Source: Verrucomicrobiota bacterium (GTDB taxonomy: Bacteria; Verrucomicrobiota; Verrucomicrobiia; Verrucomicrobiales; Akkermansiaceae). From it: a stretch of DNA of 64,000 nt. Below, one piece after another: positions 1 through 64,000 of this stretch. The DNA lies in assembly GCA_004293445.1 (NCBI GenBank), contig RDYP01000002.1, positions 1-64,000 of the forward strand. Direction: 5' to 3'. The notes beneath the pieces were generated by a model. It saw nothing but the letters and a program-made list of their open reading frames with translations. It had not been told where the DNA came from and made no database searches. Within the stretch, counting starts at the first letter, position 1; each line of letters begins with the position of its first letter. A program made the position numbers and the translations under genes.

Positions 1-224
1 CTGGTGCGGTCGAGGGATTCGCCATTCCGTACCAGTTCAAACAGTCGTACCAGTCTTTTATGCCCAGTTTCGGCAATTATTTTTGGCAACCGGTCTAAAT
101 TTCGCTGCGCAGTTCTCGCGGGCCACGTCGCCTCCGGAGGGGGTGGGATGAGAACCCTTGCCGCAGGCTCTTGGGTTTTCGAACGCGGGGGCGAGCTTCG
201 CGAGCTGTTTCCCAAGAAACACAC
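1..224. other. Left-edge non-coding stretch
   Basis: No convincing gene is visible on either strand here. The short open frames have no family resemblance and no start context. It follows the 3' end of the first minus-strand gene. On the minus strand a weak imperfect hairpin (AACCC/GGGTT arms around a GCC-TGC-GGC core, about 148-178) could end that transcript, but it lacks a good U-tract. Nothing else is seen. Confidence 0.5.
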
Positions 225-1625
225 TCACGACTCGGGTAGCCGCGCGGCGTGATGGCCAGCATGCGAGGCGGACCGATGCGCTGCCTCAGGCACAAAACTC
301 CGCCAGATAGGGTCTCCCCGCTCAATCATCGCACGGATGTCGCGGCCCGTGTATCGCATCAAGCCCTCGTCCCCAGCAGGCACCGGGCGGATCCGGCCAG
401 TCTCCAAAAAGTGCCGATAAAGACTGCCACATTCCGCCGGCGGCTTGAAACCGTTGGCGTCGACCATTTCCCCGGTCCGACGGTTCTTCCAAGGATACAC
501 GTAAAGCGTGACCTGATTTTTAAACAGGCGACCAAAGGATTCCAGCAGGCCACCGGCCAGCTTTTCGGACCACTTCGCTTTGAACAATTCATTGAGCAGG
601 CCGATGCTCAGCACGATCCCGATCGGCCGCTCGGTCGATCGACTCAGGTAGGCGGCAATGCGGTGGAACTCGGCATAGCGGGATACCAACACCGTCTTCC
701 CCAGCGCTTGCAGGGCGTCGCAGCGATCGATGAAATCCACATGGTCCACCGCACGACCTCGCAAGAGATTCGCCATGGTCATCTCACAGAGCTCGATCGT
801 TCTGTCCCCTTCTCCAGGTTCCAGTTTAGTCGAGAAGACTTCACGCGCCTGCTCAAGCATCTGGAGATGCAACTTGCTGACCGGATCGAAACTCCCGCGC
901 AACAAGAGGATCGGCCGCTTGTAAAGGGCTTCGGCTGCTTGGACCACCTCGCCATCAGGCAGAAACATCGCCGCCTCCGTCAGCCCGGCCTCGACCAGTG
1001 CCAATGAGCAAAGGCGATTGTCGAAAAATCCGTAGCCGTGCCCATGGAACTTCAGCATGTCGATCTCCACCCGCCCGGGCCGGATGTTCTCCACCAATGA
1101 TGCCACGAAACGCGACAGGTGACCGCGATGATGGAATGCCGCGTGGATCAAATTCACCCCGGCTACCCCCAGTGCCTCCATCTGATCGGGATTCGAAGCA
1201 TCAAGCAGGCGAATGTGGACGAAAATGTCCGAGGGCGGATCACCGGGTTTGAGTTGGAAGCGGAGCCCCAACCAGCCATGACATTCGCCGCTGTCCTGAT
1301 AACCACGGGCCCGCACCGTATTGCAAAACGCGAAAAAGGTGGTGCTATCACCCCGCTTGGGACCGAGGCGCTCGAGCAAAATCGAAAACTCATGATCCAG
1401 CATTTGCCGCAACCGCATGCGGGAGACATAGCGATCGCACTTGCCGTAGATGGCGTCGCTCATCGTCATGTCATAGGCCGAAATGCTCTTGGCCACCAAT
1501 CCCGCCGAACCGGAGGCACGGAAAAACCAATTGGCCGTTTCCTGGCCTGCACCGATCTCAGCGAACGTACCGTAAATCCCTCCGTCGAGATTCAGTTCCT
1601 GGGCCTTGTCGAGGGTGCTGGGCAT
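225..1625 (-). CDS. Conserved bacterial protein of unknown function (about 470 aa)
   Basis: A 466-residue soluble protein with no signal peptide or membrane segment. I recognise it by its conserved N-terminal pattern (YGTFAEIGAGQE, then SAYDMTMSDAIYG and RYVSR near residues 20-70) and by SFGRLFKN and LYVYP near residues 365-380. The family is widespread in bacteria and normally about 470-490 residues. Its database names ('TonB-dependent receptor', 'nicotinate-nucleotide adenylyltransferase') are unsupported: there is no plug or barrel region, and LRGSFDPV near residue 243 is only superficially like a nucleotidyltransferase HxGH loop. The C-terminal 25 residues, rich in His and Ala, differ from the usual Lys-rich family ending. 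It follows the zinc-ribbon gene after about 10 bp and could be the last gene of that minus-strand unit. Function unknown. Confidence 0.85.
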   Translation of the reverse strand: MPSTLDKAQELNLDGGIYGTFAEIGAGQETANWFFRASGSAGLVAKSISAYDMTMSDAIYGKCDRYVSRMRLRQMLDHEFSILLERLGPKRGDSTTFFAFCNTVRARGYQDSGECHGWLGLRFQLKPGDPPSDIFVHIRLLDASNPDQMEALGVAGVNLIHAAFHHRGHLSRFVASLVENIRPGRVEIDMLKFHGHGYGFFDNRLCSLALVEAGLTEAAMFLPDGEVVQAAEALYKRPILLLRGSFDPVSKLHLQMLEQAREVFSTKLEPGEGDRTIELCEMTMANLLRGRAVDHVDFIDRCDALQALGKTVLVSRYAEFHRIAAYLSRSTERPIGIVLSIGLLNELFKAKWSEKLAGGLLESFGRLFKNQVTLYVYPWKNRRTGEMVDANGFKPPAECGSLYRHFLETGRIRPVPAGDEGLMRYTGRDIRAMIERGDPIWRSFVPEAAHRSASHAGHHAARLPES

Positions 1626-1635
1626 GAGCGGTGAA

Positions 1636-2808
1636 TCAGGGAGTTTCCAAAGGTGTACGCTCGAACCATCCCTGACCCGAGATCCCTTCGATCAAAACTT
1701 GGTCGCCATGAGGCTGATCCGGTGGAAAGCGCAATTTCAAGAGCAGCTTGACGTTCTCCTGCTTATCGATCGGACGGATTTCCTGATCCAGCTGACTGGT
1801 CCGCGGAACGTAACCGTAAAAAGCAACGCTCTTGTCCGGGGACTCAAGGCGGTAGCTCGCCCACTCGAGATCATTCTTGAAGGCAAAGTTGTAATAGTCC
1901 ACTTGGGTCAACGATACCCTAAACCATTTCCCCTCCGTCGGCCGTTCGCTCTGGAATCGATCCCACGACATTTCCGACCAGCCCACCCAACTTTCCCAGT
2001 CGACCTTGAAACCACTTTGCCCACCCACCAGAGTGATCTCGCGCATTTCGTAATCCGCCGTCCGCACTTGGGCCTTGATCAGATTTCCCGATTCGCCGTC
2101 GGCATCGAATGAACTGCTGACGATCTCAGTAAAGCCAGGCGCGACGTAGGCCTTGCCAGCAAGCCACGCTTCCAGTTTCGGCGCGATTCTCTCGGGATCG
2201 CGAACCTGCCGCAGCAACTCGACGGTCGACGGCGATTCCAAGAAAGCCTTGATCACCTCTTCCAACGCTAAAATTCCGGTCTTCGCGGAATTCTCGACAA
2301 TCGGTGGAGCGGTTGGCGCGGGCGCAGCAGGAGGTGCCTCAACTTCCTCGTCAGGCATCATCCACCAACCCAAAAGCCCCAGCAGCAGGACAGCCGGCAC
2401 GACCAACCCGAGGATGAAGCGCATATCGCGAAAAGTCGTTTTTTCAACCCCGCCCGGCTCCATTGGAGCGTCGACCCGTTCCGGCGCCACCTCAGGCTCC
2501 GCTCCACGCGATGAACGCACCAAGGGATCCAACACATCTCCCGGCCCCGGAAGTCGCAGCATCATCCGACAAGCGGGACATACCACTCCCTTGCCGTCAT
2601 GATCCTGCGGAACCCGGAACACGAAGCGACACTTCGGGCAAACGAAGCTATTCCATCGCCTGGTGGTGGACAGGGAATCCGGCACGCCGGGAAAGTGATC
2701 GCGAGTGATGGCAGGTGCAAGAACGGAGAACCTCGAGCCGTCCGCCAAAGCAGCGAAAATCAAATGCACTCGATCACCCGAAGACCCGCTACCCGAGACC
2801 GAATTCAC
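1636..2808 (-). CDS. Zinc-ribbon, single-pass membrane protein
   Basis: A 390-residue protein. An N-terminal zinc ribbon (FVCPKCRFVF ... GVVCPACRMM, residues about 55-83) supplies two CxxC knuckles. A linker is followed by one hydrophobic segment (about 131-150, VVPAVLLLGLLGWWMM), a Pro/Ala-rich stretch, and a folded C-terminal region beginning near residue 180. The zinc ribbon should be cytoplasmic and the C-terminal region periplasmic. The start is GTG at 2806-2808, overlapping the upstream PBP stop (GTGA), which implies translational coupling. The C-terminal region, including KVDWESWVGW, resembles that of the gene at 61725-62936, so the two are paralogues. The role is unknown; coupling to a peptidoglycan glycosyltransferase suggests an envelope function, which is inference. 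Confidence 0.8.
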   Translation of the reverse strand: MNSVSGSGSSGDRVHLIFAALADGSRFSVLAPAITRDHFPGVPDSLSTTRRWNSFVCPKCRFVFRVPQDHDGKGVVCPACRMMLRLPGPGDVLDPLVRSSRGAEPEVAPERVDAPMEPGGVEKTTFRDMRFILGLVVPAVLLLGLLGWWMMPDEEVEAPPAAPAPTAPPIVENSAKTGILALEEVIKAFLESPSTVELLRQVRDPERIAPKLEAWLAGKAYVAPGFTEIVSSSFDADGESGNLIKAQVRTADYEMREITLVGGQSGFKVDWESWVGWSEMSWDRFQSERPTEGKWFRVSLTQVDYYNFAFKNDLEWASYRLESPDKSVAFYGYVPRTSQLDQEIRPIDKQENVKLLLKLRFPPDQPHGDQVLIEGISGQGWFERTPLETP

Positions 2809-5237
2809 TCTGGCGAAATCTCAAGCCGACCGGGCCAAGGCAGCTGCGCCGGCTCCTCGCCATCCCCAAGATCGACGCTATCGAGCACGTTCGCCCGATG
2901 CCGCGATGAGGGATTCGTGGCATTTTCCATAAGAACCTGCTCCGTGAAATAAGGGTCCTCCCCCAGCAGCACCGGCGCTTTAGCTCGAACCGGCGTGCTA
3001 TCAATCACCGCCAGCTGCGAAAGCCCGAGCTCCGCCGTCCCGTTCCCCGCACCGCTGGCGCCGGCACCCGAATGCAGCGGACAGAAAGGCAAATTCTGAC
3101 TGCCTTCCCGAAAAAACTCGATCCGTGACGCCGGCCGCGTCCTCGCCACACCGCGCTCGGAATCCTCGACTGTCTCGTAGCAGTATGGCGTGGCACGTTG
3201 ACCGGAAACACGACAAACCGCCGCCTCCACAACATCGGTAGGCCGCGGAATCGTCACCCCGCGAAAATCCTTAGCTGCTGCGTTCATGGCATCCTCCCAG
3301 ACCGGCATCGCCAGATCCCTCGAAAAGGCGCCTTCGTAAATCGACTTGCCCGGCTGCAAAAAGCCCACCCAAACGCCACAGGTGACGCGACTGTTGTAGC
3401 CCAGAAACCAGTTGTCCGAGAAATCATGAGTCGTCCCGCTCTTGGCTGCCCCACCAAAAGGCTTCTCCACCAAGCGCTCCAGCAATCCCGCCACATTACC
3501 CCGTTCCATCCCGCCGCGCATCATGCTGTGCACCATGTAAGCCGTGGCATCGTCGGTCGCCAGCAATCGCTCCGGAGTGCGGATCGGACGCTCGTAGCGG
3601 GTCTGACCCTCCGCATCCTCCACCCGATTCACATATGTCAGCGAACCCGGCCCGGTCAGCCCCCCACGGGCAAATGCGGAAATCGCACGCACCGCATCTT
3701 TCAAGGAAGCCGATTCCCAACCAACCGCCAGTCGAGGCAGCAACTCGACGTCCTTCATTGGAAATCCAAATTTCTCCGCGGTACCGACCACCTTGTCCAA
3801 GCCCGCCAAACCCGCGAAACGCACGGACGCTGCGATCTTCGATGCCTCCAAAGCACGACGCGCGGTAATACGCCCCTCCACCGGCGGCTTCGGCACTTCC
3901 ATTCCCCATTCGCCCAGAACCCCCTCGCGGCCGCCAATCATCACGGACCGATTGTCCATCCACTCGTCCTCCAGCATCGTCGCCGCGGTCAAACCTCTCT
4001 CCAAACCTGCCGCATACAGGAACGGCAAAAAAGCCGTGCCCAAGGGCCGACGACCGAGCTCGATCACATCGAACGGCGATGCCGCATAATCCCGTCCGCC
4101 GACGTAGCCGATCACTTCGCCGTTGGCGTGATCGATCATCAGGCCCGCCCCCTGTAAAAACTCGGGTGCCGTGCTCGATCCCTTCCTGTAGTCCGCCGCC
4201 TTGGCATGCGCATAATCCGGATGCCCCTCTGCCCGCTCCATGCTCCGCTTCAAACCGGACTCCAAGGCTCGCTGGACATCCGCGTCGATCGAGGTGTGAA
4301 TCCGAAAACCACCCGCTGCCAGTGCATCCTCGCCCATGACTCGGCGGATCTCGTCCGCGACCCTCTCATAAAGATGACTCGTTCCTCGCTGCAAGGGCTT
4401 GGGATTCAACTTCAGCGGCGTCGCGGAAAGCGTCTTTGCTTCACGACGTCCCAGCGCCCCGAGGTCCACCATCCGCCCCAAAACCAAATTCCGGGAAACC
4501 CGGTTGCCCGAGGGATTGTTCAGCGGTGAAAGATTGGTCGGATTCTTGATGCAGCCGACAATCGCCGCACTCTCCAAGGCATTGAGATCCTTCGGCTCCT
4601 TCCCGAAATACCCCAAGGATGCCGAACGAATCCCGTAATAGCCACTGCCGAAGTAAATCCGATTGAGGTAAAACTCGAGAATCCGGCGCTTGGAATATCG
4701 ATTCTCGATCCGATGAGCCAAAAAGGCCTCCACCAGCTTGCGCTCGATCCCCGACTCGCCGCGCTTCTCGCGATCGGCCTCCAAATCATAGGCATTGCGC
4801 GCCAACTGCTGGGTGATCGTACTCGCCCCCTGCGTCGTCTCACCCGCCCGATAGTTGAGATACGCCGCCCGAAGCACCCCGATGTAGTCCACGCCTTGAT
4901 GCGTGTCGAAACGCTGATCCTCCCCGGCACGTAGGGCATCGATGAAAATTTCGGCGACCTGATCGATTTCGATCACGCTCCGGTTCTGCACGAACACCCG
5001 ACCGATCTCCTTGCCGTTACGATCGAGAATCAAACTCGGGATCTCCAACTCATTGATCCGGTTCAGATCGTAAAGATAGGAGCGCTCCCGATACGGCCGC
5101 GTGTAACGCTCCGCTGCCACCAGACCACCTGCAATCGCGCCAAGCCCCAAGACGAAGAGCCCAAGCCAGAAACGTTTGCGCTTGTAGAAACGCCTCGTCT
5201 TCACCTTGTTCTGCTTTCTGTTCTCACTCGTGGCCAT
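2805..5237 (-). CDS. Class A PBP-like peptidoglycan glycosyltransferase with degenerate transpeptidase domain
   Basis: An 810-residue class A penicillin-binding protein. A basic cytoplasmic tail and one membrane anchor (about 23-42) precede a complete GT51 domain: GEDQRFDTHQGVD with catalytic Glu106, GASTITQQLARN, ERKLVEAF and RRILEFYLNRIYFG. It should polymerise lipid II in the periplasm. The transpeptidase domain is present at full length, but two of its three motifs are altered. The nucleophile motif SxxK reads T401-A-F-L404 inside GTAFLPF, and SxN reads S466-K-I468. KSGT (599-602) is retained. Cross-linking activity is therefore doubtful. I chose the ATG at 5235-5237 because the anchor follows directly; a longer frame to 5384 would run through the divergent methyltransferase gene. 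A start further upstream is possible but less likely. Confidence 0.9.
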   Translation of the reverse strand: MATSENRKQNKVKTRRFYKRKRFWLGLFVLGLGAIAGGLVAAERYTRPYRERSYLYDLNRINELEIPSLILDRNGKEIGRVFVQNRSVIEIDQVAEIFIDALRAGEDQRFDTHQGVDYIGVLRAAYLNYRAGETTQGASTITQQLARNAYDLEADREKRGESGIERKLVEAFLAHRIENRYSKRRILEFYLNRIYFGSGYYGIRSASLGYFGKEPKDLNALESAAIVGCIKNPTNLSPLNNPSGNRVSRNLVLGRMVDLGALGRREAKTLSATPLKLNPKPLQRGTSHLYERVADEIRRVMGEDALAAGGFRIHTSIDADVQRALESGLKRSMERAEGHPDYAHAKAADYRKGSSTAPEFLQGAGLMIDHANGEVIGYVGGRDYAASPFDVIELGRRPLGTAFLPFLYAAGLERGLTAATMLEDEWMDNRSVMIGGREGVLGEWGMEVPKPPVEGRITARRALEASKIAASVRFAGLAGLDKVVGTAEKFGFPMKDVELLPRLAVGWESASLKDAVRAISAFARGGLTGPGSLTYVNRVEDAEGQTRYERPIRTPERLLATDDATAYMVHSMMRGGMERGNVAGLLERLVEKPFGGAAKSGTTHDFSDNWFLGYNSRVTCGVWVGFLQPGKSIYEGAFSRDLAMPVWEDAMNAAAKDFRGVTIPRPTDVVEAAVCRVSGQRATPYCYETVEDSERGVARTRPASRIEFFREGSQNLPFCPLHSGAGASGAGNGTAELGLSQLAVIDSTPVRAKAPVLLGEDPYFTEQVLMENATNPSSRHRANVLDSVDLGDGEEPAQLPWPGRLEISPE

Positions 5238-6414
5238 GCCGGAATCCCATCGTGACAGCGCCCGGAATTCATCCGGCGTCCCCACCGCATACCCGCCCGC
5301 CACCGATCGTGCAACCCCCGGCTTGGCACTGCGCCTCCAGGAAGGCATCCGCCGCAGCGGTCCCATGCCTTTCCCGGAGTTCATGGCGGCCGCTCTTTAC
5401 GATCCAAACGACGGCTACTACGCCCGCCCCAGCGGCCAAGTTGGACGCGAAGGAGACTTCTTCACCAGCGTCAGCACCGGCCCGCTCTTCGGACGACTGC
5501 TCGCACGCCACATCGCGGCCTGGCATCACTCCGCGGGATCGCCGGCACGATGGCGGATCATCGAATGCGGCGCGAACGATGCCTCGCTCGCCGCCGATAT
5601 CCTCACCGAACTGAAAGCCTCCTCAGCGGATTCCGGACTCGAATACTGTATCATCGAACCCCTCCCCCACCTCGCCACCGCCCAGCGCAAGCGACTTCCA
5701 GACGCCCGCGTGCTCGATGCCCCGGAGCTGCTCGGCAACGACCCACTGCCGGGCTTTATCTTTGGCAACGAAGTCATCGACGCGCTCCCCTTCCATCGCA
5801 TCGTCTCAGACGGCCGGAATTGGATCGACCATGCCGTCGCCCTTGATGAAAACGACGCCTTTGCCTGGCATCCCGTCGGCCCGGCCGATTTGGCGATCAT
5901 CTCCGCGCTACCAGTTCGCCCGGCAGGCTATCAAAGCGAGGTCCGCTCCTGTGTCCGCAATTTCCTCAAGCCACTCACCGCAGCCATTAGCCACGGCAGA
6001 ATGCTCTGGATCGACTATGGATTTCCACGCGACGACTACTACCACGAATCTCGTAGCACCGGCACCCTGCGCACTTTCTCACGCCACCGCGCGGCCGAAG
6101 ACCCGCTCGACTCACCGGGCGAAATTGACATCACCGCCCATGTCGATTTCAGCGCGCTCGCGACCGACATCGCCGCCCTAGGAGGCCACCTGATCCGCTT
6201 CGAACCGCAGAGTCGCTTTCTCACCGAGGTCGCCCGCCCCTGGCTACTCGAAATGGAAGGCCGCCTCGATGATTCTGCCCGCAAGGACCTGCGCGCCTTT
6301 CAAACCCTCACGCACCCCGGGCACTTGGGCTCACGATTTCACGTCATGGAGGCCTCATTCAACGAAGACCCGACACCCTGCGGCGAAGCCGCCGCGCGCC
6401 TCGGACCGCTTTGA
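5236..6414 (+). CDS. MidA-type SAM-dependent methyltransferase (COG1565)
   Basis: About 392 residues. The N-terminal signature SGPMPFPEFMAAALY then GYYARP, followed by GDFFTSVSTGPLFG, is typical of the MidA/NDUFAF7 family. The SAM-binding segment reads IIECGANDASLAADIL, where the family usually has a G-A-G-x-G-type loop. GNEVIDALPFHR and the WIDYGFPRDDYY segment also match the family. Mitochondrial NDUFAF7 methylates an arginine of complex I; bacterial substrates are unproven. The start at ATG 5236 shares bases with the divergent PBP start (CATG on both strands). An upstream in-frame start at 5206 would enter the PBP gene. It converges on the E2 gene, with only 6 bp between the two stops. Confidence 0.88.
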   Translation: MPESHRDSARNSSGVPTAYPPATDRATPGLALRLQEGIRRSGPMPFPEFMAAALYDPNDGYYARPSGQVGREGDFFTSVSTGPLFGRLLARHIAAWHHSAGSPARWRIIECGANDASLAADILTELKASSADSGLEYCIIEPLPHLATAQRKRLPDARVLDAPELLGNDPLPGFIFGNEVIDALPFHRIVSDGRNWIDHAVALDENDAFAWHPVGPADLAIISALPVRPAGYQSEVRSCVRNFLKPLTAAISHGRMLWIDYGFPRDDYYHESRSTGTLRTFSRHRAAEDPLDSPGEIDITAHVDFSALATDIAALGGHLIRFEPQSRFLTEVARPWLLEMEGRLDDSARKDLRAFQTLTHPGHLGSRFHVMEASFNEDPTPCGEAAARLGPL

Positions 6415-6420
6415 TGGCGC

Positions 6421-7653
6421 TCAAAGTTTCGCCGGATCCTGCAACAAGTCTGCCACCCGAGCCAGAAGCATTCCCGCCCCGCCTCCGTCGACCACCCGAT
6501 GGTCGAAGGTCATCACCAATTCCGCCTCCGTGACCGGCAGGAAAGCCTCTACCTGATCGCTCCAGACCGGCTTCTTGACCCCGGCCCCCAGGCCGAGGAT
6601 CAACGTCTCGTTCGGCAAAGGAATAGGCGTTCCCGACGTGAGCCCGAAGGTTCCGAAATTCGTCACCGTGGCAATCCCGCCACGAAGGTCGTCCTCCGAC
6701 AATCGACGACGACGACCCCGCTCGACCATCTCCGCGTATTCGTGCGTCAGATCTGGCAGCGACTTGCGATCCACCTGCCGCAGCACCGGCACGACCACCC
6801 CGTCCTCGACCTGCACCGCCACCCCGATGTCGAAAGCGCGCGGATGAACCACTTTCTGCCCGATCAGAAAGCCCGCGGTCGCCGGATCTTCGGCCAAAGC
6901 CAGTGCAAAGGCACGCAGCACGTAGAGTGTCAGGCCAGGCTTGGGCTCCTGCTGCCGGCGATGCTCAAGCACCCGGTCCAACTTCACCGGACGACCCACC
7001 GTCGCCAAAGGCCGTGTCCAACTGCGCCGCATCGCATCCGCCACCGCCAAGCGCATCGGCGAGGCATTGCTGCTCGGCCACGTCGCGATGTAATCGAGGA
7101 ATTTCTCCAAATCCTCCACCGTCACCCGCCCCCCCGCTCCCGTCCCGACCACCGCCGAGATGTCCGCCTCGCGCAAGCCCATCTCATTCATCCGGGCACG
7201 CATCCGTGGCGAAATGTAATGCGCACCCATCACCCCCGCCGGCACCGGCAGCCCCTTCACACTCGGCACCACTGCGGGAGCTTCCTCATACGAATCGTCA
7301 TCGAGCGCGAAGTGCAGATTCTTCTCCTGCTCCTGCGGCGATGACGCCGCGGCGGTCCGCCGATCAGCGGCCGCCTCCATGGTGTCGACGCCTGTCCGCG
7401 CGATCTCCTCCGCGCTGACTTCTAACAAGCCTAACAGGGTCCCGACCGAATACGTCTCCCCCTCTTTCGCAAGAATCTCTTTGACCGTGCCACGACACAG
7501 CGTCGTCACCCCCATGGTCGCCTTGCTGGTCTCCACTTCGATGATTTCCTGATCGGTCTGCACCGCGGCACCCACCGTGATACCGATGCGAACGACGGTC
7601 GCTTCGGCGATCGATTCACCGAGCTGCGGCATGAGAATGGGTACGGTGGGCAT
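6421..7653 (-). CDS. 2-oxo acid dehydrogenase E2 (dihydrolipoyl acyltransferase)
   Basis: A 410-residue E2 that transfers the acyl group from lipoate to CoA in a cytoplasmic 2-oxo acid dehydrogenase complex. It has one N-terminal lipoyl domain with the modified Lys44 in EVETSKATMGV. A linker is followed by a peripheral subunit-binding domain (YISPRMRARMNEMG ... GRVTVEDLEKFL, about 140-180). The C-terminal catalytic domain ends with the active-site motif DHRVVDGGG. I placed the start at ATG 7651-7653 because MPTVPILMPQLGES is the usual E2 N-terminus; the open frame extends upstream into E1 beta. It is third in an E1 alpha-E1 beta-E2 operon, 41 bp after E1 beta. E1 features favour pyruvate as substrate, but acetoin or branched-chain substrates are not excluded. 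Confidence 0.93.
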   Translation of the reverse strand: MPTVPILMPQLGESIAEATVVRIGITVGAAVQTDQEIIEVETSKATMGVTTLCRGTVKEILAKEGETYSVGTLLGLLEVSAEEIARTGVDTMEAAADRRTAAASSPQEQEKNLHFALDDDSYEEAPAVVPSVKGLPVPAGVMGAHYISPRMRARMNEMGLREADISAVVGTGAGGRVTVEDLEKFLDYIATWPSSNASPMRLAVADAMRRSWTRPLATVGRPVKLDRVLEHRRQQEPKPGLTLYVLRAFALALAEDPATAGFLIGQKVVHPRAFDIGVAVQVEDGVVVPVLRQVDRKSLPDLTHEYAEMVERGRRRRLSEDDLRGGIATVTNFGTFGLTSGTPIPLPNETLILGLGAGVKKPVWSDQVEAFLPVTEAELVMTFDHRVVDGGGAGMLLARVADLLQDPAKL

Positions 7654-7694
7654 CGTGCAGGGGATGAGGGAAAGAAAATTGGCGGTGGGGAAAT

Positions 7695-8663
7695 TCAGAA
7701 CGACAGCAGCTCGCGCAGCGCAATGCAAATGGACTCCGGTGTCGGGCGATGTGCCGCCCACAGCTTCGGGTGATACGGCACCGGAGTGTCCCGCGAATTC
7801 AGACGTCGCGGCGGAGCATCCAGCAGATGAAAACCCTCCGCACAAACCCGCGCCACAACCTCAGCCGTGACCCCGCCCCACGGAAAGGCCTCGCCAAGCG
7901 CCAACAGACGCCCCGTCCTCGACACGCTCGCCAGCACCGTGTCCATGTCGAGCGGCTTGACCGAACGCAGGTCCACGACCTCGATCTCCCAGCCGCCCTC
8001 GTCGCGCAGTCGCTCCGCCGCACGGACCGCCTCATGGACCATCGCACTGTAGGCAACCACTGTCGCATGCTTGCCAGGCCGGGTGATCCGCGCCTTGCCG
8101 ATCGGCAGGCCATCGCCGTTGATGCGCGGCGCTTTCAGCCAACGGTAAAGAAACTTGTGCTCACAATAGACGACCGGATCGTCCATCGCCACCGCATCGA
8201 TCAGCATGTGGTAAGCATCCGCCACCGTCGCCGGGGTCACCACCACGAGACCGGGATAGTGAGCATAGATTGCCTCCATGCTCTGGCTGTGGAATGGACC
8301 GGAACCCGGCGTCCCGCCCGAAGGCAAACGCACCGTTAAAGGAACCGGCACCCCGGTCCGGTAATAGTGAGTCGCCGCTTGGTTGACGATCTGATTGAAG
8401 GCCACCGACGAGAAGTCCGCGAACTGCATCTCCACGATCGGCCGCATGCCCTCGATCGCCGCGCCGACCGCCATCCCAATCATCGCGTCCTCGCTGATCG
8501 GCGAATCCAAAACCCGACCGGGAAAGGCCTCGGCCAAGCCCTTCGTCGCCTTGAAGGCACCCCCAAACTTGGAGATGTCCTGGCCGTAGAGGAAAACCCG
8601 AGGATCCTCCCGCAGCAGGGTTTCCTGCGCCTCGCGGATCGCATCGACATACGTCACACTCAT
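7695..8663 (-). CDS. 2-oxo acid dehydrogenase E1 component, beta subunit
   Basis: A 322-residue E1 beta subunit (transketolase-like pyrimidine-binding domain then C-terminal transketolase domain). Recognisable segments are DAIREAQ near the N-terminus, YGQDISKFGGAFKATKGL, SPISEDAMIGMAVGAA (with the conserved Glu contacting thiamine diphosphate), MQFADF, and GGTPGSGPFHSQSMEA. The C-terminal part carries EVVDLRSVKPLD and DTPVPYHPKLW. With E1 alpha it forms the heterotetramer that decarboxylates the 2-oxo acid and reductively acylates lipoate on E2. The start ATG 8661-8663 lies 2 bp after the E1 alpha stop, so the subunits are probably co-translated. Confidence 0.94.
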   Translation of the reverse strand: MSVTYVDAIREAQETLLREDPRVFLYGQDISKFGGAFKATKGLAEAFPGRVLDSPISEDAMIGMAVGAAIEGMRPIVEMQFADFSSVAFNQIVNQAATHYYRTGVPVPLTVRLPSGGTPGSGPFHSQSMEAIYAHYPGLVVVTPATVADAYHMLIDAVAMDDPVVYCEHKFLYRWLKAPRINGDGLPIGKARITRPGKHATVVAYSAMVHEAVRAAERLRDEGGWEIEVVDLRSVKPLDMDTVLASVSRTGRLLALGEAFPWGGVTAEVVARVCAEGFHLLDAPPRRLNSRDTPVPYHPKLWAAHRPTPESICIALRELLSF

Positions 8664-8665
8664 CG

Positions 8666-9691
8666 TCAAATCGCTTTCCCTCCCAGTTCGACCGAACAAG
8701 CCCGCCAGTCTTCGTGCCAAGGATCCGGCGTCGGCTCCTGCTGAGCCTGCGCCACCGCAGCCTGCACCTCGTCGGCGTATTCGAGTTGCCAGGCCTCGAT
8801 CTCCTCCACCGTGCTGAAACCCGCATCGATCATTTGGACGATGCCGTTCTCCAAGCAGTCGCGCCCCAGCGAACTGCCGCGCAGGTCACCCGGCACGTAA
8901 CTACCATCGTCGTGCTCGCCATGCCCGCTCAGCCGCAGCAGGCGCGCCACCACCATCTGTGGCCCCGCCCCCCCTCGCGCCAGCGCCACCGCCCGCCCGA
9001 TCACCCTCGCACACGCCAGAGGATCCGTTCCGTCCACCGCATGACCGCCCAGCCCATAGCCCTTGGCACGATCCAACAAATCCTCACACGCAAACTGCCG
9101 ATCGTTCGGCGTCGAATACGCGAACTGGTTGTTGCTCACCACGACCACCATCGGCAAACGCTCGACCGCCACCATGTTCACGCCCTCGTGAAAGGCCCCC
9201 GTCGAGGTCGCGCCATCGCCCACACAGGTCGCACCGACCACTCCGTCCAGGCAGCCCTTCAAACGCCGCGCCATCAACATCCCGCCAACCAGTGGAACCT
9301 GCGCACCGAGATGCGAAATCATCGCCGGCATTCCATCCAGCGGACGACCGCGATGAATGTTTCCATCCCGCCCTTTCATCGGCCCCAGCACCGATCCCAG
9401 ATAAGTCCGGGTGCAATCGATCAACGGCTCGCCAAAGGCCGTCCGCCCCGCCTGATCACGGATCAAGGGAGCAAAAATGTCGCGCCCCTTCACCAGCGAG
9501 GCCCCCAAGGCAGCACTCACAGCCTCCTGACCTTTACCAAGATAGACCCCTCCGACAATCTTGCCCGCCTTGTAGAGGCTCGACAACTTGCTCTCCAGCA
9601 GCCGCGCCTTCAGCATCGCGCGGAACATGTCACGCACGTATTCGCGATCCATCCCTGCGGCGGCGCTTGAGGCTTCCTCGGTATCGGGCAC
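8666..9691 (-). CDS. 2-oxo acid dehydrogenase E1 component, alpha subunit
   Basis: A 341-residue thiamine diphosphate-binding subunit. The cofactor motif runs from GDGATSTGAFHEGVN (GDG) to VVSNNQFAYS (NN), with the usual spacing. The SHLGAQVPLVGG segment resembles pyruvate dehydrogenase E1 alpha (GAQxPLAxG) more than branched-chain enzymes. The phosphorylation-loop-like region SGHGEHDDGSYV follows near residue 255. The start is GTG at 9689-9691, preceded at six bases by a TAGCGT -10-like hexamer, so the message may be leaderless. The gene heads the E1 alpha-E1 beta-E2 operon, and no E3 gene is in the window. It is divergent from sucC, so pyruvate-to-acetyl-CoA and TCA functions share an intergenic control region. 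Confidence 0.94.
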   Translation of the reverse strand: MPDTEEASSAAAGMDREYVRDMFRAMLKARLLESKLSSLYKAGKIVGGVYLGKGQEAVSAALGASLVKGRDIFAPLIRDQAGRTAFGEPLIDCTRTYLGSVLGPMKGRDGNIHRGRPLDGMPAMISHLGAQVPLVGGMLMARRLKGCLDGVVGATCVGDGATSTGAFHEGVNMVAVERLPMVVVVSNNQFAYSTPNDRQFACEDLLDRAKGYGLGGHAVDGTDPLACARVIGRAVALARGGAGPQMVVARLLRLSGHGEHDDGSYVPGDLRGSSLGRDCLENGIVQMIDAGFSTVEEIEAWQLEYADEVQAAVAQAQQEPTPDPWHEDWRACSVELGGKAI

Positions 9692-9697
9692 GGCGCG

Positions 9698-9727
9698 ACG
9701 CTAAACAAGCCAGCCGAACTCCCGCAA
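9698..9727 (-). promoter_or_regulatory. Putative promoter of the E1 alpha-E1 beta-E2 operon
   Basis: On the minus strand TTGCGG (9722-9727) and TAGCGT (9698-9703) are separated by 18 bp, resembling -35 and -10 boxes. Only six bases lie between TAGCGT and the GTG start, so the transcript would begin at or next to the start codon. No Shine-Dalgarno sequence is seen. Assigned by eye. Confidence 0.45.
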
Positions 9728-9766
9728 CCGCTTTCAGATTCTTTCCCACAAGCTCCGGCCTTTTCC

Positions 9767-9794
9767 TTGACCCCAAGGCCTTCTCCCCTAGTTT
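9767..9794 (+). promoter_or_regulatory. Putative promoter of the sucC operon
   Basis: TTGACC (9767-9772) and TAGTTT (9789-9794) are 16 bp apart, giving a recognisable sigma-70-like promoter that ends 21 bp before the sucC ATG. The same TAGNNT form of -10 box occurs before several other genes in the window. Confidence 0.5.
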
Positions 9795-9815
9795 CGCCGC
9801 GATTTTCCGACGGCC

Positions 9816-10997
9816 ATGAACATCCACGAATACCAGGCGAAGGAGCTCTTCGATCGATTCCAAGTCCCAAGCCCCAAGGGCAAGGTCGCATCCACCCCCG
9901 ACGAAGCCGCCGCCGCAGCGAAGGAATTCGCCGGTGCCAAGCTGGTCATCAAGGCCCAGGTTCACGCCGGCGGCCGAGGCAAGGGACACTTCAAAAACGG
10001 CTTTCAAGGCGGTGTCCACCTGATCGAGTCCCCCGAGCAGGCCGCCGAGTTCGCCGGAAAAATGCTCAACGAAACCCTCGTCACAGTCCAAACAGGCGAG
10101 GCCGGCCGAGTGGTGCGCAAGGTGATGGTCGCCGAAGCGGTCGACATCACCCACGAATACTACCTCGCCATCCTCATGGACCGCGGCACCTCCCGCCCGG
10201 TCATCGTCGCCTCGACCGAAGGCGGTATGAGCATCGAGGACGTGGCCCACAACACCCCGGAAAAGATCGTCCGCCAGTTCGTCCACCCGCTGCTCGGCCT
10301 TCAGGCCTACGAAGTGCGCAAGCTCACCGCCGCCCTCGGCCTGAGCGGCGACATCGCCAAGCAGTTCGCGAAACTCCTCGGCAACCTCTACAAGCTCTTC
10401 GTCTCGCTCGATTGCTCGATGCTCGAGATCAACCCGCTGGTCACCACGCCCGACGGCCGTGTGCTCGCCCTCGACGCCAAGTTCGGCTTCGATGACAACG
10501 CCCTCTTCCGCCACCCGGAGATCGTCGCGATGCGCGATAAAGAAGAGGAAGACCCCCGCGAAGTCGCCGCTTCCGAGTATGACCTCAACTACATCGGCCT
10601 CGACGGCAACATCGCCTGCCTCGTGAACGGCGCCGGCCTCGCGATGGCCACGATGGACATCATCAAGCACTATGGCGGCGAACCGGCGAACTTCCTCGAC
10701 GTCGGCGGCGGCGCTTCCAAGGAACAAGTCACCGCGGCCTTCAAGATCATCCTCGCCGACCCACAGGTGAAGGGGATTCTGATCAATATCTTCGGAGGCA
10801 TCATGGACTGCAACGTCATCGCCGAAGGCGTGATCGCCGCGGCCAAGGAAACCGGCCTGCCCATCCCGCTGGTCGTCCGCCTCGAAGGCAACAACGTCGA
10901 AATGGGCAAAGCCACCCTCGACGCCTCCGGCCTCAACATCGTGTCCGCCACCACCATGGCAGACGGAGCCCAGAAGATCGTCGCCGCGGTCAGCTGA
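9816..10997 (+). CDS. sucC: Succinyl-CoA synthetase (ADP-forming), beta subunit
   Basis: A 393-residue beta subunit of succinate-CoA ligase, the usual family length. It begins [15 protein letters not shown], the family N-terminus. An ATP-grasp domain follows ([30 protein letters not shown] near residues 205-215). The C-terminal ligase-CoA domain contains [13 protein letters not shown] and [18 protein letters not shown], and [10 protein letters not shown] near 350. The enzyme interconverts succinyl-CoA and succinate with nucleotide phosphorylation in the TCA cycle. A small nucleotidyltransferase-like gene separates it from sucD by 20 bp on its downstream side, and all three read in one direction without a visible terminator between them. 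Confidence 0.98.
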
Positions 10998-11017
10998 ACC
11001 GATCCCGCCCCGGCTCC

Positions 11018-11545
11018 ATGACCCTGAGGCAATTCTACGACTGGCAGACCCTGGGAGGCGCGAAGGACGTCTCCCGCTTGGTCGCCGCGTTGGAGGATGG
11101 CGAAATCCCGTGGTGCATGATTGGCGGCCTCGCCGTGAACCATTGGTCCCGGGAACCGATGGCCACCGCCGATGTCGACCTCGTCATCGCGGCGGAAAAG
11201 ATCGAAGAGGCCGCGGCCACCCTCAAGGAGATCGGCTTCGACGAAAGCCGCTTCGACTGGTCCATCAATTTCAAAGGCGAATCGAAGGTCACCATCCGGG
11301 TCAGCACCGAGGCGATGTATCTCGATTTCCCGTCGCGGGCAGTTCCCGCCGACGTCCACGGCATCCTGATGCGCGTCGCCAGCCTAGAAGACACGCTGGC
11401 CGGTAAGCTCGCCGCCTACCGCGACGCCACCCGCCGGCCCAGCAAGCGCCAGAAGGACCTCGCCGACATATCCCGGCTGATCGAGGCCTATCCCGAACTG
11501 CTGCCGCTTCTGCCACCCGCTGTCGCGGAACGCCTCGAGCATTGA
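11018..11545 (+). CDS. Nucleotidyltransferase-fold protein (AbiEii/MNT-like) inside the suc operon
   Basis: A 175-residue cytoplasmic protein. [10 protein letters not shown] (about 30-39) followed by TADVDLVI (about 49-56) matches the GG...DxD core of minimal nucleotidyltransferases related to AbiEii toxins and DUF6036-type proteins. A helical C-terminal part carries [18 protein letters not shown], where K-x-x-D-x-x-D resembles the C-terminal element of AbiEii-like proteins. It lies 20 bp after sucC and 46 bp before sucD, so it is probably co-transcribed with both. No antitoxin-like partner is adjacent, which argues against a classical toxin-antitoxin pair. The substrate is unknown. Confidence 0.8.
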
Positions 11546-11591
11546 TTCCTCCATTCCGAATTCCGAACCAAACACCAGCCCACCTCTTCCC

Positions 11592-12488
11592 ATGTCCATT
11601 CTCGTTGACGAAAACACGAAGCTCCTCGTCCAAGGCATCACCGGCAGCTTCGGCGCCCGCCACGCCTCGCTCTCCCTCGCCTACGGCACCCAGTTGGTCG
11701 CCGGCGTCACCCCGGGCAAGGGCGGCCAGAAATTCGAGGACCGCGTCCCGATCTTCGACACCGTCGACCAAGCCGTGCGCGAAACCGGTGCCACCGCCTC
11801 CGCGATCTTCGTCCCGCCACCCTTCGCCGCCGACGCCATCCTCGAGGCCTTCGACGCCGGCGTAGAGCTCGTCGTCTGCATCACCGAAGGTATCCCGGTC
11901 ATGGACATGATGCGCGTCAAGGAGGCCCTCCGCGGCTCCAAGTCCCGCCTCATCGGACCGAATTGCCCCGGCATCGTCACCCCCGGCCACGGCGAAAAAT
12001 CCCACGGCGGCTGCCGCATCGGCATCGCCCCCGGCTACATCCACAAGCGCGGCAATGTCGGCGTGGTCTCCCGCTCCGGCACCCTCACCTACGAAGCGGT
12101 TTGGCAGCTCACCCAGCTTGGCTACGGCCAAAGCACCTGCGTCGGGATCGGCGGCGACCCGATCAACGGCACCAACCACCTCGACGTGCTGGAAATGTTC
12201 AACAACGACCCCGAGACCGAGGCCATCATCATGATCGGCGAAATCGGCGGCAGCGCCGAGGTCGATGCCGCCCGCTGGGCCAAGGAGCATTGCAAGAAAC
12301 CCATCGCCGGCTTCATTGCCGGGGCGACCGCACCTCCAGGCCGACGCATGGGCCACGCGGGAGCCATCGTGGGCGGCGAGGAAGATACTGCCCAAGCCAA
12401 GAAGCGAATCCTCGCGGAATGCGGCATCGCCGTCGCCGAGACACCCAGCGAAATGGCGACCACCCTGTTGGCCCGCTGGGGCAAGTAA
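11592..12488 (+). CDS. sucD: Succinyl-CoA synthetase, alpha subunit
   Basis: A 298-residue alpha subunit, normal family length. It has the CoA-binding Rossmann domain ([15 protein letters not shown] near residue 12, [14 protein letters not shown]), then [21 protein letters not shown] and the [17 protein letters not shown] segment. The phosphorylated active-site His lies in [10 protein letters not shown] near residue 253. It pairs with SucC to form the ligase. The start is ATG with no evident Shine-Dalgarno sequence. A strong intrinsic terminator follows about 55 bp after the stop. Confidence 0.98.
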
Positions 12489-12542
12489 ACCTCCGTGGCT
12501 GCGGCATCCCTGCCGCAAGCCTCTTCATCATTCCCGCGAATC

Positions 12543-12575
12543 AAGGCGCGACCGGATCTCCCGGTCGCGCCTTTT
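12543..12575 (+). terminator. Intrinsic terminator of the suc operon
   Basis: Perfect 13-bp stem AAGGCGCGACCGG / CCGGTCGCGCCTT (12543-12555 and 12561-12573) with a 5-base loop, ending in TTTT at 12572-12575. It lies between sucD and the convergent AIM24-like remnant. Confidence 0.9.
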
Positions 12576-12594
12576 CATATGACGAGAATCCCCC

Positions 12595-13588
12595 TCAGTC
12601 GCCGAACAGGTTCCCCAGCCCGCCGATCACGGATCCCTGCTCGCGGCCGCTGGCGTAAATCCCGGTGATCCGCTGCGCCAGGCGCGCGAAGGGCATGCTT
12701 TGCAGCCAGACCGTGCCGTGCCCTTGCAGCATCGGGAGGAACAGGCCCTCGCCGCCGAATACCATCGACTTGAGATTCCCCGCCCGCTGGATGTCGTAGT
12801 CGATCCCCTTGGTGAAGGGCGACCAGGCAGCCGGTGTCGACGTAGAGCCTCTCGCCCTTCAGCTCCTTGCGCACCACCGTCCCTCCGGCGTGGATGAAGG
12901 CCATCCCGTCACCTTGGAGTCGTTGCAGGATGAAGCCTTCGCCGCCGAACAGCCCGGCCCCGAGCTTGCGGTTGAAAGCGATGCCGATCTGCGTGCCCAG
13001 CGCCGCGCAGAGGAAGGCGTCCTTCTGGCACAACAGCTCGCCGCCCTGCTGCGAGAGATCGACCGGCACCACGGTGCCCGGATAGGGTGCGGCGAAGGTA
13101 ACCCGCTTCTTCCCGCCGACGCGGTTGGTGAAGTGGGTCATGAAGATCGACTCGCCGGTCAGCGCCCGCTTGCCCACCGCCATCAGCTTGCCCATGAAGC
13201 CGCTGTCCGGCGTGGAGCCGTCGCCCATCTTCGTTTCGAAGGCGATGCCGTCCTCCATGTAGTTCATCGCCCCGCCCTCGGCGATCACCGTCTCGCCGGG
13301 ATCCAGCTCGACCTCGACCATCTGGATCGACTCGCCGATGATCTCGTAGTCGATCTCGTGCGAGCGCTTGCCCGCCAGAGGCGGCGGACCGGAGGGCAGC
13401 GCCGGCGGCAGACCGGGCCCGGTGAAGAGCCCCGGCAGGACCTTGCCCGCCGTCTCCCAGCCCGCCATCCCCTGCGTCCACACCAGGGTCTGCGGGGTCA
13501 GGATGCCGTTCTCGACAAGCTCGGACAGGTTCTCCTCCGACGTCGTCGCCGTGGAGCCGGATGCGCTGTGGTAGTGCTAGGATTTCAT
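12595..13588 (-). pseudogene. GYF_2-AIM24 family gene with nonsense codon and frameshift
   Basis: Read across two lesions this is a complete gene. It has an N-terminal GYF_2-type domain ([20 protein letters not shown], then WETA) and an AIM24/TIGR00266 domain ([46 protein letters not shown]). Lesion 1: from ATG 13586-13588 the fourth codon is TAG (13577-13579), where GYF_2 proteins usually have Trp. Lesion 2: after YVDTGCLVA the frame is lost at a GGG run (+ strand about 12817-12819). One base out, the normal family ending resumes ([35 protein letters not shown]) to a TGA at 12595. An in-frame GTG at 13481-13483 could still start a shortened protein lacking most of GYF_2. Sequencing errors could explain one or both lesions. 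Confidence 0.85.
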
Positions 13589-13651
13589 CGCCGGAGATCT
13601 ATAGAAGCGGCTTCCCGGCAGGCAAGCGATAGTGGGACGGAGCGGCAGGAC

Positions 13652-16600
13652 CTAACGGACGGACAGCCGGTAGAACCCGCGGGTGCCGCCCGGGGCGGCG
13701 GTGAAGCGGAAGCCCTGGACCGCGGGATCGGAGTCGTCGACCAACTGGACCTGGCCGTCCGCCGGGGTGCTGTCCCGCCACGACCCGGCGGCGAGGTCCG
13801 GGGATGTCTGCACGACCACCGTCAGATCGGTGGCGGCGCGGGAACGATTGAACCCGAAGGAGAACTCGGGAGACCCGGGGTGGAGGATCGGATCGCCCGA
13901 GGCGTCGCCGGCCTTGGGATCGGATCCGAGGGCGCGCTCGAGGAGGTTGGACGCGCCGTCATGGTCGGGATCGGCATCGTCGGCGGAATCGCCGCTGTTA
14001 TCGTAACTTGCGAAATTCGCAAACCGCCACGCTTCGGCGGGAGTGGCCGGCCCGCCACTGGCCACGATCAGGTTGCCGGGACCGGAGAAATGCAGCGGGT
14101 CGCGCGCCGCATTCCAGGTGCCTGGCATTCTCAGCGTGCCATCGACCTCGAGCCGCGCCACGGTTTCCGTGACGCCCGCGGCAAGGTGGATGCGGCCGCT
14201 GCCGGTGAGACGCAGGGCGGCGGTGTCTGCGATCGCGCCCGAGGCATTGCCGAGTTCGGCGATGGCTCCATTGGAAACGGTTAGATCGCCGCTGCCGAGG
14301 GTGCCGGTGACAGCGAGTGTGCCGCCGCTCACCGTGGTGCCGCCTTGATACGAGCTGGCCTGGCCGAGCGTGAGGGTGCCCGCGCCGGATTTCGTGAGAG
14401 CGCCGGGACCGGTGAGGCCGAGACCGAGGGTGATGGCAAAGCCGTTCGTGTCGATGCGGGCGCCACCACTCTGGACGACAGGTGCGGTGAAATCACCACC
14501 GGAGAAGCTGAGGAAGGCCGGGTTGTCCTGATTTGCCCGGACCAGCGTGCCATTGAAAAACAATCCGGTGAGCGAGCTGAGATAGGCGTGGGGACCATAA
14601 TTGATGCCTTTGGTGGTAAGCGTGCCGCCATTCAGTTTGACGCCCCAGGCTGTGGTGTTGCCCAGGATGCCATCGGCGACGGTGAGTTGGGCGCTGTCTT
14701 GAAGCGTGAGCGTGCCCCAGTCCGCGCTGGAGACGGTGCCGATGCCGGTCCCGCCGAGGCGCTTGGCGGAGATGACGCTGTTTCCGCCGATCACCAGCCC
14801 CGCGCGGCCGAGGCCGAGGTCGCCGGAAACCGTGATAGTGGCATCCGTGAAAGTCGATGTCGGCATCGTGGACTGGTCGCTGCCGCTCGCGCCCTGGATG
14901 GTGAGCGAGCCGGTGCTGAGCGAGCCGGGACCGGTGAAGGTGTAGGCCCCGTTGTTGCTGACCTTGCCGATGGAGACCGAAGAGGCTGTTAGCCCGCCTT
15001 CCAAGGTGATGGTCGATGGCGCGGCGCTGTTGGCGATGGTGGCGTTGCCCCCGGGCGACCAGCTCTCTCCCGACCAGTTGGCATCGGTGCCATTCCATTT
15101 TCCGGTGTTGGCTCCATTGTCCCAGGTGCGGGCTTCCGGCAGCACGAGCAGGCTGCCGGTGCCGGTGAACCAATCCGGATGCGTGGCCGCGCTGTAGGTG
15201 CCCGGTGCCTGGAGCACACCATCCAACAACAAGGCGGAAATCGTCTGGCTGCCGGAGAAATCCAGCGCCAGCGGCGAGCCTGCCGGAACCTCGACCACGG
15301 GGCCGAGCGTGACAGGCAGGGTTCCGGTGAAGGCATAAGTTCCCGCGCCGACGGCAAAGACCGCGTGGCGGTTTTCCATGCGCAGGAATTCAACGCCGGG
15401 GGCCGTGGCAGCGGGATTTCCCGACTCGGTGACCTCGCCAACCGCGCTGGCAGGCACATGGATTTCCCCGGAGCTGTTGGGTGGGATGGTGACATTGAGG
15501 GTGACGTTGAGACCCGCGCGCTGCCACTGGCAGGTGATGAGTCCGTAAGGGCCATCGTGGCTCGCATTGACCGAGGTGATGTCGCCTACCTCGGCCGGCT
15601 GGATGATGACGTTTTTGAATCCCGCTTGTGCCGGGTCCGGGCGGATGCCGGCGAGTCCTTGGTAGAGCCAATTGTCCGCCGAGGTGAAACACGAATGGAT
15701 CTGCGACCAATAGCCGTTCCATTGTTCCCACAGCGTGGTGGCACCCTGCTCGACCATGTAACCCCAGCCGGGATAGTCTTTCTTCTGATAGATGCCGAGG
15801 ATGAGATCGTCACGACCGATGTCATTGAGGAACTCCATCAGAAACATCGTTCCCAACATGCCTGTGTCGAGATGCCCGCTGTTTTTCTCCACGATGCAGC
15901 GCACGAGGTTTTCCAGCACCGCCGGCTGTTGAGCGGTGGGTGTGACGCCGACCATCAGCGGGAAGGCATAATAGATCTGCTCATCAATGATATAGCGGCT
16001 GTTCGTGGCGTCGAAATACTCGGCATGGATGGCATTGCTGATGGCTTGGGCGCGCTGGTTGGCGTGCGCCGCTTCGCTGGTGCGACCGAGGGCGGTGGAC
16101 ATTTTCCCGACCAGTTGCCAGAGGTGGATGCGGTAGCAGTTGCTGAAGAATTCGGCCATCCGTGAGCTTGGCCAATTGCTCGTGTCCATGCCACGACCGG
16201 GCGGCACCCAATCGCCGATGAACGAAAACCCGCTGCCCCAATCGCGCAGGACGTCATTGGTGGAGCGGCCGTCGAGGTATTCGCAATAGCTCCGCGCGGC
16301 ATCGATGTTTTCCTCGAGGATGGCGGGATTCCCGTAGTGCAGGTAATGCTGCCATGGGATGCGTGCGATGTTGCCCGGCCAGGGCGGGCCGCCGCCTGTC
16401 GGTTCAAAGGGTGGCGCAATGAAGGCAAGGGATTCGTTTTTCTTCTCCAAGGCCAAGCGCCAGTCCTCCACCCATTTGGTGTAGAAATTCGCGGCATTGA
16501 AACTCATCATCATGCCCTGGAGTGCGACCTGGCCGTCGCCGTAGCCCATGCGCTCGCGGTGCGGACAATCGACATAATAGGAGCCGAGGTTCAAGGCGCG

Positions 16601-18499
16601 CATCGTCCAGCGGTTCACCTGATGAATCCGGTTGAGCAGCGGATCCGATGATTCGAAAGCGCCCGCATCGGCGAGGTCGCTCTCGATGAGCATGGCGGTG
16701 GCATCCTCCAGGTTCGGTGCGGCATCGAGCCCCTCGACAACCACATACCGGAAGCCCGCGTAGTTGAACTTGTGGTGGAACTCCTCGTTGGCGCCGCCGG
16801 CGGAGATGAATTCGCTGGTCTGGTTGTAATTCTGATAGAGATTGAATCCACCGTCTAGGCGATCAAAGGAAACGCAGCTGCCCGTGTGGACGGAGATGTT
16901 GCCAATGGGCGAAGCCTGGATGCCATCGGGAAAGACGCGGTCGGCGAAGTGCATGCGCACCAACCTGCCTGCCGGGAGTGGCGGGAACTTCAATTGCAGC
17001 CAGCCGGTGAGGTTGGTGCCGAAGTCGATGACGTAACGCCCCCCGGCCAGCGCGGTGATTTCCTGAGCGGGGATGCGAGCGCCGATGCGGTTGAAGGGCG
17101 CGTAGTGATTGGCGGGCGGCCCTGCCGGGGCGGTGGTTTCCAGGACGTTCGACCACGAGCTGGTATCGAGTCCGGGCTCGCACCAGTCGGGCAGATGTGC
17201 GGCGGCATCGATGCGTTCTCCGCCGAAGTTTCCCCAGCTCCAGTTGCCGATGTGGCTGTAGCCGCTCGGGCGGGATTTCCAATCGAGGCCGGTGCCATAG
17301 GTGAAATTCGCCCCGCCCACCACCGCGTCGAGCTGGGCGCGCACGGCGACGCGCTCCGCCCACCCCTTCGACATCCAGAGCCCGAGGCAGTTTGTGCCTG
17401 ACCTGAGCAGGCGGGCAACGTCGTAGGTGACGGTGAAAGTCCGCGTCTTCGGATCGGAAACGGCGGGAGTGAGCACGTCATCGCCGGCCTTCTCGCCGTT
17501 GACGTAGAGCTCGAAGTAGGCGTGCGAATGGACCGTCACGATGGCCGATTCCGGTATGGATGAGAGGTCGAACTCACCCAGAAGCCACGGATCGGGAGAA
17601 TTCGTGCCGACGACCGAGCCCCACGGAGCGATCCCGTAGGCACCGAGCGAAAGCGCGGGGCTCCAGGAATCGCCATTCGTGCTCGCTTCCCAAGAGTTGT
17701 TGGTCGCCACCGTCAGCGGCTCGCCGGTGGCGAAGGTGAAGTCGAAACGCGCGATCAGACCGGCGGGGTTGGCTTCGGTGCCGCCATTGGTGGCGCCGAT
17801 GGAGATGCTGTTAGAACCGCTTTGCAGGGCGGAGGTGATGTTGGCGGCGACCGGCTGCGTCCATTCGGTGCCGGATGCCACCGGCTGGCCGTTGATGGTG
17901 AGCGTGAACGAATTGTCGGCGGTGATGCGGACCTTGGCCGAGATCAGCGTGCGATCGGTGGGCAGCGTGACGGTGCGGCGGAATTGCCTTGTGGCGGGCG
18001 GCGCGTTGCTGGCGGGATTTCCTTCGTTGAACCAGATCCACTCGGCCCCATCGAAGCCGCTGGCGGAATGCGCGATCCATGTGGCCGACCAATCGGCGGG
18101 ATGCAGCAATCCCATCGTCCATTGGGATGGCGTGCTCCATGCGGATGGATTGCCATCCTTGTCCCACACGCGGACCTTCCAGTGCGCGCGCTGGCGGGAA
18201 GCGAGCGCCGCTCCGGCGTAGGGGACGTGGAGCGATTGCTCGGAGTCCACCCGGCCGCTGTCCCAGAGATCCCCGGTGCCAGCGGCGAGTTGGGCGGCCG
18301 TCGAGGCGACGAGCACCTGGTAGGCCGTCTGCTTCTGGCCGCGGGTGTGCGTGTCGTCCGCGAGTTGCCAACCCAGCGTCGGCTGGACCAGATCCACGCC
18401 GACGGGAGCGACAAGGCCCTCGCAGCGGAGGTCGGTGACTTCAATCGCGCGGGCGAAAGAAATCAGGGCAAGAATCAAGGCGATCAGGGCGGGGCGCAT
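13652..18499 (-). CDS. Secreted GH78 alpha-L-rhamnosidase with beta-strand-repeat C-terminus
   Basis: A 1615-residue secreted enzyme. A signal peptide (1-18) is followed by the GH78 N-terminal Bac_rhamnosid_N-like region (LRCEGLVAPVGVD, WKVRVWDKDG), carbohydrate-binding beta domains, and the (alpha/alpha)6 catalytic domain. That domain carries VDCPHRERMGYGDGQ (candidate general acid Glu649) and ATTLWEQWNG (candidate base Glu925). It should release terminal L-rhamnose from glycans outside the cytoplasm. From about 1110 onward come autotransporter-associated repeats (GPGALTKSGAGTLTLG, GGTTVSGGTLAVTG) and a DPDHDGASNLLERALGSDP tail ending FYRLSVR. It diverges from the second GH78 gene, which has strong similarity across the catalytic part but lacks this extension. 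A TAGCCT hexamer six bases before the ATG suggests a leaderless message. Confidence 0.93.
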   Translation of the reverse strand: MRPALIALILALISFARAIEVTDLRCEGLVAPVGVDLVQPTLGWQLADDTHTRGQKQTAYQVLVASTAAQLAAGTGDLWDSGRVDSEQSLHVPYAGAALASRQRAHWKVRVWDKDGNPSAWSTPSQWTMGLLHPADWSATWIAHSASGFDGAEWIWFNEGNPASNAPPATRQFRRTVTLPTDRTLISAKVRITADNSFTLTINGQPVASGTEWTQPVAANITSALQSGSNSISIGATNGGTEANPAGLIARFDFTFATGEPLTVATNNSWEASTNGDSWSPALSLGAYGIAPWGSVVGTNSPDPWLLGEFDLSSIPESAIVTVHSHAYFELYVNGEKAGDDVLTPAVSDPKTRTFTVTYDVARLLRSGTNCLGLWMSKGWAERVAVRAQLDAVVGGANFTYGTGLDWKSRPSGYSHIGNWSWGNFGGERIDAAAHLPDWCEPGLDTSSWSNVLETTAPAGPPANHYAPFNRIGARIPAQEITALAGGRYVIDFGTNLTGWLQLKFPPLPAGRLVRMHFADRVFPDGIQASPIGNISVHTGSCVSFDRLDGGFNLYQNYNQTSEFISAGGANEEFHHKFNYAGFRYVVVEGLDAAPNLEDATAMLIESDLADAGAFESSDPLLNRIHQVNRWTMRALNLGSYYVDCPHRERMGYGDGQVALQGMMMSFNAANFYTKWVEDWRLALEKKNESLAFIAPPFEPTGGGPPWPGNIARIPWQHYLHYGNPAILEENIDAARSYCEYLDGRSTNDVLRDWGSGFSFIGDWVPPGRGMDTSNWPSSRMAEFFSNCYRIHLWQLVGKMSTALGRTSEAAHANQRAQAISNAIHAEYFDATNSRYIIDEQIYYAFPLMVGVTPTAQQPAVLENLVRCIVEKNSGHLDTGMLGTMFLMEFLNDIGRDDLILGIYQKKDYPGWGYMVEQGATTLWEQWNGYWSQIHSCFTSADNWLYQGLAGIRPDPAQAGFKNVIIQPAEVGDITSVNASHDGPYGLITCQWQRAGLNVTLNVTIPPNSSGEIHVPASAVGEVTESGNPAATAPGVEFLRMENRHAVFAVGAGTYAFTGTLPVTLGPVVEVPAGSPLALDFSGSQTISALLLDGVLQAPGTYSAATHPDWFTGTGSLLVLPEARTWDNGANTGKWNGTDANWSGESWSPGGNATIANSAAPSTITLEGGLTASSVSIGKVSNNGAYTFTGPGSLSTGSLTIQGASGSDQSTMPTSTFTDATITVSGDLGLGRAGLVIGGNSVISAKRLGGTGIGTVSSADWGTLTLQDSAQLTVADGILGNTTAWGVKLNGGTLTTKGINYGPHAYLSSLTGLFFNGTLVRANQDNPAFLSFSGGDFTAPVVQSGGARIDTNGFAITLGLGLTGPGALTKSGAGTLTLGQASSYQGGTTVSGGTLAVTGTLGSGDLTVSNGAIAELGNASGAIADTAALRLTGSGRIHLAAGVTETVARLEVDGTLRMPGTWNAARDPLHFSGPGNLIVASGGPATPAEAWRFANFASYDNSGDSADDADPDHDGASNLLERALGSDPKAGDASGDPILHPGSPEFSFGFNRSRAATDLTVVVQTSPDLAAGSWRDSTPADGQVQLVDDSDPAVQGFRFTAAPGGTRGFYRLSVR

Positions 18500-18505
18500 T
18501 GAGAC

Positions 18506-18552
18506 AGGCTATCCGAAGCACCGGATTCCGCATGTCGCATGAACATGCGACG
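18506..18552 (-). promoter_or_regulatory. Palindromic operator (copy a) and -10 box of the GH78 gene at 13652-18499
   Basis: TGTCGCAT-GAAC-ATGCGACG at 18533-18552 contains a perfect 8-2-8 inverted repeat (18534-18551). On the minus strand TAGCCT (18506-18511) follows after exactly 21 bp and precedes the ATG by six bases. The operator centre would be near -43.5, a class II activator position. It is one of four copies in the locus. Confidence 0.75.
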
Positions 18553-18625
18553 CGCGGGGTGCGGGAGGAATTCTTGATGGATCGCGGGTGCCGCCCGTGG
18601 GTAGGGTTCCCGGACCGCGGAGCGC

Positions 18626-18645
18626 TGTCGCATGTTTATGCGACA
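18626..18645 (+). promoter_or_regulatory. Palindromic operator (copy b) before the GH78-kinase-regulator operon
   Basis: TGTCGCATGTTTATGCGACA is a perfect 8-4-8 inverted repeat ending 59 bp before the ATG at 18705. The best -10-like hexamer, TAAGGT (18688-18693), is 42 bp downstream, about two helical turns farther than in the other copies. This would fit an activator bound further upstream. Confidence 0.72.
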
Positions 18646-18704
18646 CTTCCCGTCCGGGGTTTTTGCAGCAAATCCCCGCCGGGTCCGTAAGGTCTGCCGC
18701 GCCC

Positions 18705-21608
18705 ATGATCCGATTCCACCATCGACTGGTCCAAGGAGTTCTCGCCCTGCTCCTGTCATCCCGCCTCATCGCGGCCGGCATGCAGCCGGTCGATCTCCGC
18801 TGCGAAGCGTCCACGAACCCGCTCGGCATCGACCAGCCCCGGCCGGGCCTCGGCTGGAAGCTCGCATCCGACGCGCCAGGCGCCACCCAGAGCGCCTATC
18901 AGATCGAGGTCTCCGGCGTGTGGGACAGCGGCAAGGTGACGTCCGACGCGTCGGTCGCCATCCGCTACGGCGGTCCCGCGCTGGAATCGGACAGGACCTA
19001 CAACTGGCGGGTCCGCGTGTGGGACGGCGCGGGCCGGCCGTCCCCGTGGAGCGCGACCGCGCGCTGGACGACGGGCAAGCTCCGGCCCGCCGATTGGTCG
19101 GCCACGTGGATCGGCGCGCCGGAAAGCTCCGTCGCGCCGGACTTGGAAGGCGTCGAAGTCACCCGCGCGCTCTACCGCACCACCGACGGCCGGGTTGAAA
19201 AGGACGTGACCGATCTGATGCGGCGCGCGGTCGGAGAGAAGAGGCTGCCCTTCATCGTCGACTTCAACGCCCTCGGCGGCGATCCCGCGCCGAACGTGGT
19301 CAAGGAGCTGCGCGTCGAGTACCACAAGGAGGGCAAATCCCTCGTATCACGGGCCGAAGACTTCCGCCCTCTGTCGATCCCCCCGCTGCCGCCGGATAAC
19401 GCCGCGCCGTGGTTTCGCGGCGAGTTCGACCTGCCGGCCGCGCCCGCTTCCGCGACCGTCACGGTGCACTCCCACGCCTACTTCGAACTCCACGTCAACG
19501 GCGCCAAGGCCGGCGACGACGTCCTGACCCCGGCGGTCGCCGATGCGAAATCCCGGACCTTCACCGTCACCTACGACGTCGCCCGCCTGCTCAAGCCCGG
19601 CCGGAACTGCCTCGGCCTGTGGATGTCCAAGGGTTGGGCGGAGCGCGTCGCGGTGCGCGCCCAGCTCGACGCCGTGGTCGCGGGAAAGAAGTTCACCTTC
19701 GGCACCGGCCCGGGCTGGAAGACGCTCGCCAGCGGCTACAGCCACATCGGCATGTGGCACTGGGGCGACTTCGGCGGCGAGCGGATCGACGCCGCGCACC
19801 ACCGGCCCGACTGGTGCCGGCCCGGCCTCGACACCTCGTCGTGGGCCGATGCCGTGGAAGCCCCCGCCCCGCCCGGAGCTCCCGCCAATCTCACCGGCCC
19901 GCACAACCGGATAGGCGAGCGCATTCCCGCAAAGAAGGTCACCGCGCTGGCCGACGGCCGCCACGAGATCGACTTCGGCACCAATCTCACTGGCTGGCTC
20001 CACTTGAAGTTCCCGCCGCTCAAGGCAGGACAAACGGTCCGCCTGCATTTCGCCGACCGGGTCTTCCCCGACGGCGTCCACGGCTCGCCGATCGGCGACA
20101 TCACGGTCCACTGCGGCAGCTGTGTTTCCTTCAAGCGCCAGGACGGCGGCCAAAGCCTCTATCAGACCTTCAAGCAGACCAGCGAGTTCGTCGCCGCCGG
20201 CATCCCGGGCGAGGACTTCCAGCACAAGTTCAACTACGCCGGCTTCCGCTACGTCGTCGTCGAAGGCCTCGACACCGCGCCGCGCGTCGCCGACGCTACC
20301 GCCCTTCTGGTCGAGAGCGACCTCGCCGATGCCGGCTCCTTCGAGTGCTCCGACCCGCTGCTCAACCGGATCCACCGCGTCAACCGCTGGACGATGCGCG
20401 CCCTGAATCTCGGCGGCTACTACGTCGACTGCCCGCACCGCGAGCGCATGGGCTACGGCGACGGTCAGGTCGCCCTGCAGGGCATGATGATGAATTTCGA
20501 CGCCGCGGAATTCTACGCCAAGTGGGCCCGCGACTGGCGCCTCGCCCTCGACCGCAAGCACGAGCACCTGCCCTACATCGCTCCGCCCTTCGAGAAGACC
20601 GGCGGCGGCCCGCCCTGGCCCGGAAACATCGTCCTCATCCCGTGGCAGCACTTCCTCCACTACGGCGATCCCGCCATCCTCGAGGAAAACCTCGCCGCCG
20701 CGCGGAGCTACTGCGAGTATCTCGACGGCCGCTCGCCCGGCGACGTCCTGCGCGACTGGGGCGGCGGCTTCACCTTCATCGGCGACTGGGTCCCGCCCGG
20801 CCGCGGCATGGACACCAACAACTGGCCGAGCTCCCGGATGGCCGAATTCTTCTGCAACTGCTACCGCGTCCACCTCTGGCAGATCGTCGGCAGGATGGCC
20901 GGCGCGCTCGGCCGCAAGGACCAAGCGGAACACGCCCGCCAGCGCGCGGACGCCATCGGCCGGGCCACCCACGCCACCTACTTCGATCCGGTGGAGAAGC
21001 GCTACGTCGCCGACGAGCAAATCTACTACGCCTTCCCCCTGAAGGTCGGCGTCACGCCGGAGGCCGAGCGCGCCGCGGTGCTGGCGAATCTCGAACGCTG
21101 CATCGTGGAAAAGAACAAGGGCCACCTCGACACCGGCATGCTGGGCACCCCGCTGCTGATCGAATACCTCCAGGAAATCGGCCGCGACGACCTGATCCTC
21201 GGCATCTATCAGAAAAGGGACCACCCCGGCTGGGGCTACATGATCGAGCAAGGCGCGACCACCCTGTGGGAACAATGGAACGGCCACTGGTCGCAGATCC
21301 ACTCCTGCTTCACCTCCGCCGACAACTGGCTCTACCAAGGCCTCGCCGGCATCCGCCCGGACCCCGCCAAGCCCGGCTTCAAGAACGTCATCATCAAGCC
21401 CGCCGTCGTCGGCGACATCACCTGGGTGAAAGCCCACCACGACGGCCCCTACGGCCGCATCTCCAGCCACTGGCAGCGCGACGGCGACCGGCTCCGCCTC
21501 GACCTCACCATCCCGCCGAACAGCAGCGCCACCGTCGTCCTGCCCGGCAAGGCGCCGCAACAGGTCGCCGCCGGCAGCCACCGCCTCCACGCCACGCTGC
21601 GGGAATGA
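18705..21608 (+). CDS. Secreted GH78 alpha-L-rhamnosidase
   Basis: A 967-residue enzyme with signal peptide (about 1-24, GVLALLLSSRLIAAG). An N-terminal beta domain (LRCEASTNPLGIDQPRPGLG, WRVRVWDGAG) is followed by binding domains and the GH78 catalytic domain with VDCPHRERMGYGDGQ (Glu580) and ATTLWEQWNG (Glu856). The C-terminal beta domain contains HHDGPYGRI and IPPNSSATVVLPG, a common GH78 ending. It acts on alpha-L-rhamnosides outside the cytoplasm. It is first in an operon with the glycosidase-like kinase (25 bp downstream) and its regulator. An in-frame start upstream at 18588 would put the operator inside the gene; ATG 18705 directly precedes the signal peptide. An unidentified insert (about 145-230) distinguishes it from the divergent paralogue. 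Confidence 0.93.
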   Translation: MIRFHHRLVQGVLALLLSSRLIAAGMQPVDLRCEASTNPLGIDQPRPGLGWKLASDAPGATQSAYQIEVSGVWDSGKVTSDASVAIRYGGPALESDRTYNWRVRVWDGAGRPSPWSATARWTTGKLRPADWSATWIGAPESSVAPDLEGVEVTRALYRTTDGRVEKDVTDLMRRAVGEKRLPFIVDFNALGGDPAPNVVKELRVEYHKEGKSLVSRAEDFRPLSIPPLPPDNAAPWFRGEFDLPAAPASATVTVHSHAYFELHVNGAKAGDDVLTPAVADAKSRTFTVTYDVARLLKPGRNCLGLWMSKGWAERVAVRAQLDAVVAGKKFTFGTGPGWKTLASGYSHIGMWHWGDFGGERIDAAHHRPDWCRPGLDTSSWADAVEAPAPPGAPANLTGPHNRIGERIPAKKVTALADGRHEIDFGTNLTGWLHLKFPPLKAGQTVRLHFADRVFPDGVHGSPIGDITVHCGSCVSFKRQDGGQSLYQTFKQTSEFVAAGIPGEDFQHKFNYAGFRYVVVEGLDTAPRVADATALLVESDLADAGSFECSDPLLNRIHRVNRWTMRALNLGGYYVDCPHRERMGYGDGQVALQGMMMNFDAAEFYAKWARDWRLALDRKHEHLPYIAPPFEKTGGGPPWPGNIVLIPWQHFLHYGDPAILEENLAAARSYCEYLDGRSPGDVLRDWGGGFTFIGDWVPPGRGMDTNNWPSSRMAEFFCNCYRVHLWQIVGRMAGALGRKDQAEHARQRADAIGRATHATYFDPVEKRYVADEQIYYAFPLKVGVTPEAERAAVLANLERCIVEKNKGHLDTGMLGTPLLIEYLQEIGRDDLILGIYQKRDHPGWGYMIEQGATTLWEQWNGHWSQIHSCFTSADNWLYQGLAGIRPDPAKPGFKNVIIKPAVVGDITWVKAHHDGPYGRISSHWQRDGDRLRLDLTIPPNSSATVVLPGKAPQQVAAGSHRLHATLRE

Positions 21609-21633
21609 ATTCCGCCCGCGCTCCCTTCTTCCC

Positions 21634-24501
21634 GTGATCCGACTTCCCTCCATGCTTTCCGGCACCGCGGTATGGTTCGTCCTGTGCGCGGGTGCCCTCC
21701 CCGTCCGCGCCGGCGACCCGCCCGGCCCGCGGCTGGCGGACGACGGCCGCTCGCTGGAGCTCCGCCCGCCTGGACTCCCGCCCCTCGATTGCCGCTGGGC
21801 GGCCACCATCGGACGCGATGGCAAGCGATGGACCCTTGCCCCGGACGGCGGCGGACCGGACCGCGCGCCCGAAGTCCGCGAATCCTCCCCGACCGGCCTG
21901 ACTTGGGTGCTCGGCTTCCCGGAACAAGGAGCCGAACTGTGGTTCCGCGTCCGGCTGGAGGAAGGTTCCGTCTGGTGCGCGCGCGCCGGGGTGCGGAACA
22001 GCGGCGACGAAGCCTTCCAGCTCTTCGACACCACCCCGCTCCAAGCCAACCTGCGGCTCGGCGATCCCGGCGGCTGGCTGCTGACCGGCCTCCACCCGCG
22101 GACCCCGGTTCTCGCCGCAGCGCCCGGCCCCGGCGCGGAAGTCCGGATCCACGAGCACGGTTCGCTTTACCGCCCGGACGGCCTCGGCTTCGTCTTCGGC
22201 CCGGTCGGCGATCCGGTCACCCACGCGGAGTTCACTTGGAAGCCCGGCGCGGCGGACCTCGTGACGATGACCGCGGTCACGCCGATGGACGGCGTGCGGG
22301 TCGAACCGGGCGAAACCCGCTGGGGGCAGGAGGTTGCGATCCTGCCCGGCGAGCCCCGCGCCGCGATCGGACGATGGGCCGCGATGGTCGCCCGCTCCCA
22401 CGGCGCGCTCCTCGGCGCCGGCGCCCTGTCCGGCTGGAACAACTGGAACTACCTCGCCAAAAAAGACGTCCGCCGCGAACTGCTGGAAGTCGTCGATGTC
22501 GTCCGCGATTCCTCCGGCCGTCTGCGGCCCGGGGTCGTCCAGATGGACTACAACTACTCCGACTCCGAGCTCAAGAGCGCCCTCTCCTCCGACTGGGTGC
22601 CCGATTACCGCGACCGCGTCGGCCAGCTCGGCGCCCGCTTCGGCACCCATATCGGAGTCGGCGGTCCGGGCTGGCCGGGGCTCGCCGGTCTGCCCGAACT
22701 GACCGCCACCGTCACCCGCGCGGTCGCCGCCGGCCTCACCTACCTGAAGGTCTTCTACCCCGCCTCCCGCGCCGCCAGCGACGGCCGCCGCACCGCCTTC
22801 GAGGTCTATCGCGACGACTGGTCCGCCATCCGCCGCGCCGCGGGCGAGGCCGCATATCTGCTGTTCTGCGACTACGAACCCCACCGCGCCGCCATCGGGC
22901 GGGTCGATGCCAGCCGCGTCGGCCCCGACGCCGACCGCGGCAAGGTCAGCCGGGCCATCCCCTCGTTCCTGCGCTCCCTGCCGCTGCACGACCGCTGGTT
23001 CGCGATCGACGGCGACAGCTACTTCACCGGCACCGACATCGCCAACATCAGCCGCATCGAGGGCAGCTGGCCGCTGGTCCGCACCTGGCTGAGCATGACC
23101 GGCCTCTCCTGCGGTGCCGCCATCACGTCCGACCCCTGGTATTGGGACGATTTGAAGCCCTACTGGCGGAACGTCGAAATCCTCACCCCGCCGGCCCGCG
23201 AACGCACCGAGGTGATGGATCTGGGCACCGACAAGGAATGGCCGCGCCTGCTCGGCCACGTCCGCCGCGACTGGGGGCGCTTCACCGTGGCCCTGCTGTG
23301 GAATCCGGCCGCGACCGAGCGCACGGTCACGCTCGACTTCGCCAAGGCCGGCATGGACCCGGCGCAACGCTACGCCGTGTGGTCCTTCTGGGACGACCGC
23401 TACCTCGGCGTCGCCCAGGGTTCCTGGACCACCCCGCGGCTCGGCCCCGCCGCCTCCCAGCACCTGGTCTTCACCGCCCTCGACCCCGCCCCGGAACGAC
23501 CGGTGCTGATCGGGTCAAACCTCCACATCTACTGCGGTGCCGCCGAGATCCGGCAGCTCGCCAGCGACCGCGATTCGCTGTCCATCGACCTCACCGACGC
23601 CGGCGCGCGGGACGGAGACCTCTACCTCTACAGCCGCCTCCAGCCCATCCTCGCCGCCGCCTCCGGCTGCACCGTCAGCGGCATCACCAGCGCCGGCGAA
23701 AACGTCTGGCGCCTCAGCCTCCACGACCGCCGCCCCGGCGCGCCTCAGCGCATCGAACTCGCCATCCAGCTCCCCGCCAACCGCCAGCCCTGGTTCTGGA
23801 TCCTCATCGCCACCGTGGCCCTCAGCCTGCTCTTCGCCGCCTGGCGCTACGTCGTCGGCCTGCGCCTCGAACGCGCCCTCGCCCTCGACCGCGAACGCGC
23901 CCGCATCGCCCGCGACATCCACGACGACCTCGGCGCCAGTCTCACCCACATCGCCCTCCTCGGCGAACTCGCCCAGAACGACATCGACCGCCCGGAGCGC
24001 GCCCGCGTCCACGTCGACGACATCTTCCGCGCCGCGTGCAAGCTGACCCGCTCGGTCGACGAGATCGTCTGGGCCCTCAATCCCTCCAACGACAGCATCC
24101 CCCGCTTCGCCGCCTACGTCGGGGACTTCACCCAGGAATTCCTCCAGTCCGCCGACATCGGCTGCCGCCTGTCCATCCCCGCCGACCTGCCCGGCCGCCC
24201 GCTGCCGCCGAAGGTCCGCCACGAGCTCTTCCTCGCCATCAAGGAGGCGCTCCACAACATCGTCTCCCACGCCGCGGCTTCCTCCGCCCGCCTGGAAATC
24301 TCGATGCGCGGGGACCACCTGCGCGTCTTGATCGCCGACGACGGCCGCGGATTCGACCCCGCCTCGCCCGCCCCCGGCCGTCCCGGCGGCGGACACGGCC
24401 TTGCCAACCTCCGCCAACGGATGCAGGAAGTCGGAGGATCCTTGGAAATCCTCAGCTCGCCCGGCGGCGGGACCACCGTCGTGCTCGAAGTGAAACCATG
24501 A
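21634..24501 (+). CDS. Histidine kinase with alpha-galactosidase-like ectodomain
   Basis: A 955-residue predicted membrane sensor. A signal peptide (about 1-26) precedes a beta-rich region (30-245) and a segment (about 260-620) resembling GH27/GH36 alpha-galactosidases: GALSGWNNWNYL, VVQMDYNYSD, LTYLKVFYP, GAAITSDPWYWDD and VALLWNP. In active enzymes the nucleophile is the Asp of K-x-D; here the site reads K372-V-F374, so hydrolysis is unlikely, while SD at 499-500 may match the acid region. A second beta domain leads to one membrane helix (719-741). The cytoplasmic part is HisKA_3 (ARIARDIHDDLGAS, His763) plus an ATPase (Asn875, DDGRGFDP, GHGLANLRQRM). It presumably binds a glycan outside and phosphorylates the overlapping regulator. 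The start is GTG 21634; ATG 21652 is an alternative. Confidence 0.88.
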   Translation: MIRLPSMLSGTAVWFVLCAGALPVRAGDPPGPRLADDGRSLELRPPGLPPLDCRWAATIGRDGKRWTLAPDGGGPDRAPEVRESSPTGLTWVLGFPEQGAELWFRVRLEEGSVWCARAGVRNSGDEAFQLFDTTPLQANLRLGDPGGWLLTGLHPRTPVLAAAPGPGAEVRIHEHGSLYRPDGLGFVFGPVGDPVTHAEFTWKPGAADLVTMTAVTPMDGVRVEPGETRWGQEVAILPGEPRAAIGRWAAMVARSHGALLGAGALSGWNNWNYLAKKDVRRELLEVVDVVRDSSGRLRPGVVQMDYNYSDSELKSALSSDWVPDYRDRVGQLGARFGTHIGVGGPGWPGLAGLPELTATVTRAVAAGLTYLKVFYPASRAASDGRRTAFEVYRDDWSAIRRAAGEAAYLLFCDYEPHRAAIGRVDASRVGPDADRGKVSRAIPSFLRSLPLHDRWFAIDGDSYFTGTDIANISRIEGSWPLVRTWLSMTGLSCGAAITSDPWYWDDLKPYWRNVEILTPPARERTEVMDLGTDKEWPRLLGHVRRDWGRFTVALLWNPAATERTVTLDFAKAGMDPAQRYAVWSFWDDRYLGVAQGSWTTPRLGPAASQHLVFTALDPAPERPVLIGSNLHIYCGAAEIRQLASDRDSLSIDLTDAGARDGDLYLYSRLQPILAAASGCTVSGITSAGENVWRLSLHDRRPGAPQRIELAIQLPANRQPWFWILIATVALSLLFAAWRYVVGLRLERALALDRERARIARDIHDDLGASLTHIALLGELAQNDIDRPERARVHVDDIFRAACKLTRSVDEIVWALNPSNDSIPRFAAYVGDFTQEFLQSADIGCRLSIPADLPGRPLPPKVRHELFLAIKEALHNIVSHAAASSARLEISMRGDHLRVLIADDGRGFDPASPAPGRPGGGHGLANLRQRMQEVGGSLEILSSPGGGTTVVLEVKP

Positions 24502-25145
24502 GTCGAAAACCCCCAGCCAACGCCCTTTCCGTCGCCGTCGTCGAGGACGACCCGCGCGTCCGGCGCAGCCTCGTCGAGATCCTCGCCCAGGACCCCGGCT
24601 GCGTTTGCGCGGGCGACTACGCCAGCGGCGAGGACGCGCTCGCCGGCCTGGCGGAACAACCCGCCCGCGTGGTGATCATGGACATCCACCTTCCCGGCAT
24701 CACCGGCGTGGAATGCGTCGCCCGACTCGCCCCGCTCTGTCCGGACACCCAGTTCATCATGCTCACCGTGGCCAAGGACACGGACAACCTGTTCAACGCC
24801 CTCGCCGCCGGAGCCGCCGGCTACCTGCTCAAGCCGGTGCGGGCCAAGGAACTGCTCGCCGCGATCCGGGACGCCCACCAGGGCGGCGCGCCGATGACCA
24901 GCAGCATCGCCCGCCAGGTCGTCGCCGCCTTCCACCGCAAGCCGGCATCACCCTGCGAGGAATCCCTCTCCGACCGCGAACAGGAGGTCCTCCGCCTCCT
25001 CTCCGAAGGCCTCCTCTACAAGCAGGCCGCGGCCGAGATGGGTGTCAGCGTCAACACGCTGTGCGAATACATCCGCCGGATCTACCGCAAGCTCCAGGTC
25101 CACTCGCGGCAGGAAGCCATCGAGCGCTACCGCCGGCGCGGATGA
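24498..25145 (+). CDS. LuxR/NarL-family response regulator
   Basis: A 215-residue regulator. The receiver domain has VVEDDPR (acidic pair), phosphoacceptor Asp62 in VVIMDIHLPG, Thr in MLTVAKD and Lys in YLLKPVR. The LuxR-type HTH starts at LSDREQEVLRLLSEG; its recognition region reads VSVNTLCEYIRRIYRKLQV, where most relatives have TVKxHxxxI. The start ATG overlaps the kinase stop (ATGA), so the two are translationally coupled partners. The most economical target is the palindrome found four times around it, including upstream of its own operon, implying autoregulation; this is inference. Copy c of the palindrome begins 13 bp after its stop. Confidence 0.93.
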   Translation: MSRKPPANALSVAVVEDDPRVRRSLVEILAQDPGCVCAGDYASGEDALAGLAEQPARVVIMDIHLPGITGVECVARLAPLCPDTQFIMLTVAKDTDNLFNALAAGAAGYLLKPVRAKELLAAIRDAHQGGAPMTSSIARQVVAAFHRKPASPCEESLSDREQEVLRLLSEGLLYKQAAAEMGVSVNTLCEYIRRIYRKLQVHSRQEAIERYRRRG

Positions 25146-25157
25146 GGCGCGGCGCGG

Positions 25158-25205
25158 TGTCGCATGCTTATGCGACACGACAGGTCCAACGACTTGGCAT
25201 AGTCT
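25158..25205 (+). promoter_or_regulatory. Palindromic operator (copy c) and -10 box of the long beta-repeat gene
   Basis: TGTCGCATGCTTATGCGACA (25158-25177) is a perfect 8-4-8 inverted repeat. TAGTCT (25200-25205) lies 22 bp downstream and 50 bp before the ATG at 25256. No T-tract follows the palindrome, so it is not a terminator for the preceding regulator gene. Confidence 0.75.
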
Positions 25206-25255
25206 CTCGAGCTCTTAGCACTGGAAATCCATCTCGTTCCAAGCGCCGCAATCTC

Positions 25256-27961
25256 ATGAAACCCTCCATCCGCAATCCCTTCGTCGTCCTCGCCCTGTCC
25301 GCCTGCTTCGTTGCCGCCGCCCGCGCCCAAAGCACCCTCCTTGCCGACAACTTCACGGTGACCGGCACGCCCGGCACCTCGGACGTCAATTTCAACCTCG
25401 CCGGCCGCCAGTCCGGCACCCAGGCCCCCGGCACCTGGACCACCAGCGGCAACGTCCAGGCCGGCAACAACTACGCCGGCTTCGGCCAGCCCACCGGCGA
25501 TTTCCTGCTGGTGGCGGACGGCGGGGCGAACGCCCGCCTCGACGGCCTCGTCCTCAGCTCCGCCCTGGTCGGCCCGAACGAGAAGCTGGTCGTGAGCTTC
25601 AAGGCCGACACCGTCGTCGAGTACGGAGACGCCTCGAACTGGATGAGCTTCATGATCAGCCCCTCTTCGGCCTCCGGCCTTTGGCACCCAGTGGTCGGCT
25701 CCGGCGACTTCGGCATGCTGATCCGCGGCAACGGCCAGGTCCAGGCCTTCAACAACGGCGTGGTCATACCCGGCATGAACAACGTCTCCCTCGCCAGCTC
25801 GGCGATCAACACCATCACCCTCACCTTCAGCGGAGCCGATGGCGCCGGCTCGCCCTTCGCCGGCAATGGCACCCTGGCGGTCATTTCCGACGGCACCAAC
25901 TCCTGGTCCACCACTCTCGATACCGGTTTCACCACCGAAACCATCAGCTTCGGCAGCGCCGCCAACGGCGTGCGCGGCTTCGTCGACGACCTGAGCGTCA
26001 CCACCGAACCCTCCTTCCCGCTCGGCCGCTGGAGCGGCGAAACGAACGGAACCTGGGACGCCTCCACTGTGAACTTCTCCGGCAAGTCGTTCACACAGAT
26101 GAAGATCGACGGCACCACCACCGCCACCTTCGCCGACATCGACGGCAGTGGAAATCCGGTGAGCGTGAACGACCTGACCGTGGCCCCCGGCGGCGCGGAG
26201 ATCGCAGAGGTGGCCTTCACCAACAATTCCGTCGACTACACGCTGAACAGCGCCGACACCAGCGGCATCACGGGAGCCACCAACCTGTCGAAGAGCGGCT
26301 CCGGCCTGCTCACCCTCGCCGGCGAGAACTCCTACTCCGGCACCACGACCATCAGCAACGGCACACTCGCCCTCTCCGGCGGCGACAACCGCCTGCCCGT
26401 CGCCACCGCCCTTACCCTCGCCAGCCCCGGCGTGCTCCGCCTCGATGGCAACAACCAGGAGGTCGCCGGCCTCGCCGGCAACGGCCGGGTGGTGAACGGC
26501 AACGCCACCCCCGCCACCTTCACGGTCAGCAACAGCGCCGCCGCCACCTTCTCCGGCAATCTTGGCGGCCCCGGCACCGACGAAAACAATCTGGCGCTGG
26601 TCAAGAGCGGTGCCGGCACGCTGAACCTCACCGCCGCCAGCAGCCACACGGGCGGCACCAGCATCGCCGACGGCACCCTCTCGCTGAACCTCGAGCCCGC
26701 CGGCTTCGCGAACAACGCGATCGGTCCCGCCACCTCGAGCAACATCGTCACCATCGACAACGGCGGCGTCCTCACCAGCGACGGCTTCCGCAACAACTGG
26801 CTCGGCAACACCGGCGTCGCCTCCGGCGGCGCCAACGCCGTCTCCGTCGTCGTGAATGCCGGCGGCACGCTCAAGGGCGCCACCAACCGCATCACCGGCC
26901 TCGGCAACGTCAACCTCAACGGCGGCACCATCGAGGTGTCCGACGGTCTGACCGGCTTCGGCTGGTTCGCCTCGTTCAACCTCGGCGGCGATCTCACCGT
27001 CGGCGGCAGCGTCCCCTCGTCCATCACCACGTCCCTGGGCGCCGGAGCCTCCGCCAACTTCCAGCTGGCGGACGGCGCCAACAGCACTTCCGGGGGCGGC
27101 ACCCGCACCGTCACCGTCGCCGATGTCACCGGCGACGCCGCTCCCGACCTGCTGGTCGGCGCCCGCCTGTCCAACGGCACGCTGTTCAAGGATGGCACGG
27201 GCACCGTGGAGATCACCGCCGGCGCGTCCGGCACCGGTTCCCCGGTCAGCTGGGAAATCAACGCGGGCGCCTTCGTACTCGCCAACGCCACCCCCTTCGA
27301 GTTCCGCGTGAACAACACCGGCTCGAACCGGGTCTTCGAAGCCTCCGGCGGCAACGGCTCCGCCACCTTCAACGGCATCCTCGACATCGACACCAGCGCC
27401 GTGACCCTCACCACCGGCGCGATCTGGTCGCTCATCGACGTCGCCGGCCTCGGCGTCGGCTTCGGCCCCAACTTCTCCGTCGCCGGTTTCGCCGGGCCGG
27501 ACCTCAACGGCAACTGGACCAAGACCGACACCGTCGGCAACTGGTCCTTCTCCCCGACCACCGGCGAGCTGACGCTCGACGTCGGCAGCGACTACGACAC
27601 CTGGAAGGACGACAACAACGTTACGGGCGGCGAAAACGACGACGACGACAACGACGGCCTGACCAACTTCGAGGAATACGCCTTCGGTCTCGACCCGCAA
27701 AGCGGCGCGTCCTCCGGCCCCATCACCACGGCCCTCGACAAGACCGCCAGGACCTTCAGCTACACCCGCCGCGACTCGACGCTCACCGACCTCGCCTATT
27801 CGGTCTGGTTCTCGACCAATCTGACCGACTGGACCGAGGACACCGACGCCACCGAGAACGCCGTGCTGAACGGCGAAGTCGAAACCGTGGAAGTCACGCT
27901 TTCCAACGCCGCCGGCAACCCGCTCCCGGGCCGCCTCTTCGTCCAGGTCCGCGCCAACTGA
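25256..27961 (+). CDS. Long secreted beta-strand-repeat surface protein
   Basis: A 901-residue protein with signal peptide (about 1-23, ending ARAQ). Residues about 25-250 form a lectin-like beta module (LLADNFTVTG, NYAGFGQPTGDFLLVAD, VVGSGDFGMLIRGNG, RGFVDDLSV). It is closely related to the whole of the next protein. Autotransporter-associated repeats follow (LSKSGSGLLTLAGENSYSG, LVKSGAGTLNLTAASSHTGG). It ends with the tail DDDDNDGLTNFEEYAFGLDP, SYTRRDSTLTDL and LFVQVRAN. There is no C-terminal barrel, so it is not a self-contained autotransporter. It may bind or display glycan-related ligands outside the cell. The reading begins at ATG 25256, in frame with the signal peptide; the frame is open far upstream but overlaps the regulator. 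Function unproven. Confidence 0.88.
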   Translation: MKPSIRNPFVVLALSACFVAAARAQSTLLADNFTVTGTPGTSDVNFNLAGRQSGTQAPGTWTTSGNVQAGNNYAGFGQPTGDFLLVADGGANARLDGLVLSSALVGPNEKLVVSFKADTVVEYGDASNWMSFMISPSSASGLWHPVVGSGDFGMLIRGNGQVQAFNNGVVIPGMNNVSLASSAINTITLTFSGADGAGSPFAGNGTLAVISDGTNSWSTTLDTGFTTETISFGSAANGVRGFVDDLSVTTEPSFPLGRWSGETNGTWDASTVNFSGKSFTQMKIDGTTTATFADIDGSGNPVSVNDLTVAPGGAEIAEVAFTNNSVDYTLNSADTSGITGATNLSKSGSGLLTLAGENSYSGTTTISNGTLALSGGDNRLPVATALTLASPGVLRLDGNNQEVAGLAGNGRVVNGNATPATFTVSNSAAATFSGNLGGPGTDENNLALVKSGAGTLNLTAASSHTGGTSIADGTLSLNLEPAGFANNAIGPATSSNIVTIDNGGVLTSDGFRNNWLGNTGVASGGANAVSVVVNAGGTLKGATNRITGLGNVNLNGGTIEVSDGLTGFGWFASFNLGGDLTVGGSVPSSITTSLGAGASANFQLADGANSTSGGGTRTVTVADVTGDAAPDLLVGARLSNGTLFKDGTGTVEITAGASGTGSPVSWEINAGAFVLANATPFEFRVNNTGSNRVFEASGGNGSATFNGILDIDTSAVTLTTGAIWSLIDVAGLGVGFGPNFSVAGFAGPDLNGNWTKTDTVGNWSFSPTTGELTLDVGSDYDTWKDDNNVTGGENDDDDNDGLTNFEEYAFGLDPQSGASSGPITTALDKTARTFSYTRRDSTLTDLAYSVWFSTNLTDWTEDTDATENAVLNGEVETVEVTLSNAAGNPLPGRLFVQVRAN

Positions 27962-27972
27962 AGCCGTCGTCC

Positions 27973-28019
27973 TGTCGCATGTTCATGCGACAGGACAAAG
28001 CCCGCCCGTTCGCTAGACT
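27973..28019 (+). promoter_or_regulatory. Palindromic operator (copy d) and -10 box of the PEP-CTERM gene
   Basis: TGTCGCATGTTCATGCGACA at 27973-27992, extended to a 10-4-10 inverted repeat by flanking CC/GG. TAGACT (28014-28019) follows after 21 bp, and the ATG at 28052 is 32 bp further on. Because it lies 12 bp after a stop it could be mistaken for a terminator, but no T-run follows and the other copies precede genes. Confidence 0.75.
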
Positions 28020-28051
28020 CCCCGCTTCCCAACCTTCCCCGTTCCTGACCC

Positions 28052-28867
28052 ATGAAAGCAAAAACCTCCCTCGCCACCGCCCTGCTCGGACTCTCCGTCG
28101 CCGGACCCGCCGGCGCCGCGTTGATCCTTTCCGACAACTTCACGGACACCACCCCGGGCGACACCTACCAACAGGTCAACGAGAACCTCTCCACCCGGCA
28201 GGCCGGCTCGCAGGCGACGCAGATCTGGAGCGGGGCGGGCAATTACCAGGTGGGCAACAACTACCCCAATTTCGGCCAGCCCACCGGCGACTTTCTCCTG
28301 ATCGCGGACCAAGCCGGAAACGCGCGCCTCGACAGCTTGTTCCTGAATTCTTCCCTGGTTCCAAGCAATGAGATGCTGGTGATCCGGTTCGACACGGACA
28401 CCCACATCGAATACGGAGACCCTTCGAACTGGTTGAGCTTCATGATCAGTCCATCGGCCGGCGATGGGACCTGGCATCCGGTGGTCGGCTCGGGCGACTT
28501 CGGGATGTTGATCCGCGGCAACGGCCAGATCCAAGCCTTCAACAACGGCGCGGTCGTCGGCGGGATCAACAATTTCTCCCTGGCCAGCGCCGGCATCAAC
28601 ACCATCACCCTCACCTTCAGCGGCCTCGACGGCACCGGCTCGCCCTTCGCGGGCAACGGCACCCGGGTCAACATCTCCGATGGCACCAATTCCTGGAATG
28701 CCAACCTCGATACCGGCCTGACCACCGAAACCATCAGCTTCGGGACTTTCGGAAACGGCACCCGCGGTTTCGTGGACAACCTCTCGATCTCCACCGTCCC
28801 CGAGCCGGCCGTCTCCCTCCTCGGCGGCCTCGGCCTGCTCGCCCTGCTGCGCCGCCGGCGCCCGTGA
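28052..28867 (+). CDS. PEP-CTERM surface protein, short partner of the 901-aa protein
   Basis: A 271-residue exported protein. A signal peptide (1-22) is followed by one beta module closely matching the N-terminal module of the preceding gene (NYPNFGQPTGDFLLIAD, VVGSGDFGMLIRGNGQIQAF, TLTFSGLDGTGSPFAGNG, RGFVDNLSIS). The C-terminus is a classical PEP-CTERM signal: VPEP, a hydrophobic run and LLRRRRP. Such signals are cut by an exosortase, which is not in the window, and the protein is then placed at the surface or in extracellular matrix. The gene has its own copy of the palindromic operator, so it is probably co-regulated with, but transcribed separately from, the long protein. Confidence 0.92.
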   Translation: MKAKTSLATALLGLSVAGPAGAALILSDNFTDTTPGDTYQQVNENLSTRQAGSQATQIWSGAGNYQVGNNYPNFGQPTGDFLLIADQAGNARLDSLFLNSSLVPSNEMLVIRFDTDTHIEYGDPSNWLSFMISPSAGDGTWHPVVGSGDFGMLIRGNGQIQAFNNGAVVGGINNFSLASAGINTITLTFSGLDGTGSPFAGNGTRVNISDGTNSWNANLDTGLTTETISFGTFGNGTRGFVDNLSISTVPEPAVSLLGGLGLLALLRRRRP

Positions 28868-28896
28868 GCGGCCAACGGTCCTGCGAAACAACTTAT

Positions 28897-28983
28897 CCCC
28901 GCGCCTCCAGCGGGGCGATGCACGGGCGAATGAAAAGCCCCTGCACGCCCGCTGGGGCAAGTAGCACAACTTTGCAAGTTGTG
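28897..28983. repeat. Cluster of short stem-loops, REP-like
   Basis: Three inverted repeats sit in the gap after the PEP-CTERM gene: CCCCGC/GCGGGG (28897-28915), GCCCC/GGGGC (about 28937-28958) and CACAACTT-TGC-AAGTTGTG (28965-28983, perfect 8-3-8). None has a T-run. Their compact arrangement resembles dispersed palindromic elements, but copy number cannot be judged from this window. Confidence 0.5.
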
Positions 28984-29026
28984 TGGAGCTGCCGCCCGCT
29001 TCTCCCTCAAGTCGCGCATCCTTCTC

Positions 29027-29063
29027 AAAAGCCCGCTCCTCCCCGTCGAGGCGCGGGCTTTTT
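29027..29063. terminator. Bidirectional intrinsic terminator
   Basis: AAAAGCCCGC (29027-29036) pairs with GCGGGCTTTT (29053-29062), flanked by T-runs on both strands. It lies between the end of the plus-strand PEP-CTERM gene and the 3' end of the minus-strand rhomboid gene and can serve both. Confidence 0.8.
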
Positions 29064-29137
29064 GCATACCGCTCCTCAACGCCTCGGCCTCGTACGCGTT
29101 CTGCATGCCCGCGCGAAGCACGGAAGCCATTCATCCC

Positions 29138-30013
29138 TCAAGCCTGCCCCCGCGGTTCCCTCCGAGCCGAAACACCGAACCCGGGAATCCAAGCAAGCAG
29201 CAAACCGCAAAGCCAACCGGCAAAATGCCCGGCCACGTCCGTGCGCGCCCAACCCGGATCTTCCGGGCCACCCCCGGTCCCATACCAGGCGAGCACGATC
29301 ATTCCCGCAATCAACGGCACCAGCACCGGCCGCAATTCCCGCGCACTGCGATCCCGCCAAGCCCGCAGACAGGCCGCGCCACTGAGCACCCCCACGGCGC
29401 CGAAGATCGCAGTCGATGCACCCAGCGACTGGAAATCCACAGGAAAACGCAGCCACGCATTCAGCGCGTTGCCAAAAGTTCCCGCAGCCAAAATCAAAGC
29501 CCAACCGCGCCACGCGCCCACGGACTGCGCCACCATCACACCAAAAATTCCACCCATCGCCAGGTTCCCCAGCAAGTGCCCGATATCCGCATGCAAAAAC
29601 AACGCCGTGAGCGGCCGCCACCACTCACGACCCTCGACCAAGCCGCGACTGGAATTGCAAAAAGCCTCACTCAGACCCGACTCCCGACCCTGCCACCAAA
29701 AACTCGCCAGCAGCACCGCCACCCAGCCCAAAGCCTGCTCCACCCCGGCCGGAAAAACCGGCGGCTCGACCCACTCGCGCCGGGCGGCCTGCTCGATCCC
29801 GTAGAGCGCGAATTCCGCCCGGATCTCTCCGCACCGCTCCCTCTCCGCATGGATTTCAAAACACCCGTCCTGCTCGAAGATCCAACATTCCAAATGCATC
29901 GCCAACACCACCAACGCATGATCGCGCGCCTCCGCCAGCGATGACCACACTCCGACCACTACCAAGTCGGCAGCCTCCTGCTCTTCCTCCTCGCACACGG
30001 CCAATTCCGACAT
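29138..30013 (-). CDS. Rhomboid family intramembrane serine protease
   Basis: A 291-residue protein. The first 85 residues form an acidic cytoplasmic region with no recognised domain. The membrane core follows, with WWRPLTALFLHADIGHLLGN (His146, Asn150), GASTAIFGAVG containing the nucleophile Ser200, and VAGHFAGWLCGLLL with catalytic His263. These are the Ser-His dyad and oxyanion elements of rhomboids, which cleave membrane proteins inside the bilayer. I placed the start at ATG 30011-30013, because the longer open frame runs through the upstream gene. Substrates are unknown; the PEP-CTERM and other single-pass proteins nearby are possible but unsupported. Confidence 0.92.
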   Translation of the reverse strand: MSELAVCEEEEQEAADLVVVGVWSSLAEARDHALVVLAMHLECWIFEQDGCFEIHAERERCGEIRAEFALYGIEQAARREWVEPPVFPAGVEQALGWVAVLLASFWWQGRESGLSEAFCNSSRGLVEGREWWRPLTALFLHADIGHLLGNLAMGGIFGVMVAQSVGAWRGWALILAAGTFGNALNAWLRFPVDFQSLGASTAIFGAVGVLSGAACLRAWRDRSARELRPVLVPLIAGMIVLAWYGTGGGPEDPGWARTDVAGHFAGWLCGLLLAWIPGFGVSARREPRGQA

Positions 30014-30072
30014 CGCACGCACCCTGCCCCATTTGCGGGCACTTGCAAGCGGCCCAAGACCAAGCCTCCAAC

Positions 30073-30423
30073 TCAGGCGGAGAGCGGTCGGCACAAAACA
30101 AAAGGCGACACCACCAAGGCCTCGAACTCCACCGCCGACTCCTCCCACTGCGCCGCATGCAAGTCCCCGATCTTCACCAAATCGCCCGCACGCAGCCAGC
30201 CCTCCACCCGCGCTACATCGTTCCCAGCGATTGCTGCCCCGACCTCGGCCAAAGCCAGCGAAGCGTCCACAAACAGCAAGACCCCATTCCGCCAATGCGC
30301 CCGCAGATAGCCCCAGCCCACCGTGCCGGTGTAGCTTTCCAACTTCTCCGCCACACTGCTCGAATCTCCCCCGAGAATCGCATACTTCATCCGCTCCGGC
30401 TCCGAATACTCGCGCGCAATCAT
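30073..30423 (-). CDS. DUF2288-like small protein
   Basis: About 116 residues. The segment KLESYTGTVGWGYLRAHWRNG, the middle LALAEVGAAIAGNDVARVEGWL, and the ending FEALVVSPFVL match the DUF2288 pattern (tWkeL...F..G.v, ...VA.A.AeDd...V..Wl, ...A.VV.PWVL). The function of this family is not known. The start at ATG 30421-30423 is preferred over 30459 because the extra residues are not family-like; ATG at residue 12 is another option. It precedes the rhomboid gene by 59 bp on the same strand, so the two may be co-transcribed. Confidence 0.72.
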   Translation of the reverse strand: MIAREYSEPERMKYAILGGDSSSVAEKLESYTGTVGWGYLRAHWRNGVLLFVDASLALAEVGAAIAGNDVARVEGWLRAGDLVKIGDLHAAQWEESAVEFEALVVSPFVLCRPLSA

Positions 30424-30568
30424 TTGCCAGCAAACTAAGCAAGGCCTCCCCCACTCCAAGCGGATTCCACATCCAAACGCAGGTCGCCTCGAAGATTGAC
30501 ATCACGCATCGGCGCACTCATCGACCGGAGGAACACGGGAGTTTTCAAAATCCCGATACCTGGTCCCC

Positions 30569-32584
30569 ATGTTCCCTTCCCGCCTCATCGCCGCCTGCTG
30601 CCTCATCCTCGCAGCCCCCACCGCAGTCGGCCAAATCCGCAGCCTTGCGGAACTCCGGGCCCTACCGCTCAAGATCGCATCCTCCCGCGTGCCAGTGGAA
30701 GTCGAGGGCACCACACTGTATTCCGACCTCACGACCGGAGCGCTGATCGTGCACGATGGCAACGCCGCATGTTACATCGAACTTTGGCAGAATCCTCGCC
30801 CACAGGTCGGTGATCGGGTGCGACTCGCCGGCCACTCCAACGCTCCGGGCTACCTGCCTCACCTCGTCGTCCCCCAGCTGGAAATCCTCGGCCGCGGGGA
30901 CCTGCCCAAACCCCACCTCCTCGCACCGGGAGAAATCCATCAGCCACAATTCGACACCGGCTGGGTCGAAGTCCCAGCCCTCGTCACCGGCGTGGAAAGC
31001 GGCGGCCTCGCCTACACCCTCGCCGTCGAAATCTACGGCCAAACCTTCAAGGCCGACATCCCCCTGACCCCGGACGCCGTCGATCGCGCCGCGCGACTGA
31101 TGCAGCGCCAGGTCCGCATGACCGCCGTCCTCGCGACCGTTTACAACGAAAAGCGCCAAATGACGGGCCGCCACTTCTTCGTACCTTCCTTCGATCACCT
31201 CGTCCTCGATGGACCCGACATCGACCCCTCCACCCCACGCCCGTTGAAGATCGCCGACATGCTCGTCAGCGACAACAGCCCCACCGATCTCATCCGCATC
31301 GAAGGCACCATCACCCAGCTCGATCCCAAAGGCTTCCACCTCCGCGACTCCTCCGGCAGCACCCTCGTCATCACCCCGTCGCGCCACGAACTCCAAGCCG
31401 GAGCACGCGTCGTGATCGATGGCTTTGGCACCATCTCCCCCTTCCGCCCCGTCCTTCGCGCCATCACGGTGACAAAAACCGGCCAAAGCGCACCGCCCCC
31501 GGCCTTGCCCATCGACTTTCACCCCAAAGACGGGCCCAACCAACACCTCGAACTCGTCCACCTCAAAGCAGAATACCTCGGCCTCCGTACCGCGAAAGAC
31601 GAGGCCATCCTTCAATGCCGCAGCGGGAACGATATCTTCGAGGCCATCCTCCCGCTGCCCTCTCCCCAACACCCCAAACTCATCCCCGGCGACCAACTCG
31701 CCCTCACCGGCATCTGCGAACTCATCACCAATCACCCCCTGCCACGTCTCGAATGGGTCACCGGCTTCAGGCTCCAACTCGCCGATAGCTCCGCCATCCA
31801 AATCCTCCACCGCGCCCCATGGTGGAACACCCGCCGTCTCCTCATGGCCCTCGCCGCGACCAGCGGCACCGCAATGATCTTCGGCTCCGGCGTCTTCGCC
31901 CTCCGCCGCCGGGTCAAAAAACAGGTCGGCATCATCACCGCCGAACTCGAAAAACGCGCCGTCGCCACCGAACGCGAACGCATGGCCCGCGACCTCCACG
32001 ACACACTCGAACAGCAACTCACCGGCGTCGCCATGCAACTCGAAAGCCTCGCCCACTCCCCCCACCAGAAATCCCCCGTCGTCGCCGAACGCCTGAACCT
32101 CGCCAGCCGAATGCTCCGCCACTCCCGCGAAGAGGCGCGACGCTCCGTATGGGACCTCCGCAACCGGATGCTCGAAATCCACGGCCTCGGGCACACCCTC
32201 CACAGCCTCGCCAGCGCCGCCTTGGTCGACGATGGACCGCGGATCGATGCCTTCGTCGACACTTCCCCCACCGGCCTCAGCCCCGGCACCGACTACCAAC
32301 TCCTCCGCATGGCCCAGGAGGCTCTCACCAACGCCCTCAAACACGCCGCTGCCTCGCACATCACCCTCACCCTCTCCCTCGCCGCCGACCATTGCCTCCT
32401 CAGCGTGAAAGACGACGGCATCGGCTTCGACCCCCTCATCGTCAATCCGCACCAAGCCCCCCACTTCGGGCTGCTCGGCCTCCGCGAGCGCGCGGAAAAA
32501 ATCGGTGCCACCCTTACCATCAGCACCCAACCCGGCGAAGGCTGCGCCGTCAGCATCAAAGTCCCAATCCCCAACGCATCTTGA
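30569..32584 (+). CDS. Sensor histidine kinase (HisKA_3 type) with OB-like ectodomain
   Basis: A 671-residue membrane kinase. A signal peptide (1-21) is followed by a periplasmic region of about 395 residues that looks like three repeats of a small beta-barrel unit (VEVEGTTLYSD..GALIVHDG; IRIEGTITQLDPKGFHLRDSSG; LVHLKAEYLGLR..AILQCRSG), reminiscent of OB-fold modules. One helix (about 421-446) crosses the membrane. The cytoplasmic part has RMARDLHDTLEQQLTG with phosphorylated His477, an ATPase with EALTNALKHA and DDGIGFDP, and HFGLLGLRERAEKIG. It is coupled to the overlapping regulator gene. The ligand is unknown; downstream surface-protein genes suggest an envelope or polymer signal. Confidence 0.9.
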   Translation: MFPSRLIAACCLILAAPTAVGQIRSLAELRALPLKIASSRVPVEVEGTTLYSDLTTGALIVHDGNAACYIELWQNPRPQVGDRVRLAGHSNAPGYLPHLVVPQLEILGRGDLPKPHLLAPGEIHQPQFDTGWVEVPALVTGVESGGLAYTLAVEIYGQTFKADIPLTPDAVDRAARLMQRQVRMTAVLATVYNEKRQMTGRHFFVPSFDHLVLDGPDIDPSTPRPLKIADMLVSDNSPTDLIRIEGTITQLDPKGFHLRDSSGSTLVITPSRHELQAGARVVIDGFGTISPFRPVLRAITVTKTGQSAPPPALPIDFHPKDGPNQHLELVHLKAEYLGLRTAKDEAILQCRSGNDIFEAILPLPSPQHPKLIPGDQLALTGICELITNHPLPRLEWVTGFRLQLADSSAIQILHRAPWWNTRRLLMALAATSGTAMIFGSGVFALRRRVKKQVGIITAELEKRAVATERERMARDLHDTLEQQLTGVAMQLESLAHSPHQKSPVVAERLNLASRMLRHSREEARRSVWDLRNRMLEIHGLGHTLHSLASAALVDDGPRIDAFVDTSPTGLSPGTDYQLLRMAQEALTNALKHAAASHITLTLSLAADHCLLSVKDDGIGFDPLIVNPHQAPHFGLLGLRERAEKIGATLTISTQPGEGCAVSIKVPIPNAS

Positions 32585-33198
32585 AAACCCACACTCGACT
32601 CCTCGTGGCCGACGACCACGTCATGATCCGCCTCGGCCTCGCCGCCCTCGTCGCCGATCTCCCCGACATCGAAATCATCGGCGAAGCACGTAACGGCAAG
32701 GAAGCCGTCGAACTTCACGCGGCCCTACGACCCGATGTGACCGTGATGGATGGCATCTTGCCCGACTTCCATGGCGTCGAAGCCACCCGGCGCATCCTCG
32801 AGCAGGACCCCGACGCGAAGGTCATCATCCTCTCCATCAACGAGTCCGCCGAGGATATCCGCCGCGCGATGGACGCCGGAGCCATCGGCTACGTCCCAAA
32901 ATCACGCCACCAGGAAGTCCTCCTCCGCGCCATCCGCGAGGTCGCCGCCGGCCGCCGATTCCTCGATCCCGATCTCGAAAGGCTCATCGCCGACCGCACC
33001 ACCACCAACCTCAGCCAGCGGGAGCTCGATGTCCTGCGCCTCATCGCCAACGGCCTCCTGAACAAGCAAATCGCCGTCAAGCTCGCCCTCTCGGAGAACA
33101 CGGTCAAAACCCACATCGCCCGCATCATGGGCAAGCTGGGCGTCCACGACCGCACCAGCCTAGCGATGAAAGCCGTCACCCTCGGACTGCTGCGCTGA
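32581..33198 (+). CDS. LuxR/NarL-family response regulator
   Basis: A 205-residue regulator starting at TTG 32581, which overlaps the kinase stop as TTGA. The receiver begins TRLLVADDHVMIRLGL and has Asp57 in VTVMDGILPD, Ser in ILSINESAED and Lys in YVPKSRHQ. The HTH domain reads LSQRELDVLRLIANGLLNKQIA and LSENTVKTHIARIMGKLGV, the canonical NarL form. It is the evident partner of the upstream kinase. An inverted repeat 38 bp beyond its stop, in front of the next beta-repeat gene, is a plausible target. Confidence 0.93.
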   Translation: MKTHTRLLVADDHVMIRLGLAALVADLPDIEIIGEARNGKEAVELHAALRPDVTVMDGILPDFHGVEATRRILEQDPDAKVIILSINESAEDIRRAMDAGAIGYVPKSRHQEVLLRAIREVAAGRRFLDPDLERLIADRTTTNLSQRELDVLRLIANGLLNKQIAVKLALSENTVKTHIARIMGKLGVHDRTSLAMKAVTLGLLR

Positions 33199-33225
33199 CC
33201 CCTCCCCATCGCCCACCAGCCCCAT

Positions 33226-33280
33226 TCACCCGATCGGGTGACAATCACCCGCTAGGCAGAATTCTCAAAATCGCTAGCGT
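33226..33280 (+). promoter_or_regulatory. Inverted-repeat operator candidate and -10 box before the 1315-aa gene
   Basis: TCACCCGATCGGGTGA (33226-33241) is a perfect 16-bp palindrome, and a third arm TCACCC (33245-33250) makes GGGTGA-CAA-TCACCC with its second half. A TAGCGT hexamer at 33275-33280 places the centre of the second repeat near -44. That matches the operator geometry of the first locus although the sequence differs. The palindrome alone could end the regulator transcript, but no T-run follows. Confidence 0.55.
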
Positions 33281-33366
33281 CTCCCTCACCCATCGTCCCC
33301 CCACCCCCGGATTTTCATCAAAGAATCGATCTCCGATATCTCACAAACCCGAAGCCCCTATTACCC

Positions 33367-36300
33367 ATGAAACCTACCCAAACCCCGCACTCCCTCCGCG
33401 CCAGCCTCCTCCTCGCAGCCGCGATCACGGTCACGACCTCCGCACACGCAGAGGTCGTCAATATCGACAACCAAACATTGCACTACGGCACGCTGCTGAC
33501 GGATAACTTCAATTCCCCAAGCTACAATTGGGCCGGATTTAACAACACTCTCGCGGCCGATCAGGGCGGCACTTTGGCGACCGTTGCCTACTCCACCAGC
33601 GGCGGAAACGATTACACGGCCCAGCACGGCAACGGTGGCTACATGCTTTTGACTTCTGACGGTTGGGGCGGCTACGGCGGGATGGCCAGCCCGAACCGCA
33701 ACTTCGCGACCGACGCAAACGCCACGAACAAACCCTTGGAGATCCAGTTCGACATGTGGTCGGTTGCAGGTGACGCGCCCGACTGGATCGGCTTTGGCCT
33801 GAATGCCGGCCAGGGTCAGCTTTTTTACGAGGGGGTCTTCGGATATGCCACCACGGTCGGCGATGGCGTTCACAACTACAAGTTTGTGATTTCGGACGCC
33901 ACTGGCACCGGTTCCGGGTTCAATGGCATCACCGACGGTGCGAAAATTGATGTGTATCGGGACAACGTCTTTCTGCAAACGATCACCGAAACCCTCGGCA
34001 CCAGCGACGGATACATCACCTTCAGGACGATTCCGTCAGCGTGGACCGGTTGGAATATCGGTCATGTGGACAACCTGAGGGTCGCCAACGGCGAGCAAAC
34101 CAACCCTCTCGCGACAACTACGGAGCTGAATCTCGTCAACAACGGCAGCATCAACTTCGGAGACGTCACCCAAACCGTCACCAAATTGGACGGCACGGTC
34201 GGATCGACGATCAAACTCCTCAACTCCAGCCTGACGGTGGACGGCAGCGTGGACAGCTCCTTTGCCGGGGTGATCAGCGGCAATGGTGGCAGCCTCGTCA
34301 AGAATGGCACCGGCACGCTCACACTCAGCGGAGCAAACACCTACAGCGGCCCCACCACCGTGAATGCCGGCATCCTCAGCGTGGGCAACGGAACCAATAG
34401 TTCGAGTCTGAATGACTCGGCGGCGGTGACCGTTGGGCAGGCAACAGCTTCCGGCGCCAAGATCAACCTGAACTTCAGCGGCACGGATGTCGTCGGTAGC
34501 CTCACGCTCGATGGCACGAACGCCGGCACCGGCTTCTTCGATGCCACGAGCCATCCCGACTACTTCACCGGAACCGGCCAACTCTACGTCGCTGGCGGAG
34601 TGATTGCCGACGGCAGCGGCATCTGGGCCTCAAGTGACAACGGTTATTGGGAAGATGCGGGCAACTGGGCCTCGAATACCATTGCCAGCGGGATCGACAG
34701 CACCGCCACCTTCAACGGAGCCCTCGGAACCACCGTTTCCCTGTTCAACAACCTCACCATCGGTAACCTCGCCTTCTCCGTGGAGGACTACACCCTCGCC
34801 GGTGCCGCGCTCACACTGAATGCCTCCGTCACCCCAGCCATCAGTGTCGACTCCGCCCGCACCGCCACCATCTCCGCCAATCTGGCGGGCACCGGCGGCA
34901 TGGAAAAAACCGGCGATGGCAAACTGGTACTCACCGGCGTCAAGACCTACACCGGCGGCACCACCGTCACCGCTGGCACCTTGGAACTCTCAGGCGCGAA
35001 TGGTGGAAACGCCATCATCCGCGGCACTCTCGAGGTCCAGACAGGAGCCACCGTTAGCATGACCAACGACGACGGTACCGGTCTCGGCTGGAACGATGGC
35101 AACAAAGTTACCGCTCTTACGATCAACGGCGGCACGGTCACCAGCAACGGTGTCATGCACGTCTGGAACTTCCCGGGCGGCGTCAACATGACCGGCGGCA
35201 CCCTCCAGAGCAACGGCGGCATCAGTAATGCAAACGGCCCTCAGCTTGAGTGGATCAATGCCAACGTCACCACCGAAGCCAGCGCAGACACCGCAACCAT
35301 CGGGGGTCGCATCCGCATGCGTGGTGACCAAGGAGCTGCAGGAATCACCTTCACCGTCGCAGACGGCGATGCCACCACGGACCTGCTCGTCAGCGCGGCC
35401 ATCACGGAGGCATGGACTCCCGGTCGCTCCATCACCAAGAACGGTCCAGGGACGATGGCATTCTCTGGTGCCAACAGCTACACCGGGACGACCACGGTGA
35501 ATGAGGGCACTCTTTCCCTGTCCAACCCGGTCCTCAATGACAACGCGCCTCTGGTCATCGGCGCCGGGGCAAAGATGGATTTGAATTTCATCGGCAGCGA
35601 TACGGTCGCCAGCCTTGAAATCGATGGCAGCGGCCTCCTGCCCGCTGGAACTTACGATTCCAGTCACGCCACCTACGGTGCCTACTTCACTGGCACCGGC
35701 TCGATCACCATTCCAGGTGCCAGCAGCGCTTGGACCTCGCTCACCGATGGCAACTGGAGCGATTCCGCCAACTGGGCCAACGGCATTCCGGCGATCGGCT
35801 ACGACTCCACCGCGACCTTCAACGCCGCCACGGGTGTAACGGTCAACGTCGACTCCAGCCGCAAGATCGGCAATCTCGCCTTCGATGTCTCGAACTACGT
35901 GCTCAACGGCGCAGGCATCCTGACCCTCGACTCGTCGAGCACCCCGAACATCAGCGTCACCAGCGGACGCAGCGCAACGATCGGAGCCAATCTCGCAGGC
36001 ACTGCAGGTCTCGGAAAAACTGGCGCAGGCACCCTCGTGTTCACCGGTGTGAAAACCTACACCGGCGGCACCACCGTGACCGCAGGCACCTTGGAGCTTT
36101 CCGGCGCCACTGGCGGAAACTCCATCATCCGCGGCTACCTCGATGTCCAGCCAGGAGCCACCGTCGCCCTCACTGGTGGCGATGGCACCGGCTTCGGCTG
36201 GAGCAACCCCGTCACCTCGATCAACATCGATGGCGGCACGATCAATGCCTCCGGCAGTTCACACCTCGGCTTCGGTGCCTATGCCTCGATGACCCTCAGC

Positions 36301-37314
36301 AACGGCGCGAGCATCCTCGGTAACTGGCAATGGAATGGCGATAACCGCCTCGGCTTTTCCAGTTCCGGCGACAGCACCAACACCATCGGCGGCAACGTGG
36401 TCCTCCGCGCCGATGACGGAGTCAATCACACCTTCTCCGTGGACGACGGCAGCTCTGCAACCGATCTCCAAGTCAATGCCAACCTCGCCGACGAGTTCCC
36501 GAATGCAAATTGGTGGATTGTGCCCTCCGGCCTCACCAAGGTCGGCACGGGAACGATGGTCCTCAACGGTACCAACACCTACGATGGCAACACCGTCGTC
36601 AGCGATGGCAGCCTCGAAGTCACCGCCACCAGCAGCCTGCACTTCCGCCCGACCACCAACGGCGCCACCAACTCCGTCTCCGGCAGCGGCACCGGCTCGC
36701 TGTCCTTCCTCGGCACGGTCGATCTCGACCTGAGCGCCGCCAACGCCACTGTTGGCAATGCTTGGAACCTCTTCAACCTCGCCAGCTTCACCGGCACCGC
36801 ACCAAGCCTCGCGCCGACAGCCGTCAGCAGCAGCCTCGGCAGCTTCGCCGAAGTCAGCCCCGGCACATGGGAACTCGCCGTCACCGGCGCGAAGTGGGTC
36901 TTCACCGAATCCAATGGCAATCTCGCCTACGTCATCGCAGCCACCGACTTCGACACTTGGAAATCCGCTAACGGCGTGACCGGTGGTGAGAACGATGACG
37001 ATGACAACGACGGCCTCAGCAACTCCGAAGAATACGCCTTCGGCCTCGCCCCGAACAATGGTGCATCGACCAACCCGATCGCCGTTCCTCTCGACGATGC
37101 CACCGGCACCTTCTCCTACACCCGCCGCCAGCAGTCCCTCACCAGCCTGAGCTACACGATCTGGTATTCCACCGATCTGGCCACCTGGACCCAGGACAGT
37201 GCCGCCGTCCAAGGAACCCCAAGCCTCAACGGCGAAGTCGAAACGGTCCCCGTCACCCTCAGCGCCGCTCTCCTCGAGAACTCCAAGCTCTTCATCCAAG
37301 TCCGTTCCAACTAA
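33367..37314 (+). CDS. Giant secreted beta-strand-repeat protein
   Basis: A 1315-residue protein with signal peptide (about 1-28). Residues about 38-240 form a beta module (LLTDNFNSPSYNW, AADQGGTLATVAYSTS, QHGNGGYMLLTSDGWGGYGG) nearly identical to the next protein. The rest consists of autotransporter-associated repeats (LVKNGTGTLTLSGANTYSGP; twice LTGVKTYTGGTTVTAGTLEL-like). A block of about 350 residues encoded near 34.6-35.2 kb is duplicated near 35.7-36.3 kb. It ends DDDDNDGLSNSEEYAFGLAP, YTRRQQSLTSLSY, LFIQVRSN. There is no C-terminal barrel. It probably forms an extended beta-helix at the surface; ligand unknown. It may be controlled by the preceding two-component pair. Confidence 0.87.
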   Translation: MKPTQTPHSLRASLLLAAAITVTTSAHAEVVNIDNQTLHYGTLLTDNFNSPSYNWAGFNNTLAADQGGTLATVAYSTSGGNDYTAQHGNGGYMLLTSDGWGGYGGMASPNRNFATDANATNKPLEIQFDMWSVAGDAPDWIGFGLNAGQGQLFYEGVFGYATTVGDGVHNYKFVISDATGTGSGFNGITDGAKIDVYRDNVFLQTITETLGTSDGYITFRTIPSAWTGWNIGHVDNLRVANGEQTNPLATTTELNLVNNGSINFGDVTQTVTKLDGTVGSTIKLLNSSLTVDGSVDSSFAGVISGNGGSLVKNGTGTLTLSGANTYSGPTTVNAGILSVGNGTNSSSLNDSAAVTVGQATASGAKINLNFSGTDVVGSLTLDGTNAGTGFFDATSHPDYFTGTGQLYVAGGVIADGSGIWASSDNGYWEDAGNWASNTIASGIDSTATFNGALGTTVSLFNNLTIGNLAFSVEDYTLAGAALTLNASVTPAISVDSARTATISANLAGTGGMEKTGDGKLVLTGVKTYTGGTTVTAGTLELSGANGGNAIIRGTLEVQTGATVSMTNDDGTGLGWNDGNKVTALTINGGTVTSNGVMHVWNFPGGVNMTGGTLQSNGGISNANGPQLEWINANVTTEASADTATIGGRIRMRGDQGAAGITFTVADGDATTDLLVSAAITEAWTPGRSITKNGPGTMAFSGANSYTGTTTVNEGTLSLSNPVLNDNAPLVIGAGAKMDLNFIGSDTVASLEIDGSGLLPAGTYDSSHATYGAYFTGTGSITIPGASSAWTSLTDGNWSDSANWANGIPAIGYDSTATFNAATGVTVNVDSSRKIGNLAFDVSNYVLNGAGILTLDSSSTPNISVTSGRSATIGANLAGTAGLGKTGAGTLVFTGVKTYTGGTTVTAGTLELSGATGGNSIIRGYLDVQPGATVALTGGDGTGFGWSNPVTSINIDGGTINASGSSHLGFGAYASMTLSNGASILGNWQWNGDNRLGFSSSGDSTNTIGGNVVLRADDGVNHTFSVDDGSSATDLQVNANLADEFPNANWWIVPSGLTKVGTGTMVLNGTNTYDGNTVVSDGSLEVTATSSLHFRPTTNGATNSVSGSGTGSLSFLGTVDLDLSAANATVGNAWNLFNLASFTGTAPSLAPTAVSSSLGSFAEVSPGTWELAVTGAKWVFTESNGNLAYVIAATDFDTWKSANGVTGGENDDDDNDGLSNSEEYAFGLAPNNGASTNPIAVPLDDATGTFSYTRRQQSLTSLSYTIWYSTDLATWTQDSAAVQGTPSLNGEVETVPVTLSAALLENSKLFIQVRSN

Positions 37315-37328
37315 ACTCCCCTTGGGAA

Positions 37329-37348
37329 CGCCGAGCCCCAGCTCGGCG
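37329..37348. repeat. Perfect inverted repeat CGCCGAGC-CCCA-GCTCGGCG
   Basis: An 8-4-8 hairpin 15 bp after the stop of the 1315-aa gene, with no T-run. It may protect the 3' end or attenuate readthrough into the PEP-CTERM gene, or be a dispersed palindromic element. Copy number cannot be determined here. Confidence 0.55.
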
Positions 37349-37439
37349 ACAAACCACCCTCTCGCGCTTCACCATCCTCAAGATCTAAAACCACTCGGCA
37401 ATTCACCTCTCCGGCCACAAACCCAACTTGTTCCAGAAA

Positions 37440-38192
37440 ATGAAATTGAAAGCCCTACGACCGCTCCTGTCATTCGCTGCCCTCACAGGCTCGATGCAGG
37501 CATCGACTTTGTTGTTTTCGGATAATTTCAACACTCCCAGCTACAACTGGCAGGAATTCAACAACTCCCTTGCCGCAGACCAAAGCGGCACTTTAACGAT
37601 ACCCGTTCCCGTCACCTATTCCACCAGCAACGGGGATGGATATACGGCTCAGCACAGCAATGGCGGCACCATGCTTTTGACCTCGGATGGTTGGGGTGGC
37701 TACGGGGCGATGGCTAGCCCGAACCACAACTTCGCGGTCGACGCGAACACGGCGAACAAGCCTTTGCAGATCCAATTCGACATGTGGGCCGTTGCAGGCG
37801 ACGCCCCCGACTGGATCGGCTTTGGCCTGAACAGCGGCCAAGGTCAGCTGTTCTACGAAGGTGCCTACGGATTCGCCACCACGGTCGGCGATGGCAAGCA
37901 CAACTACAAGCTTGTGATCTCGGATAGCGCTGGAACCGGCTCCGGGTTCAATGGCATCACCAACGGTGCAAAAATCGAATTCTTTAAGAACAACGTCTTA
38001 CAGCAAACGATTACCGAGACCCTCAGCACCACCGACGGATACATCACCTTCAGGACGATTCCGTCAGCTTGGACCGGTTGGAACATCGGCCATGTGGACA
38101 ACCTAGCCGTCACCCTAGTCCCCGAGCCCGGTGCCGCACTACTTGGTGGCCTCGGCTTCCTCACACTGCTCCGCCGCAGACGCAACGCCTGA
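37440..38192 (+). CDS. PEP-CTERM surface protein, short partner of the 1315-aa protein
   Basis: A 250-residue exported protein. A signal peptide (about 1-20) is followed by a single beta module very similar to the N-terminal module of the upstream gene at both protein and DNA level, for instance the stretch encoding TFRTIPSAWTGWNIGHVDNL. The C-terminus is a PEP-CTERM signal: VPEPGAALLGGLGFLTLLRRR. The likely start is ATG 37440; a TTG at 37428 is in frame but adds no signal-like sequence. It sits 125 bp after the long gene and probably arose by duplication of the module. Sorting would need an exosortase encoded elsewhere. Confidence 0.91.
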   Translation: MKLKALRPLLSFAALTGSMQASTLLFSDNFNTPSYNWQEFNNSLAADQSGTLTIPVPVTYSTSNGDGYTAQHSNGGTMLLTSDGWGGYGAMASPNHNFAVDANTANKPLQIQFDMWAVAGDAPDWIGFGLNSGQGQLFYEGAYGFATTVGDGKHNYKLVISDSAGTGSGFNGITNGAKIEFFKNNVLQQTITETLSTTDGYITFRTIPSAWTGWNIGHVDNLAVTLVPEPGAALLGGLGFLTLLRRRRNA

Positions 38193-38219
38193 CACGGAAG
38201 ATCCACCCAAAAAATCATC

Positions 38220-38262
38220 AAGGGCGTCGCGCGGTGATTCATTCCCGCCCGACGCCCTTTTG
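38220..38262 (+). terminator. Intrinsic terminator after the PEP-CTERM gene
   Basis: AAGGGCGTCG (38220-38229) pairs with CGACGCCCTT (38250-38259), followed by TT. The 20-base loop can form an inner GCGG/CCGC stem. It lies 28 bp after the stop. Confidence 0.7.
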
Positions 38263-38568
38263 CTTGCCCCTCTCTTTAACCCACCACCAAAGACCCACCC
38301 ACGCCCTCCCCGGAAAGTTCGCATCGAGTCCCCAGCCTGGGCATTCCGAGGGCACGCTCACAAGAGGCCAACTCATCGAGCCCAAAGCTGCCGATCTCGT
38401 TCTCAGAGACGAAGTATCTATCGACCTTCCGATCTTCCATGATCTAAACTTTCAGCCATCGTTCGGCTGAAGAAGTCTCCTTCAAAAGCGGGATATTCTG
38501 GCCGCAACAGCACCCAGCCTCGCGGTATTTTCAACCCTTCTCTAGCTCCGACCGAACCCTGCGAACTC
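38263..38568. other. Intergenic region before the three-gene giant-protein operon
   Basis: About 300 bp with no gene seen. It contains a perfect inverted repeat TTCAGCC-ATCGTTC-GGCTGAA (38452-38472), which could be an operator or an RNA hairpin, about 97 bp before the ATG at 38569. TATTCT (about 38486-38491) is a possible -10 element. The TGTCGCAT palindrome of the 18-28 kb locus is absent. Confidence 0.4.
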
Positions 38569-41500
38569 ATGATCCGATCCTGCGCTCCCGCCCACGGTTC
38601 TTCCGCTTTCTCGAAAGCTCTAGCACTGCTCCTTCTTGCGGCATGTCCGGCCGCCAGCGCCCTTCCGATCGAAGTCGATCCCACCACTCCCCTCACTGGC
38701 ACCTACGCCGTGGAGTGGAATACAGACGGCAACACGGAAAGCTGGACGACCAACCAAGTGACCGGCGCCACGGCATCTGGCGGCTTCTTCTCCGGCACTA
38801 CGAACGGCACGACTCCTCGCATCATCCGGTCGAATTTCCCCGGCCCGGATCTCGACCTCGGCTTCAACGATTACCTCGAACTCCGCATCCAAGTCCCAGC
38901 AAGCCACACGGGCGACATCAAGATTTCATACGGCACCACGGCCACCACAGGCTTCAACGCCGCGCGCATCCTCAGCATTCCCGACGCGCTCGTACCCGCC
39001 GACGGAGCCTTCCACACTTACCGTATCGACGTCGGCCCAGAACCATGGTGGCGCGCCAACCTCCGAGATCTCCGCATCGAGCCCTCCGCCACTTCCGGTC
39101 AGGCCTTCGCCATCGACTACCTCCGCGTGGGTGATCTGCCGGGCGATGTCTATGAGCCGCGTATCACCAATGAATGCCCGGCCGCTGGCGGCACGACGCC
39201 CGGCGCTGCAGCTTTTGGCCCGGGTCAGACGGTTTCCTCGATGGAATCAAAGCATTTCCGTTTCCTATGGAACAACGCCGTGGCCGCAACGAGTTCTTGG
39301 AATTCGAACATGGCGCGCGGGACTTTGCGGAACGCAGAGGAAGCGTGGCAGGTTTATGTGAAGATCATGGGCTACATCGAACCGCACCGTCCGGTCGGGG
39401 CCACCACAGGAACAAAATTCAAACTCAACATGACCAGTTGGCACAGCGGCTACTGGATGGGCGGCGACGACCACGCGGGAACTTCACTGGCACGCCTCAA
39501 CATCACTCCCGACGGGCTGCAGGTTGATCCGCCCACCTGGATCATGCCGCACGAGCTGATGCATTGTTTCCAGATGCACAACAACAACGGGAACTATTCC
39601 GGCCAGTGGGAAACCCATGCCAACTACGGCCGCGAGCGCTGGCTCAAGCACTACCAGAACCTCTATCCGAACAGATCTAACATCGAGGCGCTCGGCGTGC
39701 GCGACGGGCATTTCATGATCTCGTCCGGCCGCAATTACTACCTCACCTGGCCCTTTCTCTATTACATCGACGACAACCCGGACGGTCTTCCCGACCTCGC
39801 CGACGGCATGGTCAAGCGCCTCTGGCAGGAAGGTCAGCAATGGGAGTTTTGGGCCACTACCCTCGACCGCCTGACACCGACCACCTCGCTCAAGGACATC
39901 TCTGGCTACTATGCCCGGCGCTGCGCGACATGGGATTTCTCGAACCAGGCGGCGATGAACGCCGAGCTGAACACGCAGGATCCGACCCGCAACGCGCGCC
40001 ATCTTTTCACCGACTTGATCGAACGCGCCGACGCTCCCGGATGGTGGCGCGTGCCACCGAACAAGGCCCCCGCCCAAGGGGCCTACGCGATGCACGAGCT
40101 CATCCCCACGGGCAGCGGCGCAGGCCGCGTGGTAACGGTGAACCTGCAAGGCCTCGCCGACTCTGCCCGCGGTGCGGACTGGCGCGCGTCTTTCGTCGCC
40201 GTCAGCGATACCGGTGTCGAACGCTACACACCCCTCTGGAACAACGGTAGCAGTTCGATCACCCTCGCTGCCAACGAGAACAAACTCTACCTCTCCGTCG
40301 CCGGCACGCCGGATTGGTATGCGAACGGCGGGTTTAATGAAGCATCCGAGAAGTTCCGCTCCCACCCCTCACGCTCGCGCTTCCACTATCAGGTCCAAGT
40401 CACCGGAGCCACCCCGCGCGAGCGGGCCAGCGGCTTCACCGGAACGACCGTCCATTCCAACGGCGGCGGATTGAGATCCGTTTCCGTACCCGCGAGCGTC
40501 TACATCGGTCCCAACGCCCGTGTCACAGGCGGCTCGGTCAGCGGCAATGCCCGGATTGAAGACTACGCGGTGGTCTCAGGCGGAACCGTCAACAGCAACG
40601 CCGTCATCAGCGGCCACGCCTGGGTGCGCGGTGGCACCGTCACCGGCAACGCCCGCGTGCGCGACTGGGCCATCGTCGACGGCGGCACGATCTCCGGAAA
40701 CGCCCGCATCCTCGAACACGCCACCGTCGAAGGCAGCATGCAGGATACCGCCGTCGCCAAGGGCAGCGCGTGGCATCAGAACGGCGGTACACTCAGCGGC
40801 AACGCCATCGTCGATGGCGACTACATGGGCAACAAATCGCACTCCGGCGGCATCACCTTCGGCCACCTGCCCTTCGTCGGCATCCCGGACAATTTTACCA
40901 CCGCCACCCCCACGGGACATTACGTTTCCTACGATTTCGGCAGCGCCCACGACTCCCGCGCGCTTGACCGCTACGGCGTCACCGATGCCTTCCCCATCGC
41001 TTCGCCCGCATGGACCTCCACCGATTGGAAACGCCAGGGCTTCCTGTCGTTCAACGGTTCCAATCAGTATGTCGCACTCGACCGAAGCGTGGCGGACATG
41101 CGCGCCTTCACCTTTGCCGCCTGGGTGAAACCTTCCGGCAGCACCGCCAATCAAGCCGTGCTCTGGCTGGGGGCATCATCGACCAAAAGGCTCTACTTCA
41201 CCCCCAACGACGTTAGCGGCCAGGCAAAACTCTCCATCGTGAACGGCGGTGCCGAACAGTCCCTAACAAGCGCCGCCCTCCCCGTCGGCGTCTGGTCGCA
41301 CGTCGCCATCACGCTCGACGGCAGCACCGGCACCTTGCAGATCAACGGCAGCACCGCCGCCAGCGGCGCGATCACCCTCACGCCGGACCAACTGCTCGCG
41401 CCCAACACAACCACCGGCACGCAACACAACTACCTAGGCCGCTCGGAGGGCACACTGATGCCGATGTTCCAAGGCGCGATCGACGACGTGCAGTTTTTCT

Positions 41501-43857
41501 CCAGCGCCCTCACCCCAGCACAACTCGCAACCACCACCGTCCCGCTCGCCGGTGATACGCTGCTCTCGGACAACTTCAACTCCACCAGCAACGGTGCCAG
41601 CGTCTTCAACAGCACTCTGGCCGCCGACCAGCAGGGCCTGCTGGCCCCGCTCGCCTACACCGTCTCCGCACCAGGTGGGGACTGGTCCACCCAACACGGC
41701 AACGGTGGTGCCATGCTCATCGCCAATGGAGGAAACAACAATTGGGTTAGCCCCAACTACGACTTCTCGAGCGTTGCGAACAGCGTGAACCGACCGCTTG
41801 CGATCGAGTTCGATGCTTGGATTGCCGATGGCGTGAATGGAGATGTTTGGCTCGGCTTCGGGCTCGATACGTATCAAGGCACCTACGTTGGAAATCAGAA
41901 GTATTCGAGTCTGGTGCGTAAATCGGCAGGCACGCACCGCTACAAATTCGTATTCTCCGACACCGCGGGCACAGGCTCGGCGTTCAATGGCGTTACCAAT
42001 GGAGCCAAGGTCGCGCTTTTCATCGACGGAGTTTCACAGGGAAGCTCGACGACAACACTCAATCCCGGCGATGGCTACCTCACCTTCCAACAAGATCGCT
42101 GGAGTGGGTATTCGATCGGCCTCGTCGACAATCTGTCCATTTCCATCGTCAGCACCCAAGCTCACGCCGTTACCTACAGCGCGAACGGCAACACAGGGGG
42201 CTTCGCTCCCATCGATGCTTCAAGTCCCTACGCCGAAAATTCGACTGTCACCGTCCTCGGCAACACCGGTGCTTTAGTGAAAACCGGATACTCGTTCGCC
42301 AACTGGAACAGCGCCGCCAATGGTAGTGGTACCAGCTACATCGCAGGCGACACCTTTTCCATCAGCTCACCTGTCACACTCTACGCCCAATGGCAACCCG
42401 GCCCGGATTTCATCTGGGACAATTCCGCGACTACGAACGCGTGGACGACTACCGACGCCAACTGGCTCGGAGCCCCATGGGTGAATTCTTCATCTAACAA
42501 CGCGTGGTTCCAGGCCACCGGTGGTGCCATCACCCTCGCGCCCGGACTGAGCGCCGGGAACGTGAACGTCGGCAACACCTCGGCCAACATCGCCGCCACC
42601 TCGTTCTCCGGAGGCAGCCTCGGCGCGGCGAGTCTGATCGTGCAGGGGTTCAGCTCCAACAATGGCGACTATGCTGCGAATCCGACCCTGACCCTCATTT
42701 CCGCCCTCACGCTGAGTGGCGACGCATCCATCGGCCGCGCCAATCTATCCATCACTGGTGGAAGCCTCTCCGCCAACCGCATCATCAGCCATGCCGCCAG
42801 CGCCGATTGGGGACGCCTCTCGATTTCCGGCGGTATCGTCACCGCTACCAACGGCGTGGACGGCTCCGTGAACACCGCCGCCACTTTCCAGCTCGAACTC
42901 AACGGCGGCACGCTGGAAACCGCGTCGATCCGCGTCGCCAACCGCGACCTCAGTGCCGCCGGACCCGACAGCATCAACGACGCCCACCTGATCTGGAACG
43001 GCGGAACCCTCAAGGCCATCGGCCCGGACAACGCTAATTTCATCACACTCTATGGCGATACCGCCAACGGTTCCAATCCCAGCCAAGCCGCCTACATCCA
43101 ATCCGGCGGCGCAACCATCGACACCAACGGCCGCGACATCGGCATCCAGGTGAAACTGCTCTCCGGCGGCGGCGCGGGTGGCCTTACCAAAAACGGCTCG
43201 GGCACCCTCACCCTCATGGCGTCTAACACCTACACCGGGCCGACCACCGTCCAAGCAGGCACCCTCAAACTCGGCAACGGAACCGCGAACACGAATCTCG
43301 CCGACTCCGCCAACGTCATCCTCGCCGCCGGTACCACCCTGAACCTCGACTATTCCGGCACCGACACGGTCAACGCCCTCAGCGTCGGAGGCATCGCCAA
43401 ATCTCCCGGCGTCTATTCCGCCTCCAACAGCGCCTTCATCACTGGGTCCGGTACGCTCACGGTGCTCACCGGACCACCGAGCGACTACGAAACATGGAAA
43501 GCAGCGAACAACGTCACGGGCGGCCCAAATGACGACGATGATGGCGATGGCATGAGCAACCACTTCGAATACGCCTTCAACCTCAACCCCGCCGCTCCGT
43601 CCGCAAGTCCGGTCCTCTTTCTCTCCCCCACAGCAGGCCCGCATCTCATTTACACCCGCCGCAAGCCATCACTGACGGGCCTGAACTACTCCGTCTGGAC
43701 ATCCACCGATCTGGCGAACTGGACCGAGGATACCGGTGCCGCCCAATCCGCCACCCCGGTCCCAGGCACCGACATGGAATCGGTCGAGGTTTCGATCTCT
43801 CCGTCACCAAACCCTCGATTCCGGCTATTCGTCCACATATCGGTATCCGACCCATGA
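38569..43857 (+). CDS. Mosaic secreted protein: metalloprotease-like, beta-helix, LamG, InlB-like and beta-repeat modules
   Basis: A 1762-residue exported protein with signal peptide (about 1-32). The order is as follows. A beta domain (35-190). A DUF6055/Svx-AvrXca-like region with a zinc-site motif MPHELMHCFQMH near residue 325. A short hexapeptide-type beta-helix (repeats such as GGTVTGNARVRDWAIVDGG, about 655-740). A LamG/ConA-like domain (FNGSNQYVALDRS, FAAWVKPSG, about 820-985). The lectin-like module shared with the neighbouring genes (LLSDNFNSTSNG). An InlB/Flg_new repeat (GYSFANWNSAANGSGTSY, YAQW). Autotransporter-type repeats (LTKNGSGTLTLMASNTYTGP). The tail DDDDGDGMSNHFEYAFNLNP. 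It may bind and cleave plant or algal polymers; this is inference. It is first in a three-gene operon, overlapping the next start as ATGA. Confidence 0.85.
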   Translation: MIRSCAPAHGSSAFSKALALLLLAACPAASALPIEVDPTTPLTGTYAVEWNTDGNTESWTTNQVTGATASGGFFSGTTNGTTPRIIRSNFPGPDLDLGFNDYLELRIQVPASHTGDIKISYGTTATTGFNAARILSIPDALVPADGAFHTYRIDVGPEPWWRANLRDLRIEPSATSGQAFAIDYLRVGDLPGDVYEPRITNECPAAGGTTPGAAAFGPGQTVSSMESKHFRFLWNNAVAATSSWNSNMARGTLRNAEEAWQVYVKIMGYIEPHRPVGATTGTKFKLNMTSWHSGYWMGGDDHAGTSLARLNITPDGLQVDPPTWIMPHELMHCFQMHNNNGNYSGQWETHANYGRERWLKHYQNLYPNRSNIEALGVRDGHFMISSGRNYYLTWPFLYYIDDNPDGLPDLADGMVKRLWQEGQQWEFWATTLDRLTPTTSLKDISGYYARRCATWDFSNQAAMNAELNTQDPTRNARHLFTDLIERADAPGWWRVPPNKAPAQGAYAMHELIPTGSGAGRVVTVNLQGLADSARGADWRASFVAVSDTGVERYTPLWNNGSSSITLAANENKLYLSVAGTPDWYANGGFNEASEKFRSHPSRSRFHYQVQVTGATPRERASGFTGTTVHSNGGGLRSVSVPASVYIGPNARVTGGSVSGNARIEDYAVVSGGTVNSNAVISGHAWVRGGTVTGNARVRDWAIVDGGTISGNARILEHATVEGSMQDTAVAKGSAWHQNGGTLSGNAIVDGDYMGNKSHSGGITFGHLPFVGIPDNFTTATPTGHYVSYDFGSAHDSRALDRYGVTDAFPIASPAWTSTDWKRQGFLSFNGSNQYVALDRSVADMRAFTFAAWVKPSGSTANQAVLWLGASSTKRLYFTPNDVSGQAKLSIVNGGAEQSLTSAALPVGVWSHVAITLDGSTGTLQINGSTAASGAITLTPDQLLAPNTTTGTQHNYLGRSEGTLMPMFQGAIDDVQFFSSALTPAQLATTTVPLAGDTLLSDNFNSTSNGASVFNSTLAADQQGLLAPLAYTVSAPGGDWSTQHGNGGAMLIANGGNNNWVSPNYDFSSVANSVNRPLAIEFDAWIADGVNGDVWLGFGLDTYQGTYVGNQKYSSLVRKSAGTHRYKFVFSDTAGTGSAFNGVTNGAKVALFIDGVSQGSSTTTLNPGDGYLTFQQDRWSGYSIGLVDNLSISIVSTQAHAVTYSANGNTGGFAPIDASSPYAENSTVTVLGNTGALVKTGYSFANWNSAANGSGTSYIAGDTFSISSPVTLYAQWQPGPDFIWDNSATTNAWTTTDANWLGAPWVNSSSNNAWFQATGGAITLAPGLSAGNVNVGNTSANIAATSFSGGSLGAASLIVQGFSSNNGDYAANPTLTLISALTLSGDASIGRANLSITGGSLSANRIISHAASADWGRLSISGGIVTATNGVDGSVNTAATFQLELNGGTLETASIRVANRDLSAAGPDSINDAHLIWNGGTLKAIGPDNANFITLYGDTANGSNPSQAAYIQSGGATIDTNGRDIGIQVKLLSGGGAGGLTKNGSGTLTLMASNTYTGPTTVQAGTLKLGNGTANTNLADSANVILAAGTTLNLDYSGTDTVNALSVGGIAKSPGVYSASNSAFITGSGTLTVLTGPPSDYETWKAANNVTGGPNDDDDGDGMSNHFEYAFNLNPAAPSASPVLFLSPTAGPHLIYTRRKPSLTGLNYSVWTSTDLANWTEDTGAAQSATPVPGTDMESVEVSISPSPNPRFRLFVHISVSDP

Positions 43858-46800
43858 AGCATTTTGTCACCGCGCTCATTCTTGGCACCGCCTCAGCGCC
43901 AGCCGCGATCTCTCCCCTGAACTTCGGCTTCGAGGACCTGTCGGGAATCTTTCCCAACGGGTGGACTGCCGCTGGCTCCGTTTCCCAATCCGCAGGACTG
44001 GGGAGCCCCGTTGCCGCCACGCTCGCCAATGGGGCCTCCCTTCATCAGGACTTCGCGCCAACACTGACCGATGGACTTCGCGTCTTTACCGGTTCCTTCA
44101 GCCTTCGCATCGACGGCAGCGGCGCTATCGCGACGAACACCGCACGTGTCCGATTTCGCGGCAATAACGATGTCGATAACTTGATCACGCTTCGGCTTTC
44201 GTCAGCCGGCTTGGACTGCGCTACCAATGGAACTTGGGCAGTCCTCGCCCCCTTTGCAAATCAGCGCGGCATCACCTATCAGATCACGCTAGAGGTCGGG
44301 AATCTGGATACCGACGCGAACATGGAGTACCGCGTCACATGCAGCGATGGAACCAACACCATCACCAGTGCTGTGCAAAATGTCTGGCATGCCACCAGCA
44401 CGACCACCAACTACCCGTTCGAGACGATCCGCTTCGAATCCGGCGCGGGAAATACCCTAATCGTGGACAACCTCACGCTCGCCGATTCCACGCCACCCAG
44501 CCAGCTGGTAGCGAATCCCGGATTTGAGATCCTGCCTTTCCCCTCATCATGGAGCAGCACCGGCGGTGCCGTCTCGGTCACCGGACTCAACGGCACGCCA
44601 AACGCCGCGCGCCTTCCCTACAATACATCGGCGACCATCGGCCAGACCCTCACGGGCGTCCCCGCAGATTTCACGGCAGAAGCCACGTTTCAAATCGCGG
44701 GCAACGGCGAGGCCCAAGCCTTCCGCTGGCAACTCGGCGATGGCACAAACGCTGCGATCGATCTCCGAACCACCAATGGCGGAGCCTTACAGGTCAAGCT
44801 CGAAGGTGAATGGGCCACGATGCAGCAATGGACCGACAACGCAGGATTCAACGTTCCCGCCAATAAAAGCATTCGCATCCGAGCGATCGGACGCGATTTC
44901 GGCAGCCCGATCGCATCCTATGACATTCTTTGGTCAGACCCTGCATCGACCGAATTGGTCCATGCCGTGACCGGACTCACCACTTTCGCGTCCTCCGGAG
45001 TTCCCTCCGCACCTCCCACTTTCATCGGCTTCGTCCGCGACTTGACCGCAGCCAATTCCTTCGTGGTCGATGATGTCTCCGTGCTCGCCAGCGCGGCCAA
45101 CTCTCCCATTGCCGACTACAAGGCAAAAGTCATCGTCCCGCCCATCCAGTCGGGAACGCTCGCCATCTCCGGCATCTATCCACACCTCGCCCTCACTCAC
45201 GCCCACAATTCGGAACTCGGCATCAGCGGAGTCGTTCCATGGGCGGGCAAACTCTGGGCAATCGAATACTTCGCAGGCGGCGGAAATACCGATGGCTCAC
45301 CGCATTTGTTCTCCATCGAGGACAATCTCACGCTAACCCCACACCGCAGGTACTATGGTGGCTCCATCGCCTCACGTCTGATTCATCAAAACAAACTGAT
45401 CCTAGGTCCTTACATCATCGATGACCAAGGCGGCATCCGCGAATGGCGGGTCTATCCCGACATGTACGGCCAGCACGTCAGCGCCGTCGCCACGGATTTG
45501 AACGATCCAAACAAGATCAACACTGCCGGACTGTCGAACGAGCGCTGGGCGATCGATCTCTCGGGCACCGCCGATCCCCTACCCGCCACGCAGGTAATCC
45601 AGCAGCATACCCTCAATGCCATCAGCTCGCCCAAATACGGTTTCACCGGCAAACACTGCAAAGGGGCCCGCACCGGACAAGGCGTCACCGTTTATGGCTC
45701 GAATGGCGAGGGTTCATGGCCCGGCGGGGCGGGATCACTCTTCGAGTGGACCGGCGTGGAGTCCGGCAATGTCACCAACGACCTCAACCAGTGGAAACTC
45801 GTCGAGCGCATCCAGATCAACGAAATCACCGGTCCCGGCGGCATTCATGGCGAGGTCACCCCGAACGAACCCATATGGGCGATGGGCTGGGACCATCGCT
45901 CAGTCGTACTGATGTGCCGCGACGCGATCACAGGTTGGCACAAATACCGTTTTCCCAAAGCCTCACACACCCACGACAACACGAATGGCTGGCATGTGGA
46001 GTGGCCACGGATTCGCGATATCGGTCTGCCTTCAGGAAATTTTCTCATGAACCAGCATGGGCTGATGTACGAGTTTCCACCAAACTTCGCTCCCGGCAGG
46101 ACCGGCGGCATCCGCCCACTCTCGACCTTCCACAAAATGATCGTCGATTACGCCGATTGGAACGGCAGGATCATCATGGGCTGTAACGATAGCTCCTCTT
46201 TCGGCAATCCACTCTACGGCAGGGTGAACTCCAATTTCCTCTTCATGGAAAAAGACGATCTCCCCTTCTACGGCGAGCGCCCGGAAGGCATCGGAAGCGT
46301 CTGGTATCAGGAAAACGTCAACGCCAACCCGATCGAGCAGTCACCCACCGACCTCGTCGCGCCGACGCGAAATCCGAGCGATCCAATGTTCATCTCCGGC
46401 TTTGCCAAACGCGTGCTGCATGTCAGCCACAGCAGTGCCGGACCGATCGATTTCATACTGCAAATCGACCCCACAGGAACAGGCTCTTGGATCAACCACC
46501 AGAGCATCACCGTTCCGTCCAACGGCTATCAATACCTGATTCTCCCCGAGAATCTAACAGCCTGCTGGGCCCGCCTCGCCACCAGCAGCGACGCCAACAA
46601 CGTGTCGGCGACCTTCTATCTGAGCAACCCTCGCCGCGCACCCGATCCGCGTCTCACGCAAGGTCTCGCCGATGCAGCCTTCACCGGCACTCGCTCGGAC
46701 GGATTCGTCCGCAGCCTGCCTTCCTCGGATTACACGTCACCCATCGACCTCGAATTCGCTGCGAACCTTATCGGCCCAGACAACAGCGTCGCCTCCACCG

Positions 46801-47978
46801 GATATTACCGCGTGGATCAGAACCTGAACATCGCCCCCGTCGCCAACCCGACCGCCGAGACGGCCCTCCGCACGGCTGCCGTCTCCAGCCAAGACTACCA
46901 AGTCGACGCCGCGTCGGTCATCATCGACGATACCACCCACGGCCGAGTCCGCCTACCCAAGGGATCGTCCTCCTACGACAGCGCCGGCCTCACCGGCTGG
47001 TTCCGCGGCAGACGGGAAGTCGTGACCGAACGCGCCGTCATGAACATTCACGGCACCTTCTACGAACTGCCGCGCGGCGATGCCTCATCAGGCGGAATTC
47101 GCCGGATTCGCCCCATCACCACCCACAACAAGCTCATCCGGGATTTCTGCTCGTGGCGCGGCTTACTCGTTCTAACAGGCTTGCCCGCCACCGCCTCCGA
47201 TAGCGCACACGTCCGAGTTTCGTCCGATGGCCAGGCCGCTCTCTGGTTCGGAAATATCGACGACCTCTGGCGATTCGGCCAACCCTCCGGCATCGGCGGC
47301 CCCTGGCTGGACACGGCGATCACCGCGAACACGCCGTCCGATCCGTATCTGATGAGAGGCTATGACACGAAAGTGCTCCGCATTTCTCATAACGCCGAGA
47401 CCGCGGTCAATTTCACCGTGCAGGTCGATGTCCTCGGCAACAACACTTGGCGGAACTATCAGACCTTCACCGCCCAGCCTAGAATCCCCTTCGTCCACAC
47501 GTTCCCCGATGGCTACTCTGCCTATTGGGTGAGACTTTCGAGCGACACATCCACCACTGCCAGCGCCCAGTTCACCTACGGCGTCGCACCCGGGGCAAAA
47601 TTCACCGATTGGCTCGAAGCCGAGAACGCCTCCTCCATCGACACGGGTATCGGCCAAGACGGCCTGAGCCCACTCGTCGAATATGCCTTTGGCCGATCTC
47701 CCTCGCAGCCCGACACCCTCGGTGACAGATACTCTCTCTCTCCAGACAAAGAGCGGCTTTCCATCATCGTTCGCGACGATGACCCGGATCTTGAAATCGT
47801 GATCGAGATTTCAAGCTCTCTCGCCGCAGACTCATGGGAACTACTACCCGCCTCCAATGAAATGGGTAACGTCGACCAATCCCAAGTTCCCGCTGGAATG
47901 CGTCGCCGCGTCTTTGATCTACCGAAGAATGCCGACCGCCTCTTCGCGCGAACCCGTGTTCAAATCAGAGGGCGTTAA
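43854..47978 (+). CDS. Giant secreted protein of unknown function with internal duplication
   Basis: A 1374-residue protein with signal peptide (about 1-18). I recognise no catalytic family. Two N-terminal beta domains resemble carbohydrate-binding modules (FGFEDLSGIFPNGWTAAGS; NPGFEILPFPSSW). The central part looks propeller-like: VPWAGKLWAIEYF, then a block with MNQHGLMYEFPP, GGIRPLSTFHKMI and WNGRIIMGC near 725-780. A similar block recurs with MNIHGTFYELP, GGIRRIRPITTHNKLI and WRGLLVLTG near 1063-1110. The tail contains LSPLVEYAFGRSP and a C-terminal domain of the type found in neighbouring secreted proteins. Its start overlaps the stop of the mosaic protein gene, and a GH78 gene follows after 19 bp. 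A role in binding or cutting the same polysaccharide is likely but unproven. Confidence 0.82.
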   Translation: MKHFVTALILGTASAPAAISPLNFGFEDLSGIFPNGWTAAGSVSQSAGLGSPVAATLANGASLHQDFAPTLTDGLRVFTGSFSLRIDGSGAIATNTARVRFRGNNDVDNLITLRLSSAGLDCATNGTWAVLAPFANQRGITYQITLEVGNLDTDANMEYRVTCSDGTNTITSAVQNVWHATSTTTNYPFETIRFESGAGNTLIVDNLTLADSTPPSQLVANPGFEILPFPSSWSSTGGAVSVTGLNGTPNAARLPYNTSATIGQTLTGVPADFTAEATFQIAGNGEAQAFRWQLGDGTNAAIDLRTTNGGALQVKLEGEWATMQQWTDNAGFNVPANKSIRIRAIGRDFGSPIASYDILWSDPASTELVHAVTGLTTFASSGVPSAPPTFIGFVRDLTAANSFVVDDVSVLASAANSPIADYKAKVIVPPIQSGTLAISGIYPHLALTHAHNSELGISGVVPWAGKLWAIEYFAGGGNTDGSPHLFSIEDNLTLTPHRRYYGGSIASRLIHQNKLILGPYIIDDQGGIREWRVYPDMYGQHVSAVATDLNDPNKINTAGLSNERWAIDLSGTADPLPATQVIQQHTLNAISSPKYGFTGKHCKGARTGQGVTVYGSNGEGSWPGGAGSLFEWTGVESGNVTNDLNQWKLVERIQINEITGPGGIHGEVTPNEPIWAMGWDHRSVVLMCRDAITGWHKYRFPKASHTHDNTNGWHVEWPRIRDIGLPSGNFLMNQHGLMYEFPPNFAPGRTGGIRPLSTFHKMIVDYADWNGRIIMGCNDSSSFGNPLYGRVNSNFLFMEKDDLPFYGERPEGIGSVWYQENVNANPIEQSPTDLVAPTRNPSDPMFISGFAKRVLHVSHSSAGPIDFILQIDPTGTGSWINHQSITVPSNGYQYLILPENLTACWARLATSSDANNVSATFYLSNPRRAPDPRLTQGLADAAFTGTRSDGFVRSLPSSDYTSPIDLEFAANLIGPDNSVASTGYYRVDQNLNIAPVANPTAETALRTAAVSSQDYQVDAASVIIDDTTHGRVRLPKGSSSYDSAGLTGWFRGRREVVTERAVMNIHGTFYELPRGDASSGGIRRIRPITTHNKLIRDFCSWRGLLVLTGLPATASDSAHVRVSSDGQAALWFGNIDDLWRFGQPSGIGGPWLDTAITANTPSDPYLMRGYDTKVLRISHNAETAVNFTVQVDVLGNNTWRNYQTFTAQPRIPFVHTFPDGYSAYWVRLSSDTSTTASAQFTYGVAPGAKFTDWLEAENASSIDTGIGQDGLSPLVEYAFGRSPSQPDTLGDRYSLSPDKERLSIIVRDDDPDLEIVIEISSSLAADSWELLPASNEMGNVDQSQVPAGMRRRVFDLPKNADRLFARTRVQIRGR

Positions 47979-47997
47979 CCTCGTTCAGGCAAACTCC

Positions 47998-50900
47998 ATG
48001 ATCTCAAGACTCGCTGCAGTCATCTTCTTTTCCATCGCCGCTAACGCACTGGCCATCACCCCGGTCGCACTCCGCTGCGAGAACCGGGCCGACCCCCAAG
48101 GAATCGAAGCAACGACGCCCCGACTCTCTTGGAAACTGCAATCTGGGGATGGAGAGACGAACAAATCCCAAAGCGCCTACCAACTCCTCGTTGCCAGCTC
48201 CGCAACACTGCTGTCCGCGGATACCGGCGATCTCTGGGATAGCGGCAAAGTGGTGTCATCCCAATCACGCGCGATCCGCTACAATGGCCAAGGCCTGACA
48301 TCCTCACAGACAATTCATTGGAAGGTTCGCGTCTGGGACGAGTCGAACCTCGTCAGCGCATGGAGCCCTGCCGCAACGTGGACCATGGGATTGCTGGATC
48401 CTGCCGACTGGCAAAGTGCCTCATGGATTGGCGCGCCCGATTCCTCACCCGTCCTCGGCTACGCGGTCGAATCCAACACCGCCAACGTGGAGAAATGGGT
48501 GCAGGTGGATCTGGGTGCGGAGCACCCTCTCGATTCCATTCTCATCCGCCCTCAATACCACAACGACCCCGGCGCGGGCGGCTGGGTCGCCGGCTACGGA
48601 TTTCCCACGCGCTTCAAGATCGAGCTCTCCAACACCGCGGACTTTTCCTCATCCATCGTCGTCGCCGATCACACCGCGGAGGATTTTCCGAATCCGGGCC
48701 ATAACGCCCTCTCTATCCCTACCCCTGGTACCACCGCCCGCTACCTCCGCTTCACCGCCACGCAACTCTGGCAACGCGCTCCCGGCCTCAACCACGTATT
48801 CACCCTCGCTGAAATCGAGGCCATTTCCGCCACCTCCAATCTCGCACTCAAGCAGCCTGTCAGCTCAAACGACAGCTACGAAGGCTCCGGCTGGAGCAAA
48901 AACCAGCTCACCGATGGGAAATGGCAGCAAGCTCTTCCCTCGAACCTGCTGGCAAATCCCCACTCCGCCATCCTCCTGCGTAAGAAACTCCCGATCAACA
49001 AGCCCATCAAACGGGCACTCGCCGCGATCGGGACCGTGGGCTACTCGGAACTCATCATCAATGGGAGCAAGGCGGGCGACGCTCAACTCTCCCCCGAATA
49101 CACCGACTATCGGAAACGCGTCCCCTACCTCGTACACGAGGTCACCGACTCGCTCCACCAAGGAGACAACGCGCTCTGCATCGAACTCGCCAACGGCTTC
49201 GCCGCCACGCCTGGTGGCGGCTATCTCGGCTGGTATGGACGATCCGCCCCCGCCCGAGTTCTGTTCCACATGCTCGTAGAGTTCACCGATGGCAGCAGTC
49301 AGAGCATCGTTTCCGATGGTTCTTGGAAATGGAACATCGGCGAAAACAGCTTCAACGATCTCTGGGTCGGCGAACGCATCGACAAACGACTCGCCAAAAC
49401 AGGATGGCAGCTCGCGAACTATGAAGACGAAAGCTGGTCGCCAGCCAGCCTGCTCCCCACGCCGACCGGAACCCTCTTCGCCCGCAGCATCGCGCCGGTG
49501 AAAGTTCTGGAAACCGCCTCACCCACATCGATCGAAGGCAACGTGTTCCACTTCGACCACCTCGCCACCGGCTGGCTGAGGCTGAAGACCAGCGGCAGTG
49601 CGGGCAACATGGTCAGCGTCTTGCAGCGAGGAGATTTCTCTTCGGCCTTCGGTCAAACGGCCTTCCCCGAAGGACCCCAGGTCGGCATGCAGTGCACCCT
49701 CAGCGGCAATGGCGAGGAGCTGTTCGAACCGAAGTGGTATTTCCACACCATCAGCAAGAGCGTACGCGTCGAAGGCCTCACCGCGCCTGTCACACCGGAC
49801 ACACTCACCCGGGTCTCGGTAGGCATCGATCTCCCGCGCGCCGGAAACTTCGAGTGCTCCAGCCCCTTTCTCAACGAACAGTATCAAAGCCTTCTGCGCA
49901 CCCAGCGTAACTACAACTTCGACTACCCGATGGATCCCAGCCGCGAGAAGACCGGCTGGTCACAAGACGTGATGGGGATGATCCATACCAGCGTCTATGA
50001 TTTCGATGCCGAAGAGTTCTACTGGAACTGGTGGAAAAGCATGCGCGACACCCAACAGGCCAGCGGATACCTCGATCCCGTCATGCCCCAAATCGACGTC
50101 GCGGTCCCCGGCTACAACGGTCCGTGGTGGGCGGGCATGATCGTTTACACACCGTGGCACCTCTACACCTACTACGGAGATCGTAAATACATCGAGGAGG
50201 CATACCCCGCGATGAAATCCTTCATGAACCACATGGCGACGCGGGCCGATGCGGATAAGGTGATCTCGTGGGGCCTTGGCGATTGGATCGAGGTCGGCTC
50301 AACCAGTTTCCCAACTCGGACTTCGGTTTCCATCACTTCGACCTGCGCCTACTACCTCTACGCGACCATCCTCCAACGCTCGGCGGAACTCATCGGCGAC
50401 AGCACCGATGCGGCGCTCTATGCCTCCTTGGCCGATCAGATCAAGGACGGCTTTAATCGCCGCTTCGTCAACGCGACTACCGGACAGGTTGGAAGCGTCA
50501 CAGATACCCAAACCGCACAGATCCTGCCGCTTTACCTCGGGATGATCCCCGACAATCAAAAGCAACTCGTGCTCAACCGGCTCGTCGCCAACATCCACGA
50601 ACGCTCCGATCACGTCGGCACCGGCTTTGTCGGAACCATTCACCTGCTCTTGGGCCTCCCAGAACTTGGACAGGCGGAACTTACCCACCGGATGGTCACA
50701 CAACTCGACTACCCCGGCTGGAACACACTCGTCCAAAACGGCGTGCAGATGGAAACCTGGAACGGCGGCCAAGTCCAAATGCCGTCGCTTGGCGGCCCCA
50801 TCGGAGCCTACCTTTATCAGATCCTCGGCGGCATCCGCCCCGCAGAACCCGGCTTTAAAAAAGTGCTGATCAAACCCGCCATGGTCGGGGATCTCAGCTA

Positions 50901-52128
50901 CGTCAACACCCACCACGACGGCCCGTACGGACGGATCATCAGCAACTGGCGAAGAGAAAACGGCCAGTTCTCCCTGAATGCCAGCATCCCACCGAACAGC
51001 ACGGCGACCGTGGTCCTGCCCGACGGCTCCAGCCACGATGTCGGCTCAGGCACCTACCAATGGAGCATCGCCCTCCCCATCGCACCCCGGACCGGGGGCA
51101 TCCTCCTGAAGGACCATTTCGACACGAACAACGAAAGCGCTGCGAATTTCAACTCAACGCTCGGAACCGACCAGCAAGGCACTCTTGCTCCCGCTTCCTA
51201 CAGCACCACCACGGCAGGCCAGAACTGGCAGGCCCAACATGGCAATGGAGGGGAAATGTTGCTCGTGGGCGACGCCGGATACAGTGCATCCGCCGCTCTC
51301 AATCTCGATTTCTCGTTGCCTTCGAACGATGCCGACCTCCCGCTGTCGATTGAGTTCGACGCCCGGGTCACCGATACCAACAACAGTAACTGCTGGGCAT
51401 CGATCAGCATCGGCAGCGCCAAGAACATCACCGCCAACGACAATCGCGCCCGCTTTGGCATCCTTCCCGTCATCGATGGCTCTCTGCAAATTTGGTCCAA
51501 TGGCGCCCAGCGCCCGGTCGCCAGCCGAAGCGGAAACAAGTTCCGCATCGTCCTTTCCAACAACGCCGGAACCGGATCCGCCTTCAACGGAAATGGCTCC
51601 AAAGTCACACTCTACAGCGGCGATACTCTCGTCGGCACTTACCCGACCAACCAGCTCGCCACGGGCGACGGCTACCTCAGTTTCGCCGCCAACCCTTACA
51701 ACGGCTCTTGGAACATCACGCGAATCGACAATCTCAACATCACTCTTGTCTCCGATTATGAAATCTGGCGGAGCGCACTCGGAATCAGCGGCGGCCCGGA
51801 TGGCGACGAAGATCTCGATGGCCTCAGCAACGAAGAGGAATACATCTTTGGCCTCGACCCCAAGAGCAGCGCCTCCACCCAGCCTTACCTCGCGTTCCCT
51901 GCACCCGCCACCGGTACCTTTAGCTACACGCGGCGCAGGCGATCCCTCACAAGCCTCGATTTCTCCGTCTGGTATTCCGAATCCCTCACTCCCGATTCCT
52001 GGTTCAAAGACGAAAACGCCATCGAAGAAGTCACCGGCACAAACGGCGACACGGAGAACGTACTCGTCACCCTCTCTCCAATTCTCCGGACAAAAAGCCG
52101 CCTTTTCGTTCGGGTCCAATCGCTCTGA
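47998..52128 (+). CDS. Secreted GH78 alpha-L-rhamnosidase with F5/8C-like insert
   Basis: A 1376-residue enzyme with signal peptide (about 1-19). The N-terminal GH78 beta domain (LRCENRADPQGIEATTPRLS, WKVRVWDESN) is interrupted by an F5/8 type C/CBM32-like module (about 150-285: WVQVDLGAEHPLDSILIRP, ARYLRFTATQLW). The catalytic domain has DYPMDPSREKTGWSQD (Glu650) and QMETWNGGQ (Glu919), and ends with HHDGPYGRI and IPPNSTATVVLP. Then come the shared lectin-like module (LLKDHFDTNNESAANFN) and the DEDLDGLSNEEEYIFGLDP tail ending LFVRVQSL. The motif variant (REKTGW) places it in a different GH78 subgroup from the two at 13.6-21.6 kb. The start ATG 47998 begins the signal peptide. Confidence 0.92.
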   Translation: MISRLAAVIFFSIAANALAITPVALRCENRADPQGIEATTPRLSWKLQSGDGETNKSQSAYQLLVASSATLLSADTGDLWDSGKVVSSQSRAIRYNGQGLTSSQTIHWKVRVWDESNLVSAWSPAATWTMGLLDPADWQSASWIGAPDSSPVLGYAVESNTANVEKWVQVDLGAEHPLDSILIRPQYHNDPGAGGWVAGYGFPTRFKIELSNTADFSSSIVVADHTAEDFPNPGHNALSIPTPGTTARYLRFTATQLWQRAPGLNHVFTLAEIEAISATSNLALKQPVSSNDSYEGSGWSKNQLTDGKWQQALPSNLLANPHSAILLRKKLPINKPIKRALAAIGTVGYSELIINGSKAGDAQLSPEYTDYRKRVPYLVHEVTDSLHQGDNALCIELANGFAATPGGGYLGWYGRSAPARVLFHMLVEFTDGSSQSIVSDGSWKWNIGENSFNDLWVGERIDKRLAKTGWQLANYEDESWSPASLLPTPTGTLFARSIAPVKVLETASPTSIEGNVFHFDHLATGWLRLKTSGSAGNMVSVLQRGDFSSAFGQTAFPEGPQVGMQCTLSGNGEELFEPKWYFHTISKSVRVEGLTAPVTPDTLTRVSVGIDLPRAGNFECSSPFLNEQYQSLLRTQRNYNFDYPMDPSREKTGWSQDVMGMIHTSVYDFDAEEFYWNWWKSMRDTQQASGYLDPVMPQIDVAVPGYNGPWWAGMIVYTPWHLYTYYGDRKYIEEAYPAMKSFMNHMATRADADKVISWGLGDWIEVGSTSFPTRTSVSITSTCAYYLYATILQRSAELIGDSTDAALYASLADQIKDGFNRRFVNATTGQVGSVTDTQTAQILPLYLGMIPDNQKQLVLNRLVANIHERSDHVGTGFVGTIHLLLGLPELGQAELTHRMVTQLDYPGWNTLVQNGVQMETWNGGQVQMPSLGGPIGAYLYQILGGIRPAEPGFKKVLIKPAMVGDLSYVNTHHDGPYGRIISNWRRENGQFSLNASIPPNSTATVVLPDGSSHDVGSGTYQWSIALPIAPRTGGILLKDHFDTNNESAANFNSTLGTDQQGTLAPASYSTTTAGQNWQAQHGNGGEMLLVGDAGYSASAALNLDFSLPSNDADLPLSIEFDARVTDTNNSNCWASISIGSAKNITANDNRARFGILPVIDGSLQIWSNGAQRPVASRSGNKFRIVLSNNAGTGSAFNGNGSKVTLYSGDTLVGTYPTNQLATGDGYLSFAANPYNGSWNITRIDNLNITLVSDYEIWRSALGISGGPDGDEDLDGLSNEEEYIFGLDPKSSASTQPYLAFPAPATGTFSYTRRRRSLTSLDFSVWYSESLTPDSWFKDENAIEEVTGTNGDTENVLVTLSPILRTKSRLFVRVQSL

Positions 52129-52525
52129 GTTGACCTGATCGCCGAAAGCCGGACAGCAGAATCTCAAGATTTTCCTGCCGAGCCGTTGTTTTATTTTTTT
52201 TAGGATTGGTTTTTCAGGGCGAGCTCTTGCGGCGTGAAGCGGTCCAATCATCCGTTTGGTCTCATCAGATTAGAATCCTGCTTCCAGCGATCGAGTTTCC
52301 AGTGTGCATCCAGCAGGTCAAAAGCAGGTGCGTGCTCAACACGATCTCTCCGAATTCAAGCTGCTTGAGCGCGTAGACGACTTGCTCAGGCGTGTGATTG
52401 CTTTTTTCATTTTTACGATGTGGTGAGCGGTTCACCACGCCGAAAATCCTCAAGCTCCCCTCCGTCCAGTTTTCGGGAACCACGTCAGCGACCGCCAATT
52501 CTTTCGCAGAGCACTGATGATGAGA
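52129..52525. other. Intergenic stretch after the GH78 operon
   Basis: No gene is supported; an open frame across 52265-52807 runs through the tRNA and is not credible. A T-rich run (about 52188-52201) after the GH78 stop could help end transcription, but no clear stem precedes it. A 7-5-7 inverted repeat GTGGTGA/TCACCAC lies at 52420-52438. Nothing else is evident. Confidence 0.5.
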
Positions 52526-52610
52526 TACCACCGGCCGGACTCGAACCGGCACGCAGGTTGCCCTGCAACGGATTTTAAGTCCGCGGCGTCTACCATTCCG
52601 CCACGGTGGC
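52526..52610 (-). tRNA. tRNA-Leu (anticodon UAA)
   Basis: On the minus strand the sequence starts GCCACCG and closes with CGGTGGT plus discriminator A. The anticodon arm reads GGACT-TAA-AATCC, giving UAA. A long variable arm typical of Leu (TGCAGGGCAACCTGC region) and the T-arm GGTTCGAGTCC are present. The length is 85 nt. The first acceptor pair is G-U, and CCA is not encoded. Confidence 0.96.
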
Positions 52611-52737
52611 TTTCTCCAACTACACGACCCAAGTCGCTCGCGTAGCCTGAGGCACCGCCCCTCCCCCGTCGAGCCCCGAAAATCACCTCTTAAAAATTGC
52701 CCGTATCGAGCTGCGACACTCCCGTCGCGCCCCTCCC

Positions 52738-53841
52738 TTACGGATGCTCTCGCAGGTACTCCTGCAAGGCGAGGAATCCCCCAATCAACCGGGGGCTCTC
52801 CTCCCACGCCACGGTCTCGCCCAGCATTCGTCGGCCCATCCGCCGCATGACCTCACCGGCATCTCGCGCCCGTAAGCCATGGGCTCGCAGCCGATCCTTG
52901 CTGCCATCCGGCTGAAAAGTCCACGCAAAGGCAGGCCGCAAGGCCACCCCTCGACGATCCCACTCCCGACTCTCGCCAAAGCGCAAATCCGCGAACCACA
53001 CGCCGTCCGCCGCCTCACGGGCGATCCACCAACCGCGGGAGAAACGCTGCAAAGTCCGCACCTCGGCCGCCCCTGCATGACGTGCCGCAATTTCCTCGCC
53101 CTTCGGCACCACGGTCCAACGAATCGGAGCGGACGCGGAGTCAAACACCGATCGATACCCGATCCAAATCTCGTCCGGCCGCTCGATCAATACGCGCCAT
53201 AACACGATGTTGAACGGCGTGGGTGCCTCCATCCCTCGCTTCCATTCGATCCCCCGCCGCCCGAGGTCGGCAGCGACCGCTTGGCGAACGAGTTGCTTCG
53301 CCCCGAAACTCAGCCCGACATAAAAGCTGCTGATCGCCACACCCCAAGCAGCCACCCGCAGCCCTCGACCCTTCTTCCAATCCTTCGGCGCGATGAACCC
53401 ACCGATCCCCACCGCCACCAACAGCGGCAAGGTGAAGAAGGGATCGATGATGAACAGGTTGTCGAACGACACCCATTCCATCGGCAAGGGATCGAACACT
53501 CCGGTCCCGTAAACCGTGAACACATCGATCAGCACGTGAGTGCTCCAAGCCAGAAACACAAAGAACCCCGCCCTTGATGGCGCGACCTTGTCCCGCTTCC
53601 AACGCCGCGCCAGCGGCTTGGCCAGCAGCCAGGACAACAACAGCATCAGCCAAATGGAATGCGAGATCCCTCGATGTACCCGCAGGTCCCACGCCGTCGG
53701 CAGGAACCACGTGAAGACGACATCGAGGTCCGGCAGAGTTCCAAAGAGCGCACCCCACGCCAAAGCGCGACGTCCCAGTTGGCGACCGAGCACCATCTGC
53801 CCGACCACCGCACCGAGCGCTGCCTGCGTGAGCGAATCCAT
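52738..53841 (-). CDS. YdjM/DUF457-type membrane metal-dependent hydrolase
   Basis: About 367 residues. The N-terminus MDSLTQAALGAVVGQ, GTLPDLDVVF, HRGISHSIWLMLLLSW and STHVLIDVFTVYGTG carry the His/Asp residues of the LexA-binding, inner-membrane-associated putative hydrolase family (PF04307). Four or five hydrophobic segments occupy the first 200 residues. The C-terminal 160 residues form a soluble domain usual in the longer Gram-negative members. The start at ATG 53839-53841 matches the family N-terminus. The reaction is unknown. It is not obviously part of an operon; the FKBP terminator lies just upstream. Confidence 0.87.
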   Translation of the reverse strand: MDSLTQAALGAVVGQMVLGRQLGRRALAWGALFGTLPDLDVVFTWFLPTAWDLRVHRGISHSIWLMLLLSWLLAKPLARRWKRDKVAPSRAGFFVFLAWSTHVLIDVFTVYGTGVFDPLPMEWVSFDNLFIIDPFFTLPLLVAVGIGGFIAPKDWKKGRGLRVAAWGVAISSFYVGLSFGAKQLVRQAVAADLGRRGIEWKRGMEAPTPFNIVLWRVLIERPDEIWIGYRSVFDSASAPIRWTVVPKGEEIAARHAGAAEVRTLQRFSRGWWIAREAADGVWFADLRFGESREWDRRGVALRPAFAWTFQPDGSKDRLRAHGLRARDAGEVMRRMGRRMLGETVAWEESPRLIGGFLALQEYLREHP

Positions 53842-53931
53842 GCCGCCAGCAATCGACGCGATCGCGGATTTTCCAAGCGGGAACTTGCCCAATTCGCGAA
53901 TTTCAAAAGACTGCTCGCCCTACTTCCGACC

Positions 53932-53968
53932 AAAAAAATCCCCCGCCACGGCCAAGCCGCGACGAGGG
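53932..53968 (-). terminator. Intrinsic terminator of the FKBP gene
   Basis: On the minus strand a 13-bp stem including several G-U pairs (53940-53952 with 53956-53968) and a 3-base loop is followed by a T-run corresponding to A's at 53932-53938. It lies 37 bp after the FKBP stop. Confidence 0.8.
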
Positions 53969-54005
53969 AAAAAACATGGAAGACGCGGACCAAGCCGCGG
54001 GCCCC

Positions 54006-54836
54006 TTACTTGCCTTCAGGCATCGGGAACGGCATGCCGCCATTCGGAGCGGCTGGCGGTGCGTCCTTGATCTCGACGAGCTTGAGTTCGAAAATCAACA
54101 CGCTGTTCGGCGCGATCTCGGCACTGCGGCGCTGATCCTTGTAAGCCATTTCGCTTGGGATGAAGAGCTTCCACTTGGAACCAACCGGCATGGTGGTCAG
54201 CGCTTCCTTGAAGCCATCGATCACCTGCATGCCCATCGGCACCGCCTGACCTTCCGGGGAGGCGTCGAACTGCGTGCCATCGATCAAGGTGCCCTTGTAG
54301 TTCACCATGAACTGCTTCTCCGGCTCACCCTCTTTCGGCGCGACGTATTTCTGGTCGCCGCCCTTTTCGAGCACTTCGTACTGCAAGCCGCTCTTAGTGG
54401 TCACCACGCCCTCGCGCTTGCCGTTTTCTTCGAGGAACTTTTTACCCGCTTCCAAATTCTTGGCAGCCTTCTCCTTCTCGCGGGCCTGGAGCATTTCGCC
54501 GAGGGCCTGCATCGCACCCTTCAGGCTCTCTTCGCTGACTTCAGGCTTCTCACCCTTGAAAGCGGTCAGGAATCCCTTGAGGAAGGCCTCGGTGTCGAGG
54601 TCTTCAGCGGAAATTCCGAAGCTGCCGTAATTTTGGCCGAACTCACCACCCGTGCGGAAGCCCAGTCCATAGGAAGAGTCGGACTTCACCTTGGCGGGAT
54701 CGATCGGGGTCGCAGGAGCTGCAGGAGTAGCGGCTGGAGCAGCGGGCTTCTCCGCAGCGCCATCGTTCTGGGCGGCCGCCGGGATGAGGGTGGCGAGGCC
54801 GAGAGCCAGGACGCCGGAAGTGAGTTGGAATTTCAT
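54006..54836 (-). CDS. Periplasmic FKBP-type peptidyl-prolyl isomerase
   Basis: A 276-residue exported protein. A signal peptide (1-22, ending PAAAQ) and an Ala/Pro linker precede the FKBP N-terminal dimerisation region (SYGLGFRTGGEFG ... AGKKFLEENGKREGV). The C-terminal FKBP domain has the core GLQYEVLEKG, VNYKGTLIDGTQFDAS, VIDGFKEALTTMPVGSKWKLFIP, YKDQRRSAEIAPNSVLIFELKLVEI. Like FkpA/Mip it should catalyse proline isomerisation and act as a folding helper for exported proteins. The usual Y-G-x-x-G before IPPN-like reads YKDQRRSAEIAPN, a small variation. The start ATG is preceded by a good promoter. Confidence 0.95.
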   Translation of the reverse strand: MKFQLTSGVLALGLATLIPAAAQNDGAAEKPAAPAATPAAPATPIDPAKVKSDSSYGLGFRTGGEFGQNYGSFGISAEDLDTEAFLKGFLTAFKGEKPEVSEESLKGAMQALGEMLQAREKEKAAKNLEAGKKFLEENGKREGVVTTKSGLQYEVLEKGGDQKYVAPKEGEPEKQFMVNYKGTLIDGTQFDASPEGQAVPMGMQVIDGFKEALTTMPVGSKWKLFIPSEMAYKDQRRSAEIAPNSVLIFELKLVEIKDAPPAAPNGGMPFPMPEGK

Positions 54837-54846
54837 GTCGCGGCGG

Positions 54847-54875
54847 AAACTAGGGATCCATTCCCCGCTTGTCGA
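54847..54875 (-). promoter_or_regulatory. Putative promoter of the FKBP gene
   Basis: On the minus strand TCGACA (54870-54875) and TAGTTT (54847-54852) are 17 bp apart. The -10 hexamer is ten bases before the ATG, so any leader is very short. It has the same TAGTTT form as the sucC promoter. Confidence 0.5.
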
Positions 54876-55032
54876 GCGGCCCGTGTGCCTACATCGCAGT
54901 GACAAAATCGCCTCGTGATCTAGGTTGTGAACGATTTCCAAAGCCCTCCCGACCACGACCTAGCAGGGCGATCCCACGACGATCGCGTGTTCAGTCTTGC
55001 GTCTTGCCGTCATCCGTCTTCCGTCTTTCCCC

Positions 55033-56214
55033 GTGACGCCTGACGCCCAGCTCCAACTTCTCACCGCCGGCACCGCCAAGGTGCTGTCCGAAAAGGAACT
55101 CCTTGAAAAACTCCGCCTCGGTCGGCCGCTGCGGATCAAGCTCGGCGTCGATCCCACCGCGCCCGACATCCACCTCGGACACACCGTGGCGCTGGAGAAA
55201 CTTCGCCAATTCCAAAGCCTCGGCCACCAAGCCGTGCTTCTGATCGGCGACTTCACCGCCACCATCGGCGACCCCTCCGGCCGCTCCGTCACCCGCCCGC
55301 CACTCACCCGCGACGAGGTACTCGCCAACGCCGCAACTTACACCGAGCAAGCCTTCAAGATCCTCGACCGCGCGAAAACCGAGGTCGTTTACAACGGCGA
55401 CTGGTTCCGGAAGATGAGCTACGAGGACATCCTCCGCCTGAATGCGCGCGTCACGCTCCAGCAGATGCTTCAGCGCGAGGACTTCCGCACCCGCATCGAA
55501 AACGGACAAGAAGTTCGTCTCCACGAACTGCAATACCCCGTCATGCAAGGCTGGGACTCGGTGGAAATTCGTGCCGATGTCGAAATCGGCGGCACCGACC
55601 AACTCTTCAATATCCTCGTCGGCCGCGACCTGCAAAAGGAGGAAGGGCAGCCGCAACAGGTCGTGATGGTCGTCCCCCTGCTTGAAGGGCTCGACGGCGT
55701 GAAGAAAATGTCCAAGTCCTACGGCAACTATGTCGGCGTGAACGATGCCCCCCAAGAAATGTTCGGCAAGCTGATGAGCGTGTCGGACACTCTCATGGCG
55801 CGCTATTACCAACTCCTCCTCGGCGAGGCGCTCGATCCCGCCCGGCATCCGATGGATGCCAAGAAGTCCCTCGCGGAAAAAATAACGGCACGCTATCACG
55901 ACGATGCCGCGGGAGCCGCCGCGCGCGCCGACTGGGACACCCGCTTTTCCAAAAAGGACCTCGCCGCCGCCGACCTGCCGGAACTCCCGCTGAGCAAACT
56001 ACCCACCGACCTCACCGTTCTCTCACTCACCGCCCACAGCTTTCAAGCCGCCTTCGGACTGGAGAAATCCAATGGCGAACTGCGCAAGCAATTCATCACC
56101 CCGGGCTCGGTCCAGTTGAATGGAGAGAAACTCACCGACGCCACCGCTCCCGTGACACCGCAGGTCGGCGACGTGCTAAAACTGTCGAAAAAACACGCCG
56201 TCCGCTTCGCCTAA
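55033..56214 (+). CDS. tyrS: Tyrosyl-tRNA synthetase
   Basis: About 393 residues. It has the class I signature HLGH in DPTAPDIHLGHTV, GDFTATIGDPSGRS, the tyrosine-binding QYPVMQG and GGTDQLFNILVGRDLQ segments, and KKMSKSYGN. A C-terminal S4-like RNA-binding domain (GSVQLNGEKLTD ... GDVLKLSKKHAVRF) completes it. It attaches tyrosine to tRNA-Tyr. It belongs to the bacterial group with HLGH and KMSKS (TyrRZ-like). The start is uncertain: GTG 55033 gives the family-like N-terminus, while TTG 54997 is also in frame. Its stop overlaps that of the convergent methyltransferase gene. Confidence 0.96.
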   Translation: MTPDAQLQLLTAGTAKVLSEKELLEKLRLGRPLRIKLGVDPTAPDIHLGHTVALEKLRQFQSLGHQAVLLIGDFTATIGDPSGRSVTRPPLTRDEVLANAATYTEQAFKILDRAKTEVVYNGDWFRKMSYEDILRLNARVTLQQMLQREDFRTRIENGQEVRLHELQYPVMQGWDSVEIRADVEIGGTDQLFNILVGRDLQKEEGQPQQVVMVVPLLEGLDGVKKMSKSYGNYVGVNDAPQEMFGKLMSVSDTLMARYYQLLLGEALDPARHPMDAKKSLAEKITARYHDDAAGAAARADWDTRFSKKDLAAADLPELPLSKLPTDLTVLSLTAHSFQAAFGLEKSNGELRKQFITPGSVQLNGEKLTDATAPVTPQVGDVLKLSKKHAVRFA

Positions 56215-56792
56215 GAGCCCCCACCACGCCGCAACATGCGAACGAGGAAGGGCGCCGGACGCAAGGTGCCGACCCGCCGGAAACACGCGAGCTCATCGCA
56301 CGCGGGATCGAGCGATTCTGCCCAGCTCAGAACCGCGTCGGCTTCCTCGTCCCCACCGGGATGACCGGGATAGCACACGACCGTGAGGACTCCGCCAGGC
56401 CGCAAGGAATGGCGCGCCGCCTCCAGTGCCCGTAGGGTCTCCTGCGTCCGCGTGATCACTGCAGGATCCCCACCCGGAAAATAGCCGAGATTGAACATCA
56501 CCGCAGCGGCACCTCTCGGCTCGACATGATTCGCTAGCACGCCATGCGATGCCTCGATGAATTCAACCCGTCCCTCGTAGCCCGCCGCCAGTACCCTCAT
56601 CCGCGCTGCGGCGATCGCCTCAGCTTGGATATCAAAAGCCAGGACCCGCCCGCCAGCGCCCACCGCCCCCGCAAGAAAAACGGTATCGTAACCATTTCCC
56701 GCTGTGGCATCGATCACCAGGTCTCCTGGCCGAATGACGGCGGCAACCTCACGGTGTGCCTGAACGGTTGGACGCTCGATAAACTCACTCAC
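56211..56792 (-). CDS. MnmM/YtqB-like SAM-dependent methyltransferase
   Basis: About 193 residues. The SAM site reads VIDATAGNGYDTVFLAGAVG with FDIQAEAIAAAR. The family element MFNLGYFPGGDPAVITR (N-L-G-Y-x-P-G-G-D) is diagnostic of PF06962, which includes Bacillus YtqB/MnmM, a tRNA mnm5(s2)U34 methyltransferase. The start at GTG 56790-56792 gives SEFIERPTVQAH, and upstream residues look random and overlap the neighbouring gene. It follows the ExbD-like gene by 56 bp. Its stop overlaps the tyrS stop on the other strand. Confidence 0.85.
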   Translation of the reverse strand: MSEFIERPTVQAHREVAAVIRPGDLVIDATAGNGYDTVFLAGAVGAGGRVLAFDIQAEAIAAARMRVLAAGYEGRVEFIEASHGVLANHVEPRGAAAVMFNLGYFPGGDPAVITRTQETLRALEAARHSLRPGGVLTVVCYPGHPGGDEEADAVLSWAESLDPACDELACFRRVGTLRPAPFLVRMLRRGGGS

Positions 56793-56848
56793 AGCGCCCA
56801 AAGCGCCACGGCACCGGCCGACGGACAAGCCCGAAGCGAAACCATGCC

Positions 56849-57949
56849 TCAGTCGAGAACCCGCTTGGGCCTTGGCGGCTGCTTTTTCCCCGGGGCTACC
56901 GGAGCGGGATTCTGCAATCGATTCACCTCGAAATCCAAGGTATCGAGTAGGGCCGGATTCCCGTCGATCTCCCACCCGCAGGGCATCCGCATGCCGTCGG
57001 CGATTTCCCGCGCCTTGAGGTAGGTCTCGTAGCCATCGGGGCGGACCCGAAACATCAGAACCGCATCGGGATACGACTTCACGAGCTTGACCATCCGGTG
57101 AAATCGCCCGTCCGGCCGCTGCATGTCAGCCAGCGAGGCGTCACCTTTCACAGGATCGATCTCCATCCGAAACACCAGCCGGGTGCCCGTCTTGTTTAAT
57201 GGCACCGTGACCTTCTGACTGCGGACGTTCCAATTCTTCGTCGCGAAAAAGGCCACCACCTTGTTCTGATCGTAGATGGCACGATCCTTCCCGCCCTTCA
57301 CCTTGATCCGCTGTTTCAAGAGATTGCGGGACTCCCGGTCGAAGGCATCCGTCAGCTTCTTTTTCATGGAGACCGGATCCACCAAGTGCGCCTGATCGCC
57401 ACGAATGTAGCAGTAGTAGATCTTTGCGTTCGCCGGAATCTCACGGCTGTTCGGCAGGCGCACCACCGTCGGTCGCTTCTCCACAGGAAGCGGCGTCTGT
57501 CCCAGTTGCGCTTCCAATTTGGCGATCTCCGCCAGCAAAGCATCGGTCTTCGCTTTCTCGGCAGCCGCCTCCTTCCGAGTCCGATCTTCCAACTGACGCA
57601 GCTTGGCCAACTCCATCAACAGCGCCTTGTTCCGCTCCGCCGTCTTCTCCAGCAGCGAAAGATCGGCGCGCAGACGATCGAGAGCCGCCTCATCCGGCGC
57701 AGGCTCGTTGGCCAGTCGCGTCTTCGAAGCGAGCCGAGCATCAAGCACGCTCCGCTCATCCCTCGCCTGCTGCAGTTGCTCGACGCTCACAGGCTTCATG
57801 CCCTCCACGATCTTTTCCACCGCCTCCCGCACATCCGCCTGGAGCAAGATCAGAATGAGAATCAACACCGCGACCACGTTGGTCAGCGCGTCCATCAGCG
57901 AATCCAAGCTGCCGCCGTCCTCGTCCCGTTGTTTTCTTCGTGATCCCAT
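56849..57949 (-). CDS. ExbD/TolR/MotB-like protein carrying the transmembrane Asp
   Basis: A 366-residue single-pass protein. The N-terminal segment LDSLMDALTNVVAVLILILILL has Asp20 where ExbD, TolR and MotB carry the proton-binding aspartate. A long coiled coil (about 50-150, rich in Leu, Lys, Glu and Ala) and a periplasmic domain (160-345) follow. It should sit beside the ExbB-like channel and the other ExbD-like protein, converting proton flow to mechanical work. It overlaps neither neighbour: 6 bp separate it from the upstream gene. The substrate or load is unknown. The periplasmic region is not of OmpA peptidoglycan-binding type as far as I can tell. Confidence 0.82.
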   Translation of the reverse strand: MGSRRKQRDEDGGSLDSLMDALTNVVAVLILILILLQADVREAVEKIVEGMKPVSVEQLQQARDERSVLDARLASKTRLANEPAPDEAALDRLRADLSLLEKTAERNKALLMELAKLRQLEDRTRKEAAAEKAKTDALLAEIAKLEAQLGQTPLPVEKRPTVVRLPNSREIPANAKIYYCYIRGDQAHLVDPVSMKKKLTDAFDRESRNLLKQRIKVKGGKDRAIYDQNKVVAFFATKNWNVRSQKVTVPLNKTGTRLVFRMEIDPVKGDASLADMQRPDGRFHRMVKLVKSYPDAVLMFRVRPDGYETYLKAREIADGMRMPCGWEIDGNPALLDTLDFEVNRLQNPAPVAPGKKQPPRPKRVLD

Positions 57950-57955
57950 CGCGGC

Positions 57956-58777
57956 CTATTTCGGAAAGAACAGGGAAAGATCGATCGCTCCCGAACCCGG
58001 AATCGGCAGCTTGCCCGTGCGAATCTGAAAGGTGCTCTCCGCCCAGCCCGCGACATTCTGATAAGTCCAGTGCCCATTGCTGCGGATCAGGAAAATCACC
58101 ATGGAATCCCGCGCCGATTTCGCGTCGTTCATCACCTTCGACAGCGCCGGCTCGGTCTGGATCGACGCCGACGAAACCGGAACTCTCGATCCGTCCCGGC
58201 CGAGGATATTCACCCCGGAAGCATGGCATTCGATGAAGATCGCCTTGGTGTTCCGCGTGATCCCCGACCCTCCGGGACGAATCTGAACCGGCGGCGGCAC
58301 GGCGTCGGGCTTGATCTTGCGCCGTGCCAACTCGGCTCGCAGTTCGGCAAGCTTCGCTTCCAAGGAAGGCCTCTCTTTTTTGAGGGCGGCAATTCCATCC
58401 AACAAATTCTCCACCTGCTTCTGAAGCAATGCATCCGCATTCTTCGCTGGAGCCTCCGCCGCATCGGGTAATTTTCGCCGCAGCAACACCCGCCGATCCT
58501 CAAGCTCCTCCAACTCGACAAAGGCTCCATCGCGCTTTGCCAACTCCGCCTCGACCCGTGCCAACTCGGCCCGCCGTCTTCGAATATCCGCCTGCACCTT
58601 CTGGTGCTCGGCAGCACGCTTCGCCTCTTCGGGATCGCGCTCAGCGGGCGGCTGATCCTGGATATTGCTCACCAAACTAATCATCAGCGTGAGAATGCCG
58701 ATGATGCTGGCAAGGATGCTCAGGAAGGGAAACAGCGACACCCCTCCCGGTCCCGCGCTGGACGAACGACGTGACAT
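57956..58777 (-). CDS. ExbD-like protein lacking the transmembrane Asp
   Basis: A 273-residue single-pass protein. The helix FPFLSILASIIGILTLMISLV has Ser20 where the partner gene has Asp, so it probably cannot carry protons alone. A coiled coil (about 48-165, QKVQADIRRRRAELARVEAE) and a compact periplasmic domain (AIFIECHASGVNILG ... MVIFLIRSNGHWTYQNV) follow. It lies 20 bp after the ExbB-like gene and 6 bp before the second ExbD-like gene, so a channel with two different B-type subunits is likely. Confidence 0.8.
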   Translation of the reverse strand: MSRRSSSAGPGGVSLFPFLSILASIIGILTLMISLVSNIQDQPPAERDPEEAKRAAEHQKVQADIRRRRAELARVEAELAKRDGAFVELEELEDRRVLLRRKLPDAAEAPAKNADALLQKQVENLLDGIAALKKERPSLEAKLAELRAELARRKIKPDAVPPPVQIRPGGSGITRNTKAIFIECHASGVNILGRDGSRVPVSSASIQTEPALSKVMNDAKSARDSMVIFLIRSNGHWTYQNVAGWAESTFQIRTGKLPIPGSGAIDLSLFFPK

Positions 58778-58797
58778 TCAGTCTTCGAATGATTGGC

Positions 58798-60093
58798 TCA
58801 TTTTGAAAAGAAGCCCTTCTTTTGCACCACAATCTTCTCGCCGCCCAGCTTCTGCAGCGTGCCATTGAGCGACTCGATCCCCTTGGCCAGAGATGCGAAG
58901 TACTCGTTGAGCTGCTTCGAAGGCGCAATCATGGCGTCGCGAGTTTGTGAGGTCAGCTTGTCCACCGACTGACTGAAAACCCCCTCCACCTTGGACTGGT
59001 GCGCATCCAAGCGCCGCTCAAGCGTCTCACCAGCCTTTGCCAACAAAGTGGTCGCGCCGCTCAGCTTCTCCAAAAACACTTCATGCGCCCGCGCCAAGGA
59101 CGCAGCGAAAGCCGGAATGTTTTCTGCCTGCGAAAGCAGCATGTCGCTGGCGTCACTCTTGCTGTCGTTGAGTTTCGGCAGCAGCTTTTCATTGCAGAAG
59201 GCATCGATGAGCGTCAGCACCTCTTCCTCTTCCTTTTGCATCGCCGCCATCGGGAATGACATGATCATCGAGAGCACCAAGCCAAGCAGGGTGGTGTCGA
59301 AAGCGACCCCCAAACCACCCGTCAGCTGATTGATAGAATTCTTCAGCTGCTCCGGATCGCCGGACCCGGTTGAAAGGGAGCTGACCGCCACCGAAAGTCC
59401 CTGCACCGTGCCAATGAAACCAAGGATCGGGATCGCCCACAAAAACACTTTCAATAGCGTGTAGGAACCCGAACTCCGGTTCGCATCGATATCCGACTGC
59501 GCATTGAGAAAGGACGCGATCTCACTGTTGTTGTTGCGCTTTTCGAAAAGCTCCAACGCCTTGCGGACCCGATTCACCATCAGACTATCGCGCAAACGCA
59601 GTGGGAGTTTGTACATGTGCTCGATGAAACCACCCACGCTTGCGGCATTGATCTCGCTCCCAAGACTCGCAGGCACCACGTCGAGCAGCATCGCCTGACG
59701 CTGGCGCTTGGTCTTCTTCCACTTCATCAGCAGAATCACTGCACCCCACAGAAAAAGAAACACCTCGGCGTAATTCACCCAGCCACGATCGAGAAAGATC
59801 GCCGCAAAGGGCTTGGCACGAAAGGGTAGCAAGCCAACGAGAAACAAGGCCGTAGCCGCCACCCCGATCCCGAAACTCAGCGCAAAATTCACGTTTGCGT
59901 GATCTTCCTCCTGCCAGCCACCCCGCTGCGCGGATGAGGTGCGGCCAGCCGCTGGCAAAGGACCGGCAACCGCTTTGTCCGGCAGCGCGGGAATTTGAAA
60001 ACGGCCGGTGCAGCCAGGACAGGAAACCACCTGACCGGCGTGCTCTTCTTCGGCACTCATCTCAAGCTGGCAATGGGGACAACGGAAATTCAT
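58798..60093 (-). CDS. ExbB/TolQ/MotA-family channel with N-terminal zinc ribbon
   Basis: A 431-residue protein. An N-terminal zinc ribbon (FRCPHCQLEM ... VVSCPGCTGRF, residues 3-33) is unusual for this family. Hydrophobic segments follow near 71-90 and 102-120. The MotA/TolQ/ExbB core has LLKVFLWAIPILGFIGTVQGL and LTGGLGVAFDTTLLGLVLSMIMSFPM. A C-terminal helical region (about 320-415) is likely cytoplasmic coiled coil. It should form the ion channel with the two downstream ExbD-like proteins. The start ATG 60091-60093 begins MNFRCPHC; longer frames add no family-like sequence. The same type of ribbon occurs in two other membrane proteins of the window. Confidence 0.88.
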   Translation of the reverse strand: MNFRCPHCQLEMSAEEEHAGQVVSCPGCTGRFQIPALPDKAVAGPLPAAGRTSSAQRGGWQEEDHANVNFALSFGIGVAATALFLVGLLPFRAKPFAAIFLDRGWVNYAEVFLFLWGAVILLMKWKKTKRQRQAMLLDVVPASLGSEINAASVGGFIEHMYKLPLRLRDSLMVNRVRKALELFEKRNNNSEIASFLNAQSDIDANRSSGSYTLLKVFLWAIPILGFIGTVQGLSVAVSSLSTGSGDPEQLKNSINQLTGGLGVAFDTTLLGLVLSMIMSFPMAAMQKEEEEVLTLIDAFCNEKLLPKLNDSKSDASDMLLSQAENIPAFAASLARAHEVFLEKLSGATTLLAKAGETLERRLDAHQSKVEGVFSQSVDKLTSQTRDAMIAPSKQLNEYFASLAKGIESLNGTLQKLGGEKIVVQKKGFFSK

Positions 60094-60284
60094 GATGCAC
60101 GGAAAGCAATCGATCCTCGTAAATGCGCAAACCTTCGCGCTTTCGAGGAGCTCATTCTCGGTGAAGTCTATTTCACGAAATGCCCAGGGCGGCAAGAACC
60201 CATTGCCCGTCCACCCTCACCCCCCTGGCGGATAGCCCGCCACTCCGAAGCACGGGAATCCAAGCGATCCCCGTAAACTTGAAC

Positions 60285-61472
60285 TCAAAACTCCTTGCCA
60301 CCGCGCACCGCGCCGTAATGCGCCCGCTCGTCTGCACCCCATCGTCCCTCGTATTCAAGACCTAGGTTCCAACCACTCTCCCATCGATACGCGATCCCGG
60401 CTGCAACCGCTGCGAAATCGCCGTCCAACTCCTCGCCCGCAATCTCGTGCGAACGTTCATCATATCCGTGCTCCCAGCCGACCCGCAGCTGCGGCAACCA
60501 AAATCCGCCCATGGTAGGAATCCGCCAAGCTGCCCGATATCCAAAAAGCGAGACGAGCGAGTCCGACTTCTGTCCGCCGATGTAGCTGCCATCCGGCCCA
60601 AGCTCGGTGTACGCGCCCATACTCCCATTGAGATAACGCAATCCTGCATAGGGTCCATGCACCCAATCTTCCTCGCCCAGATTCAAGCCCATGTTCAACT
60701 CCAAGGCCTGAGTCGTTCCGTCCGAATCTCCACGGACGATCCCACCATCAGCATTCCGCCGGATATCAAAGTTGTGTCGACCCACCGAATACAACAGGCC
60801 AGCCCAAAAGTCCGCGGTACCGAGCAAGTCCCCGCGGTAGTAGGAAAGGTAGGGCGTCACACTCAACGACTCGATATCACCATTCCCCACCGATCCCATT
60901 TCAAGATCTCCCTGAGAAGCCGACAAAGCCAAGCCCACACTCCACGGCTCATTCCAGCGATATTCAAATCCGGCACTCCCACCGAAGACCTCCAGCGAAC
61001 TTTCGACGGAAAGAGTCGTCTCCGATAGGCAAGCCACACGCTCCAGCATGTCGTCACAGGTGCTCGAAACCCTCTCGGCAACCGACTCTTCGGCGCGACG
61101 ACGATCTTCTCCACTCCGCCCCGCGTGAAAAAAGAGAGACCCAAAGATCTCCCAGCGCGCTTCGCGGTGCTTCGGCTCCACAGCAAGAACCATCCCGTCT
61201 TTGGCATCGGAAAAATCATCAAATACCAAAAACTCTTCGATGGCAGCACCGGGGTCCTCAGGTCGAGCTTCGCGGGCCAGACGCGTCGAAACCGCTCTGC
61301 TTCCAGCCCAGGCGACGCCCAGCATGCTATTACTCATCGCACCCGACAGCGCCGGCCTTTGATCAGGGAATCCCTCACAGGGAGCTATCGAGTCGGCGGC
61401 ATAACCATCATTCACAGCGGCAAACAGCGTCGCCAGCGAGACAAGACGAAGTCGAAAGACGGGAGAATTCAT
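60285..61472 (-). CDS. Autotransporter-type outer-membrane beta-barrel protein
   Basis: A 395-residue exported protein with signal peptide (about 1-25). A short N-terminal region (26-150) contains four Cys. The rest alternates amphipathic strands typical of an autotransporter beta-barrel (FGGSAGFEYRWNEPWSVGLALS, VTPYLSYYRGDLLG, LNMGLNLGEEDWVHGPYAGLRYLNG, LFGYRAAWRIP, AGIAYRWESGWNLGLEYEGRWG) and ends in Phe. It lacks a large passenger. Its role could be a stand-alone porin-like or secretion barrel. It is separated from the ExbB operon by about 190 bp holding no gene that I can see. Confidence 0.78.
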   Translation of the reverse strand: MNSPVFRLRLVSLATLFAAVNDGYAADSIAPCEGFPDQRPALSGAMSNSMLGVAWAGSRAVSTRLAREARPEDPGAAIEEFLVFDDFSDAKDGMVLAVEPKHREARWEIFGSLFFHAGRSGEDRRRAEESVAERVSSTCDDMLERVACLSETTLSVESSLEVFGGSAGFEYRWNEPWSVGLALSASQGDLEMGSVGNGDIESLSVTPYLSYYRGDLLGTADFWAGLLYSVGRHNFDIRRNADGGIVRGDSDGTTQALELNMGLNLGEEDWVHGPYAGLRYLNGSMGAYTELGPDGSYIGGQKSDSLVSLFGYRAAWRIPTMGGFWLPQLRVGWEHGYDERSHEIAGEELDGDFAAVAAGIAYRWESGWNLGLEYEGRWGADERAHYGAVRGGKEF

Positions 61473-61690
61473 CGGCGGGGGGGGGAGGGGGAGGACGAAA
61501 GAGCAGCAAGCAAGCTAGGCAGTTCCGCGCGCGGGGATTAGCCCAACAAACATAGCACAACAAGAAAATATCACGTCGCCCACATTAGCATCTACCCCAA
61601 AGCAAGCTTGCACTACTCAGCGGATATCTCCGCCAAATCCCATCCCCCAAAAAAAGTCCATCCATCGCAGCTTCCTCACAGGAAGCCTCC

Positions 61691-61718
61691 TTGACCTCTT
61701 TTCCCCCCAAACTAGCCT
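61691..61718 (+). promoter_or_regulatory. Putative promoter of the second zinc-ribbon gene
   Basis: TTGACC (61691-61696) and TAGCCT (61713-61718) with a 16-bp spacer. Six bases separate TAGCCT from GTG 61725, suggesting a leaderless message and supporting that start. The preceding gap (61473-61690) otherwise shows no gene. Confidence 0.5.
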
Positions 61719-61724
61719 GCCGCC

Positions 61725-62936
61725 GTGATTCCCGAGATGCCTGCCGCCCATGAGATGCGTTTCGACTGTCCGGCTTGCCACATCACGCTGACGGTTCCCA
61801 CCGCAGCCGCAGGCATCGAGGGCCCCTGCCCGAAGTGCTGGCAACAGATCATCAGCCCAGATCCCTCGCGCAGGCTGCCCGCTCGCCTTCCGACAGCCCC
61901 CACCCAGGCAACCGAGATTCCCGAGCCCCCAACGCCACCGACAGAACGGCAGCCAGTTCCATCGCGTGCATCCACTCCGACTGCCGGAAGGCAAAGCCGG
62001 GCACTTCCGATCCTCCTCTCAGCTGTGATCTTTTCAGGCATCGGCTATCTCATCGGCGTCACCCGCCCCAAAACAGGTCCCAGCGCGCCCGCCACGATAT
62101 CAGACCCGACATCGATTCACTCACAAAAGTCGGGTCAGCAAAGCCCTGCTCTTCCCGAAATCAAACCTGCACCGACCGAGACTAAGCCAGCACCGACCGA
62201 GACCACGCCAGCACCGACCGAGACTAAGCCAGCACCAACCGAGACCACGCCAGCACCAACCGAGACCACGCCAGCACCGGCCGAGACCACGCCCGTCGGC
62301 GACCACGAATCGGCATTGCGAGCATTCCTCGCTGCCCCCACTTGGCAAAGTCGCGGCAAGCACGTGATCAACCCCGCCAGCGTGCTCCCCTTAATGGAAA
62401 AACACGCTGCCACCCATGGTGAGGGGCCGATCGATACGATCTCGATTCAATTGCTCGAGGTCGCCGGGGCCAGCCACATCTTCAAGGTCTGCACGCCGAA
62501 CATTCCCACCGGCTTCCCCGTAGCCGTGATTCTCACCGATACCGGCCCGCAGATCGACTGGGAGTCCTTTCTCGGGTTTCACGACGATCACTTCCGCACT
62601 TTCCTCGAAGGGCCCGACAAAGCCGAAGGCACTTTCGATCTTCTTGTCAAACCCGAGCCCGAGACCCCGGAAGATGCCACGTCCCACTTCCTCCGCTACC
62701 GACTGAGCGTTCCCATGCCGGACCGCGATGTGGTCGCTTGGGTCCGCAAGGACTCGGATACCCTCGCAAAATTGCGGGCCATCTTTAGCGGAAGCGGCGG
62801 GCTCGATGCCGCAACCGTGAACCGACTTGGAGAAACCGGGGTCCCCCTCGCCCTGCGTTTGGCCAAACGCGAAACCAACGACGGACGCAGCTTCGTCGAA
62901 GTCGATGGGATCGTCAGCCTCGGTTGGGCGCCATAA
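61725..62936 (+). CDS. Zinc-ribbon, single-pass membrane protein with Pro-Thr repeats
   Basis: A protein of 399 to 403 residues, depending on start. An N-terminal zinc ribbon (MRFDCPACHITL ... GPCPKCWQQI) is followed by one membrane segment (about 93-110, ALPILLSAVIFSGIGYLIG). A Pro-Thr-Glu linker of six 7-residue repeats (PAPTETK/T) and a folded C-terminal domain complete it. The C-terminal domain shares with the gene at 1636-2808 the IDWESFLGF / VDWESWVGW region and the overall layout. GTG 61725 fits a leaderless message; ATG 61737 and ATG 61755 are alternatives. Function unknown; the flexible linker suggests reach across the periplasm. Confidence 0.82.
   Translation: MIPEMPAAHEMRFDCPACHITLTVPTAAAGIEGPCPKCWQQIISPDPSRRLPARLPTAPTQATEIPEPPTPPTERQPVPSRASTPTAGRQSRALPILLSAVIFSGIGYLIGVTRPKTGPSAPATISDPTSIHSQKSGQQSPALPEIKPAPTETKPAPTETTPAPTETKPAPTETTPAPTETTPAPAETTPVGDHESALRAFLAAPTWQSRGKHVINPASVLPLMEKHAATHGEGPIDTISIQLLEVAGASHIFKVCTPNIPTGFPVAVILTDTGPQIDWESFLGFHDDHFRTFLEGPDKAEGTFDLLVKPEPETPEDATSHFLRYRLSVPMPDRDVVAWVRKDSDTLAKLRAIFSGSGGLDAATVNRLGETGVPLALRLAKRETNDGRSFVEVDGIVSLGWAP
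62166..62291 (+). repeat. Six tandem 21-bp repeats in coding sequence
   Basis: Six copies encode PAPTETK, PAPTETT, PAPTETK, PAPTETT, PAPTETT and PAPAETT. Copies differ at a few positions. Such in-frame 21-bp units can change in number by slippage, altering linker length without breaking the frame. Confidence 0.9.
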
Positions 62937-62942
62937 GCCCGC

Positions 62943-64000
62943 TTACCCGCCCCGCAGAAAGCGCGGCAGCTTCTTCATCTGAGCCAGACTCAGCTTCGCC
63001 GGAGGATAGCGAAAAGAGGGATCGGGCGACAGTCCCCGACGCAGCACGACCCGCTCTCGGGTAAAGGTGTCGAAACCCGCCTTACCCCGATACCGCCCCA
63101 TCCCGCTCTCGCCCACACCGCCAAAGGGCAATTCCATCCCGATGATCTGGACCACGGTGTCGTTCACGCAAACACCGCCCGAACGAGTCGCGGCGGCCAC
63201 TCGATCCGCCACCGCCGCGTCCTCGGTGAATACATAAACCGCCAATGGATCCGGCGCGGCACGCACCGCAGCGAGCGCGGCAGATAAACCAGCACAGGAT
63301 ACAACCGGCAGGATCGGCCCGAAAATCTCCTCCTGCATGACCGCCGTACCGGGCGATACATCCCTCAACACCGTGGGCTCCATCCACAGACGCGATGGGT
63401 CCAAGCCTCCACCACTGGCGATTTGCCCGTCGCCAAGAAAGGCAGCGAGCCGATCAAAATGTCGCCGATTCACGATGCTGCCGTATTCCCCACCTTGGAA
63501 TTCACGAAACGCCCTGCCCAGCGCCTCGAGCAGCGACTCATACAAACGATCGTCGACCCATACATGATCCGGTGCCACACAGGTCTGCCCGGCATTGAGA
63601 AATTTCCCCCATGCGATCCGCCGCGCCACCACGTCGATCCGCGCCCTCAGCCGCTCCGTCCCCGCCTCGCTGCCACCGAAGACCAGTACCGGACACTTCC
63701 CCCCGAGCTCCAAAGTCACGGGAGTCAAATGATGGGCCGCTGCCGCAGCGACCTTCCGTCCAGTTCCCGTACTGCCCGTGAAAAAAATATGATCAAAGTG
63801 CTCTGCCAACAAAGCCTCTGCCACTTCCGGTCCTCCCTCCATCACCGCCAACTCCTCACGACCGAAACACTCACCCAGCATTCGCGCCACAACCGCCGCA
63901 GTGTCCGGAGCCAGCTCCGAAGGCTTTAATATTGCGCAATTCCCCCCAGCCAAAGCTGCGACCACCGGCGTCAACAGCAACTGCAAGGGATAGTTCCAAG
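62943..64000 (-). CDS. Aldehyde dehydrogenase (class 3-like), N-terminus beyond the window
   Basis: The frame stays open to the right edge (WNYPLQLLLTPVVAALAGGN), so the first 100 or so residues are missing. NAD(P)-binding and catalytic motifs are present: LKPSELAP, FFTGSTGTGRKV, VTLELGGKCPV with the general base Glu, and FLNAGQTCVAPDHVWV with the catalytic Cys. EEIFGPILPV and LPFGGVGESGMGRYRGKAGFDTFT are typical of class 3 / fatty-aldehyde dehydrogenases (ALDH3, CoA-independent). It oxidises aldehydes to acids; the substrate is not evident. Its stop is 6 bp from that of the convergent zinc-ribbon gene. Confidence 0.95.
   Translation of the reverse strand, partial: WNYPLQLLLTPVVAALAGGNCAILKPSELAPDTAAVVARMLGECFGREELAVMEGGPEVAEALLAEHFDHIFFTGSTGTGRKVAAAAAHHLTPVTLELGGKCPVLVFGGSEAGTERLRARIDVVARRIAWGKFLNAGQTCVAPDHVWVDDRLYESLLEALGRAFREFQGGEYGSIVNRRHFDRLAAFLGDGQIASGGGLDPSRLWMEPTVLRDVSPGTAVMQEEIFGPILPVVSCAGLSAALAAVRAAPDPLAVYVFTEDAAVADRVAAATRSGGVCVNDTVVQIIGMELPFGGVGESGMGRYRGKAGFDTFTRERVVLRRGLSPDPSFRYPPAKLSLAQMKKLPRFLRGG

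Follow-up and report, generated by a model that had tools for sequence, protein, structure and literature searches.

A four-copy palindrome as the predicted operator set of a two-component system with a glycosidase-like sensor in a verrucomicrobial glycan locus

The window considered here is a stretch of 64,000 nucleotides from a bacterium of the family Akkermansiaceae (Verrucomicrobiota). It contains neighbouring genes for two rhamnosidases, a two-component system and surface proteins:

13652-18499, minus strand: GH78 alpha-L-rhamnosidase with a C-terminal passenger (PATR) repeat (Pfam Bac_rhamnosid6H, E 8e-76; PATR, E 7e-10); proposed target of operator copy a
18705-21608, plus strand: second GH78 alpha-L-rhamnosidase (Pfam Bac_rhamnosid6H, E 6e-79); first gene of the inferred GH78-kinase-regulator operon
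21634-24501, plus strand: histidine kinase with a GH36-like extracytoplasmic domain, an extra beta domain, one transmembrane helix and HisKA_3 and HATPase_c domains
24498-25145, plus strand: NarL/FixJ-type response regulator (Response_reg, E 2e-23; GerE, E 1e-14) with recognition helix SVNTLCEYIRRIY; proposed DNA-binding partner
25256-27961, plus strand: secreted surface protein with PATR repeats (Pfam PATR, E 2e-15)
28052-28867, plus strand: PEP-CTERM surface protein (Pfam PEP-CTERM at the gathering score)

In the inferred operon, the second GH78 gene is followed by a 25-bp gap and the kinase gene, which overlaps the regulator gene by 4 bp. The regulator has a receiver domain and a C-terminal GerE/LuxR helix-turn-helix, which place it in the NarL/FixJ family. 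The kinase is of the HisKA_3 type, with HisKA_3 and HATPase_c domains, and its His763 is conserved in 37 of the 37 kinase-bearing members of its family. Just downstream, at window positions 30569-33198, there is a second pair consisting of a HisKA_3 kinase and a LuxR-type regulator. This pair precedes a further PATR surface protein (33367-37314), and its sensor part is unlike the GH36-like one. The GH78 targets, together with a GH95-like target in another genome described below, suggest that the glycan involved contains rhamnose and fucose. Such hydrolases are present in most of the freshwater Verrucomicrobia genomes studied by He et al. 2017 (PMC5615132).

The locus also carries a 20-bp palindrome, TGTCGCAT-N4-ATGCGACA. 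An earlier note on this DNA had reported four copies and no further full copy in the window, and a mismatch search bears this out:

18533-18552, no strand: operator copy a, one mismatch
18626-18645, no strand: operator copy b, exact
25158-25177, no strand: operator copy c, exact, 12 bp past the regulator stop codon
27973-27992, no strand: operator copy d, exact, 12 bp past a stop codon

All four copies are intergenic and all four are upstream of genes. Copies a and b are between the divergent GH78 genes, c follows the regulator stop codon and precedes the first surface-protein gene, and d is between the two surface-protein genes. A scan of the window with up to three mismatches returned these four copies and one three-mismatch match at 2552; the chance expectation at this threshold is 0.24, and five matches were reached in 0 of 100 shuffles. 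The genome-wide search that the earlier note proposed has now been run, and its reading came through: the four locus copies, all upstream of genes, are the only matches with up to two mismatches in the whole 3.35-Mb assembly (97% complete). Of the proposed targets, the GH78 and surface-protein genes each have a copy upstream; the kinase and regulator genes, which were also on the list, are reached by copy b only by way of the inferred operon.

Hexamers resembling promoter elements lie beyond the copies:

18506-18511, minus strand: -10-like TAGCCT, 21 bp from operator a and 6 bp ahead of the ATG at 18499
18688-18693, plus strand: -10-like TAAGGT, 42 bp from operator b
25177-25182, plus strand: -35-like ACGACA, sharing its first base with the end of operator c; by sequence comparison, relatives have an NTGACA-like element here
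25200-25205, plus strand: -10-like TAGTCT, 22 bp from operator c
27992-27997, plus strand: -35-like AGGACA, sharing its first base with the end of operator d, by sequence comparison
28014-28019, plus strand: -10-like TAGACT, 21 bp from operator d

For copies a, c and d, the distances of 21, 22 and 21 bp had been noted before and can be read directly in the sequence. The best -10 for copy b had been put at 42 bp, where TAAGGT is indeed found. GH78 genes in two other genomes have kept this distal geometry (42 bp in the window, 43 in genome G135 and 42 in G168). It is also present, at 43 bp, ahead of a gene in G135 that was assigned by eye to a GH95-like family. Counting the hexamer's first base as -12 gives an operator centre of -43.5 for an offset of 21 and of about -64.5 to -65.5 for offsets of 42-43. 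In class II activator promoters of the LuxR type, the operator is centred about 40 to 45 bp upstream of the transcription start, and centres near -43.5 or -64.5 are typical activator positions at class II and class I promoters, respectively. A literature search on LuxR class II positions gave nothing. The -10-like hexamers of the locus are at the distance expected for such a position, and relative to the predicted transcription starts most of the operators would have a class II placement near -43.5.

Related loci have the same spacing. The commonest offset is a TANNNT hexamer starting exactly 21 bp past the 20-bp site, which occurs at five of the 12 class I sites (these come from three genomes with linked, co-inherited loci and are not statistically independent) and at 14 of the 20 class II sites, which belong to a paralogous system with another operator. 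Here, class I and class II regulators are recognition-helix classes, distinct from the promoter classes. The centre near -43.5 claimed earlier is reproduced at these sites. Neither peak was reached in any of 5000 shuffles, and elsewhere in these stretches TANNNT has a background rate of 0.3% per position. A -35-like element (NTGACA in class I, TAGGCA in class II) overlaps the last base of the operator and is separated from the hexamer by a 16-bp spacer. The site at 27025 in G135 and two sites on contig C281 have no clear TANNNT at either a 21-type or a distal offset, the distal promoters have no clear -35, and a consensus sigma-70 scan of the region called no promoter. Only 6 bp separate TAGCCT from the ATG of the minus-strand GH78 gene, whose mRNA is therefore predicted to be leaderless; distal-type promoters are predicted to leave leaders of just 5-8 bases or so.

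Members of the kinase family were found at 44 Verrucomicrobia loci. The genomes are mostly metagenome assemblies and are labelled for the most part Akkermansiaceae or Verrucomicrobiaceae, with some Terrimicrobiaceae and Spartobacteria. A NarL-type regulator directly follows the kinase in nearly all of the loci that reach far enough. The window genome itself (G000) has three complete kinase-regulator pairs, on contigs C21, C1 and C4.

Recognition helices and operators display a consistent pattern across these loci. For example, the class I helix SVNTL[CR]EYIRRIY (the window, G135 and L068/G168) goes with TGTCGCAT-N4-ATGCGACA, and in a second genus this palindrome is upstream of orthologous and related genes in eight copies with at most one mismatch. 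The class II helix SVYTVNFHIRNIY goes with the operator ACCCGTTAAAATGTGCGGGT. This operator was first found in G013, was predicted by helix match and then located in the C1 locus of the window genome, and was later also found in L080, L083 and L089. The C4 pair and its G013 counterpart (helix SWHTVHNHIRHIY) have ATGGCCAATTTATGGCCAAT in common; this class IV element is a direct repeat with a -10-like hexamer near 32 bp and is therefore recorded as tentative. SYWTVQ-type regulators have TGTCCCTT-N4-AAGGGACA-like sites in common. The single-locus variants TGTCGGAT-N4-ATCCGACA (L096) and TGTCAGAT-N4-ATCCGACA (L108), which likewise have a hexamer at 21-22 bp, point to an outer TGTC/GACA that the sites have in common and an inner tetrad that varies. 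The comparison implies that the same recognition helix goes with the same operator and another helix with another operator, in several classes and across genera.

The element AGCGTCGGTC-N3-GACCGTCGCT was considered as a class III operator and dropped because similar elements are present in loci of other helix classes; the sites of the SYWTVQ-type regulators fit better. This element and its variants recur after genes (L037, L038, L039, L078, L099 and L105) and look like a dispersed REP-type element. The paralogue operators escaped a de novo search for palindromes with exact arms. A mismatch-tolerant search limited to noncoding DNA found the C1 operator of G013, and its false leads were poly-C in contig C14 of G013 and tandem repeats of about 130 bp in contig C1 of G000. 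The latter repeat is present in about four copies at 384833-385300 (L041), in a gap between genes that converge, next to the C1 paralogue locus. Locus L087 has TTCCAATSATTGGAA palindromes in pairs about 32 bp apart (450/483, 5363/5395, 12083/12115 and 13212/13244), one of them directly 3' of the regulator stop codon; they are candidates for the operator of another member of the family, in a different format.

The association can also be followed at the genome level. Two or more class I palindromes (at most one mismatch) are present in only three of 260 genomes of the family, G000, G135 and G168, with four, eight and two copies, and these are the same three where a class I regulator turned up. 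A single isolated copy is present in each of two further genomes, and neither of these copies has a hexamer at 21 bp. With up to two mismatches allowed, the class II operator is present only in G000, G013, G096, G151, G158 and G169 of the 260, which are exactly those with a class II regulator; because the loci are co-inherited, such co-occurrence shows association and not independent events. As far as sequence comparison goes, the recurrence of the palindrome in a second genus and its tracking of the regulator support the regulon interpretation of the earlier note, and the palindrome is very probably a private landing site of the neighbouring two-component regulator.

The sensor part of the kinase is missed by Pfam searches with single sequences, except for a weak Melibiase_C match, and the window kinase returns only HisKA_3 and HATPase_c. 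Its homologues align over all 955 residues, and an N-terminal profile of the family matches the GH36 alpha-galactosidase of Thermotoga maritima (GalA) with E 2e-16. An AlphaFold2 model of the kinase (mean pLDDT 86) gave best E values of 3e-21 to 1e-18 against GH36 structures in Foldseek and aligned with 5m0x in VIA-align with Z 25.6 over 443 residues (rmsd 3.3); the fold match covers about residues 30-616. By profile and structure comparison, the extracytoplasmic part of this verrucomicrobial kinase family has the GH36 alpha-galactosidase fold, which consists of an N-terminal beta domain, a TIM barrel and a C-terminal beta domain.

We take D327 and D387 to be the catalytic residues of T. maritima GalA, and residue roles in the sensor alignment are based on them. 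The mutation D387A is named in structure entry 6gwf. The window kinase has Phe374 at the nucleophile position and Asp432 at the acid/base position, that is, one of the two aspartates of a GH36 enzyme. Both catalytic aspartates are present in none of the 37 kinase-fused members, whereas two of two kinase-less relatives (L106 and L109) have them. Since no sampled kinase-fused member has both, the domain is probably a receptor, and the sensor is probably a retired glycosidase that serves to recognise a glycan. The open papers searched gave no account of this kinase family and nothing relevant on glycosidase-kinase fusions. A third GH36-kinase relative in G013, L038 (G013:C14:127343-129244), is beside two intact ones and is broken by two TGA codons and one TAA codon.

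The palindromes might instead act at the RNA level, as hairpins in untranslated regions (at mRNA ends, in attenuators or as REP-like elements), and not as protein-binding DNA. They are perfect inverted repeats with a 4-base loop, and copies c and d, each 12 bp past a stop codon, give good RNA folds, of -14.5 and -21.9 kcal/mol. However, the stem comes without a T-run, and no terminator was called at the sites. In addition, many shuffled versions of the class II element fold at least as well as the element itself (z -1.1), yet it has the same 21-bp TANNNT distance, and the elements are restricted to genomes with the matching regulator. The spacing, the poor folding of class II and the genome distribution led us to reject this explanation, which we regard as extremely improbable.

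Another regulator of the genome could bind the sites while the adjacent response regulator acts elsewhere; there are eleven other response-regulator matches in the genome, and binding by the adjacent one is a prediction. This is very improbable, given that, for several helix classes and across genera, a class-specific operator lies near the genes of that class, and that at the genome level the regulators of classes I and II co-occur exactly with their operators. The adjacent regulator might also act at the sites as a repressor, since position alone is no proof of activation and the operator touches the -35 region. We find this quite improbable: activator sites are typically centred near -43.5 or -64.5, the operators leave the -10 and the start uncovered, and the -35 elements are weak, as they are at activator-dependent promoters.

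The reading that we prefer, and consider highly likely, is that the two-component system encoded between the four palindromes uses them as its operators and that they mark an activator-driven, locally confined glycan regulon. The kinase would expose its GH36-like domain, with the nucleophile lost, outside the inner membrane as a glycan receptor, and on ligand binding it would phosphorylate the NarL-type regulator, which would then dimerise on the palindrome. At most of the promoters the operator would abut a weak -35, with the -10 starting 21-22 bp beyond and the centre at about -43.5 to -44.5, for class II activation. At the GH78-kinase-regulator operon it would be about two helical turns farther out, at about -64.5, a class I position. 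The regulon would be confined to the locus and take in the sensor genes, which is why positive feedback is proposed. Sister systems of the same genome use different operators and so would be insulated from one another at the DNA level.

On a broader scale, we lean towards the view that the Verrucomicrobia have a large family of receptor kinases derived from retired GH36 glycosidases, each with a regulator whose recognition helix fits an operator of its own. This operator would often have the form TGTC-xxxx-N4-xxxx-GACA, in which the inner tetrad varies, and would lie at a constant distance from the promoter. Together the pairs would be naturally diversified, insulated glycan switches from which a protein-DNA recognition code could be read. 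How glycan use is regulated in the Verrucomicrobiota, degraders of rhamnose- and fucose-rich polysaccharides, is little described. If the proposal is true, operator class would predict the gene membership of glycan loci straight from genome sequence, and the paralogue set would make both the DNA-level insulation of sister two-component systems and the change from enzyme to receptor directly testable.

The system resembles several known ones. Like the class I/II two-component systems of the NarL/FixJ (LuxR) type, it has a HisKA_3 kinase, a regulator with Response_reg and GerE domains, and inverted-repeat operators of about 20 bp at activator positions. Unlike typical systems of that type, it has a glycosidase-fold sensor and several paralogous pairs with private operators; no description of operators of this regulator family was found. 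The hybrid two-component systems of polysaccharide loci in Bacteroidota likewise serve a glycan-responsive local regulon with hydrolases and surface proteins, a responsiveness that would apply here by inference. Those hybrids have beta-propeller sensors and are one polypeptide. In contrast, the kinase (21634-24501) and the regulator (24498-25145) described here are separate genes, with no kinase and response regulator joined in one polypeptide, and the sensor is GH36-like. T. maritima GalA (GH36, PDB 1zy9/5m0x) shares the catalytic-domain fold and sequence motifs with the sensor, but in the window protein the nucleophile Asp is replaced by Phe374 and a kinase is fused.

The RsgI/SigI systems of Clostridium thermocellum (PMC4711584) also have an extracytoplasmic glycoside-hydrolase fold of much reduced activity that acts as a polysaccharide sensor, and they include several paralogues with their own promoters and autoregulation, which here would be inferred. 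For example, RsgI6 has a GH10 fold with very low activity and has retained carbohydrate binding (PMC4711584). The two systems differ in that RsgI/SigI pairs an anti-sigma factor with a GH10 fold and its cognate sigma factor, whereas the system described here has kinase and receiver domains in place of an anti-sigma domain and sigma factor, and a GH36-like fold. RsgI6 is the nearest known parallel for the sensor. A glycan regulon that is insulated at its locus, takes in its own sensor genes and is under a histidine kinase derived from a retired glycosidase would be a variation on these known systems.

Follow-up and report, generated by a model that had tools for sequence, protein, structure and literature searches.

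Organization of the locus

Two neighbouring genes encoding a long protein of 901 aa and a short protein of 271 aa lie in the analysed window (the whole stretch of 64,000 nucleotides from a Verrucomicrobiota bacterium). Both reading frames were found where an earlier note, made from the sequence, had placed them. The features of this first pair and its surroundings are presented in Table 1. The common N-terminal module that the earlier note had described was recovered by BLASTP with 65% identity over 243 residues (residues 13-253 of the long protein against residues 10-251 of the short protein, E 2e-101), and the string VVGSGDFGMLIRGNGQ is identical in the two modules. The shared stretch starts inside the putative signal peptide and stops where the PATR repeats of the long protein or the PEP-CTERM segment of the short protein start.

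After the module, the long protein continues with PATR beta-strand repeats (PF12951, E 2e-15, Pfam) and ends in a tail with the EYAFGLDP motif. The N-terminus of the short protein, read by eye, has a basic start, a hydrophobic stretch and a small-residue site, and its end, VPEPAVSLLGGLGLLALLRRRRP, combines a PEP motif, a hydrophobic stretch and a basic cluster, as in PEP-CTERM proteins. Against the PEP-CTERM model PF07589, the whole protein scored exactly the curated cut-off of 20.7 bits, and the score in the genome scan was 25.2 bits. The genome harbors one clear exosortase (PF09721, E 3e-46, at C12:129187). At the sequence level, the assignment of the short protein as a putative PEP-CTERM/exosortase client is sound.

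The order of histidine kinase, response regulator, long gene and short gene recurs at 30569-38192 with a module unlike that of the first pair.

Table 1 Features of the two long/short pairs and their neighbourhood in the window
Feature	Position	Strand	Remarks
Alpha-L-rhamnosidase (GH78 domains)	13652..18499	-	Pfam; PATR repeat; weak version of the C-terminal tail (E 5e-7)
Palindromic operator copy	18533..18552	.	1 mismatch
Palindromic operator copy	18626..18645	.	0 mismatches
Second alpha-L-rhamnosidase (GH78)	18705..21608	+	Pfam; divergent from the first
NarL-type histidine kinase	21652..24501	+	Pfam; sensor region related to GH36 alpha-galactosidases (profile match)
LuxR/NarL-type response regulator	24498..25145	+	Pfam; only response regulator of the cluster; probable palindrome binder
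Operator of long gene	25158..25177	.	0 mismatches; TAGTCT at 25200, 22 nt beyond
Long protein, 901 aa	25256..27961	+	Putative signal peptide, then shared module (about 25328-26014), PATR repeats and tail (27590-27958)
C-terminal tail of long protein	27590..27958	+	TSP3-like acidic loop NDDDDNDGLTNFEEYAFGLDP and Ig/FnIII-like beta-sandwich
Operator of short gene	27973..27992	.	Arms reach 12 bp (27969-27996); TAGACT at 28014, 21 nt beyond
Short protein, 271 aa	28052..28867	+	Putative signal peptide, then shared module (about 28118-28792) and PEP-CTERM (28793-28861)
Histidine kinase before second pair	30569..32584	+	Pfam
LuxR-type response regulator before second pair	32581..33198	+	Pfam
Different palindrome, TCACCCGATCGGGTGA, upstream of second long gene	33226..33241	.	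Occurs once in the window, no more than expected by chance
Long protein of second pair, 1315 aa	33367..37314	+	Second module type, five PATR stretches, tail
Short protein of second pair	37440..38192	+	Second module and PEP-CTERM; 78% to long partner over 200 aa
DUF6055/LamG protein	38569..43857	+	Internal copy of second module, tail
Third GH78 rhamnosidase	47998..52128	+	Copy of second module, tail

Predicted fold of the shared module

Pfam gave no lectin match for the long or the short protein, and the module has no significant sequence match in the PDB. The AlphaFold model of the short protein is of moderate confidence (pLDDT 64.5, pTM 0.69). The modelled module forms a two-sheet jelly-roll that superimposes on ERGIC-53 (Z 14.2, rmsd 3.4 over 179 residues) and on the inserted domains of the sialidases BT_1020 and Am1547 (Z about 14), and an L-type-lectin/ConA fold is predicted for it. 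The term "binding module" used in the earlier note thus holds at the level of the predicted fold, but a lectin fold alone does not prove sugar binding. Together with the carbohydrate context, i.e., the rhamnosidases at this locus and the fucosidase, sulfatase and galactosidase partners elsewhere, the modelled fold favours glycan binding as the probable function.

A shared operator and its candidate regulator

The claim that an operator precedes each gene is borne out: the palindrome TGTCGCAT-N4-ATGCGACA is present with no mismatch upstream of both genes, at a distance of 78 nt from the ATG of the long gene and 59 nt from that of the short gene. At up to three mismatches, the window contains 5 matches against 0.24 expected. 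With 0-1 mismatch, the 20-bp palindrome occurs at only four sites in the 3.35-Mb genome, all between 18533 and 27992; the copies at 18533 and 18626 sit between the divergent GH78 alpha-L-rhamnosidase genes. Because the operator sequence is the same at both genes of the pair, it indicates co-regulation rather than separate control.

The response regulator at 24498-25145 is co-oriented with the NarL-type kinase at 21652-24501 and lies directly behind it. The periplasmic region of this kinase, searched as a profile built from three such kinases, matches alpha-galactosidases in the PDB (E 8e-11). We infer that the regulator binds the palindrome, which appears to be positioned like a class II activator site, and that it would turn on both rhamnosidases and the long and short genes together. 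A terminator function of the intergenic palindrome is disfavoured, since inspection of the sequence by eye showed no T run after it. The idea that every pair is governed by this operator was also rejected: the second pair has another palindrome upstream and no copy between its genes, and no palindrome was found in the 31- and 45-bp intergenic gaps of the C4 and C27 pairs.

The C-terminal tail of the long protein

A key question is whether the two C-termini are different sorting signals, as the earlier note had stated. This part of the claim stands for the short protein, in which PEP-CTERM is recognised and for which an exosortase is present. For the EYAFGLDP tail, which matches no curated sorting family, it is at most putative. 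The tail is modelled (pLDDT 90.6) as a helix followed by an acidic TSP3-like loop and an Ig/FnIII-like sandwich. The tail model has 38 matches in this genome, of which 11 are strong. Formally, the tail behaves like a sorting module, being modular, abundant and C-terminal; this sorting role is putative, and the tail is a widespread, unclassified C-terminal domain. No export machinery for the tail was found. Delivery of one module by two routes at once, which the earlier note had proposed, is plausible; the half of this reading that concerns the exosortase is supported, and the half that concerns the tail is putative.

The same tail makes it possible, if somewhat doubtful, that both proteins share one destination: the EYAFGLDP segment would then be a calcium-stabilised C-terminal cap or an adhesive domain, and the pair would be one binder made in two lengths. 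Such a role agrees with the structure of the tail, which folds as a domain of about 120 residues and has neither a membrane helix nor a basic cluster, and with its best structural matches in Foldseek, which are generic FnIII/Ig domains (Z 6); no known sorting domain was among these matches, although this does not exclude one. Likewise, the NCBIfam sorting models matched neither the long protein nor any of 22 tails, and the sole recurring NCBIfam hit among the tails was Amuc_1099-like and covered the acidic loop. A mere cap or adhesive domain is harder to reconcile with the placement of the tail, which ends within about 9 residues of the C-terminus in 58 of 73 cases on otherwise unrelated proteins (rhamnosidases, sulfatases, fucosidases, LamG and PATR proteins), and with the finding that the tail and PEP-CTERM were never seen on one protein in the pairs inspected.

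Recurrence of long/short pairs

The earlier note had made its reading depend on the existence of similar pairs elsewhere, and these were found both in this genome and in related genomes; its observation is correct and broader than could be seen from the window. Statements on the genome as a whole are based on searches of it and on the stretches retrieved. This genome contains six long/short pairs that share a module or region, with identities of 64-79%: C21a (65%), C21b (78%), C1a (79%), C1c (71%), C4 (64%) and C1b (79% over 680 aa, with the short gene upstream). The modules are mostly pair-specific, and for the short proteins of C1a and C1c the only match is the long protein of the same pair or one next to it. 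In C27, the genes are adjacent, and comparison revealed no common region. Five sharing pairs (32-79%) were identified in G147, which belongs to another genus of the family; one of them is the counterpart of C1a, and one is in the order kinase, response regulator, long gene, short gene. One module-sharing pair was found in G388. The common part in C4 and C1b, and in L128 and L132 of G147, consists of beta-repeat regions and not of a compact lectin-like module.

In this genome, 7 of the 11 strong-tail genes have a PEP-CTERM gene directly downstream (binomial P about 2e-14, assuming 14 PEP genes in 3000). In other genomes of the same genus, most strong-tail genes have no PEP-CTERM neighbour, which at first pointed to a confinement of the pairs to two lineages. 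This view was overturned by sampling from the PEP-CTERM side; the strong-tail search had understated the pairs because the partners in the same genus have more divergent tails. The survey covered 40 PEP-CTERM loci of the same genus chosen regardless of their neighbours, 20 from the best-scoring hits and then 20 spread down the list, and scored a non-PEP gene within two genes that shared the module, with other genes of 120-450 aa from the same stretches serving as controls. Because the genes were defined with a simple codon-usage caller, some individual start positions may be inaccurate. A non-PEP neighbour with a common module was present for 12 of 42 sampled PEP-CTERM genes compared with 10 of 173 controls (odds ratio 6.5, Fisher p 1e-4), and the other 30 of the 42 had no such partner. 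Of 16 long partners, 10 carried the tail, compared with 3 of 97 among other proteins with a length of 350 aa or more (p 3e-8). The long partners in the survey included an alpha-L-fucosidase, two sulfatases, an alpha-galactosidase, a GDSL esterase and a BNR_4 protein. At L177, one of the surveyed loci, a FecR-type anti-sigma protein has the shared module as well.

Module type 1 as a widespread family was rejected, since it is present in 3 of 384 genomes of the class; type 2 is present in 6 of the 384.

Age of the pairs

The pair modules differ by dS 0.66-2.7 with dN/dS 0.12-0.36, indicating that both copies are old and constrained by purifying selection. Recent duplication or recent gene conversion as a general explanation is disfavoured by dS values of 0.66 or more. 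For C1a and its cross-genus counterpart, the identity is 73% between the long proteins and 70% between the short proteins, while the crosses give 67 and 68% and the identity within the own-genome pair is 84%. The tree test (AU 0.77 against 0.31) does not decide between the topologies, and the data fit an old duplication with some local homogenisation.

These data bear on another explanation, in which tandem duplication and domain shuffling left the shared module as residual homology, with no functional pairing. PEP-CTERM families expand paralogously, and homologous pairs with and without PEP-CTERM had already been noted (PMC1569441); moreover, neighbour sharing is observed for 6% of other genes as well. 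We nevertheless judge this explanation improbable, given that the odds of sharing are 6.5-fold above that background, that the same layout occurs with several different modules, that both copies are constrained at such divergence, and that one pair has a cross-genus counterpart, even though its tree is undecided. Homotypic docking, in which identical modules would associate and the exosortase-sorted short protein would keep its long partner or enzyme on the surface, is by analogy conceivable because lectin jelly-rolls can dimerise, the two modules of a pair resemble each other more than they resemble further copies in this genome and short proteins often comprise little beyond module and anchor, but it has an equally small chance of being correct, as module identity has drifted to 60-65% in some pairs and module copies also occur inside rhamnosidases that have no dedicated short partner.

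Proposed role of the pairs

The explanation that we prefer, and to which we give about an even chance, is that the long and short proteins are co-regulated glycan-binding surface partners of a polysaccharide-utilisation locus, one sorted by exosortase and one bearing the tail. The kinase with the GH36-like sensor and the LuxR-type regulator would switch on the two rhamnosidases and both partners through the shared palindrome, and both partners would bear the same lectin-like (ConA/L-type) module for the substrate of the locus. The exosortase would sort the short protein through its PEP-CTERM segment, and the protein may be retained on the cell surface or within the exopolysaccharide. In the long protein, the module would be carried on a beta-repeat stalk ending in a calcium site and an Ig-like domain, and this tail probably fixes the protein elsewhere in the envelope or allows its release. 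Since the long partner is often an enzyme in related genomes, the general design could be that of a tethered binder combined with a delivered binder-effector of the same specificity. A more far-reaching version, in which a general two-fate scheme replaces SusC/D in the polysaccharide loci of Akkermansiaceae, seems rather unlikely to us. In it, the substrate-recognition module of each locus would be placed both on a surface protein sorted by exosortase and on a long secreted protein or enzyme, and the TSP3/Ig-like tail of the latter would be a second, hitherto undescribed C-terminal sorting signal with its own machinery.

To our knowledge, the function of PEP-CTERM proteins after sorting is poorly known. 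The co-regulated partners may show how bacteria that feed on polysaccharides retain this food on the cell surface, and they offer a concrete, testable model for holding and attacking polysaccharide, in which each exosortase client has a natural non-exosortase control in its pair partner.

Comparison with known systems

The short protein resembles clients of the PEP-CTERM/exosortase system (TIGR02595/PF07589, EpsH) in its PEP motif, hydrophobic stretch, basic cluster and putative signal peptide and in the presence of an exosortase. The difference is that here a neighbour carries the same module with another C-terminus, under a regulator of the kinase/LuxR type. Regulation of PEP-CTERM genes by sigma-54/PrsK/PrsR is described in Proteobacteria (PMC1569441), and PEP-CTERM proteins of Akkermansia have been detected by proteomics (PMC4960237). 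Haft et al. 2006 noted homologous proteins differing in PEP-CTERM and used them only to delimit the 24-residue module; adjacency, an alternative tail, co-regulation and enzyme partners are features of the present pairs that do not appear in the part considered (PMC1569441). The literature searched did not yield an account of the neighbour layout and its recurrence, of the tail or of the enzyme partners.

SusD and the SGBPs of Bacteroidota PULs are functionally analogous, as substrate-specific surface binders in regulated polysaccharide loci, whereas the pair proteins have no SusC/D homology. SusCD has been reported to be missing in MAGs of marine Verrucomicrobiota, and complex algal polysaccharides are broken down by Verrucomicrobiota without this surface complex (PMC8857213). 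There is thus scope for a different way of binding substrates at the surface.

The tail also recalls the C-terminal domain of type IX secretion in that a modular Ig-like C-terminus is present on many secreted proteins, but there is no NCBIfam T9SS match for the long protein or the 22 tails; a search for SprA returned 0 matches in this genome, as it did in the control genomes. With autotransporters (TIGR02601/PF12951), the long protein shares the PATR repeats, but Pfam and NCBIfam gave no beta-barrel translocator match, and the protein ends in the TSP3/Ig-like tail: its C-terminus models as a helix and an Ig-like domain rather than as an autotransporter barrel.

Sensor kinases and regulators beside tail proteins

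The periplasmic part (~700 residues) of the NarL-type histidine kinase beside the first pair is related to GH36 alpha-galactosidases, a relationship found in two further kinases from fetched genomic stretches (table). Because the position aligned with the catalytic-nucleophile motif of the GH36 enzyme (YFKIDF) varies among the three kinases, their sequences suggest that the sensor part is a glycan-sensing pseudo-enzyme.

At five loci (L089, L095, L097, L144 and L145), histidine kinase and response regulator genes precede a tail protein that lacks a PEP-CTERM partner; thus, the regulator-plus-tail-protein layout extends beyond the pairs. The overlapping palindromes upstream of the second long gene, of which no further copy was found elsewhere in the window, may be the second regulator's site. 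At L177:3175-8588, from the same-genus PEP-CTERM survey, a short PEP-CTERM protein and a long protein adjoin an ECF-sigma-like gene and a FecR-type anti-sigma gene, with a module common to the anti-sigma (58%) and to the short and long proteins (86%).

Positions of the kinases and palindromes
Feature	Position	Remark
Histidine kinases with GH36-related periplasmic part	21652-24501; L069:8624-11356; L067:1689-4244	Profile E 8e-11
Overlapping palindromes TCACCCGATCGGGTGA and CGGGTGACAATCACCCG	33226-33252	Upstream of second long gene

Tail comparison and additional genes

Of the 22 tails, 11 gave a weak match (best E 2e-5) to NCBIfam NF042425 (Amuc_1099 pilus-like system protein), which in the window tail is confined to the acidic loop. 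Two divergent, closely similar GH78 rhamnosidases lie at 13652-21608, and only one carries an added PATR and tail-like C-terminus.

In a PEP-CTERM protein at L071:8651-11320 (C28:364650-367319), the frame runs ~33 residues beyond the PEP-CTERM segment, which would reflect a lost stop, a frameshift or an assembly error. A pilin-like 139-aa gene (MKLT..AKGMTLLELTVVILVLLSL) is present in three tandem copies at L079:16274-17862 (C21:80274-81862).
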